Assembly (NCBI RefSeq): GCF_001424345.1
Contig: NZ_LMPF01000012.1
Coordinates: 249,662 to 313,661, forward strand
Source: Burkholderia sp. Leaf177
GTDB taxonomy: Bacteria > Pseudomonadota > Gammaproteobacteria > Burkholderiales > Burkholderiaceae
DNA: 64,000 nucleotides
Direction of reading: 5' to 3'
A program made the position numbers and the translations under genes. Numbering within the stretch: position 1 is the first letter of the stretch; the number at the start of each line of letters is the position of its first letter. The notes under the pieces were generated by a model. The model made no database searches. It saw only the letters and a program-made list of their open reading frames with translations, and had not been told where the DNA came from. Of the stretch, positions 1-64,000 are shown one piece after another.

Positions 1-435
1 ATGACTACGATGACTCTGGCCGACATCGCTAAAACCATGGCAAAAATCGACTTTGCGATGATGTCGACGCGTTCCGCAGATGGTGAAATCGCCAGCCGCC
101 CAATGAGTAACAATGGCGACGTGGAATACGATGGTGACAGCTACTTCTTCACTTCCGAAGATTCGCACACGGTCGCCGATATCCAGCGCGACGCCGTAGT
201 CGGTCTTACATTCACGGGGCAAAAGCATCTGCTTGGAAAGCCTGGTTTGTTTCTCGCGATAGAGGGCCGCGCGGAACTCATTCGCGAAAAGCCGGCAATC
301 AAGGCGCATTGGTCGAAGGAGATTGACCGTTGGTTCGAGGAAGGCTTTAATACACCGGGCGTCGTCTTAATCAGGGTAACGGCAAAACGCCTGCATTACT
401 GGGATGGTGAGGAAGACGGCGAAGTGGCCCTCTGA
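1..435 (+). CDS. Pyridoxamine 5'-phosphate oxidase-like general stress protein
   Basis: 144-residue protein of the split-barrel FMN-binding (PNPOx-like, general stress protein 26) family. Residues about 10-70 carry the usual start of the fold, with 'MMSTRSADGEIASRPM' as the first strands and 'YFFTSEDSHTVADIQRD' as the helix that follows. The C-terminus 'KRLHYWDGEEDGEV' matches the usual tail, in which a Trp lies near the flavin. Members bind FMN or a related cofactor and are often induced by stress; the substrate is unknown. The window starts exactly at this ATG, so an upstream start cannot be excluded; a second ATG lies at 10. A hairpin follows at 464-490. Confidence 0.8.
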   Translation: MTTMTLADIAKTMAKIDFAMMSTRSADGEIASRPMSNNGDVEYDGDSYFFTSEDSHTVADIQRDAVVGLTFTGQKHLLGKPGLFLAIEGRAELIREKPAIKAHWSKEIDRWFEEGFNTPGVVLIRVTAKRLHYWDGEEDGEVAL

Positions 436-463
436 CACTAGACTAGGAATGCAAGGCAACATT

Positions 464-490
464 AGCGGCGTCAGCATCTTTGACGCCGCT
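464..490. other. Perfect 10-bp hairpin after the first gene
   Basis: The sequence AGCGGCGTCA (464-473) is repeated in inverse as TGACGCCGCT (481-490) with a 7-nt loop. It stands 30 bases after a stop codon, where a terminator is expected. No T-run follows on the + strand, so it is either a weak terminator or an mRNA 3'-end stabiliser. Confidence 0.45.
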
Positions 491-1277
491 ATGACTCTCT
501 TACGTCACTTCCTCAGCGCGTCTTTTGTTCGGCATGTGGTCGCAGTTTCCCGTTACTCACACGACGATTCGTTCGTTGTGCCGATGATCTTAAAACGCCT
601 TGTCTATCAGTCATGCTCAAGGCTTAAGCTGCCAACGCAAAATAGGAAGAGTCGCTCCAATCGGCATCGCCCAGGCACCATTCGGTGAGAAGTCCCAGCC
701 GACAAAACTGCTGAGCCATGCGAGGAAATCCCCGCTAACTGGCCCGGTCGGATATGAGCCGACCGGACATGCGTGAAGTGCTGCACCTGGAGATTAGCAG
801 TTCGCGTCACCGTGGCACGTCCATAACCTCAGCGCTTTACGCCAACTTGCGGGGCTTTTAGGCCACATGCTCGGTTGGATCCGTGGACGCGATCCGACGG
901 CAAATCGCAGCCGTTGCGACCATAAATCGGCGGACATCGCTCGATGGTACCTGGCGACATACTTCGCCTGAGCGAGCACTTTTCCATGCATCTGGTGAGC
1001 GACTACCGCACGGCTCGCCGTTAGCGCCACGTATCAGGCCACATTCACGAACCACGGTGTTGCCTTAGCCGCGACATCTTTGTCCTTCGATGATTGTTGC
1101 TCTTCAAACAACACGATGTATGCATTCGCGACGCTTCTGGCGCGCGCTATTCCTGAATAAGATTTCTCACATGGCCGCCCGATATGCGAGCACAACGAAG
1201 CGCGCAAATTTCGTGGTCGTACTCATGAACTGCGCCACGCGGAGCGGTTCCAATTAATCCACACAGGACTATTGCAA
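491..1277. other. Intergenic stretch with no recognised gene
   Basis: About 790 bases between the PNPOx-like gene and the MBL-fold gene. The open frames here overlap one another on both strands and show no family motif, ribosome site or coherent composition. I see no tRNA, repeat or transposase remnant. The final part (about 1180-1277) should hold the promoter of the downstream gene, but I cannot place a convincing -35/-10 pair. Confidence 0.5.
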
Positions 1278-2210
1278 ATGAACCAGACAACCCGCAATGT
1301 GCAGCCGGTGATCACCCGACTCGGCAAGGACGGTTCAGGCGAACTCGTATCGTCCCGCTACGCCGTGCGCGTGGGCGACGTCGATGTCGTGCTGATCAGC
1401 GATGGCGTTCTGCCACTCCCGACCTCTACCATGTCCACCAACGTGAGCGAAGCAGATCGCAATGAATGGTTCGATGGTCGTTTCCTGCAACGAGACACGT
1501 TCGACTGGGCGCTGAACATTGCGCTCGTGCGCAGTGGCGATCGCCTGATACTAATCGATTCGGGCGTGGGTGACGGCTTCGAATACTTCTCGCGTGCGGG
1601 TCGGTCGGTGATGCGGCTGGAATCGGCTGGCATTGATCTGGCTGCCATCACCGACATTGTGATTACACACATGCACATGGACCACGTCGGCGGTCTGAAC
1701 GTTGACGGCGTCAAGGCGAAACTGCGTCCGGATGTGCGCATTCACGTGTCGGCAAGAGAGGTTGAATTCTGGAAAAATCCCGACTTCAGCAAGACCGTAA
1801 TGCCGGAAACGGTTCCTCCCGCGCTTCGCAAGGCTGCTGCGACGTTCGCGGAAATCTATAGCAAGAATATCGTGCTATTTGACGAGACCGTGGAAGTTGC
1901 AGCGGGTGTGACGGCGCGCGTGACCGGTGGGCATACGCCGGGACATTGCGTTGTGGATATCGAATCGAAAGGCGAGAAACTCACGTTCGTCGGCGACGCC
2001 ATCTTCGAAGTCAACTTCGACAATCCCGACTGGCAAAATGGCTTCGAGCATGATCCTGAAGGAGCGGTGGAGGTACGCATCGCCCTGTTCAACGAAGCTG
2101 CTGAAACTGGTGCACTGCTGGCGGCAGCGCATGTTGCGTTTCCTTCCATCGGTCACGTTGCAAAGGATGGTGAACGCTTTCGTTTCGTGCCCGTCGTGTG
2201 GGATTACTGA
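1278..2210 (+). CDS. MBL-fold metallo-hydrolase
   Basis: Metallo-beta-lactamase superfamily hydrolase of 310 residues. The diagnostic zinc motif HMHMDHVGG (HxHxDH) lies near residue 133. Later metal ligands are the His in 'TGGHTPGHCVVDI' (about 219-223) and the Asp in 'FVGDAIFE' (about 240). The long N-terminal strand pair before the motif and the 'AAHVAFPSIGHV' end resemble the quorum-quenching-lactonase and SoxH-like branch, but the substrate cannot be read from the sequence. A TTG start at 1272 is possible. ATG 1278 is preferred because ACAGGA at 1262-1267 then sits at normal distance. A strong hairpin terminator follows directly. Confidence 0.85.
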   Translation: MNQTTRNVQPVITRLGKDGSGELVSSRYAVRVGDVDVVLISDGVLPLPTSTMSTNVSEADRNEWFDGRFLQRDTFDWALNIALVRSGDRLILIDSGVGDGFEYFSRAGRSVMRLESAGIDLAAITDIVITHMHMDHVGGLNVDGVKAKLRPDVRIHVSAREVEFWKNPDFSKTVMPETVPPALRKAAATFAEIYSKNIVLFDETVEVAAGVTARVTGGHTPGHCVVDIESKGEKLTFVGDAIFEVNFDNPDWQNGFEHDPEGAVEVRIALFNEAAETGALLAAAHVAFPSIGHVAKDGERFRFVPVVWDY

Positions 2211-2220
2211 TTAATGCAGG

Positions 2221-2257
2221 AAGTCGCCACAAGTCTGCAAGATTTGTGGCGACTTTT
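2221..2257 (+). terminator. Rho-independent terminator after the MBL-fold gene
   Basis: Perfect 12-bp stem: AAGTCGCCACAA (2221-2232) pairs with TTGTGGCGACTT (2244-2255) across an 11-nt loop, and the right arm runs into TTTT. It lies 11 bases after the stop codon at 2210. Confidence 0.75.
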
Positions 2258-2318
2258 AGTCAGGGAACATTTTGTTGCGCTGCATCGATCGCAGGGTCGG
2301 CACTCCTTGCCCATTGCT

Positions 2319-2669
2319 TTATCGAGTGAGAAGCGCGACCAGACTTGCGGGAGATTGACCCTTCTGGCAATAACCGTCGAACTCGTCGTCAACGACATGC
2401 CGGAGGACTTCGGATTCATCAAGCGCGGTGAACGCGAATATTGAAACATGGTTCGTTCGCCGATCGTGGCGTAGCGCCAGCGCTGCGTCGAAACCACTGC
2501 AGCCAGGCATTGAGATGTCCATGATGATCGCGTGCGGTATCCAGGCGACGCCTATGGCAATAGCATCGAGCCCACCAAACGCAGTACGGCACACCATGTC
2601 TTCGAGCGTCAATACCATCGCCAATGCCTCGGCCGCGAGCATATGGTCGTCGACGACCAGGACCCGCAT
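2319..2669 (-). CDS. Single-domain response regulator (REC only)
   Basis: A 116-residue receiver domain with no output domain. The acidic pair is in 'VLVVDDHM' (residues 3-10), the phospho-acceptor Asp is in 'AIIMDISMPG' (about 51), the switch Thr is in 'FAFTALDE' and the invariant Lys is in 'GYCQKGQSP'. The ATG at 2669 follows a purine-rich GGCGAGAAG; the open frame extends 55 codons further upstream, but those residues do not belong to the fold. Stand-alone receivers act as CheY- or Spo0F-like phosphate shuttles. It is divergent from the CheB-CheR kinase hybrid at 3067, so it may be a phospho-partner of that kinase or of the stressosome kinase. That link is inference. Confidence 0.82.
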   Translation of the reverse strand: MRVLVVDDHMLAAEALAMVLTLEDMVCRTAFGGLDAIAIGVAWIPHAIIMDISMPGCSGFDAALALRHDRRTNHVSIFAFTALDESEVLRHVVDDEFDGYCQKGQSPASLVALLTR

Positions 2670-3066
2670 CTTCTCGCCTTGAACGTCGATCCGCCTGTCG
2701 GTCCATTCCCGAACCCGCACATTGCGATCTAGTCCCGCTAGTCCCTCAAGACCCATTACCCACTCCGTTATTCTCATACTCGAGCACTGCACAAGCTTAA
2801 CCGTAGCGGTGCCATTTCGTTGCGAAGATCTCATACGCTAAAGCGGCATAATTTTCCTGTCGCTTGCCTGCGATAATCCGTTAATTTCCGGCACTGCGGA
2901 TTCGTCGGATCGTTCCGGCTATCCTCGCAAACGCATGCATGCGGAGTCAATACATCTGTCATTGGCAGGCTGCCATTTTTTATGGCCGGATTCCGCATGA
3001 CGGCTTTATCTTCTAGACTCAATATGGTCGGAATGCGACGATAGCGTTCTACCAAAAGGTTTCTTA
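2670..3066. promoter_or_regulatory. Divergent intergenic region between REC and the CheB-CheR kinase
   Basis: 397 bases between two divergent signalling genes, expected to hold both promoters. It is richer in A and T than its flanks near 2985-3066. AAGG at 3056-3059 serves as the ribosome site for ATG 3067. I could not identify a confident -35/-10 pair or an operator palindrome. Confidence 0.4.
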
Positions 3067-6000
3067 ATGACTAAACTTGCGGTCGTTCCGGTCAAGGCCC
3101 AATCCCGGTCTTTTCCGATTGTCGGGATTGGGGCTTCGGCTGGCGGTCTGCAAGCGGTCTCAGAGCTGATAGCAGAGTTTTCGCCGGACTGCGCCCTTGC
3201 GTGTATGGTCGTCATTCATCTCGATCCGGACCACGCGAGCTCGCTGCCTGAAATTCTGGCGCGCCATACGTCGTTACGCGTCGCCCAGGCGGTCGATGCA
3301 ATGGCAATCGAGACGGGTTATGTTTATGTAATCCCGCCGGGCGTCTCCATGACAGTGCGGGATCGTCGTGTCCGGCTACGTCCGCGTGACACGACCATGG
3401 GCCCGCCCATGCCCGTCGACGATCTTCTTGATTCGCTTGCAAAGGATCAGGGAACCAACGCGATAGGCGTCATTCTTTCCGGCACGGGGTCCGACGGCGT
3501 ACTAGGGTTGCAGTCTATCCATAGCGAAGGCGGGATCACGCTCGCACAAGACGAAGCGACGGCCGCGTTTACCAGCATGCCACGCCTGGCGGTCGCTCAA
3601 GGGTGCGTCGATCTGGTTCTGCCGCCGGTACGCATTGGCCAGGAAATCTGCAGGATGGGTATGCATCCTCACCTCGCAATTTTCCGACTGGAGCAGACGC
3701 CTCGGGTGGCCGACCCGACCGAGGAAAGCTTGAGGCCCGTGTTTCGAATCCTGAACAGCGCATGCAAGGTCGATTTCAGTCATTACAAGCGCGGCACCAT
3801 CTATCGCCGCTTGTCACGACGCATGGCGTTGCACCGGGTTGCAGACATCGACGACTACGTCGCGTTGCTTCGGTCCGACCCCTCGGAGCCGCTCGCGCTC
3901 GGCCGCGATCTACTTATTCGCGTGACCGAATTCTTCAGAGACCCGGAGGCATTCAATGCGCTGACACAACGCGTGTTTCCGCGATTCTTCGACGAACCGT
4001 CAAGGACTGAACCAATCCGCGTCTGGGTTCCCGGCTGTGCGAGCGGTGAGGAAGTGTATTCAATCGCGATATGCCTGTTCGAGTATTTCGGTGAGCACGG
4101 CATTACCACCAAGTTTCAGATTTTCGGCACGGATATTAGTGAAGAAGCCCTGCACACAGCCCGTTCAGGACGATATATCGAGAACATCGCTCGTAATGTC
4201 TCGCCAGAACGCCTCGAAAGATTCTTTGTGCGCGACGGCGAATATTACAAGGTCGAAAAGTACGTGCGCGACGTCTGTACGTTTGCTCGCCACAATGTGG
4301 CGGTTGATCCGCCGTTCTCGCGCATGGACCTGATCAGCTGCCGAAATCTTCTGATTTACCTCGATCCTGTATTACAGCGCAGCGTAATGCCGCTTTTTCA
4401 CTATGCTCTCAGGCCAACCGGCATTTTGATGCTGGGACCATCTGAGAGTGTCGGCTCGTTCTCCGGCCTTTTTGGAGTGCTCGAAAGCAAGCGCACGAAG
4501 CTCTATAACAAGAGAGAAGGCACCGGCCACACCGCCGCCAGACTGCTTTCACTGACGTCACCATCGCAAATAATGGCCTTGCCAGGACGCGCAGTGGCTA
4601 ACAAAACGACACCTAGCCACGCCCAGCGGCTCGTGGCGAAAGCCGAAGCACGAGTATTGGCACGTTATGCGCCGGCATTTGTTATTTGCGACGGGGAATT
4701 CAACATCGTCGAATTTCGCGGGGACACGACTCCGTTCCTCGTCAATCCCAGCGGTCCGCCGAGTACCAGTCTGCAACGCCTTGCGAAGCCCGAGATCTTT
4801 CTGCCACTCAGCCGAGCAGTCAGGGAAGCCGACACGAGCGGCACTGTAGTGCGCAAATCGGCAATCCGGTTGGCGTCTTCCGACGGTCCACGCGAAGCCA
4901 ACCTTGAAGTGCATCCCATCCAGTCGGATGAACTCGATGGCCGCTGGTTTCTCATCTTCTTCGAAGATGCAACGTCGCGGACGACACTTTTACCCACGTT
5001 CGCGCGTGGATCGATTGTGGACTCGGTTTCGCGCGCATCGCACCGCTGGATTGGCCGTCTTGGGACGCGCGGTCATACGCAAAAAGACGCGGAAATCGCG
5101 CGGCTGACCGCGGAGCTTACGGCCTCACGCGAACAGATCCGCAGCATGCTGGAAGATCACGAAAGTGCCCGGGAAGAACTCAAGTCGAGCGAAGAAGAGC
5201 TCATGTCGAGCAACGAGGAGTTTCAAAGCACCAACGAGGAACTCGAGACGACAAGAGCGGAGCTGCAGTCGATCAACGAGGAGCTATCGACATCGAACGA
5301 GGAGCTTCGTTATCGGAACGATGAATTGAAGTCGCTTCACGACCTGGCGAGCGGTGAGCGCGATTACGCTGATTCGCTGCTCGAGACAATCTTCGATCCC
5401 TTGCTGGTGCTTGACGCAAACCTACGGATCGTCCGGGCGAATCGCGCCTTCTACGAGACGTTTCGAACTGAACCGGAAGCCACGATTGGCGCAAGGCTGT
5501 TTGCATTAGGTAACGGTCAGTGGAATAGCGAAGCGCTCAAGGCGTTGCTGGAAGAGGTCCTGCCAGAGGAACAGTCGGTTCGAAATTTTTCCCTCACCCA
5601 CGATTTCCCGGGGTTGAGTCTGCGAACCATGCGTTTGAACGCAACACGCGTGGATTTCCCGGCACGTGCGCTTGTTCTGCTCACCATCAATGACGTGACC
5701 GAACAAAACGAAACGCTCAGTCAACTCCAGGCGGCGGATCGTACAAAGGACGAATTTTTAGCCATGCTCGCCCACGAGCTCCGCAATCCCCTGGCTGCGA
5801 TTCGAAATGGCCTGGACATCTGGGAGCGAGGTACTGCGGAACCCGCCATTGAACACAAGGCGCGGACGATTGCACAGCGCCAGCTCGAGCACGAGATCGG
5901 TTTGGTCGACGATCTCCTCGACGTGTCTCGAATCACGCGCGGAGTAATCAAGCTCAAGAAGACGCGGATCAATATTATCGATCTTGCACGACACGCAATG

Positions 6001-6855
6001 GACGCGATGCAGCCGGAGATTCATCGGCATCAACACACCGTTGTTATTTCTTTGCCTGAAGAGCCATTGTGGATTGAAGGTGACCCGCTGCGCATTGAAC
6101 AAATAGTCATGAACCTCGTGGGCAATGCAGTCAAGTACACGCCGCCCCATGGCCGCATTGAGGTAACGTTGTGCAGAGAAGACCAGGAGGTAGTGCTAAA
6201 AGTTTCGGACAACGGAATTGGCATGCACTCTGCGCTGCTTCCGACCATCTTTACGATCTTCGTTCAGGCCGACTCTTCGCTTGATCGAAAAGCTTCAGGT
6301 CTTGGCATAGGACTGGCGTTAGTGAGTCGTCTTACCGAATTGCACGGCGGGAGCGTGCAGGCGTTCAGCGAAGGGATCGACAAGGGCAGTGAGTTCGTCG
6401 TACGCTTCCCGGCCGTCCAGCCAGACATGCAGTCAGCGCCCGAAGACGCCGCTGTGCAGGCGACTGCCGTCGTCAAAACGCCCAAAAGGATCTTGGTGGT
6501 CGATGACAACGTCGATGCTGCAGACAGCACGGCAATGTTCTTGCGACTGGATCAGCACGACGTGCGCCTGGCGACAGATGGTTTGTCCGCGTTGGCAACT
6601 GCGCAGGAATTCCATCCGGAAGTCGTACTCCTGGACATCGGGTTGCCCGACATGGACGGCTATGAAGTAGCGCAGCGGCTTCGCGCCTTGCAAGAACATT
6701 CCGACACTGTGTTGATTGCACTAAGCGGGTATGGACAAGATGAGCACGTTGAGCGCTCCCGACTTGCAGGGTTCGACCATCACCTGGTTAAACCGGCCGA
6801 TCTCAAGGAGCTAGGCGCCTTGATTGCGATGCCACGTGGCGATGTTGCCCGCTGA
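3067..6855 (+). CDS. CheB-CheR-PAS-histidine kinase-receiver hybrid
   Basis: A 1262-residue multidomain signalling protein. Residues about 16-195 form a CheB methylesterase domain with Ser in 'GIGASAGG', His in 'VIHLDPDH' and Asp in 'GTGSDGV'. Residues about 215-480 form a CheR methyltransferase with 'EFFRDPEAF', the SAM-binding 'PGCASGEE' and 'MDLISCRNLLIYLDP'. Residues about 665-770 are a Glu/Ser/Asn-rich coiled coil made of 'SxNEEL'-type heptads. A PAS domain follows (about 775-880), then HisKA with the phospho-His in 'MLAHELRNP', an HATPase with N, G1 and G2 boxes ('NLVGNAVKY', 'DNGIGM', 'GLGIGLAL'), and a C-terminal receiver with Asp in 'LLDIGLPDMDGYE'. The CheB part lacks its own receiver. 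No chemoreceptor or flagellar gene is nearby, so the role is probably non-chemotactic. The gene is convergent with the stressosome operon. Confidence 0.93.
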   Translation: MTKLAVVPVKAQSRSFPIVGIGASAGGLQAVSELIAEFSPDCALACMVVIHLDPDHASSLPEILARHTSLRVAQAVDAMAIETGYVYVIPPGVSMTVRDRRVRLRPRDTTMGPPMPVDDLLDSLAKDQGTNAIGVILSGTGSDGVLGLQSIHSEGGITLAQDEATAAFTSMPRLAVAQGCVDLVLPPVRIGQEICRMGMHPHLAIFRLEQTPRVADPTEESLRPVFRILNSACKVDFSHYKRGTIYRRLSRRMALHRVADIDDYVALLRSDPSEPLALGRDLLIRVTEFFRDPEAFNALTQRVFPRFFDEPSRTEPIRVWVPGCASGEEVYSIAICLFEYFGEHGITTKFQIFGTDISEEALHTARSGRYIENIARNVSPERLERFFVRDGEYYKVEKYVRDVCTFARHNVAVDPPFSRMDLISCRNLLIYLDPVLQRSVMPLFHYALRPTGILMLGPSESVGSFSGLFGVLESKRTKLYNKREGTGHTAARLLSLTSPSQIMALPGRAVANKTTPSHAQRLVAKAEARVLARYAPAFVICDGEFNIVEFRGDTTPFLVNPSGPPSTSLQRLAKPEIFLPLSRAVREADTSGTVVRKSAIRLASSDGPREANLEVHPIQSDELDGRWFLIFFEDATSRTTLLPTFARGSIVDSVSRASHRWIGRLGTRGHTQKDAEIARLTAELTASREQIRSMLEDHESAREELKSSEEELMSSNEEFQSTNEELETTRAELQSINEELSTSNEELRYRNDELKSLHDLASGERDYADSLLETIFDPLLVLDANLRIVRANRAFYETFRTEPEATIGARLFALGNGQWNSEALKALLEEVLPEEQSVRNFSLTHDFPGLSLRTMRLNATRVDFPARALVLLTINDVTEQNETLSQLQAADRTKDEFLAMLAHELRNPLAAIRNGLDIWERGTAEPAIEHKARTIAQRQLEHEIGLVDDLLDVSRITRGVIKLKKTRINIIDLARHAMDAMQPEIHRHQHTVVISLPEEPLWIEGDPLRIEQIVMNLVGNAVKYTPPHGRIEVTLCREDQEVVLKVSDNGIGMHSALLPTIFTIFVQADSSLDRKASGLGIGLALVSRLTELHGGSVQAFSEGIDKGSEFVVRFPAVQPDMQSAPEDAAVQATAVVKTPKRILVVDDNVDAADSTAMFLRLDQHDVRLATDGLSALATAQEFHPEVVLLDIGLPDMDGYEVAQRLRALQEHSDTVLIALSGYGQDEHVERSRLAGFDHHLVKPADLKELGALIAMPRGDVAR

Positions 6856-6932
6856 CATGCTTGATAAGGAGATCGATGCAACCTGGTGACGGTACGTTCG
6901 AACTAAGGATGCTCAACCCATTCACATGTCAC

Positions 6933-8624
6933 CTAGTTAGCGACCGCTTTTGGTTCGGGTAAGCCTTTTAACAAGTCGAAGATCTTGTCGATAGGCATCG
7001 GCTTCGCGAAGTAATAATCGAATCCGGCTTCTATCGCTTCCTTGTGAAATTCCGCGGTCGCATAACCACTGAGCGCAATTAAAGTGAGCGGACTCGAGGC
7101 AAAGCGCTCGCGCAGATTTGCTGCAACGTCAAATCCCGACATGTCGGGTAATCCGATATCGATGACCGCCACCGTCGGGCTGAACGCCAACTCGGGAGAT
7201 AGCGCCGTTTTCCCATCGACCGCTATATGGCACGCGTGGCCGTCCATCACAAGCAAGGCCTCGAGTGCTTGCAGCGAGTCTTGGTTGTCATCCACGAGCA
7301 GAATTCTTTGCGCGTAACCGTTCGACTCGTCGACGACCGTCTCCAGCACTTCCGGTGCGGCGTTGTGAACGCGCGGCAATTCGACCACGAACGTGCTGCC
7401 TCGCCCAATCCCAAGGCTTTCGACTGTCACGGACCCACCGTGATCGCGCACGAGCCTTTGCACCACCGTCAAGCCGATACCCAGTCCGGAATCCTCCCGT
7501 CCGAGTCCCATCGATGCTTGAGCAAACAGATCGAAGACGCGCGGCAACATGCTTGCGTCAATGCCAATGCCGCGGTCGGATATGCTCACTCGTACATTGC
7601 TGTCGTCAGCCGATACAGAAACACGGATCTCGTCCGGTTGTGACGTGTAACGCGCGGCGTTATGAATGATGTTGCTGAATACCTGTTTGAGCCTGCCTGG
7701 ATCGACCCGGACCAGGATAGATTCGCTCGGGCAATCGACCAATACCCGGTGTCCGTGGCGCGTCGTCTCGGCTGCGGTCATTTCCACCGCGCCGTCTATG
7801 AGCGTGTCAATACAAACAATTTCCGTCTTCAGTTCGACTTTCCCGCGAGTCACGCGCGAGACATCGAGCAAGTCATTGACCATGTGCGAAAGATGCTGCG
7901 CCTGGCGGCCGATTACCGCGAAGGTTCTCGCTTGAATGTCGCTCATTGGTTCGGCGCTGCGCTGCATTAATTCAAGCGACAAAGAGATCGCCGAAAGTGG
8001 ATTACGAAGTTCATGCGCAAGCATCGCAAGAAACTCGTTCTTGCGCGCGTCGGCGTCTTCGAGCTCCGCTTTGTTCCGGCGCAACGCTTCGAGTGCCAGC
8101 AACATGTCGCGATTCTGACGCTCCAGTTCCTCGACTGGCGTCTGCGCTTTCCTGCGCGTGAGTTGCTCGACCAGGCCGCCCAACTGCGCTGTGGTCAGGC
8201 GCGGGGTATCGCGCGGCAGGAACATTTCCAACGATACGGTCGTACCCTGCCCAGCTTGCGAGGTGATGAAAAAGCCATCGACCATTCTCCGGCTTCCGGG
8301 AATGCCTATATTCGTGGACCTTCCGCCAAGAGATACGTCGGCCAGCAGTTCGTCCAGATTTTCGATGCCCGGGCCTTTGTCCGAGATCTGCGCGACGACA
8401 CATTGCATGTTGATTGCCGCGCTGGCATCGCCGACGAGAAACGTCAGCGTTCCTCCGCCGGCGAATTGCACTGCATTGCGCGCAATTTCAGAAATACCGG
8501 TAATGAATCGGGTGCGCTGCAGATTGTCGAGGCCGAACAACTCACCGACCTGACGGGACCGGTCGCGGATCGCGACGAGACTGAGGTTGCTGCTGATCGG
8601 AGTCGAGAGAATTCGATGAAGCAT
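6933..8624 (-). CDS. Hybrid histidine kinase with RsbT-like ATPase N-terminus
   Basis: 563 residues from ATG 8624. Residues about 1-130 are a GHKL ATPase of the RsbT/RsbW type ('TRFITGISEIARNAVQ', 'ISDKGPGIENL', 'GIPGSRRMVDGF'). A coiled linker follows, then HisKA with the phospho-His in 'MLAHELRNPL' (about 200), an HATPase ('NIIHNAARYT', 'SDRGIGID', 'GLGIGLTVV') and a C-terminal receiver with Asp in 'VIDIGLPDMSGFD' and Lys in 'YFAKPMP'. The start lies one base after the stop of the upstream phosphatase gene (TGA 8626, ATG 8624). It is the last gene of the rsbR-S-T operon, so it is the likely output of the stressosome: the RsbT-like domain could sense release of RsbT or dock on the stressosome. 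That role is inference. Confidence 0.9.
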   Translation of the reverse strand: MLHRILSTPISSNLSLVAIRDRSRQVGELFGLDNLQRTRFITGISEIARNAVQFAGGGTLTFLVGDASAAINMQCVVAQISDKGPGIENLDELLADVSLGGRSTNIGIPGSRRMVDGFFITSQAGQGTTVSLEMFLPRDTPRLTTAQLGGLVEQLTRRKAQTPVEELERQNRDMLLALEALRRNKAELEDADARKNEFLAMLAHELRNPLSAISLSLELMQRSAEPMSDIQARTFAVIGRQAQHLSHMVNDLLDVSRVTRGKVELKTEIVCIDTLIDGAVEMTAAETTRHGHRVLVDCPSESILVRVDPGRLKQVFSNIIHNAARYTSQPDEIRVSVSADDSNVRVSISDRGIGIDASMLPRVFDLFAQASMGLGREDSGLGIGLTVVQRLVRDHGGSVTVESLGIGRGSTFVVELPRVHNAAPEVLETVVDESNGYAQRILLVDDNQDSLQALEALLVMDGHACHIAVDGKTALSPELAFSPTVAVIDIGLPDMSGFDVAANLRERFASSPLTLIALSGYATAEFHKEAIEAGFDYYFAKPMPIDKIFDLLKGLPEPKAVAN

Positions 8625-8625
8625 G

Positions 8626-9624
8626 TCACACCGCCTTGACGACGACCACCGTTGCATCGTCGGAGTCGCGCGCAAAATCCCGATGCAAGACCGCGGCAAT
8701 CAGGCTCGGATGATGTTGAACCAGGCCCGGATGCCGGTTCAGGTTCCAGCGCGTCGACAAGCCGTCGGTGGTCAGGATCATCACGCTGCGGCCAGTCCAT
8801 TCAACCGACACTTCCCGGACCAGACGCATGTTGTAGCCGACCGTGCCATCTGTGGAAAGCAGGTGCTGATTGGTGTCGCCGGACACCACGATCCCGACGA
8901 TATTGCCGACCCCGGCAAACTGAGCGGAGCCTGCGGCTGTATCGATCTGCGCTACCGCCATCACCGCTCCCCGCGTTCCCTTGAGACCTTCGTGCGCATG
9001 ACGAAGGATGCTGGCGGGTGAATCGACGGCATCGGCTTTGCGAAAGATCTGCACCGCGCGTTGGGATGCGTCGGACGCAAGCGGGCCGTGTCCAAGGCCG
9101 TCGAGCAGCACCGTGCGCATCTGCCCGGCGCGTTCGCTGATACCCCACGCGTCGCCGCACACCTCCTGATTGGCCTTCGGCGTTGATCGCGCCCCGACCA
9201 TGAAGCGTGATGGATCGGCTGCTTGTGATTTGCCGTTCTGGATACGCGCGAGCACCGCGGTGCCCAGCCCCGCGACCGAATAAATGTCGAATAGATGCGA
9301 GCGGCGCGACATGGTGCCCAAACCAGCGCCAAGACTGCCGCCCGTTGAAAAGCCATCGCGTTGGGCTGCATCGAGATTCGCGATTCCCGGGCCGCGATCG
9401 AGCGCCAGCATTTCGATGCCGGGACCACCTTCGCTTGTGTATTGACGCAGCAGCATCTCGCCGCGACCGGCGTACTTGATGATGTTGGTCGCGGCTTCGC
9501 TCGCAACCAAAGCCGCGTCGGCCTGATAACGTTCGGAAAACCCCAGGCTTTGCGCTAATTTAATGGCGGTTCGCCGTGCTTCTGCTACGCCGCTTTGATC
9601 TGAAAGACTCAGCGCCTCTTCCAT
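8626..9624 (-). CDS. RsbT-like ATPase fused to PP2C phosphatase (RsbX-like)
   Basis: 332 residues in two parts. Residues about 1-135 are an RsbT/RsbW-type GHKL ATPase ('ASEAATNIIKYAG', 'LDRGPGIANLD', 'GAGLGTMSRR'). Residues about 145-332 are a small PP2C/SpoIIE phosphatase domain with metal-binding Asp residues in 'CGDAWG', 'LLDGLGHGP', 'TTDGLSTRW' and 'DSDDATVVV'. In Bacillus RsbX is a separate phosphatase that resets phosphorylated RsbR and RsbS; here it is joined to an extra ATPase module. It overlaps rsbT by 16 bases and is followed after one base by the hybrid kinase, so translation is probably coupled. It likely resets the stressosome after stress. Confidence 0.88.
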   Translation of the reverse strand: MEEALSLSDQSGVAEARRTAIKLAQSLGFSERYQADAALVASEAATNIIKYAGRGEMLLRQYTSEGGPGIEMLALDRGPGIANLDAAQRDGFSTGGSLGAGLGTMSRRSHLFDIYSVAGLGTAVLARIQNGKSQAADPSRFMVGARSTPKANQEVCGDAWGISERAGQMRTVLLDGLGHGPLASDASQRAVQIFRKADAVDSPASILRHAHEGLKGTRGAVMAVAQIDTAAGSAQFAGVGNIVGIVVSGDTNQHLLSTDGTVGYNMRLVREVSVEWTGRSVMILTTDGLSTRWNLNRHPGLVQHHPSLIAAVLHRDFARDSDDATVVVVKAV

Positions 9625-10019
9625 TGGGTAATGCTCACTGTAGTCCCTACATTCACTGTCGACGTAATTTCGAATTCGTTCACCAGACGGCGTGCGCCGC
9701 CTAGTCCCAGTCCCATGCTTTTAGCCGTGCTGAAGCCGTCTTCCAGCGCCCGATCGATATCCGGAATGCCCGGTCCCTGATCTTCAAACACAAGTTTGAT
9801 GCCAATGCGGCCGTTGTATTCAACCTCGTTGACCGTAACCGTCCCCCCTTTACCGTGCACTAGCGTATTTCGCGCAAGCTCACTCGCGGCCGTCACGAAC
9901 TTGGTGCGTTCCAGCGTGCCAAAAGCCATTCTTGTCGCGAGTTCCTGGATGAATTTACGTGCGCCATTGACTTGATCGGACGTGCGTATTTCAAGGACCG
10001 CAGGGCTCAGAGTGACTAT
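9609..10019 (-). CDS. rsbT: RsbT serine/threonine kinase of the stressosome, non-canonical start
   Basis: Small GHKL-type kinase that phosphorylates RsbS and RsbR. Conserved blocks are 'ASELARNTLVHG', 'EDQGPGIPDID' and 'GLGLGGARRLVNEF'. The first ATG in frame (9929) falls inside the conserved fold and would remove about 30 residues. The upstream codons still encode a typical RsbT N-terminus ('EIRTSDQVNGARKFIQELA'). No ATG, GTG or TTG exists in that part of the frame. A GGAGA Shine-Dalgarno site lies 6 bases before an ATA codon at 10019-10017, which overlaps the rsbS stop as ATAG. I therefore propose AUA initiation (136 residues), with CUG at 10010 as the alternative. Gene identity is firm; the start is inference. 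Confidence 0.82.
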   Translation of the reverse strand: MVTLSPAVLEIRTSDQVNGARKFIQELATRMAFGTLERTKFVTAASELARNTLVHGKGGTVTVNEVEYNGRIGIKLVFEDQGPGIPDIDRALEDGFSTAKSMGLGLGGARRLVNEFEITSTVNVGTTVSITQWKRR

Positions 10020-10402
10020 GAGGATTCTCCGGTTTCGTCCGAGGGCTCGTCGAGCGACTGACGCAACAGCGCCATGCCTTTGTCGATATCGAGTGCGGTG
10101 CGGATTCCTTTGAGCGACATCCCGAGTTCAACCAACGTGATCGCGACTGCAGGGCGCATTCCGACGAGGACCGTGGTGGCATCGAGCACCCGGGCCATGG
10201 CGGCTATGTGTCCCAAGGTACGACCTATGAACGAGTCAACAATCTCCAGCGCCGAGATGTCAATCAACACACCGCGTGCGCGTGTTTTCTCGATACGCGA
10301 CGTCAGATCGTCCTGAAGATTAAGCACCAGTTCGTCGTGAAGCTCGACCTGGATAGATACCAATAGAAAGTCGCCCAGCTTGAGAACCGGAATTTGTTCC
10401 AT
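10016..10402 (-). CDS. rsbS: RsbS STAS-domain stressosome antagonist
   Basis: 128-residue single STAS domain. The motif 'DISALEIVDSFIGR' carries Ser57, which aligns with the RsbT-phosphorylated Ser59 of Bacillus subtilis RsbS. 'VGMRPAVAITLVELG' is the usual C-terminal half of the fold. RsbS and RsbR proteins form the icosahedral stressosome core that sequesters RsbT until stress triggers phosphorylation. The gene begins two bases after the rsbR stop and overlaps the proposed rsbT start. The tail 'LDEPSDETGESS' is acidic and goes beyond the STAS fold. Confidence 0.92.
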   Translation of the reverse strand: MEQIPVLKLGDFLLVSIQVELHDELVLNLQDDLTSRIEKTRARGVLIDISALEIVDSFIGRTLGHIAAMARVLDATTVLVGMRPAVAITLVELGMSLKGIRTALDIDKGMALLRQSLDEPSDETGESS

Positions 10403-10404
10403 GC

Positions 10405-11271
10405 TTATTCGCCTGCTTTAACGCTACCAAGCTTGCCTACCGTTAACCCGACGCGGCGCAGCGCAATCTTGAGCGCTTCAGCAAGCGTCGCCTTGGTGAC
10501 CACGTCGCCCAAGTCGACACCCAGGTGCACGATGGTCTGTGCAATCTGTGGGCGAATGCCGCTGATGATGCACTCGGCGCCCATCAAGCGTGCGGCTGCC
10601 ACGGTCTTGAGCAAATGTTGCGCGACCAGCGTATCTACCGTGGGAACACCCGTGATATCGATAATCGCGATTGCCGCTTCATTTTCCACGATGGAATCAA
10701 GCAGGCTTTCCATGACGACCTGGGTACGTTCGCTGTCTAGGGTGCCGATCAAAGGCAACGCTACGATCGAATCCCATAGCTTGACCACGGGAGTCGTCAA
10801 ATCGAGGAGTTCCTGCTGCTGCCGCTCGATAATTTGCTGGCGGCTCTTTTGATACTCGGAGACGGTAACCAGACCGAGCTTGTCCAGAACTTGAGTCAGC
10901 TTCCAGAATTCTTCGTTCAAGAGATCGGCGTCGCCGCCATTTTCCCGGAGGCTGTCGAACAACGGCTTCTTTAGCGAGAAAACAAAGGTCGCAGTGTCTT
11001 CGGATGAAAATCCCTGGACCACGCGTTCGCGCGACAGCTTCGCGAGATGGGCCCTGACGTCGTCCCATTCGGCGCCGCTGATTTGCTCCGAATAGTCATT
11101 TTTTACGGCAGACGCAAACACTGAAAGAAAGGCACGCGAGCTTTCCCTGACTTCGGCCTCGGACAATCCACCTTGACTCGTCGCACCAGAAAGTTGCTCG
11201 TTTATCCATGCGTTGAGAATTTTTGCTTCGTCTTTTTGTAAAATGTCGGCTAAACCAGCGCGCTTGCTCAA
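10405..11271 (-). CDS. rsbR: RsbR-type stressosome sensor (N-terminal sensor plus STAS)
   Basis: About 288 residues. Residues 1-150 form an all-helical sensor domain resembling the RsbRD_N type. A coiled linker rich in Gln and Glu ('QQIIERQQQELLD') joins it to a C-terminal STAS domain. 'IDITGVPTVDT' carries the Thr that matches phospho-Thr205 of B. subtilis RsbRA, and 'GTLDSER', 34 residues earlier, has Ser where RsbRA has Thr171. Two TTG starts are possible (11283 and 11271). TTG 11271 is preferred because GGAG lies 6 bases upstream, and that GGAG falls inside the longer version. It is the first gene of the five-gene stressosome operon. The stimulus sensed is not evident. Confidence 0.9.
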   Translation of the reverse strand: MSKRAGLADILQKDEAKILNAWINEQLSGATSQGGLSEAEVRESSRAFLSVFASAVKNDYSEQISGAEWDDVRAHLAKLSRERVVQGFSSEDTATFVFSLKKPLFDSLRENGGDADLLNEEFWKLTQVLDKLGLVTVSEYQKSRQQIIERQQQELLDLTTPVVKLWDSIVALPLIGTLDSERTQVVMESLLDSIVENEAAIAIIDITGVPTVDTLVAQHLLKTVAAARLMGAECIISGIRPQIAQTIVHLGVDLGDVVTKATLAEALKIALRRVGLTVGKLGSVKAGE

Positions 11272-11554
11272 GTCTTTCTCCAAGTTTTAAAGGCGATATT
11301 CGCCTAAGCAATTATATGTGACAACCATCGAACGGCCCGTAAGAGCCAAGTTTAATGCCCGGTGACAAAGTATAGACATTCCAGACCCTAAAAGACCTTG
11401 GACAACGACCCCGCGCGTAGCCTTAAATGCACTAGCGAGAACGCGGTTTGACAAAAGAATTGCTGGAAACGGCCGGCATTTTTATTTTGGACTTAGCGAT
11501 TTGACCGCTATGCATCGGGCTAAGGAAACAACCCTGAAGAGATTCCGGATTCTC

Positions 11555-12475
11555 CTAAGGCGGGGTTGATACGCTTCTTTTGCGCTTGCCCGAGCGCCCG
11601 GCAATCTCGCCCGCTAGCTGGACGAACGCGCTCAACACTGCGGGCGGCGATGGATTCGTCCAGGCGAGCAGCAATTCACTCACCGCATGCCGTTCGCGAA
11701 GCGGCCGATACACCACGTTATCCATATGCACATGCTGGACCGAGGCGGGAACCAGCGCTATGCCGAACCCCGAACTCACGAGTCCGAGCGAAGCGTAGAT
11801 CTGGCCCATTTCGAATAACGGCGATGGCGTAAAACCGCCCAACGCGCAGAGCTGATTGATGATCGCGTGATAATCGGGCGCCACGTCCTTGCGATAGTTG
11901 ATCACGCGCATGTCCGCGCATTCGCCAATAGAAATCGTGCGTTTTGCGGCAAGCGGATTGTCCTTGGCGATCGCAACAACGAACGGCTCGCGCAGGATCA
12001 TCGTGGATGTCAGGTTTGAATCGGGCGGCACGGTGCGCACGAATGCAACATCGACTTCGCCACGCGCGAGCGCGTTGATTTGCTCGGCCGCGGTGAACCA
12101 GCGCAACTCGATGGAAACATCGGGGAAGCGTTGTTGAAACTCGCGAATAAGCGCGGGCAATAACGTGTATGCAATATGTTCGAAGAAGCCGACCGCCAGA
12201 TGGCCAATCTCGCCGCGTGCCGCACGCTGTGAGTCGACCACGGCAGCATCCGCCGATGCCAGAATGCCCCGGGCGCGATCAGCGAACACCATTCCAGCCG
12301 ACGACAACGCCAGGCGCTTGCCGCGGCGATCGAATAATTCCACGCCCAATTCCGCTTCGAGATCGCGAATCTGGCGGCTTAGTGGCGGCTGCGCCATATG
12401 CAAACGTTCGGCGGCTTTGGTGAAGTTCAGTGTTTGCGCCACGGTCAGAAAATAGCGCAAATGACGAAGTTCCAT
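11555..12475 (-). CDS. LysR-family transcriptional regulator
   Basis: 306 residues. The N-terminal winged helix-turn-helix is clear ('MELRHLRYFLTVAQTLNFTKAAERLHMAQPPLSRQIRDLE' region, residues 1-40) and is followed by a LysR substrate-binding domain of the BenM/CatM/CbbR type ('LAVGFFEHIAYTLLPALIREF', 'VVAIAKDNPLA'). It is divergent from the dioxygenase at 12578, with 102 bases between them, and a T-N11-A dyad sits 5 bases upstream of its own start. It probably controls itself and the dioxygenase; the effector is unknown. Confidence 0.88.
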   Translation of the reverse strand: MELRHLRYFLTVAQTLNFTKAAERLHMAQPPLSRQIRDLEAELGVELFDRRGKRLALSSAGMVFADRARGILASADAAVVDSQRAARGEIGHLAVGFFEHIAYTLLPALIREFQQRFPDVSIELRWFTAAEQINALARGEVDVAFVRTVPPDSNLTSTMILREPFVVAIAKDNPLAAKRTISIGECADMRVINYRKDVAPDYHAIINQLCALGGFTPSPLFEMGQIYASLGLVSSGFGIALVPASVQHVHMDNVVYRPLRERHAVSELLLAWTNPSPPAVLSAFVQLAGEIAGRSGKRKRSVSTPP

Positions 12476-12479
12476 GTCA

Positions 12480-12492
12480 TACCTTTAAGGTA
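12480..12492. promoter_or_regulatory. LysR-type T-N11-A operator candidate
   Basis: The 13-bp dyad TACCTTTAAGGTA is an exact T-N11-A box with 6-bp arms around a single central T. It lies between the divergent lysR (ATG 12475) and dioxygenase (ATG 12578) genes, close to the lysR start, where a self-regulating LysR protein usually binds. Confidence 0.5.
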
Positions 12493-12577
12493 CTGAAAGC
12501 GAACTTATTATATCTTTTACATCGCTTATGGATGTCATTACGATCCACCTCTAGGAGATCGACAGGAGACATCCACA

Positions 12578-13390
12578 ATGAAACTCAACGACGCTCAACA
12601 GGCCGCTTACGCGCGCGATGGATTTATCGTGCTGCCTTCTTTGCTAACTGGTGAGGAAGTGCAGGAAATGAAGCGCGACCTAAAGCGCATCCAGCAGATC
12701 GAAACGGATCATCTGGTGCGCGAGAAAACCGGTGGCATTGCAAAGACGATCTACAAGGTTCACGAAACAAAAAGCCCGACGGCGTCGCCCGTGTTTCACG
12801 CGGCATCGCGCGCGCCACGGCTGCTCGAACCGGCTCGGCAATTGTTAGGCGATCCGGCGCTCTACATCCATCACACGAAGTGCAACCTGAAGACGGCTAT
12901 CGACGGTTCGGTGTGGCAATGGCATCAGGACTTTGGCACGTGGCATAAAGACGGCATTAAGAACCCTTCAATGACCACGGCGCTCATCATGCTCGACGAG
13001 CCGACCGAAATGGGCGGCTGCCTGTACTTCATTCCGGGAAGCCATAAACTCGGCTCGCTGCAACCTGCATTCGACGACGCGACCGGTTACCGTTTTTACG
13101 TGGTGCCGAAAACGACGATGCTCGAAGTTCTATCCACTCATCCGAAAGCCGTGCCGATCATGGGCACGCCAGGAACGGTCGTGTTCTTCGATGCGAATAT
13201 TGTGCACGCGTCAGGCCACAACCTTTCCGGCGATGACCGGTGGCAGGCGTATATCGTGTACAACACCGTCGTTAATCAGCCCGCCAATGTGGAAAACCCG
13301 CGCCCCGATTATGTGCGTTCGACCAACTTCGCGCCTTTGCAGCTGGGTAGCGACACCATTGTCGAGCGTGTCCCGGCTTTAAACCGATAA
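12578..13390 (+). CDS. Phytanoyl-CoA dioxygenase (PhyH) family Fe(II)/2-oxoglutarate oxygenase
   Basis: 270 residues with the iron facial triad of the family: His116 and Asp118 in 'WQWHQDFGTWHKDG' and His210 in 'FFDANIVHASGHN'. Arg221 in 'DDRWQAY' is the probable 2-oxoglutarate anchor. The 'YWHQDF.TWH' style is like ectoine hydroxylase and related small-molecule hydroxylases, but the substrate cannot be assigned. An AGGAG site precedes the ATG. Its 3' end overlaps the convergent winged-helix gene by 12 bases. Confidence 0.85.
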   Translation: MKLNDAQQAAYARDGFIVLPSLLTGEEVQEMKRDLKRIQQIETDHLVREKTGGIAKTIYKVHETKSPTASPVFHAASRAPRLLEPARQLLGDPALYIHHTKCNLKTAIDGSVWQWHQDFGTWHKDGIKNPSMTTALIMLDEPTEMGGCLYFIPGSHKLGSLQPAFDDATGYRFYVVPKTTMLEVLSTHPKAVPIMGTPGTVVFFDANIVHASGHNLSGDDRWQAYIVYNTVVNQPANVENPRPDYVRSTNFAPLQLGSDTIVERVPALNR

Positions 13391-13660
13391 AGGTAAAAGC
13401 CGATAAACGTTATTCCTGCCTTGCAACTCGGTTGTCACCAGATCGTTTTTCCTGAGGATGTCCAGTGCTGATCGAGTTGTCTCGACGCTTTTACCCATGA
13501 GTTCGGCAATCTTTTCAATAGGCATTCGCACGGGCCCCCCAGTATCCGACTCCGCTGCCGCGATGATGGACAGTACCGCGTATGCCGGTAAGCCGATCTT
13601 GGCTATCAATCCTTGAAGTATTTCTTCCGAGAAGTACTCACCGCATGGATCGCTTTGCAT
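13379..13660 (-). CDS. Small winged-helix DNA-binding protein
   Basis: 93 residues from ATG 13660, which follows a GAGAGAGAAC purine run; the open frame continues 23 codons further upstream without family support. Residues about 50-90 resemble a winged helix-turn-helix ('MPIEKIAELMGKSVETTRSALDILRKNDLV'), similar in shape to small replication or MarR-like regulators, with a wing ending in 'NNVYRLLPL'. The target is unknown. Its stop lies inside the end of the convergent dioxygenase gene. Confidence 0.6.
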   Translation of the reverse strand: MQSDPCGEYFSEEILQGLIAKIGLPAYAVLSIIAAAESDTGGPVRMPIEKIAELMGKSVETTRSALDILRKNDLVTTELQGRNNVYRLLPLSV

Positions 13661-14148
13661 CGTTCTCTCTCGATTTTTTATGGTTTTAAGACTGCCAACA
13701 GGATAGCACTCGTGCTTGGCAGCACACACGCATCACCTCAATGTCTACCACTCGAAATGTACTAGCCGCATCGCGGCTGTGTCGCCTGGTGCATAAAACG
13801 TTCCGGCTCTGTCGCCGCTAGAAACTGCGTCTTGCCTTTCGCACTATGTGTTGTCCGAACTGTTGTTATAACGCCGCGCTGCTGCGTTATGAAATCAGGG
13901 TGCTACGGCGGCATGTTACGTTACACCATCGCCCAAACCAACTGAATTCCATGCCGCGCCAGTTTCTCCGCCGCTCCAAAGGACCGTAATTACCTACTTG
14001 GCACGGCACGAAACTCGCTTAAGGCAATCCACTCGATTCCGCTGGAAGTGCTCGCCTCACGGACATGGTGCAAGTTGAATTGAGCGTTTGAAGCATTGGG
14101 TATTAGCGTCAAATCTATAAACATAAAAGTATCTGAGAGGTTGTACGC
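13661..14148. other. Intergenic region upstream of the GGDEF-EAL gene
   Basis: 488 bases between two divergent genes. It is expected to hold both promoters. Apart from a GAGAGG ribosome site just before ATG 14149, I recognise no gene, repeat or operator. The stretch 14100-14130 is A/T-rich and is the best place for a promoter. Confidence 0.4.
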
Positions 14149-16840
14149 ATGGTCAGCAGCACTTGGTCGCCAATGAGGCGATGGCTTCGCACGTCCCGAC
14201 GCCGCATTTTCGCGGCCGCGACGGCGCTCCTTGGTATCCTGCTCGCCCTTGAAATTTTCTTTAATAGACACTTACTCAGTCCGATCGAGCAATCGGCGTC
14301 TATTCCAGGCCGCGACACCTTACTGTTGCTTGTGTTGGGCGGCTTGATTGGCTGCACGATCTACCAATTGATCTCGGTCTTTCCACGCGATCTGCCCAAA
14401 ATAATGTTCAGGCGCTACTTCGTCGGTCATCCGCTCCCAATGCTTGTGTACGACGTAGACACCACGCGCATCCTCGCTGCGAACCGCGCCGCGTGCAATC
14501 TCTACGGGTACACCCGCACAGAGCTCAAGCGATTGTCGATGGATAACCTGCGCCTTGCCCGGGACATCGAGCCATTCAGACGCAAGTTGCGCGAAATCGC
14601 GACCGCGCACGCGGCTGCCGGTTCTGCCGGTGACTGGACGCATCTGAGAAAGGACGGCACTGAACTGACGGTCAATGTCTCATACCACGTCACTGAATTT
14701 CAGCGGAAGACGTCGTGCTACATCATCTGTCTGGACGTATCGAATCGCAGGCAAGCCGAACTTGAAGTCGCGACCGCGAAGTCCATGCTTGAAACCGTCC
14801 TCAACAGCGTCCCGCAACGCATTTACTGGAAAAACGGCAATTCCGAATACCTGGGGTGCAACGCGTCTTTCGCTAAGGAAGCCGGTTTGGCGCACGCGAA
14901 GGACGTTGAAGGCCTGACGGATTTCGACTTGCCGTGGCGCCTGGATGCAACCGACGCGCGCCGGCGTGACAACCAGGCGATGTTCTCGAAGAACGGCCAT
15001 ATTGCATACGAGCATCCGGCTTACTTCGAGCACGCCCGAGAAGTCCGCTGGTATGCCAAAACAAAAGTGCCTTTGCTCGGCCCCAAGGGCGAAGTCATGG
15101 GCGTGCTGGCCTTGCACGAAGACATCACCACGCGCAAGGCCGCGGAACTAGCGCTGCGCCTGCGAAGCCGCGCCCTCGATGCGTGTGTCAACGCAGTAGT
15201 CATGACGCGAGCCCATGGCAAGCAATACCTGATCGATTATGTGAATCCAGCGTTCGAGCGCATCACCGGTTATTCGGCGGCGCAAGTCATCGGTCGCGAC
15301 TGCCGGTTTCTGCAAGGCGATGACCGGGAACAAGATGGCTTGCGGGAAATCAGGAATGCTTTGAAAACGGACGCGGAAGTGAGCACCATCTTGCGGAACT
15401 ATCGCGCGGACGGCGAGATGTTCTGGAATCAGTTGTTCATTGCCCCCGTGCTCGACGACGCCGGCGTTGCCACGCATCACATTGCAATCGTGAATGACGT
15501 GAGCGAGCTGATCGAGTCGCGCAACCGGCTCGCGCATCAGGCGAGTTATGACTCGCTGACGCGTTTGCCTAACCGCGTTTTATTAAACGAGCGACTCCGG
15601 CAAGCGATCAGTGCTTCCATTCTCACGGGGACTCAGGTTGCTGTCGTATTCCTCGACATGGACCACTTCAAGGATGTAAATGATTCCCTGGGCCACAGCG
15701 TGGGCGACCGGCTCTTGCAGCAAGTCGCTGCCCGCCTTGTCAGCGCGTCTCCCGTAACCACGACGGTTGCCCGATACGGCGGCGACGAGTTCGTCATTCT
15801 CTTGCCCAACATTGTCGGTTACGGGTCGGTCGATGTATTGATAGGCGGGCTCAAGGCTGCTCTTGCGGCATCGATAAAAATCGACGAGCACGAGTTCATT
15901 ATTGATTGCAGCATGGGTGTGAGCCTTTTCCCTCGCGATGGCCACGACGTGGAGACGTTGATCAAACGCGCGGATGCCGCCATGTATGAAGCGAAGGCGC
16001 TTGGCCGTAACACGGTCCGGCATTACGACTACGCGACAGGCTCACGCGCGGAAGAGCGTCTCTCTATAGCGCAGAATCTGCGACGCGCCATTCGCGATCG
16101 CGAATTCTGTCTGTATTTCCAGCCTCAGGTCAACGTCCTGACGGGTCACGTCGCGGCGGTGGAAGCGTTGATTCGCTGGTTCGATCCGGCGCTCGGCCCA
16201 ATCTCTCCGGCAGAGTTCATCCCGCTCGCTGAAGAGTCCGGTTTGATCGTTCCTATCGGCGAATGGGTGATTACAGAGGTCTGCCGTGCCGCCGTGGATC
16301 TGCCGGCGTTATGACGGATTGCGCGTTGCGTTCAACCTTTCGCCGCGGCAATTCACGCAGGGTAATGTCGTCGACTTCCTGTCCCGGACAATGTCGGCGA
16401 CCGGCGCCAATCCGTCGATGCTCGAGCTTGAGATTACGGAAAGCACGCTTGCGGCACCTTGCACGGGCGTTGAACTGAAGATGCTGGCGACGCGCGGTGC
16501 GATCATCGCCATCGACGATTTCGGGACCGGCTATTCCAATCTTTCATCGTTGAAATCACTCGGACCGGACCGCCTGAAAATCGATAAATCGTTGGTCAGC
16601 GGCATTGGCGCTTCGGTCCAGGACGAAGCGCTGGTGCTGGCGGTGCTGGCGCTGGGCGTCGCATTTGGCGCGCAGGTGATTGCAGAAGGTGTCGAGACAA
16701 TCGAGCAGCGCGATTTCTTGTCGGAGAATGGATGCTGCGACATGCAGGGTTTTCTGTTCGCAAGGCCAATGCCTATTGAGCAATTGCATGCCTACTTGCG
16801 CCGGAACCAACGCCATATGAACGAGAACAAGGCCGTGTAG
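14149..16840 (+). pseudogene. LOV/PAS-GGDEF-EAL cyclic-di-GMP protein, frameshifted
   Basis: Membrane-anchored c-di-GMP enzyme. Two N-terminal membrane segments (about residues 20-45 and 60-80) precede a PAS domain (about 95-200), a second PAS (about 205-335) and a third, LOV-like PAS (about 345-455) carrying 'GRDCRFLQG' with Cys385 at the photo-adduct position. GGDEF is intact near residue 544 without an RxxD inhibitory site, and EAL lies at 672-674. One extra C within 16302-16304 ('ctgccggcg') shifts the frame: translation stops at 16314 after 721 residues, and the rest of the EAL domain ('YDGLRVAFNLSPRQF', 'DDFGTGYSNLSSLK') continues in frame 2 to 16840. Removing one base restores about 896 residues. 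The call is a genuine mutation, a recent pseudogene, or a sequencing error. The truncated form keeps a complete cyclase. Confidence 0.88.
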
Positions 16841-16897
16841 GATTCATGGCGGTGCTCGGCTTAAAGGCTCTAAAGAAACAACGCTTTTCCAAGTAAG

Positions 16898-17563
16898 TCA
16901 CGAAACGAGCGTGATCGAAAACCCGTCCCAACCTTTCGATCCGACCGTTTGTATTGCGGTCGAATCGAGTCTCGGGTTCTTTGCAAGAAGGTCGAAATAC
17001 TGCCGCAATCCAATGACGTCGGGGTCGGTGCTCGCAGCATCGGCCATCTTTCCCCGCCGGATGATGTTGTCTCCCACGATAATTGCGCCCGCGCTGCACA
17101 GTTCGAGCGAAAGCGTCAGGTATTCCGGATAGGTTTTCTTGTCAGCGTCGATAAACACGAAATCGAACGGTTCGGCGCGTTCTTCGATCAAGCGTCTAAG
17201 GCTTTCCACGGCTGCACCGACCATCACCGAAACTTTCTCCGACAAACCCGCCGACTCGATATTCTTTTTGGCCACCGCCGCGTGTTCAGGGCTGAACTCG
17301 AGCGTCACGAGCGTGCCGTCCGAAGGTAAAGCGCGAGCGAGCCAGATCGTGCTGTAGCCGCCCAGCGTGCCGATCTCGAGAATGCGTTTAGCGCCGCGCA
17401 CGCGCGCGAGCATCTGCAGGAACTTGCCCTGATTAGGCGCGACGTTGATAGGACGAAGGCCCGCTTGCGCGCTTGATCGTAGCGCCCCGTCGAGGGCTTG
17501 ATCGGGTGCGACTAGCTGACTGCAAAGATAGTCGTCGAGGAGATCCCATTGCGTCTGGTCCAT
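16898..17563 (-). CDS. SAM-dependent O-methyltransferase (caffeoyl-CoA OMT-like)
   Basis: 221 residues, the normal length for the family. The SAM site is 'RILEIGTLGGYSTIWLARAL' (about 60-79), with the acidic ribose-binding residue in 'LVTLEFSP'. The metal and catalytic motif 'DFVFIDADKKTYPEY' is near 135-149, and 'GAIIVGDNIIRRG' completes the divalent-metal site. Members methylate catechol-type hydroxyls; the acceptor is not evident. It stands alone between two regulators. Confidence 0.9.
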   Translation of the reverse strand: MDQTQWDLLDDYLCSQLVAPDQALDGALRSSAQAGLRPINVAPNQGKFLQMLARVRGAKRILEIGTLGGYSTIWLARALPSDGTLVTLEFSPEHAAVAKKNIESAGLSEKVSVMVGAAVESLRRLIEERAEPFDFVFIDADKKTYPEYLTLSLELCSAGAIIVGDNIIRRGKMADAASTDPDVIGLRQYFDLLAKNPRLDSTAIQTVGSKGWDGFSITLVS

Positions 17564-17739
17564 GCGAAGTTTCCTGGTTGGCTTATCAAACTCATTCTAA
17601 GCCGATACGGAACTGCGTTTCGTCTTGATCGTTTGAATCGAATGTTACGACCATATTCTTCGTATTAGGGAACAGACAAGAGTGACAGGAACACGACTTC
17701 CGATAACCGATGCCGCATGCAATCGGCGGTATCGCGCTG

Positions 17740-18387
17740 TCAAGTAATGATGCTCGCAAGCCGCATCAACTCGGACTGGCGCGTGCAGCACGTCTTGCGC
17801 AAGGTTGCGGCAAGGTGCTTGCGTACGGTCGCGACAGACACGCCAAGAATCTCGGCGCATTCGCTCACGCAATGACCGCTGATCAGTTCACATAGCATGC
17901 GCGCCTCGGCCTGTGAGAGGCCAAGCACCGACTCCAGTGACTGCGGGTCGGGACGACGAAAGATGTGCCGGCGCTCGATGCGCAATACCGCGTGCGGCTG
18001 CACGAATGCGGCGCCAGCGGTTTGCGGCATCACCGCCATGTGCCATGCATGGCCCCATGTCCCGGGCACCACGACGGTCCTCCGGACGCCCCTGGCTATG
18101 GTGTCGGTCAGCGTTGCCTGCAAGGCGCGCTGCACTTTGACATCGGCGTGAACGAGTCGATTGTCGCTCAGACTCAAGCCTGTCTTTTCGCTCAGCAGCC
18201 CTGCCGCATTCGCCATCGAGCACATGATGGTCAAGTCCGCGCTGACGGCGATCACGGTCGTGTCATCGTTGAGGAGATAGCTGGTCAGAGACGCTTCTGC
18301 GCTTTCCGGCGTCCTGCTTTGAGCCATGGCGACGTCGAAGCTGAAACCACTTTCAACGTGCCGCGCTTCTTCAATACATTCCAGCAT
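17740..18387 (-). CDS. LuxR-type regulator next to the curli operon
   Basis: 215 residues from ATG 18387, preceded by a GGGGGG ribosome site; the open frame extends further upstream without support. The C-terminal 65 residues are a LuxR/GerE helix-turn-helix ('LGLSQAEARMLCELISGHCVSECAEILGVSVATVRKHLAATLRKT'). The N-terminal part resembles a PAS-like sensing region and lacks receiver Asp residues. It is divergent from csgE with 285 bases between, so by position it is a functional counterpart of CsgD, although it is not an obvious CsgD orthologue. Confidence 0.75.
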   Translation of the reverse strand: MLECIEEARHVESGFSFDVAMAQSRTPESAEASLTSYLLNDDTTVIAVSADLTIMCSMANAAGLLSEKTGLSLSDNRLVHADVKVQRALQATLTDTIARGVRRTVVVPGTWGHAWHMAVMPQTAGAAFVQPHAVLRIERRHIFRRPDPQSLESVLGLSQAEARMLCELISGHCVSECAEILGVSVATVRKHLAATLRKTCCTRQSELMRLASIIT

Positions 18388-18672
18388 GATTCCCCCCGAA
18401 GCATTTTCTTTTGTAGGCACGGACTTCAAATTGCATCCGATGTGCCTGTCTTTTTGGACCCGCATTCCTATGCACGATGTGTGCCATTCATGCAATGTCG
18501 ATTTCCCTTCGAAAGATCGCCAGCGCGCACATAACATCAACCGTACTCGATGCGTATCTATTTCGAGGTGTTCATTTGAACCATCGACGGTGATCTGCAA
18601 GATGGCCAGAATGACTTCATGGATCGGCAGGAAGCAATCCCGACGATTCGATAACGCAAAGAAGGAACCGAT
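18388..18672. promoter_or_regulatory. Divergent control region for the luxR-type gene and the curli operon
   Basis: 285 bases between divergent starts. AAGGA at 18661-18665 is the ribosome site of csgE. The region should contain both promoters and any LuxR-type operator, but I found no clear dyad or -35/-10 pair. Confidence 0.45.
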
Positions 18673-19365
18673 ATGTGTCATGCACGAATGGGCAGTTTGC
18701 CGGCATGCCCGCCGCGCGGCATCAACTCAACGGCAGCCCGTTGTACGGTCGCCCTCTGCGTTGCTGGCACATTGGCTGTCGCGAGCCTCGCCTTGCCGAT
18801 CGTGGCGACTGCCCAAGACATCGACCCGGCGAGCGCGCACGGTTCGGCATCGGGCGACACGGCGCGTGATCTGGTGACGCTTCCGAGCCCGCCTGCGCCG
18901 AGCCCGCTGGTGAAGGTGCGTCCGGTGCAGACATCGCCCGCGCTCACTGAAAGCGCCACCGTTTCCCGCCAGCGCACGCTGACCAACAACGCGACGTTGC
19001 CACGTAGCCCCGATGTTGGCGGTCATCTGTCGGTCGTCGAAGAAATCGGCGGCATAGTCACGAACGACGCGGTCACGCTGGTAGGTCAGGATTTCTACGC
19101 ATCGTTTTCGCAGTCGTGGACCCAGATGCCGATGAGCGAGCGATATGTGGTCTCCGTTCACGAACGGCCATCGGCACGCTATGGAAGCCTGGTCTGGGTT
19201 GAATATGGACAGCGTCGCGTGTTTCAAGCGTTCTTGCCGATCGCGCGGGCCAACATTCGGCCCATTGCGGAGAGTGCGGCGGCAAGCGCGCTGCAGACCG
19301 TGATGCAGGCGGACATTGCACGCCTGCTGTTTCACGATACCGACCTCGGGTCGGATGAAATGTAA
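18673..19365 (+). CDS. csgE: CsgE-like curli secretion chaperone
   Basis: 230 residues: a signal peptide ending near 'IVATAQD' (about residue 48), a Pro/Ser-rich linker and a C-terminal CsgE domain from about residue 120. The domain carries 'GGIVTNDAVTLVGQDFYASFS', 'VSVHERPSARYGSLVWVEY', 'VFQAFLPIAR' and an end in 'DLGSDEM', which parallel the Enterobacteriaceae protein. CsgE caps the CsgG pore and selects curlin subunits. It is about 100 residues longer than E. coli CsgE because of the linker. First gene of the curli operon. Confidence 0.87.
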   Translation: MCHARMGSLPACPPRGINSTAARCTVALCVAGTLAVASLALPIVATAQDIDPASAHGSASGDTARDLVTLPSPPAPSPLVKVRPVQTSPALTESATVSRQRTLTNNATLPRSPDVGGHLSVVEEIGGIVTNDAVTLVGQDFYASFSQSWTQMPMSERYVVSVHERPSARYGSLVWVEYGQRRVFQAFLPIARANIRPIAESAAASALQTVMQADIARLLFHDTDLGSDEM

Positions 19366-19424
19366 AGCCACAACAGCCGTTCCAGGTCACGCAATACACA
19401 GCGCCTACAAAACAAGGAGAATTC

Positions 19425-19859
19425 ATGCATCCCGCCAACATCGCTAGCCGCCTCGCCGCAATCGCCGCATTGCTGATTACCCATGCAACCGCGAACGCTT
19501 CACCGCTTGTGTACGAACCGGTTAATCCCACGTTCGGTGGCAACCCGCTCAATGGTGCGGTGCTGATGGACCAGGCGAATGCGCAAAACAAGCACACGGA
19601 CCCGAGTCTGTCCGATTCGCTCACGCAGCAGTCAACGCTCGATCAATTCAACAGTCAGCTTCAACAAGCCATCCTTTCTCGGGTGGCGACTTCGGTGACG
19701 AGTTCGATTGTTGGCAACGACGGCACGCTCAAACCTGGAACCATCAACACAGGAAATTTCTCCATTGCGATTTCGCAGGTCTCAGGTGGCAATCTACAGG
19801 TGACGACAACCGACAAGACAACGGGCGCAACGACCACGTTCGTCGTAAGCGGTCAATAA
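19425..19859 (+). CDS. csgF: CsgF-like curli assembly protein
   Basis: 144 residues with a signal peptide (cleavage near 'ANASPLVYEP'). The mature start 'VYEPVNPTFGGNPLNGAVLM', followed by 'QAQNKHTDPS'-type residues, is the CsgF segment that inserts into the CsgG pore. The C-terminal beta part ends 'TTDKTTGATTTFVVSG', as in E. coli CsgF. It anchors the CsgB nucleator at the cell surface. An AAGGAG site lies 6 bases before the ATG. Confidence 0.9.
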   Translation: MHPANIASRLAAIAALLITHATANASPLVYEPVNPTFGGNPLNGAVLMDQANAQNKHTDPSLSDSLTQQSTLDQFNSQLQQAILSRVATSVTSSIVGNDGTLKPGTINTGNFSIAISQVSGGNLQVTTTDKTTGATTTFVVSGQ

Positions 19860-19951
19860 GTTAGCCGACGATAAATATCGGTGCCTGGAAAATACTAAAG
19901 ATAACTAAGCAGATTGATTGAATCAACCTGCGGACATGAACGGGGAATGAA

Positions 19952-20869
19952 ATGAGCCGAATAATCGTCAGAGCGTCGCTTGTGCTTGCTTGCTCCACCG
20001 TACTCCTGCTGGCGGGGTGCGCCGCGCCGCCTCAGAATGTGGCGGGCAACGCAACCCTTACCCCGCCGACACGCGTCACGCGAGACCTCGTACGTCTGCC
20101 GCCGCCCAAGGGCCGGGTTCTCGCAGCGGTTTATGGTTTCCGCGATCTGACCGGCCAGTACAAACCTTCGCCCGACAGTTCGTTCTCGTCGCAAGTAACG
20201 CAAGGAGGCGCGTCGTTTCTCGTGGCGGCAATGCGCGACTCGGGTTGGTTCACGCCGGTCGAACGGGAGAATCTCCAGGACTTGCTGACTGAACGCAAGA
20301 TCATGCGAGCGCTCGAAACACCCGACGACAAGAATCGCGTCGTTGCGCAGATCGGCGCGCTGGCGCCGGCGAACGTCATTCTGGAGGGCGGCATTGTCGC
20401 CTTCGACTCCAACGTGAAGACGGGCGGCGCAGGCGTGGCGTATCTCGGCATTAGCGCATCGCAGCAGTATCGCGTGGACCAGGTAACCGTCAATCTGCGC
20501 ACAGTCGATATCCGCAACGGCCAGATTCTCAACAGCGTCTCCACCACGAAGACCATCTATTCATATCAGGTGGATGTAGGCGTCTACAAGTTCGTCGGCT
20601 TCAAAGATCTCTTGCAGGCCGAAGTGGGCATGACGCGCAATGAGCCGCAACAGCTCTGCGTGAAAGAAGCTATCGAGTCTGCTGTCGTGCATTTGATCGT
20701 CCAGGGGCTGAAAAACCAGACCTGGGCGCTGAAGGACGACAAGGATTGGTACGACCCCACCGTGCAGCGCTATTTGCAAGAGAACCAGAGCTATGTCGCC
20801 GATATGGACCAGCTCGATCCGCCCCAGGCATCCGACCCGATCAACCCTGACAAGAGCGCGGGCATTTGA
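19952..20869 (+). CDS. csgG: CsgG curli secretion channel lipoprotein
   Basis: 305 residues. The lipoprotein signal peptide ends in the lipobox 'LLAGC' (Cys24). The CsgG domain shows 'LAAVYGFRDLTGQYKPSP', 'WFTPVERENLQDLLTERKI', 'VILEGGIVAFDSNVKTGGAG' (transmembrane hairpin region) and 'VGVYKFVGFKDLLQAEVGMTRNEP'. CsgG forms the nonameric outer-membrane pore for curlin export. The C-terminal tail after about residue 265 is longer than in E. coli. Confidence 0.94.
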   Translation: MSRIIVRASLVLACSTVLLLAGCAAPPQNVAGNATLTPPTRVTRDLVRLPPPKGRVLAAVYGFRDLTGQYKPSPDSSFSSQVTQGGASFLVAAMRDSGWFTPVERENLQDLLTERKIMRALETPDDKNRVVAQIGALAPANVILEGGIVAFDSNVKTGGAGVAYLGISASQQYRVDQVTVNLRTVDIRNGQILNSVSTTKTIYSYQVDVGVYKFVGFKDLLQAEVGMTRNEPQQLCVKEAIESAVVHLIVQGLKNQTWALKDDKDWYDPTVQRYLQENQSYVADMDQLDPPQASDPINPDKSAGI

Positions 20870-20889
20870 GCGCTTACATGGAGTGTGCA

Positions 20890-21438
20890 ATGAAACCTGA
20901 ATACATCGTGCGTGGCGTAGCCCGGACCCAGACTCACCTGATGATCGCGATGGTCGTCGCGATCACGACGACGGCGGCATTCGCGGGGGATTTATCGTCG
21001 GTGTCCGACTTCGGCGCGGGCGAACCGGCTTTCATGACCACACGACTAAGGCAAAGCGCGACTGTCGATCAGCGCGGAGCCGATAACCAGTTCCAGGGAA
21101 GGCAACTTGGCAGCAACGGACTGCTCTCGATCCAGACAGGTGCTGCGAACACGGCGAATCTGGTTCAAACAGGCGCGCGCAACTGGCAAGCGTTGTCGCA
21201 GGCGGGCAATGGCAACCAGTACGCGGGAAATCAGGCGGGCGCCTACAACACCGCGAGCGTGATCCAGCAAGGCAGCAATAACTACGGGTTGATCGATCAG
21301 GCGGGAACGGCCAATCGGGCGTCGATCACGCAAAGAGGCAATGACAATCGCGCGACGGTCGTGCAAGTCCGCTCGTATAGCGGCGTGGAAGTTCTACAGA
21401 ACGGTAACGGCGCACGAGCGCTGGTGTTGGCGCGGTAG
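20890..21438 (+). CDS. csgB: CsgB-like minor curlin (nucleator)
   Basis: 182 residues from ATG 20890, chosen because GGAG lies 6 bases upstream; an upstream TTG frame overlaps the csgG end. A signal peptide ends near 'TTAAFAGDL'. The mature part has curlin repeats of about 22 residues with the pattern 'Q.G..N.A...Q', for example 'QGSNNYGLIDQAGTANRASITQRGNDNRATVVQ'-like segments (kept partial here). The last repeat departs from the pattern and ends 'NGARALVLAR', as expected for a nucleator whose C-terminus is not amyloid-like. The csgB label rests on order and size. Confidence 0.78.
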   Translation: MKPEYIVRGVARTQTHLMIAMVVAITTTAAFAGDLSSVSDFGAGEPAFMTTRLRQSATVDQRGADNQFQGRQLGSNGLLSIQTGAANTANLVQTGARNWQALSQAGNGNQYAGNQAGAYNTASVIQQGSNNYGLIDQAGTANRASITQRGNDNRATVVQVRSYSGVEVLQNGNGARALVLAR

Positions 21439-21603
21439 AAGCAAAGCAGCAGCGGTATCGGAAGGCAAGCGGCATCGGCGTGCAAGCGCAGATGGCGAAC
21501 GGGTGAACAGCGCGTCGATCGATTGCAACGACTGAACCCCGCAAGCGGGACATTTTCAATGAGACGTTTCACCACCACTATCTCTACAAGAGGGTTATCA
21601 ATC

Positions 21604-22941
21604 ATGAAGATCAAGGCATCCGTCATCGCAATGGGGTTTATCGCGCTCGCATCGACAAGCGTGTATGCCAGTACAGGCAATCAGGATTCGATCACGATGA
21701 TCGGTTCCGGCAACACCGCGGCCATCGATCAGAATGTCACTCAGGGCGATCGTGTGTCGATCGATCAGCGCGCGGGATCGGGAGCCGTTGCAAACAACCT
21801 GGCGACCGTCAGCGAAGCCGCATCGATTGGCAACAGCGTGGCGGTCAACCAGTCGAGCGGAGGCAATACGACTTCCATTTCGACCAGCGGCGGCGGCCAG
21901 AACATCACCAATGTCCTGCAAAATGGCGCGAGCACATCGGAGGCGACCGTCAGTCAACGAGACGAGATTGCCAACGGCGTATCGATCACGCAGTCGCTTG
22001 GCGGTGGCGGCGTAGCGTCCGTCACGTCGAACTACGGCGCTGGCGACTACACGACGATTGTGCAGACCGGTCCCAACGCCGCCCATGTTTCGCAGAGCAC
22101 GGCATCGAATGACTTCACCGCGATATCCCAAAGCGGCGCCGGCGCGTCCGCGACCGTCGGCCAGACGTTCTCGTCCGGCAACACCACGGTCATCAATCAG
22201 GGAGGTCTGCTGAACGCCGCCACCGTCACGCAATCGGGCTCCAACAGCAACTCGACGACCGTGAGCCAGTACGGTTTGATCGGCAACAACGCTACGGTCA
22301 GCCAGGCGGGCAGCTCGCTGAACTCGACCGGGATTGTCCAGGCCGGGATCCTCAATACGGCGTCGGTATCGCAGACGGGTTCCTTCGGCAACTCCACGTC
22401 CATTTACCAGGAGGCCGCCGGCGATGTAGCGACGGTATCGGATTTCAACGCCAGCAACGGCCGAGTGGATATCAGACAGTCCGGAACGCGAGAACGCGTC
22501 GCGGTCGCGCAGGCTTCGGAAAACGGCTCTTCCACAACGGTCGCGCAAAGCGGTATTGGTCAGGGAAGCGTCACCACCATGCAGGAGAACGGCGGTGCCA
22601 ACAGCATCAGCGTGACGCAGTCGAACACTTCGCTTTTCGGCGCTGCAAACGTGGCCAGCCTTACGCAAGATGGCGCGGTTGGCTCGTCGCAAATACTCAC
22701 GCAAACTGGTTCGGCTAACCGGACTACCGCTTTCCAGGCGGGTTTCGAGGATACGCTGCTGGCATCGCAGTCGGGCAGCGCTAACGTGCTGTATGCGTCG
22801 CAGTCCGGCGATGGCAATTACGCGCAGACATCGCAAATCGGCACTGGCAACAGTGCTTCGATCACGCAGGTCGGCGGCGGCAACGCGGCGAACATCACCC
22901 AAAACGGCTCGCATAACGTTGCAACCATCGCCAGCCACTGA
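21604..22941 (+). CDS. csgA: Long curlin-repeat protein (major curli subunit candidate)
   Basis: 445 residues from ATG 21604 (AGAGGG 9 bases upstream); the frame extends upstream without support. A signal peptide ends near 'STSVYASTG'. The rest is a continuous array of degenerate curlin repeats of about 20-23 residues ('QSGSNSNSTTVSQ', 'QIGTGNSASITQVGGGNAANITQ'). By length there are about 18 repeats, against 5 in E. coli CsgA (151 residues). Strand-turn-strand units rich in Gln, Asn, Ser and Thr predict an amyloid solenoid. Export would be through the CsgG pore just upstream. The central repeats are the least regular. A terminator follows. Confidence 0.82.
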   Translation: MKIKASVIAMGFIALASTSVYASTGNQDSITMIGSGNTAAIDQNVTQGDRVSIDQRAGSGAVANNLATVSEAASIGNSVAVNQSSGGNTTSISTSGGGQNITNVLQNGASTSEATVSQRDEIANGVSITQSLGGGGVASVTSNYGAGDYTTIVQTGPNAAHVSQSTASNDFTAISQSGAGASATVGQTFSSGNTTVINQGGLLNAATVTQSGSNSNSTTVSQYGLIGNNATVSQAGSSLNSTGIVQAGILNTASVSQTGSFGNSTSIYQEAAGDVATVSDFNASNGRVDIRQSGTRERVAVAQASENGSSTTVAQSGIGQGSVTTMQENGGANSISVTQSNTSLFGAANVASLTQDGAVGSSQILTQTGSANRTTAFQAGFEDTLLASQSGSANVLYASQSGDGNYAQTSQIGTGNSASITQVGGGNAANITQNGSHNVATIASH

Positions 22942-22988
22942 GATGTAAGGACGCGAAACTCCTGGCTTGTCGGACCCTTCGGCTCTTG

Positions 22989-23032
22989 CGCGCCGGTCCT
23001 GTCGCTCGACGGCGGGACTGGCGCGTTTTTTT
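22989..23032 (+). terminator. Rho-independent terminator of the curli operon
   Basis: The left arm CGCGCCGGTCCT (22989-23000) pairs with GGGACTGGCGCG (23014-23025), with one G-T pair in the stem, and is followed by seven T (23026-23032). It lies about 48 bases after the curlin stop. Confidence 0.85.
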
Positions 23033-23041
23033 CGTTGGGAC

Positions 23042-23443
23042 GTAACATGAACGCGGATCACTTTGCCTATTTCGCTATCCTGTACGTTATGCGACTGCAA
23101 CGTAGTTTGGCCGGAAGCCATCGTGCGTTTATTAGCTTCCGACCATTGACTAAAACGATTTCCAACGCATTCTGATGGTCACAAACGGACGGGCGGAATC
23201 CGAAGTTCGTGTCGCAGACCAAAACAGCGGATGCCCTTTACAAGCCGCTTCCTACACGAAGCTAACGTAGCCGCTGCGAAAGCACGTGTCTGCGTCTCAC
23301 ATAGAAGCAGACATACATTTCGGCACGCCGACCTGCCAGACACAGCAATATATCGGCCGAAATAAACCGCTTGACGCGAATGTCCATTTTCAATATCGGT
23401 CGAAGAGTCAATGCTCGACGTACCGAATTGAATAGGGGTGCCC
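23042..23443. other. Intergenic region before the arylsulfatase
   Basis: About 400 bases with no convincing gene on either strand. The last part includes AGGGG as the ribosome site for the sulfatase. No repeat or operator stands out. Confidence 0.4.
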
Positions 23444-25048
23444 ATGTTCGCCAACGTGTCATTTCGTCGGGTGTTAGCTCGCCTGTTGCCTGCTATAGCG
23501 GTTTTTTTCATCGCAGGGTCCCCTGGCATCGCTCAGACCGGCAACCAGAAGCCGAACATCATACTGCTGGTGTCCGATGACACAGGATGGGGCGATCTAG
23601 GTGTTTACGGCGGCGGTCAAGGGCGTGGCGCGGCGACGCCGAACCTTGATCGCATGGCACGCGAAGGCATCCAATTCTGGGATTTCTACGGCCAGCCAAG
23701 CTGTACGCCGGGACGTGCGGCAATGCAAACGGGGCGGCTTCCCAATCGAAGCGGCATGACTACCGTAGCGGCTCCGGGGCAAGGCGGCGGCCTGCCGAAG
23801 AATGAAGTGACAATCGCCGACGTGCTGAAAAAGGCGGGATATTCGACCTTCTTCACCGGCAAGTGGCATCTGGGCGAAGCCGACTACGCAATGCCGACCG
23901 CTCATGGGTACGACGAGATGAAGAACGTGTACCTATACCATCTCAATGCGTACACCTACATCGACCCAAAATGGAACCCCGACTGGCCGGCCGATGTGCC
24001 GAAGGTCAATCCGCTCGGAGAAATTGAGGGTAAGGCGGGTGAGAAATTCCGGGAAGTTCGTAAGTTAGGCGGTGACGACATTCCGATGCTCGACCAGAGC
24101 ATCGAAACGACTTCGGTCGACTACATCAATGCGCATGCGAATGATGGCAAGCCGTTCTTCATGAGTATCAACTTCACAAAAAACCATCAACCGAATTTGC
24201 CCGCGCCGGAATTCGTCGGGAAGTCCGACGTCAAGACGAAATATGGTGATGCAGTCGTGGAGCTCGATACACGGGTAGGCCGCATTTTCGACGCACTACG
24301 CGCCGCCGGGCTCGACAAGAACACGCTGGTGTTCTACACGGTCGACAACGGTGCATGGCAGGATGTCTTCCCTGACTCTGGCTATACACCCTTTCGCGGC
24401 ACGAAAGGCACCGACATGGAAGCGGGCAGTCGCGTTCCGGCGCTGGCCTGGTGGCCCGGCCACATCAAACCGGGCAGCACGTCATGGGATATCTGCGGTG
24501 GCCTCGATCTCATGGCCACGTTCGCGGATGTCGCGGGGACATCGTTGCCAACCGTCGATCGAACAGATAAGCCGACTATCTTCGATAGCTACGACATGAC
24601 TCCCATTCTGTTGGGAACAGGCAAATCCAAGCGCAACTTCTGGTTGTATCAAACAGAGGACGAGCTGGCTCCCGGCGCAATCCGGGTGGGCAAATTTAAA
24701 GCGGTATTCAACTTACGAGGCGACTATCCGCCATTCAGCGACGAGAACCATACCGGGTGGAAAGGGCCGGACAAATATGTCGCTACCGCACCTCGGCTAT
24801 ACGACTTGCAGTCGGACCCGGGCGAGCACTACGACGTGTTCATGACGAACTGGACGGAAAAGAGCTGGACGTTCCCGATCTTCAACGAGGTGATGAAGCA
24901 AGTGGTCGCGAGTTACGTGAAATATCCGCCCGCGCCGCCGCAAAGTGTCACGTACACGGGTCCAATCAAAAATTCCCAGTTCCAGATGGTCGAGCAATTG
25001 AAGGCGCGCCTTGCTGCACTTCAAAAGTCTGGCGGTCTAGGTGATTGA
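23444..25048 (+). CDS. Secreted arylsulfatase (formylglycine-dependent)
   Basis: 534 residues from ATG 23444 (a GTG at 23438 is the alternative). A signal peptide ends near 'GSPGIAQTG'. Alkaline-phosphatase-like sulfatase fold: the metal-binding 'ILLVSDDTGWGDLGVYG', then the sulfatase signature 'SCTPGRAAMQTGRLP', in which the Cys is converted to formylglycine. 'FFTGKWHLGEAD' supplies the catalytic Lys and His, and 'YTVDNGAWQDVFPD' the late metal ligands. It likely releases sulfate from sulfated compounds in the periplasm. No formylglycine-generating enzyme is adjacent, so maturation needs a gene elsewhere. Confidence 0.93.
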   Translation: MFANVSFRRVLARLLPAIAVFFIAGSPGIAQTGNQKPNIILLVSDDTGWGDLGVYGGGQGRGAATPNLDRMAREGIQFWDFYGQPSCTPGRAAMQTGRLPNRSGMTTVAAPGQGGGLPKNEVTIADVLKKAGYSTFFTGKWHLGEADYAMPTAHGYDEMKNVYLYHLNAYTYIDPKWNPDWPADVPKVNPLGEIEGKAGEKFREVRKLGGDDIPMLDQSIETTSVDYINAHANDGKPFFMSINFTKNHQPNLPAPEFVGKSDVKTKYGDAVVELDTRVGRIFDALRAAGLDKNTLVFYTVDNGAWQDVFPDSGYTPFRGTKGTDMEAGSRVPALAWWPGHIKPGSTSWDICGGLDLMATFADVAGTSLPTVDRTDKPTIFDSYDMTPILLGTGKSKRNFWLYQTEDELAPGAIRVGKFKAVFNLRGDYPPFSDENHTGWKGPDKYVATAPRLYDLQSDPGEHYDVFMTNWTEKSWTFPIFNEVMKQVVASYVKYPPAPPQSVTYTGPIKNSQFQMVEQLKARLAALQKSGGLGD

Positions 25049-25212
25049 TGAAGCTGTGCGGCATGGGAACATGCATGCCGCTGCGGCAAGACATATCGCA
25101 TCGAGATGCCAAACGCAGCCAGCTTGGCGAGTCGCGCTACATGCAGTCGTATAACTTACGCGATCTCGTCTTGTCCTAACGACTTTGTTTGAGACGATGG
25201 AAAAAAGGTAGG

Positions 25213-25407
25213 TTATACGGAATCGTCGTCGAAGATATTCAAATGGCGACCGTATAAGGTGTGGCCTGAATTCGAAGTAAAGCTGAAGGTCCCGTTTGCA
25301 GAAGCCTGTGCGCTCTTGATAAATTCCAGAAATCCCGCGTCGGTTGTCGGATCCTGTGCAAGATTCATTGTCGCGCCGTCAGACGTGTTATACGTACCAT
25401 CTTTCAT
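25213..25407 (-). CDS. Small protein of unknown function, coupled to an alpha/beta hydrolase
   Basis: 64 residues. The ATG overlaps the stop of the upstream hydrolase as ATGA, which suggests translational coupling. The sequence is rich in Ser, Thr, Asp and Gly and ends in the acidic 'NIFDDDSV'; no signal peptide, membrane segment or known motif is visible. I do not recognise it. The overlap and sensible composition favour a real gene, but its size leaves doubt. Confidence 0.45.
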   Translation of the reverse strand: MKDGTYNTSDGATMNLAQDPTTDAGFLEFIKSAQASANGTFSFTSNSGHTLYGRHLNIFDDDSV

Positions 25408-26456
25408 TCGGCGTTCGTTGATAAGTCGATAGTCATGCTATCCAATGCACGCCGGAAAACATGTGCTGGCTCGTGCCGCGCTATCGCTGGCATGCGCTGC
25501 GATACGACGTTGCCCGGCACATCGTCCGGAAGCGCCCCCGACTTCAGCCACGCAAGCGGAATACGCCACATGCTGTCTTCAAAGCGGCTATGGAAAAATG
25601 CAAAATGCCCGATCGCCGTGTGGCCAATCTGCTCTGGAGCAACGCGCAAATGCGTGAGCGCGCTGCCGGTGAAATAGCCGAGCAGACGTTCGATGGCAGC
25701 GACCGTTCCGAACTCATCGTCGGTTACGCTGATCGCAAGGAGCGCTGCTCGCACCGCCGAACATTGCTCGACAAGACGCGCACGTTCATCGTCACTGCGG
25801 GCAAATTCACCGTGCCGATAGGTCTCTTCGAAGCGCGCCTTGCTGCCGCTCCACGAAAGCGCCACGCCCTTGGGCGTGTCCTCCATCCAGCCAAGCCGCT
25901 TGGCTGGCACATAGCCGATCACCACCGCCAGCAATGGCATCAGCACATGCCAGCGCCATAACATTGAACGCTTGCGCTCGGGTGCGTAGTCGCGCCAAAA
26001 CGCGTACTGCGCGCCCATCGTGACAATGCGCCGGATAATCCCGTTCGATGGTGCAAGCCCGATGACAAAACCGCCTATGCTGTGCGCGACGACATCGACG
26101 GGCTGGCCTGCAAATTCCCGCGCCGCGTATTGCAACAGCGCTTCGAAATCGAGTTGCCCCCAGTCGAGCCACGACGCACGAAACCCACGCAGCGTGGAAG
26201 GCCGCGATTCGCCGATGCCGCGGTAGTCGTAGACGATCGCATCGTAGCCATGCGAATGGAGAAAAGCGGCAAACCGAAAGTAGTATCGGCAACGCACCGA
26301 AGTCGCCGCGTTGACGATCACCACAGGCCGCGCGCTTGCGCTCTCGCACTCTTCACTTTTCCGATGACGCCAGACAAAGCCGTTGATCGCGCAGCCATCG
26401 GCCGCGACGAGTGCGATCGCTTCCGGCACGGCAACGCTCGCTTTAATGTCCCTCAC
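25404..26456 (-). CDS. Alpha/beta hydrolase
   Basis: 350 residues. Elements of the fold: 'YDAIVYDYRGIGESRPSTLRG' before the nucleophile elbow 'VAHSIGGFVIG' (Ser near 127). 'SVTDDEFGTVAAIERL' is the likely acid and 'GHTAIGHFAFFHS' the likely catalytic His region. The start is GTG 26456, with AGGGGG a few bases upstream. It resembles putative exported esterases of the YheT/PhaC-like side of the family; the substrate is unknown. It is divergent from a LysR gene, with CCTTAAGG motifs between. Confidence 0.82.
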   Translation of the reverse strand: MRDIKASVAVPEAIALVAADGCAINGFVWRHRKSEECESASARPVVIVNAATSVRCRYYFRFAAFLHSHGYDAIVYDYRGIGESRPSTLRGFRASWLDWGQLDFEALLQYAAREFAGQPVDVVAHSIGGFVIGLAPSNGIIRRIVTMGAQYAFWRDYAPERKRSMLWRWHVLMPLLAVVIGYVPAKRLGWMEDTPKGVALSWSGSKARFEETYRHGEFARSDDERARLVEQCSAVRAALLAISVTDDEFGTVAAIERLLGYFTGSALTHLRVAPEQIGHTAIGHFAFFHSRFEDSMWRIPLAWLKSGALPDDVPGNVVSQRMPAIARHEPAHVFRRALDSMTIDLSTNAE

Positions 26457-26472
26457 TGCATCCCCCTGCGTT

Positions 26473-26504
26473 ACCTTAAGGTTGGCATCGATTCATCCTT
26501 AAGG
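26473..26504. promoter_or_regulatory. Paired CCTTAAGG operator candidates
   Basis: ACCTTAAGGT (26473-26482) and CCTTAAGG (26497-26504) are two copies of the same 8-bp palindrome with centres 23 bases apart, close to two helical turns. They lie between the divergent hydrolase (GTG 26456) and lysR (ATG 26610) genes, so they are good candidates for LysR binding. Confidence 0.45.
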
Positions 26505-26609
26505 CGATGTCCACTCATAGACGCCGCCCAGCTTCACAAATCGACATTTCACTTGACTCGCGCGTTCGGCTCAACCAATCTTTTTGCATCTTTCGCATAA
26601 GGAACACGC

Positions 26610-27557
26610 ATGCCAACGCCCCTGGTGCGGCTTGCATCGCTCGACTTGATCCGCGGCTTCGTTGCCGTGGGCCGGCGCATGAGCATCACGCTCGCGGCCG
26701 AGGACCTCTGTCTCACGCAATCCGCATTGAGCCGCCAAGTGCATGCGCTCGAGGACTTGCTTGGCATCGCGCTCTTCAAACGCGGTTATCGGTCGATATC
26801 ATTCACGCCCGAAGGCGAACGCCTCTTTCGCATCGCCGATACCGCCGTCCAGCAGTTGCAGGATGTATTCGAGACCCTGAATCAGCCACAAGGGCGGTTG
26901 CCGGTGACGATCACAGCGAGCATCGGCGTGACCGGTCTCTGGCTGTTGCCGCGCCTCAACCGCTTCCAGCAACGTCATCCCGAGCTTGATCTGCGCGTCG
27001 CGGCCATCGATAAAAACCTCGACTTGCGCGCGGAAGGAATCGATCTCGGCATCCGCTACTGCACCGCGGCCACAGCGCCGCCTGGCGCCGTGCGTCTGTT
27101 CGAGGAGGCGGTGGTGCCGGTGGCCCATCCTTCGCTCGGCCTGACCCGTCTCGACGACAACGCCCTGCTTCGCCAGAAGGTGTTGCTCGAATTCGAGGGT
27201 CCGCGCCGGCCGCTTTTGCGCTGGGCCGACCAGCTCGCGGCGATGGGGCTCGATGACGCGCATCCATCGGGAATGTTGCGCTTTAATCAATACGATCAGG
27301 TGATTCAGGCAGCGCTCGCCGGACAAGGGATTGCGCTCGGTCGAATTGCGCTGATCGAGCCCTTGCTCGCCGATGGACGCCTCATCGCGCTCGCCGACGG
27401 CACGGCGGGCCGCACGACCGCCTACGGATACTGGCTCTATCAAGCCGATGAAAAGCCGCGTCAGGACGTACTCGATGTTGTCGAGTGGATCCGATCGGAG
27501 GCACGCGAAGTCGAGGCCGTCGTGGAACGCATGCTGTCCGCGCAGGCCGCGCGCTAG
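26610..27557 (+). CDS. LysR-family regulator (GcvA-like)
   Basis: 315 residues. The N-terminal winged helix is 'LDLIRGFVAVGRRMSITLAAEDLCLTQSALSRQVHALE' (in part, residues 11-48). The effector domain has 'LDLRAEGIDLGIRYC', 'PVAHPSLGL' and 'AALAGQGIALGR', as in GcvA-type regulators. AAGGA lies 7 bases before ATG. It is divergent from the alpha/beta hydrolase and upstream of an MFS gene, so either could be its target. Confidence 0.88.
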   Translation: MPTPLVRLASLDLIRGFVAVGRRMSITLAAEDLCLTQSALSRQVHALEDLLGIALFKRGYRSISFTPEGERLFRIADTAVQQLQDVFETLNQPQGRLPVTITASIGVTGLWLLPRLNRFQQRHPELDLRVAAIDKNLDLRAEGIDLGIRYCTAATAPPGAVRLFEEAVVPVAHPSLGLTRLDDNALLRQKVLLEFEGPRRPLLRWADQLAAMGLDDAHPSGMLRFNQYDQVIQAALAGQGIALGRIALIEPLLADGRLIALADGTAGRTTAYGYWLYQADEKPRQDVLDVVEWIRSEAREVEAVVERMLSAQAAR

Positions 27558-27715
27558 CTTTTTCCGCATGCGCGCCATGCATGCGAACCATCCCAAAGTA
27601 TTGATTGAAGCGCGCGATTCTCCAGCATCTAATGGCTGGCAGCGCCGCGTCGTGCTCATGTGCTCGCGATCGACATAGCGGCGAACACACCTCGACCAAG
27701 CGCGAAGGAGATCAC

Positions 27716-28945
27716 GTGAGCGAACAAGACGATGCCTGGAACAAGCGCTGGCAATGGGTGATTGCAGGCGGCGTGGTGATGGGCGCCGCGTTGGGCGTGC
27801 GGCATGTGCAAGGGCTCTTCGTGATGCCGGTGACGCTCGATCACGGCTGGTCGCGCGAAACGGCCGGTTTCGCGCTCGCGTTGCAGAACCTGCTTTGGGG
27901 TATCGCGCAGCCGTTTACCGGCATGATCGCCGACCGCTTCGGTTCGGCGAAGGTGATATTCGCAGGTTTGCTCGTCTATGCGCTCGGCCTCTTCATGATG
28001 GCGTATGCGGGCACGCCGGGCGTCTACACGCTCGGCACGGGCGTGCTGGTTGGCATCGCGCTTTCGGGCTCGGCGTTCGGCGCCGTCTATGGCGCGCTCT
28101 CCCGGCTCTTTCCCGCCGAGCGACGCAGCTGGGCGCTGGGTGTCGCGGGCGCAATTGGCGGCCTCGGCCAGTTCTGCACCGTGCCGATAGTGCAAAGCCT
28201 GATGAGCCGCTTCGGCTGGGTATCGACACTCGTTGTGATGGCTACCGTGCTGATCATGCTTGCGCCGCTTTCGGCGTGGCTACGCGATCGACCCTCACGC
28301 CGCATGCCCGGCGACGCTCCGGCGCAATCCATGAGCGCGGCCGTGCGCGAAGCGCTCTCGCATCGCGGTTTCTGGCTCCTCAACATCGGCTTTTTTGCAT
28401 GCGGTTTCCAACTTGCGTTCATTGCGGTCCACATGCCGGCCTACTTGCTGGATAAAGGCTTGAGCGCGATCAACGCAAGCACGGCGCTTGCGTTGATCGC
28501 CCTTGCCAACGTGTTCGGCACGTACCTGTGCGGTTACGCGGGCGGTTTCATGCGCCGAAAATACGTGCTATCGGCGATCTACTTCATCCGTTCCGCCGCC
28601 ATGGCGGTGTTCTTTCTCGCACCGCTTTCGCCCGCCAGCCTTTACGTATTTTCGTTTTCGATGGGCCTCCTCTGGCTCGGCACGGTGCCGTTGACGAACG
28701 GACTCGTGTCGCAAGTGTTCGGTGTGCGTTATATCGCGACGTTGTTCGGCTTCGTATTTTTCGGGCATCAACTGGGCAGCTTTCTCGGCGTGTGGCTCGG
28801 CGGTTTGGTATACGAAGCGACTCACGCGTACGACTTGCTCTGGTATGGCGCCGTCGCACTTGGCGTTATTGCAGGACTGTTGCACTTGCCGATCGATGAC
28901 AAAAGCGTCGAGCAACTTCCCGGCTCGGTGGTACGGCCCGCATGA
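27716..28945 (+). CDS. MFS transporter (OFA/NarK-like 12-helix)
   Basis: 409 residues from GTG 27716, which has AAGGAG 6 bases upstream; the longer open frame begins in non-coding-like residues. About 12 hydrophobic segments are visible. The MFS loop 2-3 motif is 'GMIADRFGSAKVIFAG' and the central loop is 'SAWLRDRPSRRMPGD'. It resembles monocarboxylate or oxalate-type exchangers; the substrate is not defined. A small membrane protein overlaps its stop. Confidence 0.87.
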   Translation: MSEQDDAWNKRWQWVIAGGVVMGAALGVRHVQGLFVMPVTLDHGWSRETAGFALALQNLLWGIAQPFTGMIADRFGSAKVIFAGLLVYALGLFMMAYAGTPGVYTLGTGVLVGIALSGSAFGAVYGALSRLFPAERRSWALGVAGAIGGLGQFCTVPIVQSLMSRFGWVSTLVVMATVLIMLAPLSAWLRDRPSRRMPGDAPAQSMSAAVREALSHRGFWLLNIGFFACGFQLAFIAVHMPAYLLDKGLSAINASTALALIALANVFGTYLCGYAGGFMRRKYVLSAIYFIRSAAMAVFFLAPLSPASLYVFSFSMGLLWLGTVPLTNGLVSQVFGVRYIATLFGFVFFGHQLGSFLGVWLGGLVYEATHAYDLLWYGAVALGVIAGLLHLPIDDKSVEQLPGSVVRPA

Positions 28946-29124
28946 AAAACGTGCTGCACGCGCGGAGCACGGGAGTCGCGATAAACCCTGCGATGCTGCG
29001 TCGATTTCTGATCGCAGCCGCAACAGCGCTTTTTGCACTTCCGATCATCGCGTTGTGTTTTGCGGGTTACCTCACGTCCGCGGCGATGTTCTCCGTTCTA
29101 TCGGGAATCGCGTTTTGCGGATGA
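28942..29124 (+). CDS. Small predicted membrane protein
   Basis: 60 residues starting in the ATGA overlap with the MFS stop. Residues about 19-55 are hydrophobic ('LRRFLIAAATALFALPIIALCFAGYL') and form one or two membrane segments. Family unknown. Translational coupling suggests a partner or modulator of the transporter, although a chance frame is possible. Confidence 0.4.
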   Translation: MKNVLHARSTGVAINPAMLRRFLIAAATALFALPIIALCFAGYLTSAAMFSVLSGIAFCG

Positions 29125-29154
29125 GCAAAGCCAGTCAAGACAAAAGGCCTTTAG

Positions 29155-30039
29155 ATGAATACGAAAATCGGGTTTATCGGCATTGGCGCGATGGGCCAGC
29201 CTATGGCGTTGAACATGGCGCGATCGGGAATGTCGCTCGTGGTATGGAACCGTACGCCGGGAAAAACGAGTGCACTGGTCGCGGCTGGCGCGCATGCCGT
29301 CGATGATCCCGGCGATGTCTTCGAACACGCACTCACCGTGGTGCTGATGCTTGCCAATGACAAAGCGATCGACGCCGTTCTCCAGCGAGGCACGTCTGCG
29401 TTTGCGACGCTAGTCAGGGGACGGACCATCGTGCAGATGGGAACGGTGGCGCCCGAGTATTCGACCGTGCTGGAACGAGACATCAAAGCCGCTCAGGGAC
29501 GTTATGTAGAGGCGCCGGTATCGGGATCGAAAAAACCGGCTGAAGACGGTCAGCTTGTTGCCATGCTGGCCGGTGACCAGGAAGCTATCGACGCTGCCCG
29601 GCCTTTGCTCGAACCGGTGTGCCGTCAAAGCATTGAATGTGGCCCGGTTCCGAATGCATTGCTGATGAAGCTTTCGGTCAATCTATTTTTGATCACCATG
29701 GTGACGGGGCTCGTCGAGGCGTTCCATTTCGCCGAGCGGCACGCGTTGGACCTCGAGAAATTTGCCCGGATACTGGATGCCGGACCCATGGCGAGCAGCG
29801 TTTCGCGAGTGAAAATATCGAAGCTCGTTGGCAACGACTTCACGCTGCAAGCAGGGATAACCGACGTATTGATGAACAATAAACTGGTCGCCGATGAAGC
29901 GAGAAGATCGAGACTTGCGTCGCCGCTCCTGGACGTGTGCCACGCGCTATACGGCGAAACGCAGGCACTCGGCTTTGGTTATGCCGACATGATTGCCGTC
30001 ATCCGGGCAATCGAAGCGCGCAGCGACACACTTGGCTAA
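29155..30039 (+). CDS. NAD(P)-dependent beta-hydroxyacid dehydrogenase-like oxidoreductase
   Basis: 294 residues of the 6-phosphogluconate/3-hydroxyisobutyrate dehydrogenase family. Rossmann motif 'IGFIGIGAMGQPMALNM' (residues 5-21), then Arg in 'VWNRTPGK', which favours NADP. The substrate motif 'YVEAPVSGSKKPAEDGQL' and the catalytic Lys in 'ALLMKLSVNLFL' (about 172) are present. Candidate roles are a glyoxylate or succinic-semialdehyde reductase or a hydroxyacid dehydrogenase. Confidence 0.87.
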   Translation: MNTKIGFIGIGAMGQPMALNMARSGMSLVVWNRTPGKTSALVAAGAHAVDDPGDVFEHALTVVLMLANDKAIDAVLQRGTSAFATLVRGRTIVQMGTVAPEYSTVLERDIKAAQGRYVEAPVSGSKKPAEDGQLVAMLAGDQEAIDAARPLLEPVCRQSIECGPVPNALLMKLSVNLFLITMVTGLVEAFHFAERHALDLEKFARILDAGPMASSVSRVKISKLVGNDFTLQAGITDVLMNNKLVADEARRSRLASPLLDVCHALYGETQALGFGYADMIAVIRAIEARSDTLG

Positions 30040-30095
30040 GCGACCCGGGCCAAAAAATTGCCCTTCATTTGCACGACGCGCGAAGCAACGACAAC

Positions 30096-30935
30096 TCAAC
30101 CCCGCGCGGCCAGCGCCCGGATGCGGTCCGCGGTCGCGGCGTCTATCGCGGTGTAGACGATCAACCCGAGATCCGGCCGGCCATCGACTGAAAACGACGA
30201 ATATTCCAGCTCGATTGCTCCCAGTTCCGGGTGTCGCAAGCTCTTGGTTCCGGCTCCGTGACCATTCACCTCGTTTTCTCCCCACAGCGCTTCGAACTCC
30301 GGGCTGACCCGGCAAAGCTCATCCACGAGTTCATTGATCTCGGACACTGCACCCGCTCGCGCGGCGTCTGCCCTGAACGCGCCGACCACGAAGCGCGCGA
30401 TGGTTTCCCAATCGTGCTGTTTTGCCCGGATGGCAGGATTGCAGAACAGGAACCGCAGAATATTGCGCTCGTGTGCAGGCATTACGCTGTAGTCGGTGAA
30501 CACAACGGTGGCGGCACGATTCCAGGCAATGATGTCCCACGTGGCGGTCTTGATCAGGGCCGGGCTTGCATCGAGCGAATCGAGCAGGCGCTGCAACCGC
30601 GGACTGACGCCGGCAACCGATTTGTAGCGGACCTCGGGCGGCCGCCCCAAACCTAGCACGAAAAGATGTTCGCGCTCGGCCTCGTTCAACATCAATGCGC
30701 TGGCGATCCGGTTCAATACTTCCGGCGATGGCGCGCCGCCACGTCCCTGCTCGAGCCACGTGTACCAGGCCGGACTTATATTTGCCCGCTGGGCAACCTC
30801 TTCGCGGCGAAGCCCCGGCGTCCGCCTGCGACCCGAAAATCCAAGTTCGGACGGGTCAAGACGTCCACGACGGTTTCTTAAAAAGACGCCCAAAGAACTG
30901 GGTGTGCTGATCGGCATGAGAACCCTGTTAGTCAT
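30096..30935 (-). CDS. XRE-type helix-turn-helix regulator with MmyB-like ligand domain
   Basis: Up to 279 residues. The helix-turn-helix is 'LRREEVAQRANISPAWYTWLEQGRG' (about 43-67), followed by an MmyB-like PAS-type domain ('ALIKTATWDIIAWNRAA', 'NILRFLFCNP', 'DLGLIVYTAI') that binds a fatty-acid-like ligand in the family. ATG 30917, preceded by AGGG, is an alternative start six codons in. Divergent from the SDR gene 81 bases away, which is the usual arrangement for a regulator controlling its oxidoreductase. Confidence 0.88.
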   Translation of the reverse strand: MTNRVLMPISTPSSLGVFLRNRRGRLDPSELGFSGRRRTPGLRREEVAQRANISPAWYTWLEQGRGGAPSPEVLNRIASALMLNEAEREHLFVLGLGRPPEVRYKSVAGVSPRLQRLLDSLDASPALIKTATWDIIAWNRAATVVFTDYSVMPAHERNILRFLFCNPAIRAKQHDWETIARFVVGAFRADAARAGAVSEINELVDELCRVSPEFEALWGENEVNGHGAGTKSLRHPELGAIELEYSSFSVDGRPDLGLIVYTAIDAATADRIRALAARG

Positions 30936-31016
30936 CTTAATATGATGATCTCACTACTTTAATGGAATGAGAATTCGCCAGATAGTAGGCTCCTTACCAT
31001 CCACGGAGTCATCCAT

Positions 31017-31904
31017 ATGCGTATTTTTCTAACTGGCGCGACAGGTTTTATCGGATCGGCTCTTGTTCCCGAACTCATCGGGGCGGGTCACCAGGTGATC
31101 GGCGTGACGCGTTCGGACGAAGGCGCCCGGGCGCTCGATGCCGCCGGAGCGGAAGTGCATCGCGGAACTCTGGAAGATCCCGAAAGCTTGCGCCGTGGCG
31201 CAGAACAGGCAGACGCGGTCATCCACACTGCTTTCGACCACGATTTTTCGAAATTCGTCGAAAATTGCGAGAAGGACAGGCGAGTCATCGCCGCGCTCGG
31301 TTCGGCGCTCGCGGGCTCCGACCGGCCGTTGATCATTACGTCGGGAACCGGAATTGGCGCGGGCCCGAACGGCGAACCGGCGACCGAAGACGTCTTCAAC
31401 AGCAGCCACCCTAATCCGCGTATTGCGTCCGAACTGGCCGGAAATGCGCTGCTGGACGCCGGTATCAACGTGTCCGTCATGCGGCTGCCTCAGGTTCACA
31501 ACCCGTTCAGGCAAGGACTGATTTCGCCCATCGTCGAGATCGCTCGCGAAAAAGGCGTCGTGGCCTACGTGGGCAAGGGCGAAAACCGCTGGCCGGCGGG
31601 TCATCTTTCCGATGTCGCGCAACTCTACCGGCTCGCCGTGGAAGCCGGTGAACGAGGCGCCCGGTATAACGCGGTTGGCGAGGAAGGCGTGAGCAGCCGC
31701 GCCATTGCCGAATCGCTCGGCAGAGGCATGAAATTACCGGTTGTTTCGATCGCCCCGGAGGAAGCGGCGGCACATTTCGGATGGCTGGCAATGTTCGTCG
31801 GACTCGATATGCCGGCTTCCAGCGCTCTTACGCGCGCGCGTTTGAACTGGCATCCGACGGGACCGACGCTTATCGAAGATCTCGACGAAGGGCGTTTCGT
31901 CTGA
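31017..31904 (+). CDS. NAD-dependent epimerase/dehydratase-like SDR
   Basis: 295 residues of an extended/atypical SDR. 'MRIFLTGATGFIGSALVPEL' is the glycine-rich cofactor motif, with 'GVTRSDEGARAL' as the following strand. The usual active-site YxxxK is not obvious; the region near 'SSHPNPRIASELAGNALLDAG' occupies its place, so this is an atypical member such as a NmrA-like oxidoreductase. GGAG is 8 bases before ATG. Probably controlled by the divergent XRE regulator. Confidence 0.84.
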   Translation: MRIFLTGATGFIGSALVPELIGAGHQVIGVTRSDEGARALDAAGAEVHRGTLEDPESLRRGAEQADAVIHTAFDHDFSKFVENCEKDRRVIAALGSALAGSDRPLIITSGTGIGAGPNGEPATEDVFNSSHPNPRIASELAGNALLDAGINVSVMRLPQVHNPFRQGLISPIVEIAREKGVVAYVGKGENRWPAGHLSDVAQLYRLAVEAGERGARYNAVGEEGVSSRAIAESLGRGMKLPVVSIAPEEAAAHFGWLAMFVGLDMPASSALTRARLNWHPTGPTLIEDLDEGRFV

Positions 31905-31950
31905 TCGTTGCATCGTCGCACCGTTGCACGTGTCGTTTTGATCAAGCAGG

Positions 31951-32889
31951 TCAAAGCAACCGGTAGGCCAACCGCGCTGCCGCGCGCGCCGTGCGTCTGT
32001 CCTGGTCGAGCGACGGATTGTATTCGGCAATATCACTTGCACGCAGTTTGCCCGATGCATGTATCCGCCGAATCATCGCCTCGACCACCGACAACGGCAC
32101 GCCCAACACCGCGGGCGCCGACACGCCCGGCGCCGTGGAACCCGGCAGCACGTCGAGGTCGATAGTCAAATAGATATCGTCGGTTGCATCGATCAACTCG
32201 TCCAGCTGGCCTAGGCGTTGCGCCAGTTGCGCTTCCTGCATGTGGATATCGAGTACGTATTGAACGTTGAGCTGCCGTGCGCGTACGAACAACGCGGCGG
32301 TGTTCGCAAGATCGCTGATGCCAAAACACACATAGTCGAACGGCACGCCCCGTTCGGCGCAATCGCAGGCGATCTGATCGAACGGCGTGCCCGAGTTGGC
32401 AGGCCGCGTCTGCCGCAAATCAAAGTGTGCGTCGAAGTTGATTATCAAAAGTCGACGCTCGCTCGCGCTGCCCAGATGCGCTCGCAGACCACAATATGTG
32501 CCCCACGCGACTTCATGGCCCCCGCCAAAAACCAGCGGCCGGCCGCCGCGTGTGAGCACCGTGTTCACCACATGGCTCAGTTCGGCTTGTGCGCTTTCAA
32601 GATCGCCGTCGTTGCAAACTACATCGCCTGCATCGCATATGGTCTCGATCGCCTTCGCCGGCAAACCGGCCAGCGCACGCCGCAATTCCCTGGGCGCATG
32701 CGCCGCGCCGCTGCGTCCCTGATTCCGCGATACACCTTCGTCCGAACCAAAGCCGATGATCACCGGCGTGTTCTTTCCAACCGTCCGCTCGTGAAACGGC
32801 GCGACCTGGTTGAAAACGCGTCGCGTGTCGCCGGGTTCACCGTCGTCGGTACGGCCGCGCCATGCTTTTTCGTCGAACGGAAATCTCAT
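31951..32889 (-). CDS. hutG: Formimidoylglutamase (arginase family)
   Basis: 312 residues. Binuclear Mn ligands are visible: His in '[12 protein letters not shown]', '[10 protein letters not shown]' (Asp-His-Asp) and '[14 protein letters not shown]'. The N-terminus '[18 protein letters not shown]' and '[17 protein letters not shown]' are typical for HutG, which hydrolyses N-formimino-glutamate to glutamate and formamide in histidine breakdown. The ATG overlaps the stop of the ABC ATPase (ATGA). The remaining hut genes are absent from the window. Confidence 0.85.
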
Positions 32890-33653
32890 GCGCGCGACAG
32901 CACCGCTTGCAGGAAAGCACGTGTGCGCGGTTGCGACGGTGCCGAAAATATTTCCGATGGCGGCCCGGCTTCGACAATCACTCCGCCGTCCATCACGACA
33001 ACCACGTCCGCGACTTCCTTGGCGAAGCTCATTTCGTGCGTGACGACGACCATCGTCATGCCTTCGCTGGCAAGCAGCTTCATGACCTGCAGCACCTCGC
33101 CGACGAGTTCGGGATCCAGCGCGGACGTGGGTTCATCGAATAGCATGACGCGCGGCTGCATTGCCAGCGCACGGGCAATCGCGACACGCTGCTTCTGACC
33201 GCCCGACAAACTCGCGGGCATCACATTCGCCTTGTGCGCCAGGCCGACCTTTTCCAGCAACGCGAGCGCAGCCGCTTCGGCGTCGGCCTTGCTCGCCCCG
33301 CGCAGCATCCGGGTGCCGACAGTAATGTTATGCAACACCGACAGATGAGGAAACAGATTGAACGACTGGAACACCATGCCGACTTCCGTGCGCAACTCGT
33401 TGAGCGAACGCTCTTTGAGCATGACGCCCTGGTCGACCAGACGATGACCGCAGATATCGATGGTGCCGCCTTCCGCTTTTTCCAGGCCATTGCAGCAGCG
33501 CAGAAAAGTACTCTTGCCGGAACCGCTAGGCCCGATGACCACGACGACTTGTTGCGGCTGAATGTCGAAGTCGATGCCGTTGAGCACGACGTGCGAGCCG
33601 AACGATTTGGTCAGCCCGCGAATCTGGACAATGGGTTGAGTTGAAGTGTTCAT
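32886..33653 (-). CDS. Polar amino-acid ABC transporter ATP-binding protein
   Basis: 255 residues. Walker A 'GPSGSGKST' (about 39-47), Q-loop region '[13 protein letters not shown]', ABC signature '[15 protein letters not shown]', Walker B '[14 protein letters not shown]' and the switch His in 'VVVTHEMSF' are all intact. This is the GlnQ/HisP type. It overlaps both the permease and hutG genes by four bases, so the three are coupled. Confidence 0.93.
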
Positions 33654-34318
33654 TGCACCATTCCTCCTGCACGCAAGCGATGTTCGACGCGGTGAAGCGC
33701 GTAGTTCGTCGCCTGGGTCAACACGAGATAAACCAGCGCAATGGCCAGATAAACTTCGAGTGAACGATACGACACGCTGATGATTTTTTGCCCTTCATGC
33801 ATCAGGTCGTTAATGGTCAGCAAAGACACGAGCGCTGAGTTCTTGATCAACGCAATGAACTCGTTCCCGAGCGGCGGAATCATGCGCACGACTGCTTGCG
33901 GCAGAATGATTGCGCGCATGGCCTGCCCTGAAGACATGCCTATGGAGCGCGCCGCTTCCATTTGGCCACGATCGACCGACTGAATCGCCCCGCGCACGAT
34001 CTCGGACACATACGCCGCCGAATAAAGCCCGAGTCCCAAAACGCCGCACAAAAACGCCGGCAACATGATGTTGAACTGCGGCAAGCCGAAGAACAGCAAG
34101 AACAACTGCACGAGCAACGGCGTGCCGCGGAAGAACGTCAGATACGCGGTGCACAAGCCGTACACAATGCGGCGTTGCGGCGCGAGCCGTCCTATGCCGA
34201 TAAGCAATCCGAGCACGCAGCTCAGCAAAAGCGCGGCTGCCGTCACTTCCACCGTGGTCGCGGCACCGTGCGCGATGTCCGCCCAGCCGGCGATAACCGG
34301 CGAGAAATCGAGTTCCAT
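33650..34318 (-). CDS. Polar amino-acid ABC transporter permease
   Basis: 222 residues of the HisM/GlnP family. About five membrane segments are present. The loop '[28 protein letters not shown]' region (EAA motif, residues about 135-160) contacts the ATPase. No second permease gene is present, so it would act as a homodimer. Confidence 0.92.
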
Positions 34319-34333
34319 TTTGATGACTCGCGG

Positions 34334-35089
34334 TTATTGCGCGGTCGCGCCGAACCACTTCTTGACGATCGCCGCATAGGTTCCATCCGCCTTGATCTTC
34401 GCCAACGCGGTGTTGAACGCGGTCTTCAATTCGGGCTCGTCCTTGCGCACGGCAATCCCGTACTCTTCGGTCGTCAGTTGCTTGTCGAGCACTCTGAAAC
34501 CAGGGCGCGTCTTGGCGAGTTGCAGCGCGGCCGGCTTGCCGGTCACCGCGCCATCGGCCCGGCCGATTCCGACCAGGTCGAACATTTCCTGGTTCTTTTC
34601 AACTTCGACACGCGTAATTTGCGGGTAGTTGTCACGCAGGAAGTTGACCGACTTCGTGCCGACTTGCACCGAAACCTTCTTGCCGTTGAGATCGGCCACG
34701 GTTTTTATCGGCGAGCTGCTTTTCACCAGCGCCACCAGTCCGCCCGCGTAGTACGGCTCGACGAAATCGATCACCTTGCTACGCTCGTCGGTGATGTAGA
34801 TAGCGGAGATGGCGGCATCGAAACGATGTGCGATCAGCCCCGGAATCAACCCCTTGAAGTCGATGTCGGTCCATTCCACGCGCGTGCCCATTGTCTTTGC
34901 AAGAGCGTTCATCAGGTCGACGTCGAAACCGGTTCGCGCGCCATTCTCGCTGAACTCCATGGGCGGGAACGTGGCGTCGGTGGCAACGCGGATGACCGCC
35001 GGGGTTTGCGCCGAAGCGGTGCCCGGCAACGCAGACAATGTCGCGGCCAGCGTGAGGCACGTGAGAGCGAGCAGTCGTTGAAGCTTCAT
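34334..35089 (-). CDS. Polar amino-acid ABC transporter substrate-binding protein
   Basis: 251 residues from ATG 35089, preceded by AAGGAG at 8 bases; the longer open frame is unsupported. The signal peptide ends near 'GTASAQTPA'. Family 3 solute-binding protein: 'RVATDATFPPMEF', 'GFDVDLMNALAK', 'DAAISAIYITDERSKVIDF' and 'AYAAIVKKWFG'-like end. The ligand is unknown; the coupled hutG gene suggests histidine or a breakdown product of it. Confidence 0.92.
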   Translation of the reverse strand: MKLQRLLALTCLTLAATLSALPGTASAQTPAVIRVATDATFPPMEFSENGARTGFDVDLMNALAKTMGTRVEWTDIDFKGLIPGLIAHRFDAAISAIYITDERSKVIDFVEPYYAGGLVALVKSSSPIKTVADLNGKKVSVQVGTKSVNFLRDNYPQITRVEVEKNQEMFDLVGIGRADGAVTGKPAALQLAKTRPGFRVLDKQLTTEEYGIAVRKDEPELKTAFNTALAKIKADGTYAAIVKKWFGATAQ

Positions 35090-35133
35090 AATCAGAACTC
35101 CTTGAGGATTGGGACAGCGGTGGCTAAATTGGG

Positions 35134-35883
35134 TCAGTCGGTTTGCATGTGTGCGGAAATTGCACGCGCCGTTCGCAACGTGGCGTCGATAAACTGGTTT
35201 TCGCGGCCGGCCGCGCGCGTGGACGGCGCCATCAACGTAATCGACGCGCTGCTGCTGGCGGCACGTCCGGCGCGATGGTAAATGGGCACGCTCACGCCCC
35301 ACACGCCTGGATCGATCTCACTGTCGCTGACGGCAAATCCTTGAGCGCGAATCTGTTCAAGCTCGGCTTCGATTGCGGCGCGCTCGGCATCGTTGTTGTG
35401 AAACATGCTGTCCAGGACCTCCGTGCGCGCCTTGTCGGCCATGAACGCCAAAAGTGATTTCGCCGATGCACCCGCCTTCAACGCCACGGCGCGGCCCTTT
35501 TCAAACGAGCAACGCAGCGAATGCCTGCTGTCGATCATCTCGAGACACATCACCTGGTTGTTCACCGCGACGACCAGCCCGATGCTCTCCTGCGACAAGT
35601 GCGCGAGCTGCTGCATTTCGCTGCGGCTCGCCTCGACCAGCAGCGAGTTGACGTCGAACCCGAGCGCCAGTTGCAGACTGATTGGCCCCGGCGCGTAATA
35701 GCCCGCGTTTTCCGCAACGAAGCCCCAGCGCTTGAGCAACGCAATTTGGCGATATAGGGTGCTTTGCGCGAGGCCGGTCATGCCCAGCAGATCTTTCACG
35801 GACATTGCCTTGCCATGACTTGCGAGCGCGGACAGCACGAGCAGAACGCGTTCTGCGCCGGTGACACTCTTTTCCGGGTCCAT
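35134..35883 (-). CDS. IclR-family transcriptional regulator
   Basis: 249 residues with an N-terminal winged helix ('GAERVLLVLSALASHGKAMSVKDLLGMTGLAQSTLYRQIALLKRWG' region) and a C-terminal IclR effector domain ('VMCLEMIDSRHSLRCSFEKGRAVALKAGASAKSLLAF' region). It is the first gene of the transporter/hutG cluster and lies 44 bases before the binding-protein gene. A 7-bp inverted repeat upstream (35949-35967) is a candidate site for it. Confidence 0.88.
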   Translation of the reverse strand: MDPEKSVTGAERVLLVLSALASHGKAMSVKDLLGMTGLAQSTLYRQIALLKRWGFVAENAGYYAPGPISLQLALGFDVNSLLVEASRSEMQQLAHLSQESIGLVVAVNNQVMCLEMIDSRHSLRCSFEKGRAVALKAGASAKSLLAFMADKARTEVLDSMFHNNDAERAAIEAELEQIRAQGFAVSDSEIDPGVWGVSVPIYHRAGRAASSSASITLMAPSTRAAGRENQFIDATLRTARAISAHMQTD

Positions 35884-35926
35884 GAGCAGTTAGCAACGAA
35901 ATGGCGATGAAGAAGAATGCCGCAGA

Positions 35927-35967
35927 ATTCCCAAATTTCAAAAATACGATTCCCAATGGATGGGAAT
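35927..35967. promoter_or_regulatory. IclR operator candidate upstream of iclR
   Basis: ATTCCCA (35949-35955) and TGGGAAT (35961-35967) form a perfect 7-bp inverted repeat with a 5-bp spacer. A third half-site, ATTCCCA, lies at 35927-35933. They are 45-85 bases upstream of the iclR start, and AT-rich DNA surrounds them. The intergenic region 35884-36189 also serves the divergent dehydrogenase operon. Confidence 0.5.
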
Positions 35968-36189
35968 TTATTGAAGGGGTTTTCCCGATCGATGAAATAA
36001 AAATCGCCGGGAGCGCCAGCGACCAGGAACGCGATCCCGCGTCGGCCCGAAACATTACGCCTACCTTTCTTAAATCTTAATATTCTCAATTTCCGTAAAA
36101 GTGTTTATCGGAGGCCCGCGGCGCGCCTGTCAAAGTGGACGGTCATAATCCCACCCCTCAAAGACCGATCGCCATTTGGACACTCGATA

Positions 36190-36885
36190 ATGAAAACCAT
36201 CGGCATCTCCCCTGCCCGGCGTGCGTTTCTTCGCGATGCACTTGCCATGGCGCCCGCAGCCGTCGCCGTCACAACCGGCGTGGCCGGTTCTACGCTCGTG
36301 AATGCGGCCAAGCCGGAACCTTACAAGCCCGCCTATTTCAGCGCCGCGGAATGGATCACGCTCAATGCGCTGGTCGACCGGCTGATTCCCGCCGACGCAC
36401 AAGGCCCGGGCGCGATCGAAGCCGGCGTGGCCGAGTTCATCGACTTGCAAATGAACCAGCCGTATGGATTCGGCGCGCTCTGGTACATGCGCGGCCCGTT
36501 CGCAAAGGACGCGTCGCCGCTCATGGGATATCAGCTCGAATTTTCGCCACGCACGCTGTATCGATCGGCGCTCGCGGGTTTCGAAAAAGCCGTCGCCGCC
36601 AGCCACAACAAGTCGTTCAACGATCTCGACGATGCCGCCAAAGATGCGCTCGTTAGCGAACTCGAACACGGCAAGCTGATGATCGGCGACGTCCCGCCGG
36701 CCGACTTCTTCGCGCAGTTGCTGCAGAACACGCACGAAGGCTATTTCTGCGATCCGAAACACGGCGGCAACAAGCACATGGACGCGTGGCGAATGATCAA
36801 CTTCCCCGGCGCCCGAGCGGATTACGCGGACTGGGTGGAACAGTACGGCAAGCGTTATCCGTTGCCGCCGGTTTCCATCGGCTGA
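36190..36885 (+). CDS. Gluconate 2-dehydrogenase subunit 3-like small subunit (Tat signal)
   Basis: 231 residues. A twin-arginine leader 'SPARRAFLRDALAMAP' starts the protein; the mature part has 'FSAAEWITLNALVDRLIPAD' and 'GVAEFIDLQM', as in the gamma subunit of membrane-bound FAD dehydrogenases. In such complexes the small subunit carries the flavoprotein across the membrane by the Tat route. It is the first gene of a three-gene operon with a flavoprotein and a cytochrome c. Confidence 0.9.
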   Translation: MKTIGISPARRAFLRDALAMAPAAVAVTTGVAGSTLVNAAKPEPYKPAYFSAAEWITLNALVDRLIPADAQGPGAIEAGVAEFIDLQMNQPYGFGALWYMRGPFAKDASPLMGYQLEFSPRTLYRSALAGFEKAVAASHNKSFNDLDDAAKDALVSELEHGKLMIGDVPPADFFAQLLQNTHEGYFCDPKHGGNKHMDAWRMINFPGARADYADWVEQYGKRYPLPPVSIG

Positions 36886-36961
36886 TCCGTTCGCTGATTT
36901 TTCGCGTGATTCTGGAACCGGTTCCAAGCCGTGCTTCCCGACGATACAAGGACAAAACCGC

Positions 36962-38746
36962 ATGGCCGATTTAAAGATGAAGCCCGTCGACGCAGTGATC
37001 GTCGGCTTCGGCTGGACCGGCGCCATCATGGCGAAGGAGTTGACGGAAGCCGGCCTGCACGTGGTGGCGCTCGAACGCGGCGCGTATCGCGACACGTACC
37101 CCGACGGCGCGTACCCGAAGACGCTCGACGAACTCACGTATCTGCAACGCTGGAAGCTGTTCCAGGACATGTCGAAGACGAGCTTCACGTTCCGCCATTC
37201 CCTGAACGACACCGCGTTGCCGTATCGGCAGATCGGCGCATTCAAGCCGGGCGAAGGCGTGGGCGGCGCGGGTCTGCACTGGTCGGGGCAGCACTGGCGC
37301 GTGTATCCCGAAGAACTCAGGCTCAAGTCGCATTACGAGGAAAAATACGGCCGCAAGTTCGTGCCCAACGGCATGACGCTGCAAGACTTCGGCGTGACGT
37401 ACGAAGAGCTGGAACCGCACTTCGATTTCGTCGAAAAGATGATGGGGACTTCGGGCCAGGCGTATCGGGTGAAAGGTCAGATCGTAGCGAACGGCGTGGG
37501 CAACCCGTTCGAGGCAAACCGGTCGGACAACTTTCCGCTGCCGCCGCAAAAGACGCCTTACACCGCGCACTTGTTCGAACTCGCGGCGCGTGAAGTGGGC
37601 TTTCATCCGTTCCAGGAACCTTCGGCGAATGTTTCGCAACCCTACACGAATCAGTATGGCTGCCAGATGGGACCGTGCAACTTCTGCGGCTTTTGCTCGG
37701 GTTTCGCTTGCTACAACTATTCGAAGGCTTCGCCGAACGTCAATATCCTGCCCGCGCTGAAACAGGTGCCGCTGTTCGAATTGCGATCGAACTGCAACGT
37801 GCTGCGCATCAATCTCGACAGCAGCAAGAAGAAAGCGACAGGCGTGACGTACGTCGACATCAAGGGCAATACCGTCGAGCAACCTGCCGCGCTCGTGATT
37901 GCCAGCACGTTTGCGTACAACAACGCGCGGCTGTTCCTGCTCTCGGGCATTGGCAAGCCTTATGACCCGAAGACTGGCGAAGGCGCGGTCGGCAAGAACG
38001 TCGCTTACCAGACCATGTCCACCGTGCGCTTGTTTTATGGGCCGGGCAAGAACACGAACGGGTTTATCGGCGCGGGCGGCAACGGCGTGGCCATGGATGA
38101 TTTCAATGCCGATAACTTCGACCACGGGCCGCTTGGATTCGTTGGCGGCGGGCCGGTCTGGTGCAATCCGGCTGGCGTGAAGCCGATCTCCGGCATTCCC
38201 GTACCGACCGGCACGCCCAAGTGGGGCGCGCAGTGGAAAACCGCGGTCAAGGACAACTACACGAATACCGTTTCCTTCGACGTCCACGGCGCCAACATGG
38301 TCTACGCCGACAACTATCTCGACCTCGATCCGACTTACACCGACAGCTTCGGCCAGCCGCTTTTGCGCTTCACTTTCGACTGGAAGGACAACGATATCCG
38401 CATGAGCCAGTACGTCACCGGCCAGATGCAGAAAGTCGCCCGCGCGATGAACCCCAAGTCCATCCAGACCAGCGTGATGAACATTGGCGATCACCTCGAC
38501 CTGCGGCCGTATCAAACCACGCATTGGGCGGGCGGCGTCGCGATGGGAACCGACCGCAACACGAGCGTGCTGAATCGCTATTTGCAAAGCTGGGACGTGC
38601 ACAACGTTTTTGCGGTGGGATCGGGCGTGTTTCCGGTGGGTATCGGCTATAACCCGACGGGACTTGCAACCGCGCTTGCCTACTGGTCGGCAAAAGCGAT
38701 CCGCGAACAATACCTGAAAGACCCGCGTCCGCTGGTCGATGCCTGA
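36962..38746 (+). CDS. GMC-type flavoprotein subunit of a membrane FAD dehydrogenase
   Basis: 594 residues. The FAD-binding start is 'VDAVIVGFGWTGAIMAKELTEAG' (about residues 9-30), with the late motif 'FAVGSGVFPVGIGYNPTGLA' at the C-terminus and the catalytic His in 'TTHWAGGVAMG'. A Cys-rich stretch near residue 240 ('CQMGPCNFCGFCSGFAC') resembles the iron-sulfur region reported for related FAD glucose and fructose dehydrogenases. It oxidises a sugar or sugar acid such as gluconate; the exact substrate is not fixed. It lacks its own signal and probably travels with the Tat subunit. Confidence 0.9.
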   Translation: MADLKMKPVDAVIVGFGWTGAIMAKELTEAGLHVVALERGAYRDTYPDGAYPKTLDELTYLQRWKLFQDMSKTSFTFRHSLNDTALPYRQIGAFKPGEGVGGAGLHWSGQHWRVYPEELRLKSHYEEKYGRKFVPNGMTLQDFGVTYEELEPHFDFVEKMMGTSGQAYRVKGQIVANGVGNPFEANRSDNFPLPPQKTPYTAHLFELAAREVGFHPFQEPSANVSQPYTNQYGCQMGPCNFCGFCSGFACYNYSKASPNVNILPALKQVPLFELRSNCNVLRINLDSSKKKATGVTYVDIKGNTVEQPAALVIASTFAYNNARLFLLSGIGKPYDPKTGEGAVGKNVAYQTMSTVRLFYGPGKNTNGFIGAGGNGVAMDDFNADNFDHGPLGFVGGGPVWCNPAGVKPISGIPVPTGTPKWGAQWKTAVKDNYTNTVSFDVHGANMVYADNYLDLDPTYTDSFGQPLLRFTFDWKDNDIRMSQYVTGQMQKVARAMNPKSIQTSVMNIGDHLDLRPYQTTHWAGGVAMGTDRNTSVLNRYLQSWDVHNVFAVGSGVFPVGIGYNPTGLATALAYWSAKAIREQYLKDPRPLVDA

Positions 38747-38756
38747 GGCGAACACC

Positions 38757-40121
38757 ATGACACTATTCACCCGGGTCTCGAGCGGACTCGCTCTTGCTGT
38801 TTCCGTCTCCTTCGCCGCACACGCCGCGCCCCTCAACGCCGATCAAGCCCAGGTCGCGCGCGGCGAATATCTCGCGCATGCGGGCGATTGCATCGCGTGC
38901 CATACCGCGCATAACGGCAAGCCGTTTGCCGGCGGTTTGCCGATCCAGACACCGCTCGGCAAGATCTATTCGACCAACATCACGCCGGACACAAAGACCG
39001 GCATCGGTACGTGGAGCTACGAGGATTTCGCCGCGCTGATGCGGCATGGCGAAACGAAGTCCGGTTACGCCGTTTATCCGGCGATGCCGTATCCGTCGTA
39101 CTCGCGCGTGAACGATACCGACATGCACGCGCTCTACGCCTTTTTTCAGCACGGCGTTGCGCCTGTCGAGCAGGACAATCGCGGGAACGACATTCCGTGG
39201 CCGCTATCCATGCGATGGCCGCTGAAGATCTGGCGCGCGGCATTTGCACCGGCGCCCGCTCCTTACACGGACACCGCGAGCGACAGCGCATCGATTACGC
39301 GCGGCGCCTATCTGGTCGAAGGACTCGGTCATTGCGGCAGTTGCCACACGCCGCGCGGCGTCGGCTTGCAGGAAAAAGCGCTGACCGGCAACGACTCGTC
39401 CATTTACCTCGCGGGTGGCGGCGCTATCGACGGATGGATTGCACCGTCGCTGCGTAACGAAAACGGTGGCGGCCTGGCGGACTGGAGCGAAGCGGATATT
39501 GTCGAGTTCCTGCGTAGCGGCCGCACGCCGCGGACAGCGTCGTTCGGCGCAATGAACGACGTGATCGTCGATTCCACGCAATACATGACCGACCAGGATC
39601 TCGCGAGTATTGCCAAGTATCTGAAGTCGATGCCCGCGCGAAGAACCCAGGCGAAGCCTTACGCCTACGACTCCGCGATCTCGCGCGTGCTGTACGCGGG
39701 TCGAGTGCCGCCCACGCCCGGCGCGCAGATTTATCTCGACCGATGCGCGGGCTGTCACAAGTCGAACGGCAATGGCAACGGCAAGGCGTTTCCGGCGCTG
39801 GCGGGCAACGCTGTGCTGCAGACATCGAACCCGACATCCGCGATACACATCGTGCTTTCCGGTGGTGCCATGCCCGCAACGCGCACGGCGCCGTCAAGAA
39901 TGACCATGGCGCCTTACGCCGATGTACTGAACGACCAGCAAGTGGCGGACGTGGTGTCGTTCGTACAGACGAGCTGGGGCAACACCGGCGGCAAGGCGAC
40001 GGCGAAGGACGTCGCGAAGATCCGAAAAACGGCGCAGCCAGTGAGCGCCGAAGGATTCTCGATGGCCGAGCCGGAACTGCATCACGCCGCTCCCGAAGAT
40101 CAGGCGTCGGGAGGGAAGTAG
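38757..40121 (+). CDS. Triheme cytochrome c subunit of the FAD dehydrogenase
   Basis: 454 residues from ATG 38757. The signal peptide ends near 'FAAHAAP'. Three CxxCH heme sites are visible: 'CIACH' (about 46-50), 'CGSCH' (about 195) and 'CAGCH' (about 330). This matches the membrane cytochrome subunit that carries electrons from the flavoprotein to ubiquinone. It starts 11 bases after the flavoprotein stop. Confidence 0.92.
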   Translation: MTLFTRVSSGLALAVSVSFAAHAAPLNADQAQVARGEYLAHAGDCIACHTAHNGKPFAGGLPIQTPLGKIYSTNITPDTKTGIGTWSYEDFAALMRHGETKSGYAVYPAMPYPSYSRVNDTDMHALYAFFQHGVAPVEQDNRGNDIPWPLSMRWPLKIWRAAFAPAPAPYTDTASDSASITRGAYLVEGLGHCGSCHTPRGVGLQEKALTGNDSSIYLAGGGAIDGWIAPSLRNENGGGLADWSEADIVEFLRSGRTPRTASFGAMNDVIVDSTQYMTDQDLASIAKYLKSMPARRTQAKPYAYDSAISRVLYAGRVPPTPGAQIYLDRCAGCHKSNGNGNGKAFPALAGNAVLQTSNPTSAIHIVLSGGAMPATRTAPSRMTMAPYADVLNDQQVADVVSFVQTSWGNTGGKATAKDVAKIRKTAQPVSAEGFSMAEPELHHAAPEDQASGGK

Positions 40122-40154
40122 CAGCGACTCGTTGGCGTTGGTGAAAAGCTGCCG

Positions 40155-41441
40155 CTATCGCGCGGCAGCGACTGCGTGGAACGACGGCATGTCGGCTACC
40201 TTCCGGTCCGGCCGAATCCAGAGCGTCAGGATTGCGCCCACCAGCAGAAACCCGATCGCGCCCGCAAACGGCAACGTCCAGCTTCCCGTACGGTCGATAA
40301 TCGCCCCGAACACGATCGGCGAAATAATGGTCGCAATGGCCGCGCCGAAATTCAGCATGCCGCTCGCGGTGCCCGCTTCGCGCGGCGCGACGTCCATTGG
40401 AACAGCCCAGATCGGACCGATGGTCAGTTCCAGAAAGAAGAACGCCGCGCTCAGGCAAAGCGTGATCGTCATGACATTGTGGCTGATGAGAACCGGCACG
40501 AAAAACGCAAGTCCGCCGAGCAAGCTCACGGCAATCACGCCCTGCCGCGCCAGCGTAATGCGGCCGGTGCGTTTGAGAATGAAGTCGCTGATCAAGCCGC
40601 CCGATACATCGCCGAGCACGCCCGCCAGAAATACGCCCGACGAATAGATGGCCGAACTTTTGATGTCGAGATGTTGCGACTGCATGAAGAAGATCGGCAT
40701 CCAGCTGAAAAACAGCGTGTTCGACCAGACCATGCAGAAGTAGACGGCAATTGTCGGACGCATGCGTTTGAGGATCGCCCACCACGAAGCGCGCGCATTA
40801 ACGTTGTGGCGCTCGGGCACATCGAGCAGCGGCAGGAGCGCGAGTTCATCGGCGGACACGCCTTTATGGCGAGCCGGATCGTCACGATAATAAAAAATCC
40901 AGACAACGAGCCAGATCGCCGTCAGTGCGCCCACCACCACGAATGCCGCGCGCCACGAGTGCCATGCGATCAGCGCGACGACGACCGGCGGTGCGACCGC
41001 GTTTCCAAGCCGCGAAAACGAGTGCGTCAAACCCTGCGCCATGCCGCGCTTCGGACTCGGAATCCAGTTCGCTATCGCGCGTGCCTGAGCTGGCAGCGCC
41101 GCGCCCTCCCCCACGCCGAGCAACAGCCGGACAGCGCAAAGAGAAGCCAGGCCTCCGACAAATCCCGTCAGCATGGTCGCCACGACCCAGATGCCCGCAC
41201 ATGCGATCAACGTGCGCCGCGCGCCGAAGCGGTCGGCCATCCAGCCGCCCACGAGCTGGAAAATGGCGTAGGTATATCCGAATGCGGAAAACGCGACACC
41301 GAGAGTCGTATTGCTTAGCCCGAGCTCGGCTTTGATCGGCCCGGCGGCCGCCGCAAGATTGACACGGTCGAGATAGATGATGAATGACATCGCGCAGAAC
41401 ATGACGAGCATGTTCCGGCTGACGTGTGATTGCGTCCTCAA
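40155..41441 (-). CDS. MFS transporter (anion:cation symporter, sugar-acid type)
   Basis: 428 residues, 12 predicted membrane segments. Signature loop 'GGWMADRFGARRTLIACAGIW' (about 64-84) and 'GVGEGAALPAQARAIANWIP', typical of the ACS family (glucarate, galactonate, phthalate carriers). The start is TTG 41441, with AGGAG 6 bases upstream. A 13-bp tandem repeat sits just upstream of this start. It may supply sugar acid to the PdxA2-type enzyme. Confidence 0.88.
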   Translation of the reverse strand: MRTQSHVSRNMLVMFCAMSFIIYLDRVNLAAAAGPIKAELGLSNTTLGVAFSAFGYTYAIFQLVGGWMADRFGARRTLIACAGIWVVATMLTGFVGGLASLCAVRLLLGVGEGAALPAQARAIANWIPSPKRGMAQGLTHSFSRLGNAVAPPVVVALIAWHSWRAAFVVVGALTAIWLVVWIFYYRDDPARHKGVSADELALLPLLDVPERHNVNARASWWAILKRMRPTIAVYFCMVWSNTLFFSWMPIFFMQSQHLDIKSSAIYSSGVFLAGVLGDVSGGLISDFILKRTGRITLARQGVIAVSLLGGLAFFVPVLISHNVMTITLCLSAAFFFLELTIGPIWAVPMDVAPREAGTASGMLNFGAAIATIISPIVFGAIIDRTGSWTLPFAGAIGFLLVGAILTLWIRPDRKVADMPSFHAVAAAR

Positions 41442-41481
41442 AGCTGTCTCCTGATTTTTTATACCGTGCTGTCAGTCGGGA

Positions 41482-41570
41482 CTGGCAGTCCGCGCTGGCG
41501 GTCCACGCTGGCGGTCCGCGCTGGCAGTCCGCGCTGGCAGTCCGCGCTGGCAGTCCGCGCTGGCAGTCCG
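41482..41570. repeat. Tandem repeat of 13 bp (about 6.8 copies)
   Basis: The unit CTGGCAGTCCGCG starts at 41482, 41495, 41508, 41521, 41534, 41547 and 41560 (last one partial). Copies 2 and 3 carry G for A at position 6, and copy 2 also A for G at position 11. It lies in the leader or promoter of the MFS gene, which starts at 41441 on the - strand, so copy number could change its expression. Confidence 0.9.
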
Positions 41571-41653
41571 ATTATTGCGATTCAGGTTCGACTATGCTTC
41601 CAACGCGCGCAACGGCGCCATCAACCTTTCAGCGCATCAGCCTTCACGAATTG

Positions 41654-42661
41654 TCAACGCGGCGGCAGCGATACACCGGTGAGCGATGCAATGACGCTGT
41701 CCGCCGCAAGCGCAAGCGATTGTCTCGGCTGATGACACAGGACGAAGCGGCGCGCGGCCCAGTCATCGCCTAATGGCAAGTGGTGAAAATGCGGCGCGTT
41801 TGCGATCAGTTTCGCCACGGCCTCGGGCATCAGGCCTATTCCGATCCCCGCGGCAATCATCGCGGCCATGCTGTCGAAGCTGCCAACGCGAATCCGCATT
41901 CTGAGCGGCTTCTCGGCACGCGCGGCGAGGCGTCCGAGCGTGATCGTCACCGACGCCCCTTCCGTCAAGCCGATCAGTTCATGCTCGAACAGGCTGTCTA
42001 TGGTGACGGGTTTTCCGCAAGCGGCATCGAGTGCAAGCGGATGATCGCCGAGCGTCACCACGCACAGCCGGTCATCGCGATAATGGAGCGTTGGCAACTC
42101 GACCGCACTCACCGAGCTCTCGAATACGCCAAGGTCCGCCACGCCGCGCTGGACGGCACGCACCACGCCTTCGCTGTTCATCTCCTGCAAGTCGATATGA
42201 ATGTTCGCGTTCGCTGCGTTGCAGGCGCGAATGTCATCGGGCAGGAATTGCAGGACCGCCGACGTGCACGCGGCAATCCGCACGATGCCGCGGCCGCCAT
42301 GCAGGAAAGCGGCAGCGTCGTCCTGCATCCGCTCGACCGCGTGCAGCATGCTGCGCGCGTGGGCAAGCATGGTCCGGCCGGCGTCGGTCAGGGTCATGCC
42401 GTGTGGGAGCCGGACGAAGAGCGCGAGGCCGAGTTGCTCCTCCAGGTCGCGGATTCTGCGCGATGCCGCCGCCGGCACCAGATGCAGCGCCGCCGCCGCA
42501 CGCGTCACATTGCCGAGTTCCGCGGTGGTGGCAAAGAGCCGTAGTGTGACGAGATCGAAACGCATCGCGCCGATCGGGTTGCGCGATGAGCCCGATGGTG
42601 CCGCTGGCGCGGAATTGATTGCTAAAGAGAGTGAGGCGTCTTTCTTGGATTGAGTAGGCAT
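41654..42661 (-). CDS. LysR-family transcriptional regulator
   Basis: Up to 335 residues; an internal ATG at 42565 ('MRFDLVTLRLF') is the more usual LysR start and gives 303. Winged helix 'LVTLRLFATTAELGNVTRAAAALHLVPAAASRRI' region, then the effector domain ('GIVRIAACTSAVLQFLPDDI', 'FDSMAAMIAAGIGIGLMPEAVA'). It lies between the MFS gene and the PdxA2 gene on the same strand and is the likely regulator of both. Confidence 0.87.
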   Translation of the reverse strand: MPTQSKKDASLSLAINSAPAAPSGSSRNPIGAMRFDLVTLRLFATTAELGNVTRAAAALHLVPAAASRRIRDLEEQLGLALFVRLPHGMTLTDAGRTMLAHARSMLHAVERMQDDAAAFLHGGRGIVRIAACTSAVLQFLPDDIRACNAANANIHIDLQEMNSEGVVRAVQRGVADLGVFESSVSAVELPTLHYRDDRLCVVTLGDHPLALDAACGKPVTIDSLFEHELIGLTEGASVTITLGRLAARAEKPLRMRIRVGSFDSMAAMIAAGIGIGLMPEAVAKLIANAPHFHHLPLGDDWAARRFVLCHQPRQSLALAADSVIASLTGVSLPPR

Positions 42662-42764
42662 GTGCGCGATAAGCCGTGATTGAAACCGCCAGAATCAACT
42701 CCAGCGGTTTTCACGGATAGTACGACGCCTGCGCGCAATCAGGCCGAAAGCGAGGCTTGCAAGC

Positions 42765-43793
42765 TCATCGCCCGCGCGCCTTGCGGCTGCCGAGTCCCAT
42801 TCGGCAAGCAAGATCAAACGCGTTGCGCATGGCGGTCGTTTGCGCAATCCCCTTCCCCACGATGTCGTAGGCGGTTCCATGCGCCGGCGTTGTCACGGGG
42901 ATGGGCAAGCCACCCTGAACCGTTACGCCGATATCGAACCCAAGCAACTTGGTCGCGATCTGGCCCTGGTCGTGGTACATCGTCACGATTCCATCGAGCT
43001 GGCCGGCGCGCGCGCGCAGGAAAATGGTATCGGCGGGAAACGGGCCTTCGGATGCGAAGCCATCGGCAAGCGCCAGCTTCATTCCCGGCTCGATGATCTC
43101 GCCCTCTTCATTGCCATAGTTGCCGTTGTCGCCGTTGTGCGGGTTCAAGCCGCATACACCGATGCGCGGCGACTCGACGCCGGCGTCCTGCAACGCACGC
43201 GTCAGCATGCCAATCGCGCCCGCTACTTTCTGCGGCGTCAGAAGGCCGGAAACCGCCGACAACGGCACGTGCGACGTGACGCGCGCCGTCCACAGGCGAT
43301 CGAGCACGTTGAATTCGCCACATGTGCCCGTGTAGTCGAGTTCCTTCGCGAACCAGCGCATTTCGTCTTCTTCCTGCATGCCGCCGCGACGCATCGCGCC
43401 TTTGTTGAGCGGGCCGAAGCAAAGGGCATCGGCATCGCCATGCGTGACCAGCCGCGTCCCGACCCGCAGCGCCTCGAGGATGAATGCGCCGTTTTCCGCG
43501 CCCGCGACGCCTGGCTCAAACGCGCCTTGCGAACCTGGCCAATCGATGATGTCGAGCCAGTCCGAAGCTTGCGGCGCAGCAATGTTCTTGGCCGATGCGG
43601 CAGCTTTCAGCGCGGCGTCATTACCAATCAGCGTCACGCGCGCCACTTCGCGGATGGATGGATCTGCGAGCAGGCTCACGATGATCTCAGGACCGATACC
43701 CGCCGGGTCGCCAATGGCAAGCGCGATATGGGGAAGGCGCTGCGTGGCGGGCGTTGCTTGAAGAACGTTGCTCGTTGGGCTGGTTGTTGACAT
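42765..43793 (-). CDS. PdxA-family 4-phospho-threonine/threonate dehydrogenase (PdxA2)
   Basis: 342 residues from ATG 43793 (AGGA upstream; the frame extends to 43841). Motifs: 'AIGDPAGIGPEI', metal-binding His and Asp in 'GLNPHNGDNG' and 'MYHDQGQIATKLLGFD', and 'HGTAYDIVGKG'. It belongs to the PdxA2 side of the family, where members oxidise 4-phospho-D-threonate or erythronate. The usual partner kinase (DUF1537) is not adjacent. A role in pyridoxal phosphate synthesis is less likely because of the sugar-acid context. Confidence 0.82.
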   Translation of the reverse strand: MSTTSPTSNVLQATPATQRLPHIALAIGDPAGIGPEIIVSLLADPSIREVARVTLIGNDAALKAAASAKNIAAPQASDWLDIIDWPGSQGAFEPGVAGAENGAFILEALRVGTRLVTHGDADALCFGPLNKGAMRRGGMQEEDEMRWFAKELDYTGTCGEFNVLDRLWTARVTSHVPLSAVSGLLTPQKVAGAIGMLTRALQDAGVESPRIGVCGLNPHNGDNGNYGNEEGEIIEPGMKLALADGFASEGPFPADTIFLRARAGQLDGIVTMYHDQGQIATKLLGFDIGVTVQGGLPIPVTTPAHGTAYDIVGKGIAQTTAMRNAFDLACRMGLGSRKARGR

Positions 43794-44748
43794 CGCTTCG
43801 ATCCTGTTTGATTGCGGAGCCACATGGGCGCTGGCAGACACCCACTATGCCGCGCGTGTGGGGACGCGACCAGCATCGAATCGCAGCAACAGGATTCGCG
43901 GAACGTGAACGCCAGGGGTGGATGTTTGGGGTCTTCGCTGATCTATACGTATTTGGGGTGTGCGGTTAATGCGCGGCAGGTAGCCGTAATGGATCAATTT
44001 GTGTTGGCTGAACCCGACGGCACAGGTTCGGATTCAAAGGGAAAGCGGTCGAGGGCCGAAGGAGGGCTAGGTAGGCACCGCGTCAATGTCGTAAATAATT
44101 CCGTGAAAACGTAGCGTTTGATACGAACACTGCTTTTATCGCGCTTTGGGTCGATACATCGTAGATTTTGGCGAAGCGAACGTCATTTCTAAGCGGTAAT
44201 CGATGAAAGCTCGTGAAACAGTTTAGGTTTTATAGCGTAGATCGTTGATTGTTATACGTTAAATCATATTAAGGAGAAATTTGCGATGTTCCACGGGCGA
44301 CAATTTGCTGGCGAGATCGAATTACCGCGTGGGATCGCTGATATTGGAAACCGCCCTGCCCCGTCTACGTCGCATCCGCCCAATCATTGATGTGTGGCCC
44401 TACTATCTATGGAAGTTGCACGGGCGCACTTCCATCGCGGTGTGGTTCTCGAAAGTCGATGCTTGTCGTGCTGATACTTCGTCGAGCACTTCAACGCAAA
44501 ACACTGCACGAGATTTAGGGTTTTTAGTACGCATGTTGGCTGGCCAAAAAGGTTAGCTTCGTGCGTATTCCGCCTTTAATCGTCTTCAACCATCGAACCC
44601 TCGGTGAGGGAGCGACCAGGTCTCCTTTTAGCCGTTTTGACCCATGCTGTATGTAAACACAGTGGTCGCGACAAAAAAATGACTGCTTGGTTGCTGGCTT
44701 TCTTTCTTGCTTGATTGCCTGCGTACTGATTGGTCGACTGGCAGGTTT
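43794..44748. other. Gene-poor region before the octamer array
   Basis: About 950 bases. Two overlapping short frames follow AAGGAG at 44271-44276: TTG 44281-44556 (91 codons) and ATG 44286-44390 (34 codons). Neither has a recognised motif. The first residues of the short one (MFHGRQF) recall a transposase start but the similarity stops at once, so I do not call a gene. The DNA is less GC-rich than its surroundings near 44100-44290. Confidence 0.45.
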
Positions 44749-45012
44749 GCCGTCTTGCCGTCTTGCCGTCTTGCCGTCTTGCCGTCTTGCCGTCTTGCCG
44801 TCTTGGCGTATGGGCGTATGGGCGTATGGGCGTATGGGCGTATGGGCGTATGGGCGTATGGGCGTCTTGGCGTCTTGGCGTCTTGGCGTCTTGGCGTCTT
44901 GGCGTCTTGGCGTCTTGGCGTCTTGGCGTCTTGGCGTATGAGCGTCTTGGCGTATGAGCGTCTTGGCGTATGAGCGTATGGGCGTATGGCCGTATGGGCG
45001 TTTGGGCGTTTG
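44749..45012. repeat. 33-copy array of 8-bp units
   Basis: 264 bases made of exactly 33 contiguous octamers in ordered blocks: 7 x GCCGTCTT (44749-44804), 7 x GGCGTATG (44805-44860), 9 x GGCGTCTT (44861-44932), then a mixed part with GGCGTATG, AGCGTCTT, AGCGTATG and GCCGTATG, ending in 2 x GGCGTTTG (44997-45012). Because 8 is not a multiple of 3 the array encodes an 8-residue period in every frame and has no stop in several frames. It lies about 340 bases from the first parS-like site. Confidence 0.95.
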
Positions 45013-45350
45013 GGGGTGCCGAACCGCACTGCGTCGCCGAGTAATAAAAGCCGAACCGTGGCGGGAAAGCTTTGGGCGACCACGCGACTTCCCTTCAACT
45101 AGAGTTTTGACTTTGGAGAGAGTTGTGTCCGACCGGTTGGTCCAACGAAACCATTAGGTTCAGAAACGATCTATCGACGGTCGTGGGCTTCGCGATTCAT
45201 TGATGCCACAACCAAATCTTTGGCTTCTTGATCCCCATGGCTCTACGCGGCGGTCGCTTCGAATTCTTGCGCAGCCGGTTGATTTGTATCGATCGACTGA
45301 AAACGAGCCATGCGATATCCAGGACAGGACATGCCAATAACTCGAATCCG
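45013..45350. other. Intergenic stretch between the octamer array and the parS-like sites
   Basis: No gene or repeat recognised in these 338 bases. The open frames are short and overlap the array. Confidence 0.4.
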
Positions 45351-45367
45351 TGTCTAGACTCTAGACA
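45351..45367. repeat. parS: parS-like palindrome 1
   Basis: TGTCTAGACTCTAGACA: 8-bp arms around a central C. With its flanks it reads as a 19-bp dyad. First of four copies downstream of parB. Confidence 0.75.
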
Positions 45368-45460
45368 CTCTATTCGGCTGTCATGAGTGCGACCCGATCC
45401 GCTAGTCGCTATCCGTCGCTATCAGCCGATGCGGCGTCTGACCGCGACTAGCTACATGCG

Positions 45461-45477
45461 TGTCTAGACTCTGGACA
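45461..45477. repeat. parS: parS-like palindrome 2
   Basis: TGTCTAGACTCTGGACA: the same 17-mer with one change (A to G) in the right arm. It lies 110 bases after copy 1. Confidence 0.7.
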
Positions 45478-45576
45478 CACGACTTATAGGCTTTCCAAAT
45501 CAAACAATGCGTCGCACGGCGATTCGGAGCTTTCTTATTTGCGAAACGCAGAAAATCGCGATTTTCCGGCGCCTGA

Positions 45577-45593
45577 TGTCTAGACTCTAGACA
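45577..45593. repeat. parS: parS-like palindrome 3
   Basis: Perfect copy TGTCTAGACTCTAGACA, 116 bases after copy 2. Confidence 0.75.
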
Positions 45594-45644
45594 CGCAACG
45601 CGCACCCGTTGCATGCGGCTACGTTGTGCAGACGACCTCCGACA

Positions 45645-45661
45645 TGTCTAGAGTCTAGACA
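45645..45661. repeat. parS: parS-like palindrome 4
   Basis: TGTCTAGAGTCTAGACA: same arms with central G, so it is the reverse orientation of the others. It lies 68 bases after copy 3 and just beyond the parB terminator. Confidence 0.75.
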
Positions 45662-45671
45662 CGCAAATAAA

Positions 45672-45697
45672 AAAAACCCGCTTTCGCGGGCTTTTTA
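45672..45697 (-). terminator. Terminator of the parAB operon
   Basis: On the - strand, CCCGC-GAAA-GCGGG is followed by a run of T (the A-run at 45669-45676 on the + strand). T-rich DNA also flanks the other side, so it may work in both directions. It lies 15 bases after the parB stop at 45712. Confidence 0.82.
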
Positions 45698-45711
45698 TCA
45701 TTTTCTAATTT

Positions 45712-46689
45712 TCAACTCGTTTTCGGTTGCGCATGAAACATCTGGCTAAGAAGCTCCCGGATCTGGGTCTCTTGCGCGCTGGTAAGCACGCCCGATTTGA
45801 TTTTCACGGTGATGCCGCTGACGTCTTTAGTAATAGATCCAGCATGTTCTTTTCCGGAAAAGAACTTGTCGATGCTGCGCTCGTTCGCTGATCTCGGCGA
45901 TGTTGCCTGCTGAACCGCCATCGCTTTTATCGCTGATGCGACCTTGCCCTGATCCAAGTCGCCTTTGACGACAAGCGGCCAAAGCTCTGCTGCTGCCCTC
46001 AATCCGCTTTCTCCGTGCTTTTTTATCGCTGCGACGATCGCTTGGGCTGCGGTTCCACCAAGCAACGTCGGCTGTACATCGAGGTCCTTCTGAATAAACT
46101 CCGGAAGACTTTCGAACGATAGAAACTGATAAAGCCCGCTCCGCGACATTCCCAGAGCCTCGGCCATCCGCTTTCTATCGGGAAATTCTTTTTCCGTTTG
46201 CCTTATGGAAGTCGCGACTTCGTAATCGGACAGGTCGTCGCGACTCACGTTTTCGACAAGCGCCAGCACTGCCATATCCGAGTCGGAGCACTCGACAACC
46301 ACAGCTTTTATAGTGTCGAGTCCCATCAACTTGTGTGCACGCCAACGGCGTTCGCCCGCCACGATCTGATAAGACTCCTGCGCACGGCGGACCACGATGG
46401 GCTGCATCAATCCGACTTCACGGATGGACTCGGCCAATCCTGTCAGCTTCGCGTCGTTGAAAACGCGCCTCGGCTGCCAAGGATTCGCGACGATATCGGA
46501 CACGGCCAATTGCGATGGAGCACCCGTGGCCTCCAATTCCTGAACACGGAGCTGTGCCACTGCTAACGCGCCGGCAAGTCCAGGGGCCGTTTGAGTTTTG
46601 GAGCTACGCTTTACTTCGTCCTGATTGATCGACGACGTCGCCCGAATACCGGCCGTCTTAGCCAGCAATTGTTCACGCATGTTGCTCAT
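45712..46689 (-). CDS. parB: ParB-family centromere-binding partition protein
   Basis: 325 residues from ATG 46689; the GGAGG-type site just upstream supports this start. The N-terminal CTP-binding ParB domain has 'NPWQPRRVFN', 'PIVVRRAQESYQIVAGERRWRAHKLMG' (the GERRxRA motif) and 'ALVENVSRDDLSDYEVA' (ENxxRxDL motif). A helix-turn-helix for parS binding is 'RMAEALGMSRSGLYQFLSFESLP'. The ATG overlaps the parA stop (ATGA). Four identical palindromes downstream are its likely binding sites. Confidence 0.93.
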   Translation of the reverse strand: MSNMREQLLAKTAGIRATSSINQDEVKRSSKTQTAPGLAGALAVAQLRVQELEATGAPSQLAVSDIVANPWQPRRVFNDAKLTGLAESIREVGLMQPIVVRRAQESYQIVAGERRWRAHKLMGLDTIKAVVVECSDSDMAVLALVENVSRDDLSDYEVATSIRQTEKEFPDRKRMAEALGMSRSGLYQFLSFESLPEFIQKDLDVQPTLLGGTAAQAIVAAIKKHGESGLRAAAELWPLVVKGDLDQGKVASAIKAMAVQQATSPRSANERSIDKFFSGKEHAGSITKDVSGITVKIKSGVLTSAQETQIRELLSQMFHAQPKTS

Positions 46690-47897
46690 TGCGCATTCCT
46701 CCATTTTTCAGCGTAGATGTCGTCGACCCATCGGCAGTAATCTATTAAAGGCTGCTTGACTCGTTGCAGCGACTTCGACGCGCTATGCGTGCTGCTGACG
46801 TCGAAGACCGTTGAAAAGGCGAGCGCCCCGGTGCTCATGACCGAACTCGCAGGCACTTCGATTGGATGCAACCAACTCTCGTAAGCGCTTTGTGCCCATG
46901 CACGGACGATTGGCGCGGAAGAGGTACGTCCATAATCGACTCTCGAAAGCAGCAGCGAAACGAAATCGTACTTTTTATCCGCCTCGTACTTTATAAAGCT
47001 TTTCGAGACATCGGAGAAAAGCCGCCAGAAAGACAGCGAACTAATGAAATCCAGATTCTCCGGGACCATCGGCATCACCATGGCATCCGCCGCGAGGAGA
47101 GCGTTCAAATTTAGGTACGAGAGGGAAGGCGACGTATCCATCAGGATGTAGTCGTAATGCTTGCGCAACGGCTCGAGGCCTTGACGGAGCACTGTCCAAA
47201 ACCTGAATCCCGGCCTCATTTTTTGCATTGCCGGGAGATGAAATTCAGCGCCGATCAACTCGGTATGGGCGGGAATCACATCGAGGCCATCCCAATACGT
47301 CGATTGAACACGTGCTTCTAGGCCGCCCTCGATGTCTTGGTCGTATATGAACGGCAGCACGGTGTCGTCGGGTGTCACGTCTTTTTCCGCATACAAACCA
47401 CAAAGCTCGGAGAGTGACGCCTGCGGGTCCAAATCGACGACCAGCACTTTTCGACCACGCAGCGTCAGCCCTTGTGCTAGGCACATGGTGGTTGTTGTTT
47501 TCGCCGAGCCGCCTTTTAACTGGGCGGTGATTATGATTTTGCCTTCAGCTTCACGGGTTCCGGTAACCAACGGTGTCTGATAGATATCAGATACCTTTTG
47601 AACCCACACTCTTGCTTCTTCTAACGTGAAGGTCCGAGTTCGCCCCGTTCCGGCTGCGGTGCCCGGAGGCAATTCACCATCGCTTTTGGTCGCCAGATAC
47701 TGAACCTGCGAATGCGCTATGTTGCACATCTCGGCAATCTCGCCCGTTTTGAACACGGGCGCGGCCTTGCGCGGACGGGGCGCCAAAATGGTGTCACGCA
47801 GTTCGTCGGTGAAAATTGAAACCTTTTCGGCGAACTGGCTAATTTGTTCAAAGTGAACAGTTCTATCTACAGCGGGAAGTTGGCTTGTTTTCGCCAT
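46686..47897 (-). CDS. parA: ParA partition ATPase with N-terminal DNA-binding domain (type Ia)
   Basis: 403 residues. The deviant Walker A motif 'LKGGSAKTTTTMCLAQGL' is near 128-145, 'VLVVDLDPQASLSEL' is the Walker A' strand and 'YDYILMDTSPSLSYLNLNAL' the Walker B region. Residues about 1-105 are an extra domain with a MerR-like helix-turn-helix ('FKTGEIAEMCNIAHSQVQYLA'), as in P1-type ParA proteins that repress their own operon. ParA drives segregation of the replicon by ParB-stimulated ATP cycles on the nucleoid. Confidence 0.93.
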   Translation of the reverse strand: MAKTSQLPAVDRTVHFEQISQFAEKVSIFTDELRDTILAPRPRKAAPVFKTGEIAEMCNIAHSQVQYLATKSDGELPPGTAAGTGRTRTFTLEEARVWVQKVSDIYQTPLVTGTREAEGKIIITAQLKGGSAKTTTTMCLAQGLTLRGRKVLVVDLDPQASLSELCGLYAEKDVTPDDTVLPFIYDQDIEGGLEARVQSTYWDGLDVIPAHTELIGAEFHLPAMQKMRPGFRFWTVLRQGLEPLRKHYDYILMDTSPSLSYLNLNALLAADAMVMPMVPENLDFISSLSFWRLFSDVSKSFIKYEADKKYDFVSLLLSRVDYGRTSSAPIVRAWAQSAYESWLHPIEVPASSVMSTGALAFSTVFDVSSTHSASKSLQRVKQPLIDYCRWVDDIYAEKWRNAQ

Positions 47898-48060
47898 TCT
47901 GAGGTTTTTCCAAGAATTTTATTGAAGCTCAGAATACCGGAAATGCTTGAAAGTTTCTGTAGAAATTGCTTGTTAATAAAGCAAGAAAGCCCAAACAATC
48001 AGCGGCGTATCGTTTCCTAAGGTTTGAAAGACTAAAGTTGGCGCTCAGAGCAAAGAGAGC

Positions 48061-48084
48061 TGCCTGACAAAGGGAAGTCAGGCA
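48061..48084. repeat. Perfect 8-bp inverted repeat at the edge of the origin
   Basis: TGCCTGAC (48061-48068) and GTCAGGCA (48077-48084) are separated by 8 bases. It lies 164 bases from the parA start and 9 bases before the first iteron. It could be the ParA operator or an origin element. Confidence 0.5.
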
Positions 48085-48092
48085 CGACGCAA

Positions 48093-48296
48093 GGTGAGGT
48101 CAATTGTGCACTTTTGCATTTTTTAAGCGCACCAAACTGACGATCCAAGATCAAGGTGAGGTCGTTTGTGCTGCGCCTGCACACAGTCACTCAAAACTCA
48201 GCGTTTCCGCACAAAGAACCTCACCATTAGTCATTGCTTGGGTTAAGCGACCGAAAATCGAGCGCGGCTTTGCTTGTGCGCACAATAAACCTCACC
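48093..48296. repeat. Iteron group A (4 copies, two in each orientation)
   Basis: 17-bp iterons at 48093-48109 and 48155-48171 read forward (GGTGAGGTCAATTGTGC, GGTGAGGTCGTTTGTGC); those at 48209-48225 and 48280-48296 read reverse. The group is thus symmetrical around about 48190. Confidence 0.88.
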
Positions 48297-48546
48297 ATCC
48301 GTCGCAGTCTTTAAAGATCACACGCTCATGTCTCCGGGATCGACCCCTCTCATCTGAAAACGCGTTCAATGTGCTAAAGCTGAATACATAAATTCATGCG
48401 AAAGACGCACGCGTCATCGTATTGGTCATCGAAACTCGCTTTCCACGTGAATCACGTGTTTGTTTGTTTTTTTAAAGAAGTAAACCGGCCAACCTACCAA
48501 CAGCGGCAAATTATTTACTTAAAATTCAATACCTTACCCTCAGATA

Positions 48547-48855
48547 AGTGAGGTTTGTTGTGACAATGGTGAGGTTCGATGTGCACGAAAGTGAGGTTCT
48601 TTGTGTGGCAACGGTGAAAGTTATTCCCCGCAAAGGTGAGGTTCGGTGTGCGCGTCACATCGCTTGGCGAATCAGGTGAGGTTGGCTGTGCGGAAGATAG
48701 GAAAAATCATCCAGCGCCATATGGGAATAGGGGCCGGCAACGAGGGCAGAACCTGCAGGTGAGGTTTGTTGTGCCCAGGTGAGGTTGATTGTGCAGAACC
48801 CTTATGCGCGGCGTTTCCCGCGCCGCCTTTAAAGTCATGGTGAGGTTGTTTGTGT
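48547..48855 (+). repeat. Iteron group B (8 direct copies)
   Basis: Direct copies of GGTGAGGTTNNTTGTGC start at 48547, 48568, 48590, 48635, 48675, 48758, 48778 and 48839. Closest spacings are 20-22 bases, two helical turns; a degenerate copy near 48613 fills the gap between the third and fourth. The last copy ends at the first base of the rep -35 box. Confidence 0.9.
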
Positions 48856-48882
48856 TGACAGCTCACCGTCACATGCTATCTT
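48855..48882 (+). promoter_or_regulatory. Promoter of the rep gene
   Basis: TTGACA (48855-48860), 16-bp spacer, TATCTT (48877-48882), 31 bases before the ATG of rep. The final iteron abuts the -35 box, so binding of Rep there would repress its own transcription. Confidence 0.65.
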
Positions 48883-48913
48883 TCCGAAATCTAAACGATC
48901 TCCGGATAAGCGA

Positions 48914-50320
48914 ATGGCTGCCGACGACAAGCCGGGTGACGCTGCGCCGAAAGTGACGCCCAGGCAAATGGCGCTCGCGCTGTTCGAAGATATGTTCGAC
49001 CTGGGCATGCCCATTAGCGAGGCCAACCGCGAGATCGGCTACCAGCGCAACAACTTCTTCACTCAAGTCGTCAACATGGGGCTGCCTGCGCGGCGCTTCC
49101 TGGATGCCGCCTATTTCATCGTTGCACAGGAGCAGGAAGCGCGTGACCAGTACGACGTCGAACTGAACTATTTCAAGTGGTTGATGCGCTACGACAGCCG
49201 CAACCTCAAGCACTTGCGCACGATCGCGGAGGAAGCGCAGGACGCGAAGATTCAGGTCACCGATACACCGCTCGACCGCGAGCCCAACGAGGACGACTTG
49301 TGGGTCTCGGTCCAACTGATGGGGATGGTCGGCTTTCATCGCGGACGCATTCGCTTCGACGTGCATCCGCGCCTGGTCCCGCAAATTCGCGATCCAAGGA
49401 AATCCCACTGGCTGAGCCTGCGCATTTCGACCGCTTTTACTCGCAGCCTTTCCCGCGCGATCTACGACCAGGTGCTTCCGAGCGTCCCGAATGGCCGAAC
49501 GGAATGGATCCGGCTTGAAGACATGCGAAGCTGGCCTGGCAAGATGGGCGCGAACGCGGCCATCTTCAAATACTTCAAGCGAGACTGGCTCGAGCCGGCG
49601 GTGCGTGAGATCAACGAGGTATCGGACATCGAGTTGACGTATGAGACCAAGACCGAGTCCATTACGTCGAAACGGATCGACCGCATCAGGTTTCTGTTGA
49701 AGCGCAAGGATACGGCCGACGCCGCTTTGGCCAGCCTTGCAGACGCGAGCCATCTATACAAGATTCTGAAGGACGAGTTCAATCTCTCCACCATCCAGTT
49801 CACCGAGATTTCCGAGAATCGCGAAGTGTGGACGGATTCACGCATTCAGCAAGCCGTGGAATACACGCGTTTCAAGATCAATCGCGGGCTGGTGAAAAAG
49901 AGCCCCGCCGGCTACTTGATGCGAGCACTGCGCGACAACTGGAAGATGTCCGAAGCCGAAAGGACGATGGTCGATGTTCAGGCAAAACTGCTGACCGACG
50001 AAACCGACGCCGAAGTGGCGAAGAACGAAACCCGCAGTTCGGTTGCTCGGACTATCGCGTCACGTGAAGAAGAAACGCGTGCGCGCATGAACGACGACTC
50101 GCGTAAAGGCCGCGAACATTTCAACGCCTGCGATGCAAGAACGAGGAAGGAGTTGCTTCGTACATGGATTACGTCCAGCCAGGGCAAACTCATGCTCCGA
50201 CGGATGAAGCTCGACGCTGCGACCGTGACGGAAGAGGACGTGGTTTCGAATGCAGACCTTGTGTGGTACTTGGGGCAATTCGTGTTCGGGCGGCTGAATT
50301 CATCGCGTGCGGCGGCATGA
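48914..50320 (+). CDS. Replication initiator protein (RepA/Rep_3-like)
   Basis: 468 residues. It lies directly beside iterons and parAB, which fixes its role more firmly than sequence motifs do. The central region (about 130-290) has the look of tandem winged helices of plasmid initiators ('LMGMVGFHRGRIRFDVHPRLVPQI', 'SHWLSLRISTAFTRSLSRAIYDQV', 'EINEVSDIELTYETK'). It is longer than classic 280-300-residue Rep proteins: the C-terminal 150 residues are charged ('ASREEETRARMNDDSRKG') and are typical for initiators of Burkholderia-type second chromosomes. It binds iterons to open the origin. Confidence 0.88.
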   Translation: MAADDKPGDAAPKVTPRQMALALFEDMFDLGMPISEANREIGYQRNNFFTQVVNMGLPARRFLDAAYFIVAQEQEARDQYDVELNYFKWLMRYDSRNLKHLRTIAEEAQDAKIQVTDTPLDREPNEDDLWVSVQLMGMVGFHRGRIRFDVHPRLVPQIRDPRKSHWLSLRISTAFTRSLSRAIYDQVLPSVPNGRTEWIRLEDMRSWPGKMGANAAIFKYFKRDWLEPAVREINEVSDIELTYETKTESITSKRIDRIRFLLKRKDTADAALASLADASHLYKILKDEFNLSTIQFTEISENREVWTDSRIQQAVEYTRFKINRGLVKKSPAGYLMRALRDNWKMSEAERTMVDVQAKLLTDETDAEVAKNETRSSVARTIASREEETRARMNDDSRKGREHFNACDARTRKELLRTWITSSQGKLMLRRMKLDAATVTEEDVVSNADLVWYLGQFVFGRLNSSRAAA

Positions 50321-50361
50321 GGTTCGTGCATATGCCGAAACGCGTGGGTGTATCGAAAAAG

Positions 50362-51123
50362 TCAGTGAGTGGCGGGGAGGGATCGTTCAACGATAGATCG
50401 AACGATCCCGGCAAATTCGGCCGGCGCTTCCACGCACGATGTGTGACCGGTATCGAGTATTGAGAGCGTGGAACCCGGGATTCCATCGTTAAGTCCACGT
50501 GCGTGCGAAAGCGTGCGCGCCGGATCTCGAGCGCCATGAACGATCGCAGCCGGAAGGCGTGACAACTGACCCAGCATGTTGGTGAGATCGAGGTCTTTCA
50601 GGCTGCGCAAGCTTTCGGCTACAGCCGCGGCGGTGATGCGACGCGGATACGTCTCAAACCCTTCAGCGAGTTCATCCGGACACGGCACGCCAAGCGATCG
50701 CTCGGTCATGGCTTTCCATAGCCCGGGTCCCCAACTCGTCAATACCCGCTCGATGACAGATTCAACGTCGCCATGACCCTTCGTATTCGCGCCGCTATTG
50801 CTGAGCACCATGCCGACCACATTCGGCTTATCCGCGCGCAAGTCGATAGCCGCAGCCAGCGCCGCGACCGGCGTTCCCACGGAATGCCCGATTAGCACGG
50901 TCGGACCCAATCCTTCGATCAACAACGCCACGCGCTGCGCGACAGAATGCAGGTCATGCGGGCCGGGACCTTCCAGCCATCCCACGCCGATGGCGCGAAG
51001 CTTGACCATACGCGCGGCCGGCGCGAACGCGTTTGGGGGCACCAGCGCTCCGGGCAAGAAGACGAGGGTAGGGCGGTTTTCGAGCCCATCGGCGAGAGGG
51101 TAGAGCGCGAGAGATTGCGTCAA
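50362..51123 (-). CDS. Alpha/beta hydrolase
   Basis: 253 residues. 'LVFLPGALVPP' is the oxyanion strand, 'VLIGHSVGTPVAALAA' the nucleophile elbow (Ser near 81), 'VHGARDPARTLSHA' the acid strand and 'LDTGHTSCVEAP' the catalytic His. The start is TTG 51123, without a strong ribosome site. It lies convergent to rep and may be an esterase or amide hydrolase; the substrate is unknown. Confidence 0.82.
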   Translation of the reverse strand: MTQSLALYPLADGLENRPTLVFLPGALVPPNAFAPAARMVKLRAIGVGWLEGPGPHDLHSVAQRVALLIEGLGPTVLIGHSVGTPVAALAAAIDLRADKPNVVGMVLSNSGANTKGHGDVESVIERVLTSWGPGLWKAMTERSLGVPCPDELAEGFETYPRRITAAAVAESLRSLKDLDLTNMLGQLSRLPAAIVHGARDPARTLSHARGLNDGIPGSTLSILDTGHTSCVEAPAEFAGIVRSIVERSLPATH

Positions 51124-51217
51124 TTTAGTCGGAACGAGTTTGTCATTGGAGGGCCGTCACCGGCTCAAAGTGTAGCCGAACGGTCCAAATATCCTCCGCG
51201 TCTCCCGGCGATCCGGT

Positions 51218-52816
51218 CTAGTCCAAGCCAAGCGCATAACCGTCGCTGCGCGGATCGTGTGCTCCCGAAGCGCTGTTATTTGCGTTGATCCGTATCACGC
51301 CCGGATGTCCGGCCAAGGGACTTTGCGCGGGAATGGCGCTCACCTCGTGGCCACGGTTCGCGAGTGCTGCGAATACCTCCGCGCCCGCATCTGCTTCGAG
51401 CTTGAGTGCGTCCCGGGTATCGGAGAAGGTCTTGCCCAGCAAGAAACGCGGACGGCTGAGCGCGGCGAGCGGGTCCATGTCGTAGTCGATCAACCGCGTG
51501 AGGATCGCAGCGAGCGTTTGCGGCTGACCGTCCGCGCCCTGCGTTCCAAACAGCAAACGCGGCTTGCCGTCCTTCAGATACATGCCCGGATTGAGCGTAT
51601 GGAACGGCCGCTTGCCCGGCTTCAGCGCATTGTGATGCGCGGGGTCCGTGCTGAACGACGCGCCGCGGTTGTGCCAGAGAATGCCTGTATCGCCGGCAAT
51701 CACGCCGCTGCCCCAGTCGAAGTACACCGTCTGCAGCAGGCTCACACTGCGGCCTTCACGGTCCGTCGCGCCGATGAAAACCGTATCGCCCGGCCGGAAA
51801 ACATGCGGCCATGCACGCGCCTGGTCGGGGCTGATGGAACGTGCATGGGCGTCGAGCGTTGCGCTGGACAGCATGTGCTCGACCGGGACCTCGTTGAAAT
51901 CCGGATCCGATACATACCGGTCCCGATCCGCGAACGCAACCTTCACCGCTTCGACCAGCAGATGGTAATAGTCCGCGCTGCCTTCCTCGATAGCGCTCAA
52001 GTCGAACCGGTCCAGCGTTCCCATGATCTGGAGGGTCGTGACGCCCTGCGTGGGCGGACGCAAGCTGATCAGCTCGCCATCACGATACGGCACGCGCAGC
52101 GGCGTTTCATCGCGTGCCCGGGTGCGTGCGAGGTCTGCAAGCGTCAGTGGCGAGCCTGCATCGGCGAGTCCTCGCGCGATACGTCCGGCAAGTTCGCCTT
52201 CATAAAATTCGCGCGCGCCATGCACCGCAATTCGTTTCAGGCTTTCTGCCAGCGCCGGTTGCGCGAAGCGCTCGCCAATGTCCGGAATGCGGCCGGCCGG
52301 TGAAAATACCTTCGCAAAGCCCGGTTGCGCATGCAGTTCGTCCGCGCGAAGCGTGTGCCAGAAGTGCTGCGAGGGTGTGACGGGAAAGCCATCCGCGGCA
52401 TATTCAATTGCCCGTTCGAACAGCGCGGACCATGCCATCTTGCCGGCCCAGCATTGCTGGCTGATGGCGTGCGCCTGATGCCATGTGTCCACAGTGGCGG
52501 CGGTCGTCAGCGTTGAACCGGGACCGCGCTGCGTTATCGCGCGTCCGCTACGGTCGAGGAGCGGCGGATTCTGCGCGGCTTGCCCGATACCCGACAACGT
52601 CCGCAACATGCCGGTCTTGTCGCCGATCACCCAGAACGCATCGCCGCCCAAGCCGTTGAAATGCGGATAGGTCACGGCCAGCGCCGCGCCGATCGCGATG
52701 GCCGCTTCGATGGCGTTGCCGCCAGCGCGCAGCACCTCCAGACCCGCCGTGCTCGCGAGTGCGTGCGGGCTGGTCACCATGCCGTTGCGCGATGTGTCTC
52801 GTGCCGTTTGCTGCAT
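51218..52816 (-). CDS. Gamma-glutamyltransferase family Ntn-hydrolase
   Basis: 532 residues from ATG 52816 (TGATG overlap with the amidase stop). 'GMVTSPHALASTAGLEVLRAGGNAIEAAIA' is the family start. The cleavage/catalytic Thr is in 'GDTVFIGATDREGRSVSLLQ' (about 350), and 'NPGMYLKDGKPRLLFGTQGADGQPQT' lies in the small subunit. No signal peptide is present, so unlike periplasmic GGT it should act in the cytoplasm, as in YwrD- or acylase-like members. It is the last gene of an operon with amidase and cysteine hydrolase. Confidence 0.88.
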   Translation of the reverse strand: MQQTARDTSRNGMVTSPHALASTAGLEVLRAGGNAIEAAIAIGAALAVTYPHFNGLGGDAFWVIGDKTGMLRTLSGIGQAAQNPPLLDRSGRAITQRGPGSTLTTAATVDTWHQAHAISQQCWAGKMAWSALFERAIEYAADGFPVTPSQHFWHTLRADELHAQPGFAKVFSPAGRIPDIGERFAQPALAESLKRIAVHGAREFYEGELAGRIARGLADAGSPLTLADLARTRARDETPLRVPYRDGELISLRPPTQGVTTLQIMGTLDRFDLSAIEEGSADYYHLLVEAVKVAFADRDRYVSDPDFNEVPVEHMLSSATLDAHARSISPDQARAWPHVFRPGDTVFIGATDREGRSVSLLQTVYFDWGSGVIAGDTGILWHNRGASFSTDPAHHNALKPGKRPFHTLNPGMYLKDGKPRLLFGTQGADGQPQTLAAILTRLIDYDMDPLAALSRPRFLLGKTFSDTRDALKLEADAGAEVFAALANRGHEVSAIPAQSPLAGHPGVIRINANNSASGAHDPRSDGYALGLD

Positions 52817-54006
52817 CAAAGCTCCGTGGTGTGAAGCACGCCATCGGCCGAGCTGAAACGCGTGCTGAGTTCTTGCGCAAAGGCGAGAAGCGCCAGGTCG
52901 TCGCCCCGTGCGCCGATGATCGATAACGCCAGCGGCCGTTCGATCTCATCGAAGAACGGCAGCGTGATCTGCGGAAGGCCGCCGATTGCCGCGATGGCGT
53001 TCATGGTCAATGCGTCCTGATAGAAGCGGCCGATTGTATCGCCGTGAGCGTTCTTTGCGAGCAGCGCCACGGGCGTGGTCGGCATGATCAGCAGCGTGTC
53101 CTGCAGCACTGCATCGAGCTGTGCGCGAAGGCGCGCGCGGGTTGCGCGCCAGTGCGCTGTCATGCTTCGATCGAAGTTATCCAGGCGCGCAAAACGTGGC
53201 GCAATGGACGGCCCAAAGCGTGGCTTCGCTGATGCGATCCATGCGCCGAGAGAGGTATCGATATCCGCGTCCTGAAGCGCCTGATAACACGTGAGCCATT
53301 CACCGTCGCTTATGAGCGAAACGGAATCCACCGCGCCGATCGACTCCGCGAGGACCGTCAGGCGGGCGGCGTCATCGGGGGCGTTTCTCGCGCGCAGGTC
53401 GAAGGCTTCTTTCACCCTGACACGCCGACGCTTTTGTATCGACGACGATGAACCCTCAGGCAGCAAAACGCGGCCGACCTTCGCCAGGACATCGGCGGAA
53501 CGCGCGAACCATCCGACCGTATCGAAACACGGCGCGAAGGGCAGGACGCCGTCGAGGAAAACGGCGCCATGCGTGGGACGTATTCCCCACACGCCGCAGA
53601 AAGCCGCGGGCACGCGCACGGAGCCGCCCGTGTCCGTGCCGAGCGCAAAGTCTGCTTGGCCCGCCGCCACGACCGATGCCGACCCGCTAGACGATCCGCC
53701 CGGCAGCGCATGCGGCCAGCGTGGATTGAGCGGCGTGCCGTAATGATGGTTTTCGCCTTCGAGGCTGTACGCGAGCTCGTCGGTCATGGTCTTGCCGTCG
53801 AGCCGCGCGCCGGCGCCAAGCAGCCGCGATACACAGACCGCGTGACGTTCGGCCGGCGCGTGCGTTGCCAGCCAGTCCGGATTGCCGCCGCCGGTGCGGA
53901 AACCCGCGACGTCGATCAGATCTTTCACCGCGAAGCGCAAGCCATCCAGCGCGCCGCTTGCCGTAGGCGCCGCTTCCACATGTTCGCCGGGCACGAACGC
54001 GTTCAT
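52816..54006 (-). CDS. Amidase (amidase-signature family)
   Basis: 396 residues from ATG 54006, which overlaps the upstream stop as ATGA; the frame extends further upstream. Ser-cisSer-Lys triad: Lys in 'RFAVKDLIDVAG', cis-Ser and nucleophile in 'PGGSSSGSASVVAAG' and 'ALGTDTGGSVRVPAAFCGVWG'. It hydrolyses an amide, possibly a product of the upstream cysteine hydrolase. AtzF- or GatA-like in overall shape, without a glutamine-tRNA context. Confidence 0.9.
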   Translation of the reverse strand: MNAFVPGEHVEAAPTASGALDGLRFAVKDLIDVAGFRTGGGNPDWLATHAPAERHAVCVSRLLGAGARLDGKTMTDELAYSLEGENHHYGTPLNPRWPHALPGGSSSGSASVVAAGQADFALGTDTGGSVRVPAAFCGVWGIRPTHGAVFLDGVLPFAPCFDTVGWFARSADVLAKVGRVLLPEGSSSSIQKRRRVRVKEAFDLRARNAPDDAARLTVLAESIGAVDSVSLISDGEWLTCYQALQDADIDTSLGAWIASAKPRFGPSIAPRFARLDNFDRSMTAHWRATRARLRAQLDAVLQDTLLIMPTTPVALLAKNAHGDTIGRFYQDALTMNAIAAIGGLPQITLPFFDEIERPLALSIIGARGDDLALLAFAQELSTRFSSADGVLHTTEL

Positions 54007-54815
54007 TCGCGCGACTCCGGCAGCGAGGCGAGGATGCGCGCCGAATCCGTCACGAAGCCAAAGCACTTCTTCACGTTCCACACGGTAGCTTCGGTGCAGA
54101 ACGATGGCGACGACGTCGCGCAACAATCCTCAACGAGCACGCAACCGTAGCCGAGGAAGTTTGCATCGGTCAGCGAATGGAGCACGCATTGATCGGTGTT
54201 CACGCCGGCGAACAACACCGTGCGCACGCCGAGATTGCGCAGGATGCTGTCGAGCGGCGTATCCCAGAAGCCGCTGATGCGATATTTATCGACACAGATA
54301 TCCGAGGGCAAGGGCGCGAGTTCATCGACGACGGCAGCCGCCCATGAATCCTTTTCCAGCACATGCGCGCCGTTGCTCGCGAGCGGCTCGCCAAGTCCGA
54401 CGCCTGCGCCCGTCGGCTTGTATAGATGCAGCTGGTTCGGCGGCATGTTGGCGAGGTCCGCACGGTTGCCCCAGTTCACCCAGATCACGGGAACGCCGTG
54501 CGCGCGCAGTGCCGGCAGCAGGCGCAGCAATGGTGCAATGGGCGCACGATCCGCTTCGAAATCGCCCCCGATTTGGGCAACCCAGCCACCCTTGGTGCAG
54601 AAATCATTCTGCATATCGATCACCACAATCGCCGTTCTGCGCAGATCGACGCGCACGTCCTGCGGCTCGCACGCGAGCGTCGCGACCTTCGGCTCGGGCG
54701 CCGGCATGGACATGTCGACAAGTGTCGGGCTCGCGTTCCAGTGATAGTTGTCACCACGGCCCAGGCGGCCAAAAGGCCCGTCGTTGCTGGTTGCGGATGG
54801 CTTCTCGGTTTTCAT
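54003..54815 (-). CDS. Isochorismatase-like cysteine hydrolase
   Basis: 270 residues from ATG 54815 (GAGGAG 9 bases upstream). Triad residues: Asp in 'IVVIDMQNDFCTKGG' (about 67), Lys in 'ICVDKYRISGFWDT' and Cys in 'GVNTDQCVLHSLTDANF' (about 219). Relatives include ureidoacrylate amidohydrolase RutB, N-carbamoylsarcosine amidohydrolase and biuret hydrolase. It is the first gene of the operon and is divergent from the BMP-type transporter, so the transported compound is probably its substrate. Confidence 0.88.
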   Translation of the reverse strand: MKTEKPSATSNDGPFGRLGRGDNYHWNASPTLVDMSMPAPEPKVATLACEPQDVRVDLRRTAIVVIDMQNDFCTKGGWVAQIGGDFEADRAPIAPLLRLLPALRAHGVPVIWVNWGNRADLANMPPNQLHLYKPTGAGVGLGEPLASNGAHVLEKDSWAAAVVDELAPLPSDICVDKYRISGFWDTPLDSILRNLGVRTVLFAGVNTDQCVLHSLTDANFLGYGCVLVEDCCATSSPSFCTEATVWNVKKCFGFVTDSARILASLPESRE

Positions 54816-55014
54816 CGGATGCAACTCCTCAAGGTGTGAAGGAAGGCGAACGATCGATGGCGAGCATCGTCGACAGCGAGTCGCAATTGCGCACTGCGCG
54901 CCGGCTACAAGCTGATCCAATCCACGATGCACCCATGCGCTTGGCATCGAATTTGCATTGGTTTCGTTCATGAATAACCTACTTACCGAAACCAAATGCA
55001 AGAGGAGTGCCAGA
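54816..55014. promoter_or_regulatory. Divergent control region, hydrolase operon and BMP transporter
   Basis: 199 bases between two divergent starts, both with good ribosome sites (GAGGAG on each side). It should carry both promoters and the TetR operator; I did not find a clear dyad by eye. Confidence 0.45.
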
Positions 55015-55992
55015 ATGTCGATAGCCCAGTTTAGAACCGTTGCCAAGGCCATGACGATCGCGGCCGCTTTGACTGGAATGGCGAACGCCGTCGCGGCCGA
55101 TCCATTGCGCGTCGGCGTGTTGATCCCGGGTTCGAAATCGGACAAGGGATGGATGGAATCCGGTTACGACGGGCTGACGGCCGCGCAGACGGAACTCGGT
55201 CCGAAACTCAAGACGCAGGTGATCGAGAACATCAACTATGCGGACATGGAGCAGGCGCTCACGAACCTCGCGTCGAAAAACCAGCTGGTGATCGGCGTAG
55301 GCGGGCAGACGCAGGCGGCGGTGCTGAAGATCGCGAAGCGTTTTCCCAAGACGAAGTTTGCGATCGTGGGCGGCAACAAAGGTCAGGACATGCCGCCCAA
55401 CGTCGCGGGCTATGACGTGAAGCAAGCGGAGATTGCGTATGTGGCGGGCGCAGCCGCCGCGATGTTGTCCAAAAACGGCGCGGTCAGCTATGTGGGCGGA
55501 ATGGAAATTCCGTCTATCGTGAATGCGGGAAAAGAGTTCGGCAACGGCGCGCGTTCAATCAATCCGAAGATCAAATATTTCGAGAGCTATACCGGTGACT
55601 TCGACAATGTATCGAAGGCAAAGGAGGCCACGCTCGCGGCAATATCGCAAGGCGCGGATGTTCATTACCACATCCTGAATCTCGGCTTGCGCGGCATGGA
55701 GCAGGCGGCGACCGAAAAACACACGCACATGATTGGCAGCTACACGGATCGATGCGGCACGGATGCGTTGTACGTGGCCTATTCGATCACAGGCGTTGGA
55801 TACCAGGTGCAATACGCGATCGATCAGATGGCGGCAGGCACCTGGCAGCCGGGCTACAAGCCATTTGGACTGGCGATGGGACCCAAGGCGTCCGGCATGG
55901 CGGTGTGTCATGCAACGCCCGAGATGAATGCGAAGATCAAGCAGATCGAGCAGGACATTGAAAGCGGCAAGATCAAAGTGTCGGAAGGGTGA
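55015..55992 (+). CDS. BMP-family ABC substrate-binding protein
   Basis: 325 residues from ATG 55015 (AGAGGAG upstream). The signal peptide ends near 'ANAVAADPLRV'; no lipobox Cys. BMP/PnrA fold: 'GVLIPGSKSDKGWMESGYDG', 'QAEIAYVAGAAAAMLSKNGAVSYVGG' region and 'GADVHYHILNLGLRGMEQAA'. Members bind purine nucleosides and related compounds; with the amidohydrolases next door, a ureide, pyrimidine or nucleoside-like ligand is plausible. Confidence 0.9.
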   Translation: MSIAQFRTVAKAMTIAAALTGMANAVAADPLRVGVLIPGSKSDKGWMESGYDGLTAAQTELGPKLKTQVIENINYADMEQALTNLASKNQLVIGVGGQTQAAVLKIAKRFPKTKFAIVGGNKGQDMPPNVAGYDVKQAEIAYVAGAAAAMLSKNGAVSYVGGMEIPSIVNAGKEFGNGARSINPKIKYFESYTGDFDNVSKAKEATLAAISQGADVHYHILNLGLRGMEQAATEKHTHMIGSYTDRCGTDALYVAYSITGVGYQVQYAIDQMAAGTWQPGYKPFGLAMGPKASGMAVCHATPEMNAKIKQIEQDIESGKIKVSEG

Positions 55993-55998
55993 CGGGCG

Positions 55999-57591
55999 AT
56001 GAACCTGACGCTCGATTCGTCGCCGGATGCACAGGTAAGGAACACCGCGCCGGGGACCCATGCGCCGGTGCTCGGCATGCACGGTATCGGCAAGCACTTT
56101 GGTGCGTTTCACGCCCTGACCGACGTATCGCTCGATCTGGTTGCAGGCGAAGTGCATTGCCTGCTCGGTGAGAACGGTGCCGGCAAGTCCACCTTGTGCA
56201 ACGTGATGTTCGGCGTTCATCAGCCGGATGCGGGCGGCATGCTGATCGATGGCGCGCCGTATCGGCCGCGCAGTCCACGCGACGCGCTCGCGCACGGCAT
56301 TGCGATGGTGCATCAGCATTTCAGTCTCGTCGATGACGTCACCGTCCTCGACAACTTGCTGCTCGGGCGTTCGCACGGCTGGCTGGATCGCGCGAGGCAA
56401 GCGCAGCGCGTGCGTGCGCTGGTGGAAGATCTCGGCCTGGCACTCGATCCTGACGCGCGGATTGCCGCGTTGTCGGTGGGCGAGCGGCAGCGTGTGGAGA
56501 TCGTCAAGTGTCTGATCCGCGAGCCGCGCCTGCTCGTGCTCGACGAACCCACCGCAGTCCTCCTGCCCGCCGAGATAGAGTCGTTGCTCGCCATGTGCGA
56601 GCGCGTCGCGGCACGCGGCTGCGCGGTGGTCCTCGTCACGCACAAGCTCGCTGAAATCCGCCGGATCGCAACCCGGGCCACCGTGCTGCAAAGCGGCCGC
56701 GTGGTCGCGCGCTCGAGCACGCCTTCAGCGGACGTCGACCGCCTCGTGCACGCGATGATTCATCGCGAATCGGCACCGGGCGCCGAGGCGCGCAAAGCGT
56801 CATCGCCGTCACCGTATGGCCGCCCTTTAAGCGACGAAGCCCTTCAAGTCGATGGCCTGACCGTTCGTAGCGCCGACGGCGTGACGCGCGTGGACAATTG
56901 CACGCTGGTGGTCAATCGCGGCGAGATAGTCGGCATTGCAGGCGTGGAAGGCAACGGCCAAAGCGAACTGGGCGCGGTGCTTGCCGGCATGATGAAAGCA
57001 TCGGCGGGACGGTTTTTTATCGATGGAACCGAAGGCACGTTTGCAACGCCTTCGCAACTCACGCGGCTTGGCGTGGGCATCGTCCCGGAAGACCGGCACG
57101 CGACCGGATGCGTTCCAGACATGAGCCTCACGGAAAACCTCTGTCTCAACCGGCTCGATGACTTCTCGCGCTGGGGCTTCACCCGTCACCGTGCGATGCG
57201 CGCGGCCGCAACCTCGCTGATGCAGCGCTTCGATGTCCGCGCCGCCAGCGCCGATGTTGCCTTTCGCGGACTCTCCGGCGGCAACCAGCAGAAGGCGGTG
57301 CTGGCACGCGAGCTCACGCTCGAAGGCCTCGTTTTCCTGATGGCGGCGCAGCCCACGCGCGGCCTGGATGTCGGTGCGGTCGCAGCCGTGTACGACCACA
57401 TTCGCGCGGCACGCGACCAGGGTGTCGGCGTGCTGCTCATCTCTTCCGAACTCGATGAACTGATGGCCGTCGCGGACCGCATCGTCGTGATGTATCGCGG
57501 AAAAATCATGGGGACGTGCGTGCCCGATCCCGCTCAACTCGATCTCCAGCGTGGCCGTATCGGCGCGTGGATGGCAGGACAAGACTCATGA
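55999..57591 (+). CDS. Double-domain ABC ATPase of the nucleoside-type importer
   Basis: 530 residues with two ABC domains. Domain 1 has Walker A 'GENGAGKST' and 'LSVGERQRVEIVKCL', then 'LLVLDEPTAVLLPAE'. Domain 2 has a degenerate P-loop 'GVEGNGQSEL', the signature 'LSGGNQQKAVLAREL' and 'FLMAAQPTRGLDVGA', where the Walker B Glu is replaced. This asymmetry is normal in the XylG/RbsA/YufO class. Confidence 0.93.
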   Translation: MNLTLDSSPDAQVRNTAPGTHAPVLGMHGIGKHFGAFHALTDVSLDLVAGEVHCLLGENGAGKSTLCNVMFGVHQPDAGGMLIDGAPYRPRSPRDALAHGIAMVHQHFSLVDDVTVLDNLLLGRSHGWLDRARQAQRVRALVEDLGLALDPDARIAALSVGERQRVEIVKCLIREPRLLVLDEPTAVLLPAEIESLLAMCERVAARGCAVVLVTHKLAEIRRIATRATVLQSGRVVARSSTPSADVDRLVHAMIHRESAPGAEARKASSPSPYGRPLSDEALQVDGLTVRSADGVTRVDNCTLVVNRGEIVGIAGVEGNGQSELGAVLAGMMKASAGRFFIDGTEGTFATPSQLTRLGVGIVPEDRHATGCVPDMSLTENLCLNRLDDFSRWGFTRHRAMRAAATSLMQRFDVRAASADVAFRGLSGGNQQKAVLARELTLEGLVFLMAAQPTRGLDVGAVAAVYDHIRAARDQGVGVLLISSELDELMAVADRIVVMYRGKIMGTCVPDPAQLDLQRGRIGAWMAGQDS

Positions 57592-58676
57592 ATACGCTCA
57601 CGGTTTCGCCACGTTCAACCTGGCTTCGATCGCAGCGCATGCGCACCGTTTGCGTGCTCGCCGGCGCGGCGCTGGTCGCGGTGATTGCGGCGCTGGTGCT
57701 GATTGCAAGCGTGGGCGTGCCGCTTGGCGACGCGCTCGCAGCTTTCGCCGATGGCGCCTGGGGCTCGGCCTATGCGGTTGGCGCGTCGATCAATCGCAGT
57801 CTTGCGTTTGCGCTCGTTGGCACAGGTTTCGTGCTTGCAAACCGCGCGCAACTTACCAATGTCGGCGGGGAAGGGCAGATCGCGATAGGCGGGATCACGG
57901 CCACGGCGGTCAGCCTCTCGGGCGGCGTTGCGCATCTTCCGTTCGGGCTCGCCTTCATCCTGCCGATGTTCGCCGCCGCGCTCGCGGGCGGTGTGTGGGG
58001 CGCAATTCCGGGTTTGCTCAAGGCGCGCGCGGGCACCAATGAAGTCATCAGCACGCTGCTGATGTCGTTTATCGCGGTCTGGTTTTTGTATTGGTGCGTG
58101 CAATCCGAAGCGCTGCTTCGCCAGCCGATGTCGAACGCTGCGACGCTGCCCGAATCACTCGAAATTTCCGATGCCACCAAGTTGCCGCAACTCGCAGCCG
58201 ACAGCGGCGCGGGTTTGCATATCGGCTTGCCGATAACGGTCGTGCTGGGCATCGCCGTCGCGATCTTGCTGCTGCGCACGCGCTTTGGGCTTTATTTGCG
58301 GGCCGTCGGTTTGAACGCGCTTGCCGCACGGCGCGCGGGGATGCCGATTACATCGACGATCGTGGGCGCGCTCGCGCTTGCTGGCGCGTTCGGCGGCCTT
58401 GCGGGAGCGCTGATGCTCCAGGGCGACCAGTATTCGCTGAAAGCGGGTTTTTCGTCGGGCTATGGCTTCGATGGCCTCGTCGTCGGGCTCCTCGCGCGCG
58501 GGTCGGTCACCGGCGTGTTCGCCGCGGCTTTGCTCTTTGGCTTCTTGCGCTCAGGCGGCATCAACATGGAAATGGTGGCGTCGGTGCCGTCCGCTCTCGT
58601 GCTCGTCGTGCAGGGCATCGTCATTGTCACGCTGGCAGGCGGGTCGTTGTGGCTCGACAAACAAGGAGCACGATAA
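57588..58676 (+). CDS. ABC transporter permease 1 (YufP-like)
   Basis: 362 residues from ATG 57588, overlapping the ATPase stop (ATGA). About nine membrane segments. The cytoplasmic loop 'LRAVGLNALAARRAGMP' is the permease-ATPase contact of this class. 'LANRAQLTNVGGEGQIAIGG' is characteristic of BMP-linked permeases. Confidence 0.92.
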   Translation: MNTLTVSPRSTWLRSQRMRTVCVLAGAALVAVIAALVLIASVGVPLGDALAAFADGAWGSAYAVGASINRSLAFALVGTGFVLANRAQLTNVGGEGQIAIGGITATAVSLSGGVAHLPFGLAFILPMFAAALAGGVWGAIPGLLKARAGTNEVISTLLMSFIAVWFLYWCVQSEALLRQPMSNAATLPESLEISDATKLPQLAADSGAGLHIGLPITVVLGIAVAILLLRTRFGLYLRAVGLNALAARRAGMPITSTIVGALALAGAFGGLAGALMLQGDQYSLKAGFSSGYGFDGLVVGLLARGSVTGVFAAALLFGFLRSGGINMEMVASVPSALVLVVQGIVIVTLAGGSLWLDKQGAR

Positions 58677-59593
58677 TGGATGCAGGCATTGCGGCGGTGT
58701 TCGCCGGGTCGGCCATTCGCTTTGCTGCGCCGCTCATGCTGGCTTCGACCGGAGAACTGGTCAGCGAGCGGGCGGGGGTCCTGAACATGAGCGTGGAAGG
58801 CATGATGCTTTCTGGCGCGTTTCTCGGCGCCGCAGGCGCATGGGCAACAGGCAACGCGGCGCTGGGACTCGCCATCGGCATGCTGGGCGTTTTGCCTATC
58901 GCGTTGCTCCAGGCTTTCCTCAGCATCACCTTGCGTGCGAACCAGATCGTGACGGGGATTGGTATCAACATTCTCGCGCTGGGCGCAACCACGCTTGCGT
59001 ATCGCGAGTTGTTCGGCGAGCGATCGAGCGTGGCGATCCCAGGACTTGCGCGTTGGTCACCTCCAGGCCTGAGCGCTATTCCGATGATAGGCGAACCCGT
59101 ATTTCATCAGGTCTGGCTCGTGTATGCAGGCTTCGCCGTCTTGCTGCTCACCTCAGTCGTGCTTCGGCGCACGGCGCTCGGCATCTCGCTTCATGCGGTC
59201 GGCGCGGCGCCCAAGGCAGTCGATCAATCCGGGCTCTCGGTGACACGCCTGCGTTACGGCGCGGTGCTGTTCTCAGGCTTGATGTCGGGTGCTGCGGGCT
59301 GTTTTATTTCTATCGGCGATATACATACGTTCACGGAAGGCATGACAAGCGGGTCCGGTTATCTCGCGATTGCAGCGATCATTTTCGGCAACTGGAAACT
59401 CGGCCGCACTGCTGGCGCGTGCCTTCTATTTGGTGCTGCGAGCGCGTTGCAATTCCAGTTGCCGCTGCTCGGCATTCATGTGCCGACTGCGCTGCTCATC
59501 ATGCTGCCCTATCTCCTTGCGCTGGTCGCCGTTGCAGGCTTGATCGGACGACAGACCGCGCCGCTTGCATTGACGCAACCGTTCAGGCGATGA
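58676..59593 (+). CDS. ABC transporter permease 2 (YufQ-like)
   Basis: 305 residues from ATG 58676 (TAATG overlap with permease 1). About eight membrane segments. 'LVSERAGVLNMSVEGMMLSGA' and 'LHAVGAAPKAVDQSGLSV' are the standard conserved loops. With the ATPase and permease 1 it forms the heterodimeric channel. Confidence 0.92.
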   Translation: MDAGIAAVFAGSAIRFAAPLMLASTGELVSERAGVLNMSVEGMMLSGAFLGAAGAWATGNAALGLAIGMLGVLPIALLQAFLSITLRANQIVTGIGINILALGATTLAYRELFGERSSVAIPGLARWSPPGLSAIPMIGEPVFHQVWLVYAGFAVLLLTSVVLRRTALGISLHAVGAAPKAVDQSGLSVTRLRYGAVLFSGLMSGAAGCFISIGDIHTFTEGMTSGSGYLAIAAIIFGNWKLGRTAGACLLFGAASALQFQLPLLGIHVPTALLIMLPYLLALVAVAGLIGRQTAPLALTQPFRR

Positions 59594-59658
59594 CGCGGAA
59601 AGGCTGCGATTAGAATAAGCCGACCGATTACTGCTGGCTCACCAGGTTTATTTTCGAC

Positions 59659-60393
59659 ATGACACGTGCTGCTCCAAGAACGACTTCCGGCACCCCGCCC
59701 GTTGCGGCCGTGACCAATGAAAAGGCGCCCGCAACCAGCCGGCAACGCCTTGCCGCAGCGACCCGCCAGCGCATCTTCAAGGTCGCCATTGCCGAGTTCT
59801 CGGATAAAGGTTTGAGCGGTGCGCGCGTGGAGACCATCGCCAGCCGCTCGAAGGTGAATATCCGCATGATCTATCACTATTTCGGCGGCAAGGAAGCGCT
59901 CTATCTGGAGGTGCTGGAGTTTGTGCTTTCGCGTTTACGCGAAGCCGAACTTGCACTTGAACTCGATGCGCAACGCGTGCCGCCGGTGGCCGGTATCGTG
60001 CAGCTTTACGACTTTATCGAAGGCCATTTTTCTGCGCACCCGGAATTGCTCAAGTTGCTGTCGTTCGAGAACCTGAACCGGGCGCGCTCCATGAAGCGCT
60101 CGAAGAGTATTCCGGAAATGGCATCGCCCGTGTTGGGTCTGATATCCACGTTGATCGCGCGCGGCGAAGCGGATGGATCGCTGCGAAAAGGCATGGATCC
60201 GTTGCATCTTTATGTCGGCCTCGTCAGTCTTTGCTCGTTTCACAAATCGAACGCTTACACGCTCTCGCGGATATTCAATGTCGATTTGCTGACCGATGAC
60301 TGGCAGCAAGATCACAAGCATCAAGCCCATGAAATGGTGCGTGCGTTTTTGGCGGGGACAGGGAAGGCCGCGAAAGTCAGCAAGCTGGCTTAA
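59659..60393 (+). CDS. TetR-family regulator (RutR-like)
   Basis: 244 residues. Helix-turn-helix '[45 protein letters not shown]' region (about 38-82), then an all-helical ligand domain. The long N-terminal tail (35 residues rich in Ala, Pro, Thr) resembles RutR-type regulators of pyrimidine catabolism. It follows the transporter genes by 65 bases and probably controls them. Confidence 0.88.
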
Positions 60394-60502
60394 GTTCAGC
60401 AGCAGAGATTCTTATGCATGTGCCGTAGGCGATCGGGTGCCGGACAATCGGAACTCTCCGGACTGCACCGAGCGTCCGGCGCGCTTTTATAAGGATCTTG
60501 CA

Positions 60503-61252
60503 ATGAAGATACTGACCGCGGTCAAACGCGTGGTGGACTACAACGTCAAGGTTCGCGTGAAGGCGGATCTATCGGGTGTCGAGACCGCGAACATCAAGAT
60601 GTCGATGAATCCGTTCGACGAAATCGCCGTCGAAGCCGCAACGCGGCTCAAGGAAAGCGGGCACGCCGCCGAAGTGGTGGCGGTCTCGTGCGGCACCGCG
60701 AAAAGTGAGGAAACGCTTCGCACCGCGCTTGCGATTGGCGCGGATCGCGGCGTGCTCGTGCAGACGGATGCGGACCTTCAACCGCTTGCGGTAGCGAAGT
60801 TGCTGCATGCAATCGTTGCGCAAGAGCAGCCGCAACTCGTGATCCTGGGCAAGCAGGCCATCGACGACGACTCGAATCAGACCGGACAAATGCTGGCCGG
60901 CTTGCTCGGCTGGCCGCAGGCTACGTTCGCAAGTCGTATCGAAGTGGCGGATGGGATGGCGACCGTCACGCGCGAGGTCGATGACGGCCTTGAAACCATT
61001 ACGCTCGAACTTCCGGCCATTATTACGGCCGACTTGCGCCTCAACGAGCCGCGTTATGTCACGCTGCCAAGCATCATGAAGGCAAAGAAAAAGCCCATCG
61101 ATATAACGAACCCCGAAGCGCTCGGAGTCGATGTCGCACCTCGGCTGGAAATCATTCAGGTTACCGAACCAACCGTGCGTCCCGCGGGTGTGAGGGTCGC
61201 GAATGTCGCCGCGCTTATCGATAAACTTAAAAACGAAGCCAAGGTGATCTGA
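60503..61252 (+). CDS. etfB: Electron transfer flavoprotein beta subunit
   Basis: 249 residues from ATG 60503 (AAGGA upstream). '[20 protein letters not shown]' is the family start, '[11 protein letters not shown]' follows and '[27 protein letters not shown]' is the EtfB signature (about 110-136). It forms the heterodimer with EtfA, binds AMP and passes electrons from acyl-CoA and other dehydrogenases to ETF-quinone oxidoreductase. Confidence 0.95.
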
Positions 61253-61253
61253 C

Positions 61254-62189
61254 ATGCGCACGCTCGTAATAGCGGAACACGACGACGGGAAATTGAAAAA
61301 CCCGACGCTCAACACAATCTCGGCGGCGTCGGAAATAGGCGGAGAAATCGACGTACTGGTCGCGGGTCACAATGTCAGTCAGGTGGCTGGTGCCGCGAGC
61401 CGATTAAATGGCGTCAGCAAGGTGCATCTGGCAGATGCGCCGCATTTCGCGGGCAACCTTGCGGAGAACGTGGCGGCTCAAGTGTTCTCGATCGCGAACA
61501 CAAACGCGTATAGCCATATCCTGTTCGCGGCGACATCGGCAGGGAAAAACGTTGCGCCGCGTATCGCGGCAAGGCTGGATACGGCGCAGATATCCGATGT
61601 GATCGAGATTGTTTCCGCCGATACCTTCCGTCGTCCAATTTACGCAGGCAACGCGATAGCAACCGTACGATCGCGCGATGCAATCAAGGTCCTGACAATA
61701 CGAACGACCGCATTCGGCGCCTGCAACATCAAGATGGAGGCCGCGCCGACCGAAATTCCAGACGCAGTGCCTGACAGCGGCTTGTCGCGTTTCATCGGAG
61801 GCGAGGTGGCAACGAGCGATCGTCCGGATCTGACGGGCGCGAAGGTCGTGGTGTCCGGCGGACGCGGACTCGGCAGCGCGGATAATTTCGCGATTCTCAA
61901 TCCGCTCGCGGTGAAGCTTGGCGCGGCGCTCGGCGCATCGCGTGCAGCGGTGGATTCCGGCTTTGCGCCAAACGACTGGCAGGTCGGGCAAACGGGCAAG
62001 GTGGTCGCGCCGGAACTTTACATTGCCGTGGGTATCTCGGGCGCGATCCAGCATCTCGCGGGCATGAAAGACTCGAAGGTGATCGTGGCCATCAACAAGG
62101 ACGCCGATGCACCCATCTTCAGCATCGCTGATTACGGTTTGGTAGGCGATCTCTTCGATGTCGTGCCGGCGTTGTCCCGGGGGTTGTAA
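61254..62189 (+). CDS. etfA: Electron transfer flavoprotein alpha subunit
   Basis: 311 residues. The C-terminal FAD domain carries '[14 protein letters not shown]', '[28 protein letters not shown]' (in part) and '[31 protein letters not shown]' (in part). It starts two bases after etfB. A strong terminator follows. No ETF-quinone oxidoreductase or acyl-CoA dehydrogenase is in the window. Confidence 0.95.
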
Positions 62190-62200
62190 AGAGGCAAAAA

Positions 62201-62225
62201 AACCGGATGTCAGCATCCGGTTTTT
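62201..62225. terminator. Bidirectional terminator between etfA and the FAD oxidoreductase
   Basis: AACCGGATG (62201-62209) pairs with CATCCGGTT (62214-62222) across a TCAG loop, with an A-run before and a T-run after. It serves the etfBA operon and the convergent gene ending at 62249. Confidence 0.88.
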
Positions 62226-62248
62226 ATCCTGCGTATCGCAAAACCACA

Positions 62249-63436
62249 TCAGGACACGGCGCCCGACCCATATTTCCCGACCAGCAGCGCACCGCTCGCG
62301 AAGCGTTCCAACGCATAAGGCGCGAGGGAAACATCGGTCGGAAGACACAGCGCATGCTGCGCCAGAATCTTGCCGATACCCGGAGACAACTTGAACCCGT
62401 GTCCGGAAAATCCAAATCCCACAACGAGCCCTTCAATATCGGCAACCGGTCCGAGAACGGGATTCCAGTCGGGCGTGACGTCGTACACGCCCGTCCACGA
62501 CGACGCCAGCCCGGCCGCTTCATACGCAGGGAAACGCTCGGCAACCTGCTCGCCCACTTCACCCACGTAGTCGAGGGAGATATCGCCTTGTTCCGTCTCG
62601 GGCGAGCTTAACGTTTCACCGACCACACCTTCGGAAACCAGCATCTGCTTGCCGCCATAACTGCGGTAATACAGCATGCCCGGTGATCCGAGATCCTTGA
62701 AGGCGGGCATCGTGAACGTGTAGGGCGCTTCGTTGCATTCGAGCGCGAGCACCGTATGACGCTCCGGTTTCACCGGCAACGTCACGCCCGTCCAGCTTTC
62801 CAGTTCCGGCGTCCAGATGTTCTGCGTGCTGATCAAGGTGCCGCAAGAAAAATCGCCTGCGCCGGTGGTGACGCCCACGACCCGGCGACCCTCGCGCAGC
62901 AGACCGGTAACGTTCACGCCTTCCTTGACCGTCACGCCGCGTCGCCGCGCGGAGCGCGCAAAGGCGGTCGCGACAAGGTATGCATCGGCGAAACCGGCTT
63001 CCGGCTCGTAGCCGATCAGCGCGGCGTCATCGAATTGCGCGATCGGCATCAACTCACGGGCCTCTTCCCGCGACGGCATGCGCACTTCAATACCCATCTC
63101 GCGCTGCGCCTCAAGCGATGAACGCAGCGCATCGAGCTTGTCGCCCTCGGGCGAGACGATCATGTAGCCGCTTTTGACGAGGCCGCACGACGCTTCCTCG
63201 TCGCCGACGTACTCCGCGAAATTATTGAACGCCCACCACGACGAACGCGCGAGTTCCACGTTCTGCCGCACCGAATAATGCGTGCGCAGCAAGCCGGACG
63301 ATTGCGAAGTCGTGCCGGCGCCGATCAGGCCGCGATCGATGACAAGCACGCTGCCCGCGCCAAGCGCGGCGAGATGATGCGCGACCGAGGTGCCGATCAC
63401 GCCAGCGCCGATCACGATGAAGTCGTAGTGGTTCAT
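62249..63436 (-). CDS. DAO-type FAD-dependent oxidoreductase (sarcosine oxidase beta-like)
   Basis: 395 residues. The FAD motif 'YDFIVIGAGVIGTSVAHHLAALG' (residues 4-26) and the loop 'TTSQSSGLLRTHYS' suit the DadA/SoxB/glycine-oxidase group. 'VYDVTPDWNPVLGPVADIEGLVVGFGFSGHGFKLSPGIGK' (in part) near the C-terminus is the typical second FAD contact. The substrate is a secondary or D-amine, not specified. It is divergent from the LysR gene at 63609. Confidence 0.9.
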   Translation of the reverse strand: MNHYDFIVIGAGVIGTSVAHHLAALGAGSVLVIDRGLIGAGTTSQSSGLLRTHYSVRQNVELARSSWWAFNNFAEYVGDEEASCGLVKSGYMIVSPEGDKLDALRSSLEAQREMGIEVRMPSREEARELMPIAQFDDAALIGYEPEAGFADAYLVATAFARSARRRGVTVKEGVNVTGLLREGRRVVGVTTGAGDFSCGTLISTQNIWTPELESWTGVTLPVKPERHTVLALECNEAPYTFTMPAFKDLGSPGMLYYRSYGGKQMLVSEGVVGETLSSPETEQGDISLDYVGEVGEQVAERFPAYEAAGLASSWTGVYDVTPDWNPVLGPVADIEGLVVGFGFSGHGFKLSPGIGKILAQHALCLPTDVSLAPYALERFASGALLVGKYGSGAVS

Positions 63437-63608
63437 GAGTAACCATGCAAAAAGGGACGTGCGTGGATGTTACGAACCAACGCGAGCGCGCAATTTTGTA
63501 TAAGTTAAATTAATGCTGCGCGGTGTGTTTGCTGTTATCGGATGCAATAAGACATGCGCCGGGCACGCTTCGCGACGCAGCAATTTTGCAACGAGCCAAA
63601 AAATCATC

Positions 63609-64000
63609 ATGCCGATACGACGAACCCAATTGCCAATCGATTTGCGTGCGCTGCAGGCGTTCGTTGCCGTATGCAACCTCGGGTCGATGACGGCGGCGGC
63701 CAAACAGCTCGGCGTGAGCCAGAGCGCGGTGAGCCAGGCCGTGGCGGCGCTCGAGCGGGAGCAGGGCGCAAGCCTCTTTGATCGCGACAGCCGCCCGCCC
63801 CGTCCAAACGTCGCCGGCCGAACCTTGCTTGAACTGGCCGGCCCGTTGCTCGACCACGCGCAGCGCGTTGCCACCAGTTTCAGCGACACCACCGATGGCG
63901 CCCAGTTGCCCGTCCGGCTGGGTTGCGTCGATTCGTTCGCCGCGACCGTGGGCGCCGAACTGATCCGGGGATTGTCGGGCTCCGCGCGGCAGATTGCGTT
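63609..64000 (+). CDS. LysR-family regulator, cut by the window end
   Basis: First 130 residues of a LysR protein, open to the edge. The helix-turn-helix is 'LRALQAFVAVCNLGSMTAAAKQLGVSQSAVSQAVAALE' (in part, about 12-49), and 'LFDRDSRPPRPNVAGRTLLE' is the usual continuation. It is divergent from the DAO-type gene 172 bases away, which is the probable target. Confidence 0.85.
   Translation, partial: MPIRRTQLPIDLRALQAFVAVCNLGSMTAAAKQLGVSQSAVSQAVAALEREQGASLFDRDSRPPRPNVAGRTLLELAGPLLDHAQRVATSFSDTTDGAQLPVRLGCVDSFAATVGAELIRGLSGSARQIA

Follow-up and report, generated by a model that had tools for sequence, protein, structure and literature searches.

Stressosomes that feed two-component signalling have already been published (PMC9237108, PMC10014275). 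In Vibrio vulnificus, rsbR, rsbS and rsbT are followed by a PP2C gene and by two-component genes, with no SigB (PMC9237108, PMC10014275), although an interaction between RsbT and the two-component protein VvD1 could not be shown (PMC9237108). Kinases bearing RsbU_N, the receptor of RsbT, have likewise been published from stressosome operons (PMC9237108, PMC12143880), and in Moorella thermoacetica the RsbT-controlled output is an RsbU_N-GGDEF protein (as cited in PMC12143880). The locus described here, in which the kinase carries an RsbT-like input domain, is a variant on this theme and bears on the question of which route the signal takes out of Gram-negative stressosomes that lack SigB.

The window, that is, the whole 64,000-nucleotide stretch of Burkholderia sp. 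Leaf177 (a soil-type bacterium) that was analysed, carries rsbR, rsbS, rsbT and two further genes, here termed X and K, in this order on the minus strand (Table 1). The tightly packed five-gene operon of the first-pass annotation was borne out, no gap or overlap exceeding 16 bases: R and S are separated by 2 bases and X and K by 1 base, T and X overlap by 16 bases, and S and T overlap by 4 bases when the ATA at 10019 is taken as the rsbT start. Promoter and terminator scans gave values below shuffled means.

Table 1. Features of the stressosome-kinase operon in the window.
Feature	Coordinates	Strand	Description	Pfam domains	Evidence
rsbR	10405..11271	-	RsbRD_N sensor domain and STAS	RsbRD_N, STAS	PF14361 E 2.3e-26, PF01740 E 3.2e-13
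rsbS	10016..10402	-	Single STAS domain, Ser57	STAS	PF01740 E 6.2e-9
rsbT	9609..10019	-	GHKL switch kinase	HATPase	PF02518 and PF13581; N-box, G1, lid and G2 motifs kept
X	8626..9624	-	RsbT-like ATPase fused to SpoIIE-type PP2C phosphatase	HATPase_c_2, SpoIIE	PF13581 E 1.6e-7, PF07228 E 3.7e-10
K	6933..8624	-	RsbT-like N-terminal domain (aa 1 to ~138), linker, HisKA, HATPase_c, receiver	HisKA, HATPase, Response_reg	
K input domain	8196..8624	-	RsbT-like, without lid motif DGxS/T		38% to RsbT

For rsbR, the TTG at 11271, which lies behind a GGAG, looks a more probable start than the TTG at 11283 that opens the longer listed reading frame. With the start at 11271, the RsbR phosphosite previously numbered Thr218 becomes Thr214; the proposed RsbS Ser57 stands, and Thr246 is a second RsbR site. 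These positions are conserved: threonine occupies the Thr214 and Thr246 columns in 121 and 120 of 127 RsbR sequences (serine in 6 each, one gap), and the Ser57 column holds serine in 127 of 128 RsbS sequences and threonine in one. The operon encodes a sensor-plus-STAS RsbR with both threonines, an RsbS with its serine and an RsbT with its ATP motifs, and probably constitutes a complete stressosome module in which X is the resetting phosphatase.

The order R-S-T-X-K recurred in 33 of 42 loci of set A (the window, locus L005 and 40 regions chosen from search matches), in 63 of 80 loci of set B (from a pattern scan requiring SEIARN) and in 12 of 20 loci of set C (hand-picked RsbT matches without a listed K match). 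Operons of this order with an RsbT-like K N-terminus were found in Beta- and Alphaproteobacteria, cyanobacteria, Bryobacterales and Rokubacteria, as well as in one Anaerolineae MAG and one planctomycete MAG. Compared across genomes in this way, the proposed link between stressosome and kinase genes holds across phyla, and its recurrence rules out a strain-specific accident. The occurrence of the K arrangement in many bacterial groups suggests that the stress sensor controls a kinase directly, not via a sigma factor. Six RSTX operons (two in set A, four in set C) continue with kinases that lack the K domain by the models used, indicating that this domain is not indispensable, and in one RST operon (L197) the kinase carries RsbU_N in its place. 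A class-wide search with the K profile matched 248 of 369 genomes at E 0.001; since most of the weak matches listed sit in long frames and resemble ordinary kinase ATPases, no frequency was drawn from it.

Pairwise comparisons agreed with the earlier proposal that three of the five proteins, RsbT and the K N-terminus included, contain RsbT-like ATPase domains. Residues 1-143 of K align with the operon's RsbT at 38% over 104 aa (E 9e-21), residues 1-139 of X at 36% over 117 aa (E 6e-19), and K with X at 34% over 88 aa (E 2e-7). A tree built on 117 domains, taken from 39 hand-picked loci, placed the K domains and the X domains each in one clade with a support of 100. The assignment of the K N-terminus rests on these comparisons and the tree, because the best HATPase_c_2 stretch reported by Pfam is the C-terminal catalytic domain of K. 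Against the PDB, the K profile matched the YycG HATPase (E 1.5e-9) about level with SpoIIAB (4e-9), and a single-sequence query with the K N-domain retrieved nothing convincing.

Most K domains lack the ATP-lid motif that is retained in RsbT and X. The lid aspartate is kept in 128 of 129 T domains and in all 122 X domains, versus just 11 of 113 K domains from sets A and B, and all 12 K domains of set C lack the Asn of the N-box as well as the Asp of G1. All 13 degenerate K sequences nevertheless keep Arg20, Arg24, Thr38, Arg39, Glu46, Arg49, Arg113 and Asp116. These Arg and Glu positions are partly common to RsbT, where Arg24 is Arg in 71% and Arg39 is mostly Lys; Asp116 is not shared. We read the K N-domain as probably an RsbT paralogue that is no longer a Ser/Thr kinase; the degenerate domains would then predict residues important for docking. 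The window's own K retains the N-box Asn and the G1 motif and may still bind ATP.

The distance from K Thr128 to the HisKA histidine is 76 or 104 residues, lengths that differ by exactly four heptads, in 77 of 108 distinct proteins; the other 31 have other lengths. A hand-picked survey of 30 full K proteins (the window's and 29 from set B) found HisKA and HATPase in all and a receiver in 27, with no RsbU_N, PAS, GAF or HAMP domain in any at E 0.01. A kinase with an RsbT homologue as its sole recognised input, held at the same operon place across phyla, offers a direct and testable signalling route.

The lack of sigma-B, RsbU and RsbW genes noted at the outset held in searches of the whole genome. 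The only SpoIIE domain found is that of X, RsbU_N (PF08673) was not found although the B. subtilis control was detected, and none of seven SigBFG matches exceeded the cut-off (best 130.6 versus 234.35 bits), all of which speaks against sigma-B partner switching; a set of this kind encoded elsewhere in the genome was searched for and not found. Of the four STAS matches, two are rsbR and rsbS; the others, identified by eye, are a SulP-type permease and an Mla-type STAS protein. Eighteen of the 21 HATPase_c_2 matches lie outside the operon, all in open frames of at least 399 aa, and thus no stand-alone RsbW-sized protein was found. Around operons of the window's subtype, where flank lengths vary between loci, no neighbour gene was widely conserved, so that no output is visible there: the three widest clusters, which include one receiver protein and one kinase-like protein, reached 3 of 17 loci each. 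A Hpt partner was also rejected, the three Hpt domains of the genome all lying on other contigs.

On balance, we consider it probable that the operon encodes a stressosome with K as its output, the K N-domain docking on RsbR and RsbS. This reading draws on gene order, domain content, the conservation of the phosphosites, the kinase motifs that K has lost, the lengths of the linker and the negative genome-wide searches for sigma-B, RsbU and RsbU_N. The K N-domain would serve as the kinase input, occupying RsbT's docking place on the RsbR and RsbS STAS domains, possibly in competition with RsbT; the geometry is borrowed from RsbT-STAS docking as modelled in PMC9237128. Stress sensed by RsbR would lead RsbT to phosphorylate RsbS Ser57 and RsbR Thr214 and Thr246, altering the docking of the K N-domain. 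This change would pass through a coiled coil to the HisKA dimer and set autophosphorylation and transfer to the receiver, and X would strip the phosphates, resetting the RsbR/RsbS core. The direction of the signal and any step past the receiver are conjectural.

The kinase had been proposed as the likely output from the beginning, switched either by released RsbT or by its own RsbT-like domain. The first part is supported; between the two switches, the evidence leans to the kinase's own domain, acting as a docking domain, because K lacks RsbU_N, the known RsbT receptor, and its RsbT-like domain has lost kinase features. Free RsbT might still be the activator, leaving the core on stress, pairing with the RsbT-like domain and linker of K and ordering the kinase dimer, much as with RsbU_N and the RsbU linker. 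RsbT does bind RsbU_N and its coiled-coil linker and drives dimerisation (PMC12143880), and the RsbU_N-bearing L197 kinase makes RsbT-to-kinase signalling likely in kin operons. However, the missing RsbU_N in K, together with the lack of a precedent for RsbT pairing with an RsbT-like domain in the parts of the literature searched, makes this unlikely in our view.

It appears less plausible still that the K N-domain is an active or ATP-sensing GHKL module, phosphorylating STAS serines or reporting ATP. In the window, as in 33 of the 34 K domains of set A, the N-box retains Glu/Asn and G1 retains Asp/Gly (set B was excluded from this count because its scan pattern demanded SEIARN), but most K domains lack the lid Asp, and the 12 set C domains without the ATP-site Asn and Asp occupy the same operon place. 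Least credible is a kinase that is merely co-transcribed, with the stressosome working through X or an unlinked target. The six loci whose next kinase lacks the K domain, and the want of a widely conserved output gene, would fit such a passenger; the maintenance of R-S-T-X-K in several phyla argues against it, as does the finding that 30 kinases show no input domain other than the K domain.

A further feature concerns the supply of RsbT. The rsbT open frame contains no ATG, GTG or TTG ahead of 9929, and the start is probably the AUA at 10019-10017, which overlaps the rsbS stop as ATAG. The rsbT genes of a group of relatives likewise lack an ATG, GTG or TTG start; there and in the window, AUC or AUA, accompanied by a Shine-Dalgarno sequence, occupies the place of the AUG found in many other rsbT genes. 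ATA and ATT start codons have been reported for rsbW of Listeria, both from two strains and as mutations selected in the laboratory; the sigB operon shows a strong preference for the usual start codons (PMC13068326). No non-canonical rsbT start was found in the portion of the literature searched; with such a start, the dose of a switch protein would be set by its start codon in a natural and conserved instance. A more speculative picture, which we advance tentatively, combines both features: in several phyla, retired RsbT paralogues might plug many kinase dimers onto the RsbR/RsbS shell, forming a kinase array and not a sigma-factor switch, and the AUC/AUA start conserved in some Burkholderiales might hold down the supply of RsbT.

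Within the portion of the literature searched, no histidine kinase with an RsbT-like domain was found, and the Pane-Farre reviews (2005, 2017) of RsbRST output modules may show such kinases. The operon shares R, S, T and the conserved phosphosites with Bacillus subtilis rsbRSTUVW-sigB-rsbX (PMC9237108), whereas RsbU, an RsbW-sized protein, RsbU_N and SigB were not found in this genome. As in Moorella thermoacetica, the output would not be a sigma factor, although a kinase here takes the place of the GGDEF protein. The Vibrio-type RSTX operon is similar in gene order, including the two-component gene directly downstream (VvD1/VvD2 in Vibrio vulnificus). It differs in its globin-coupled RsbR, in contrast to RsbRD_N and STAS as the sole Pfam matches at E 0.01 here; in its single-domain RsbX, in contrast to a PP2C fused to an ATPase domain; and in VvD1, for which the consulted sections of PMC9237108 and PMC10014275 mention no RsbT-like domain, in contrast to K. 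K resembles the RsbU_N-bearing kinases in having a coiled-coil linker and an N-terminal domain that faces the stressosome; where those kinases carry the receptor of RsbT, K carries a homologue of RsbT itself.

The window encodes a compact five-gene operon comprising rsbR, rsbS, rsbT, an ATPase-PP2C fusion gene (X) and a histidine kinase gene (K), in that order, with gaps of 2 bases between rsbR and rsbS and of 1 base between X and K, and overlaps of 4 bases between rsbS and rsbT and of 16 bases between rsbT and X. The N-terminal 143 residues of K share 38% identity with the operon's RsbT over 104 aa. These spacings and this identity confirm the tightly packed operon with an RsbT-like domain on K described in the first-pass annotation. 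The closest named K, within the best 80 of 570 relatives in a named-genome scan, belongs to Caballeronia sordidicola (88%).

Features of the operon, its surroundings and two relatives' loci
Feature	Position	Strand	Make-up or remark
RSTXK operon	window, between 11271 and 6933	-	five genes
RsbR	window	-	RsbRD_N + STAS
RsbS	window	-	STAS
RsbT	window	-	GHKL ATPase
X	window	-	RsbT-like ATPase + SpoIIE PP2C
K	window	-	RsbT-like domain + HisKA + HATPase + receiver
Apparent AUA start of rsbT	window 10019-10017	-	
First ATG/GTG/TTG in rsbT frame	window 9929	-	past first helix
Convergent neighbour	window 3067-6855	+	CheB-CheR-PAS-HisKA-HATPase-receiver
Receiver-domain protein	window 2322-2837	-	open frame, 172 aa
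Curli-type locus	window 19952-22941	+	CsgG + curlin-repeat protein
ParA-, ParB-, Rep3-like genes	window 45712-50320		
Second RsbT-like gene	L197:6468-6956	opposite to RST operon	
rsbR of Paraburkholderia sp. D15	L005:6358-7229		annotated as two overlapping pieces

To assess the spread of this order, we searched proteins of the family with the K N-terminal domain (E 0.001), obtaining matches in 116 of 398 genomes, many of them RsbT itself, and inspected 40 regions from these matches plus 20 known only through RsbT-sized frames. Custom HMMs recovered R-S-T-X-K in order in 33 of 42 loci of set A (the window, the D15 locus and the 40 regions), 63 of 80 in set B (best 80 of 570 relatives) and 12 of 20 in set C (hand-picked RsbT matches without a listed K match); several loci without the full order are interrupted by contig ends. 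The arrangement is more general than first supposed. A second kinase directly follows in 20/33, 30/63 and 12/12 of these loci, respectively, usually built of receiver, HisKA, HATPase and receiver in the cases inspected; the window represents a subtype in which K itself carries a receiver and is not followed by a further kinase. By record title, full-order loci span Beta- and Alphaproteobacteria, a Moraxellaceae MAG, cyanobacteria, Bryobacterales, Rokubacteria, an Anaerolineae MAG and a planctomycete MAG, and because many are MAGs, claims on single phyla are soft.

Other loci carry RSTX followed by a kinase without the K domain (L075, L082, L192, L194, L195 and L196), or a plain PP2C and such a kinase (L072, L073, L079 and L197-L199); a Pfam check assigned RsbU_N, PAS, HisKA_3 and HATPase to the L197 kinase. 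In one genus (L072, L073, L079 and L197-L199; Pfam check on L197), the RST operon is accompanied by a second RsbT-like gene on the opposite strand. The open frames of the D15 rsbR suggest a frameshift.

A search of the whole genome (6.8 Mb, 26 contigs) for partner-switching parts found one SpoIIE domain, no RsbU_N and no SigBFG match above cut-off, in line with the earlier statement that sigma-B and RsbU genes are missing and speaking against sigma-B partner switching. Two STAS proteins outside the operon were named by eye as a SulP permease and an Mla protein. At the sequence level, no sigma factor route is visible in this genome. K is the best candidate for the output of the stressosome.

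A tree built from the ATPase domains of 39 loci (117 domains) resolved K and X as separate clades (support 100 each), while RsbT domains formed no single clade (best grouping 31/39, support 82), a topology that fits X and K as offshoots of RsbT-like stock. The N-box, G1, lid and G2 are retained in RsbT and X with few exceptions (lid Asp in 128/129 RsbT and 122/122 X; lid Gly in 121/129 RsbT). K domains of sets A and B retain N-box and G1, set B being uninformative on the N-box because the scan pattern required SEIARN, and have Asp at the lid position in just 11 of 113. All 12 K domains of set C lack the N-box Asn and G1 Asp.

Set against 112 intact K domains, 13 degenerate ones have lost Asn50 and Asp82 and, mostly, Gly58 and Gly84, with Arg20, Arg24, Thr38, Arg39, Glu46, Arg49, Arg113 and Asp116 retained. 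RsbT shares Arg20, Thr38, Glu46, Arg49 and Arg113; it mostly has Lys for Arg39, position 24 is Arg in 71% of its sequences, and Asp116 is not among the shared positions. Since the ATP site is lost while RsbT-shared positions stay, the K domain is best read as a putative protein-binding domain. The RsbR/RsbS STAS core is the established target of RsbT action (PMC9237128, PMC9237108); by analogy, K may dock on the same core.

Among 30 K proteins, none showed a further input domain. Of 108 distinct proteins, 33 have a spacing of 76 residues between Thr128 and the phospho-accepting His and 44 a spacing of 104, a difference of 28, or four heptads; the remaining 31 show other spacings, 100, 103 and 105 among them, mostly off the heptad rule. 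Ten further proteins lack the His motif searched for, at least six carrying HDFNN instead. Linkers of this kind are argued, in PMC12143880, to be interchangeable among PP2C phosphatases, kinases and cyclases, and to convey RsbT action on RsbU.

The first helix of rsbT, ahead of the first usual start in the window, holds an Arg conserved in 128/129 RsbT domains. Across 122 distinct rsbT genes, codon 20 before this Arg is ATG/GTG/TTG in 38 and ATC or ATA in 26; in all except 2 of the other 58 the open frame offers a usual start at another place. In 19 of the 26 ATC/ATA genes the open frame has no usual start up to codon -14, and 18 of these 19 carry a GGAG-type motif 5-13 bases ahead of the ATC/ATA codon; competing near-cognate codons with such a motif number five (ACG at -8 three times, CTG and ATC at -21 once each). 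At 23 ATC/ATA loci the codon's A doubles as the last base of a codon in the rsbS frame (TCA 14, CCA 8, the stop TGA 1), whereas across the CCN and TCN codons of these operons A fills about 6% of third positions; independent events are fewer than loci because the loci are related. In L046, no usual start follows codon -14 until 56 codons beyond the Arg, and initiation there would delete the N-box. The simplest reading is that rsbT may initiate at AUC/AUA, overlapping the rsbS end. The D15 record annotates its rsbT from a later ATG. In Listeria rsbW, ATA or ATT starts reduce translation, according to PMC13068326.

Around the operon, the convergent kinase belongs to no neighbour cluster common to three or more of 17 loci, and proteins similar to the receiver-domain protein are encoded in L045 and L093 at a distance of 2-3 kb from the operon. 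The ParA-, ParB- and Rep3-like genes indicate that the operon shares its contig with a plasmid- or chromid-type origin; in one relative, a Paraburkholderia plasmid carries the copy. The window also holds a curli-type locus.

Collectively, this operon is a variation on the wiring of stressosomes to two-component systems, which is already known in published work. The portion of the literature searched yielded no description of an RsbT-like input domain on a stressosome-linked kinase; as far as that portion reaches, this input domain is what is new relative to known systems.
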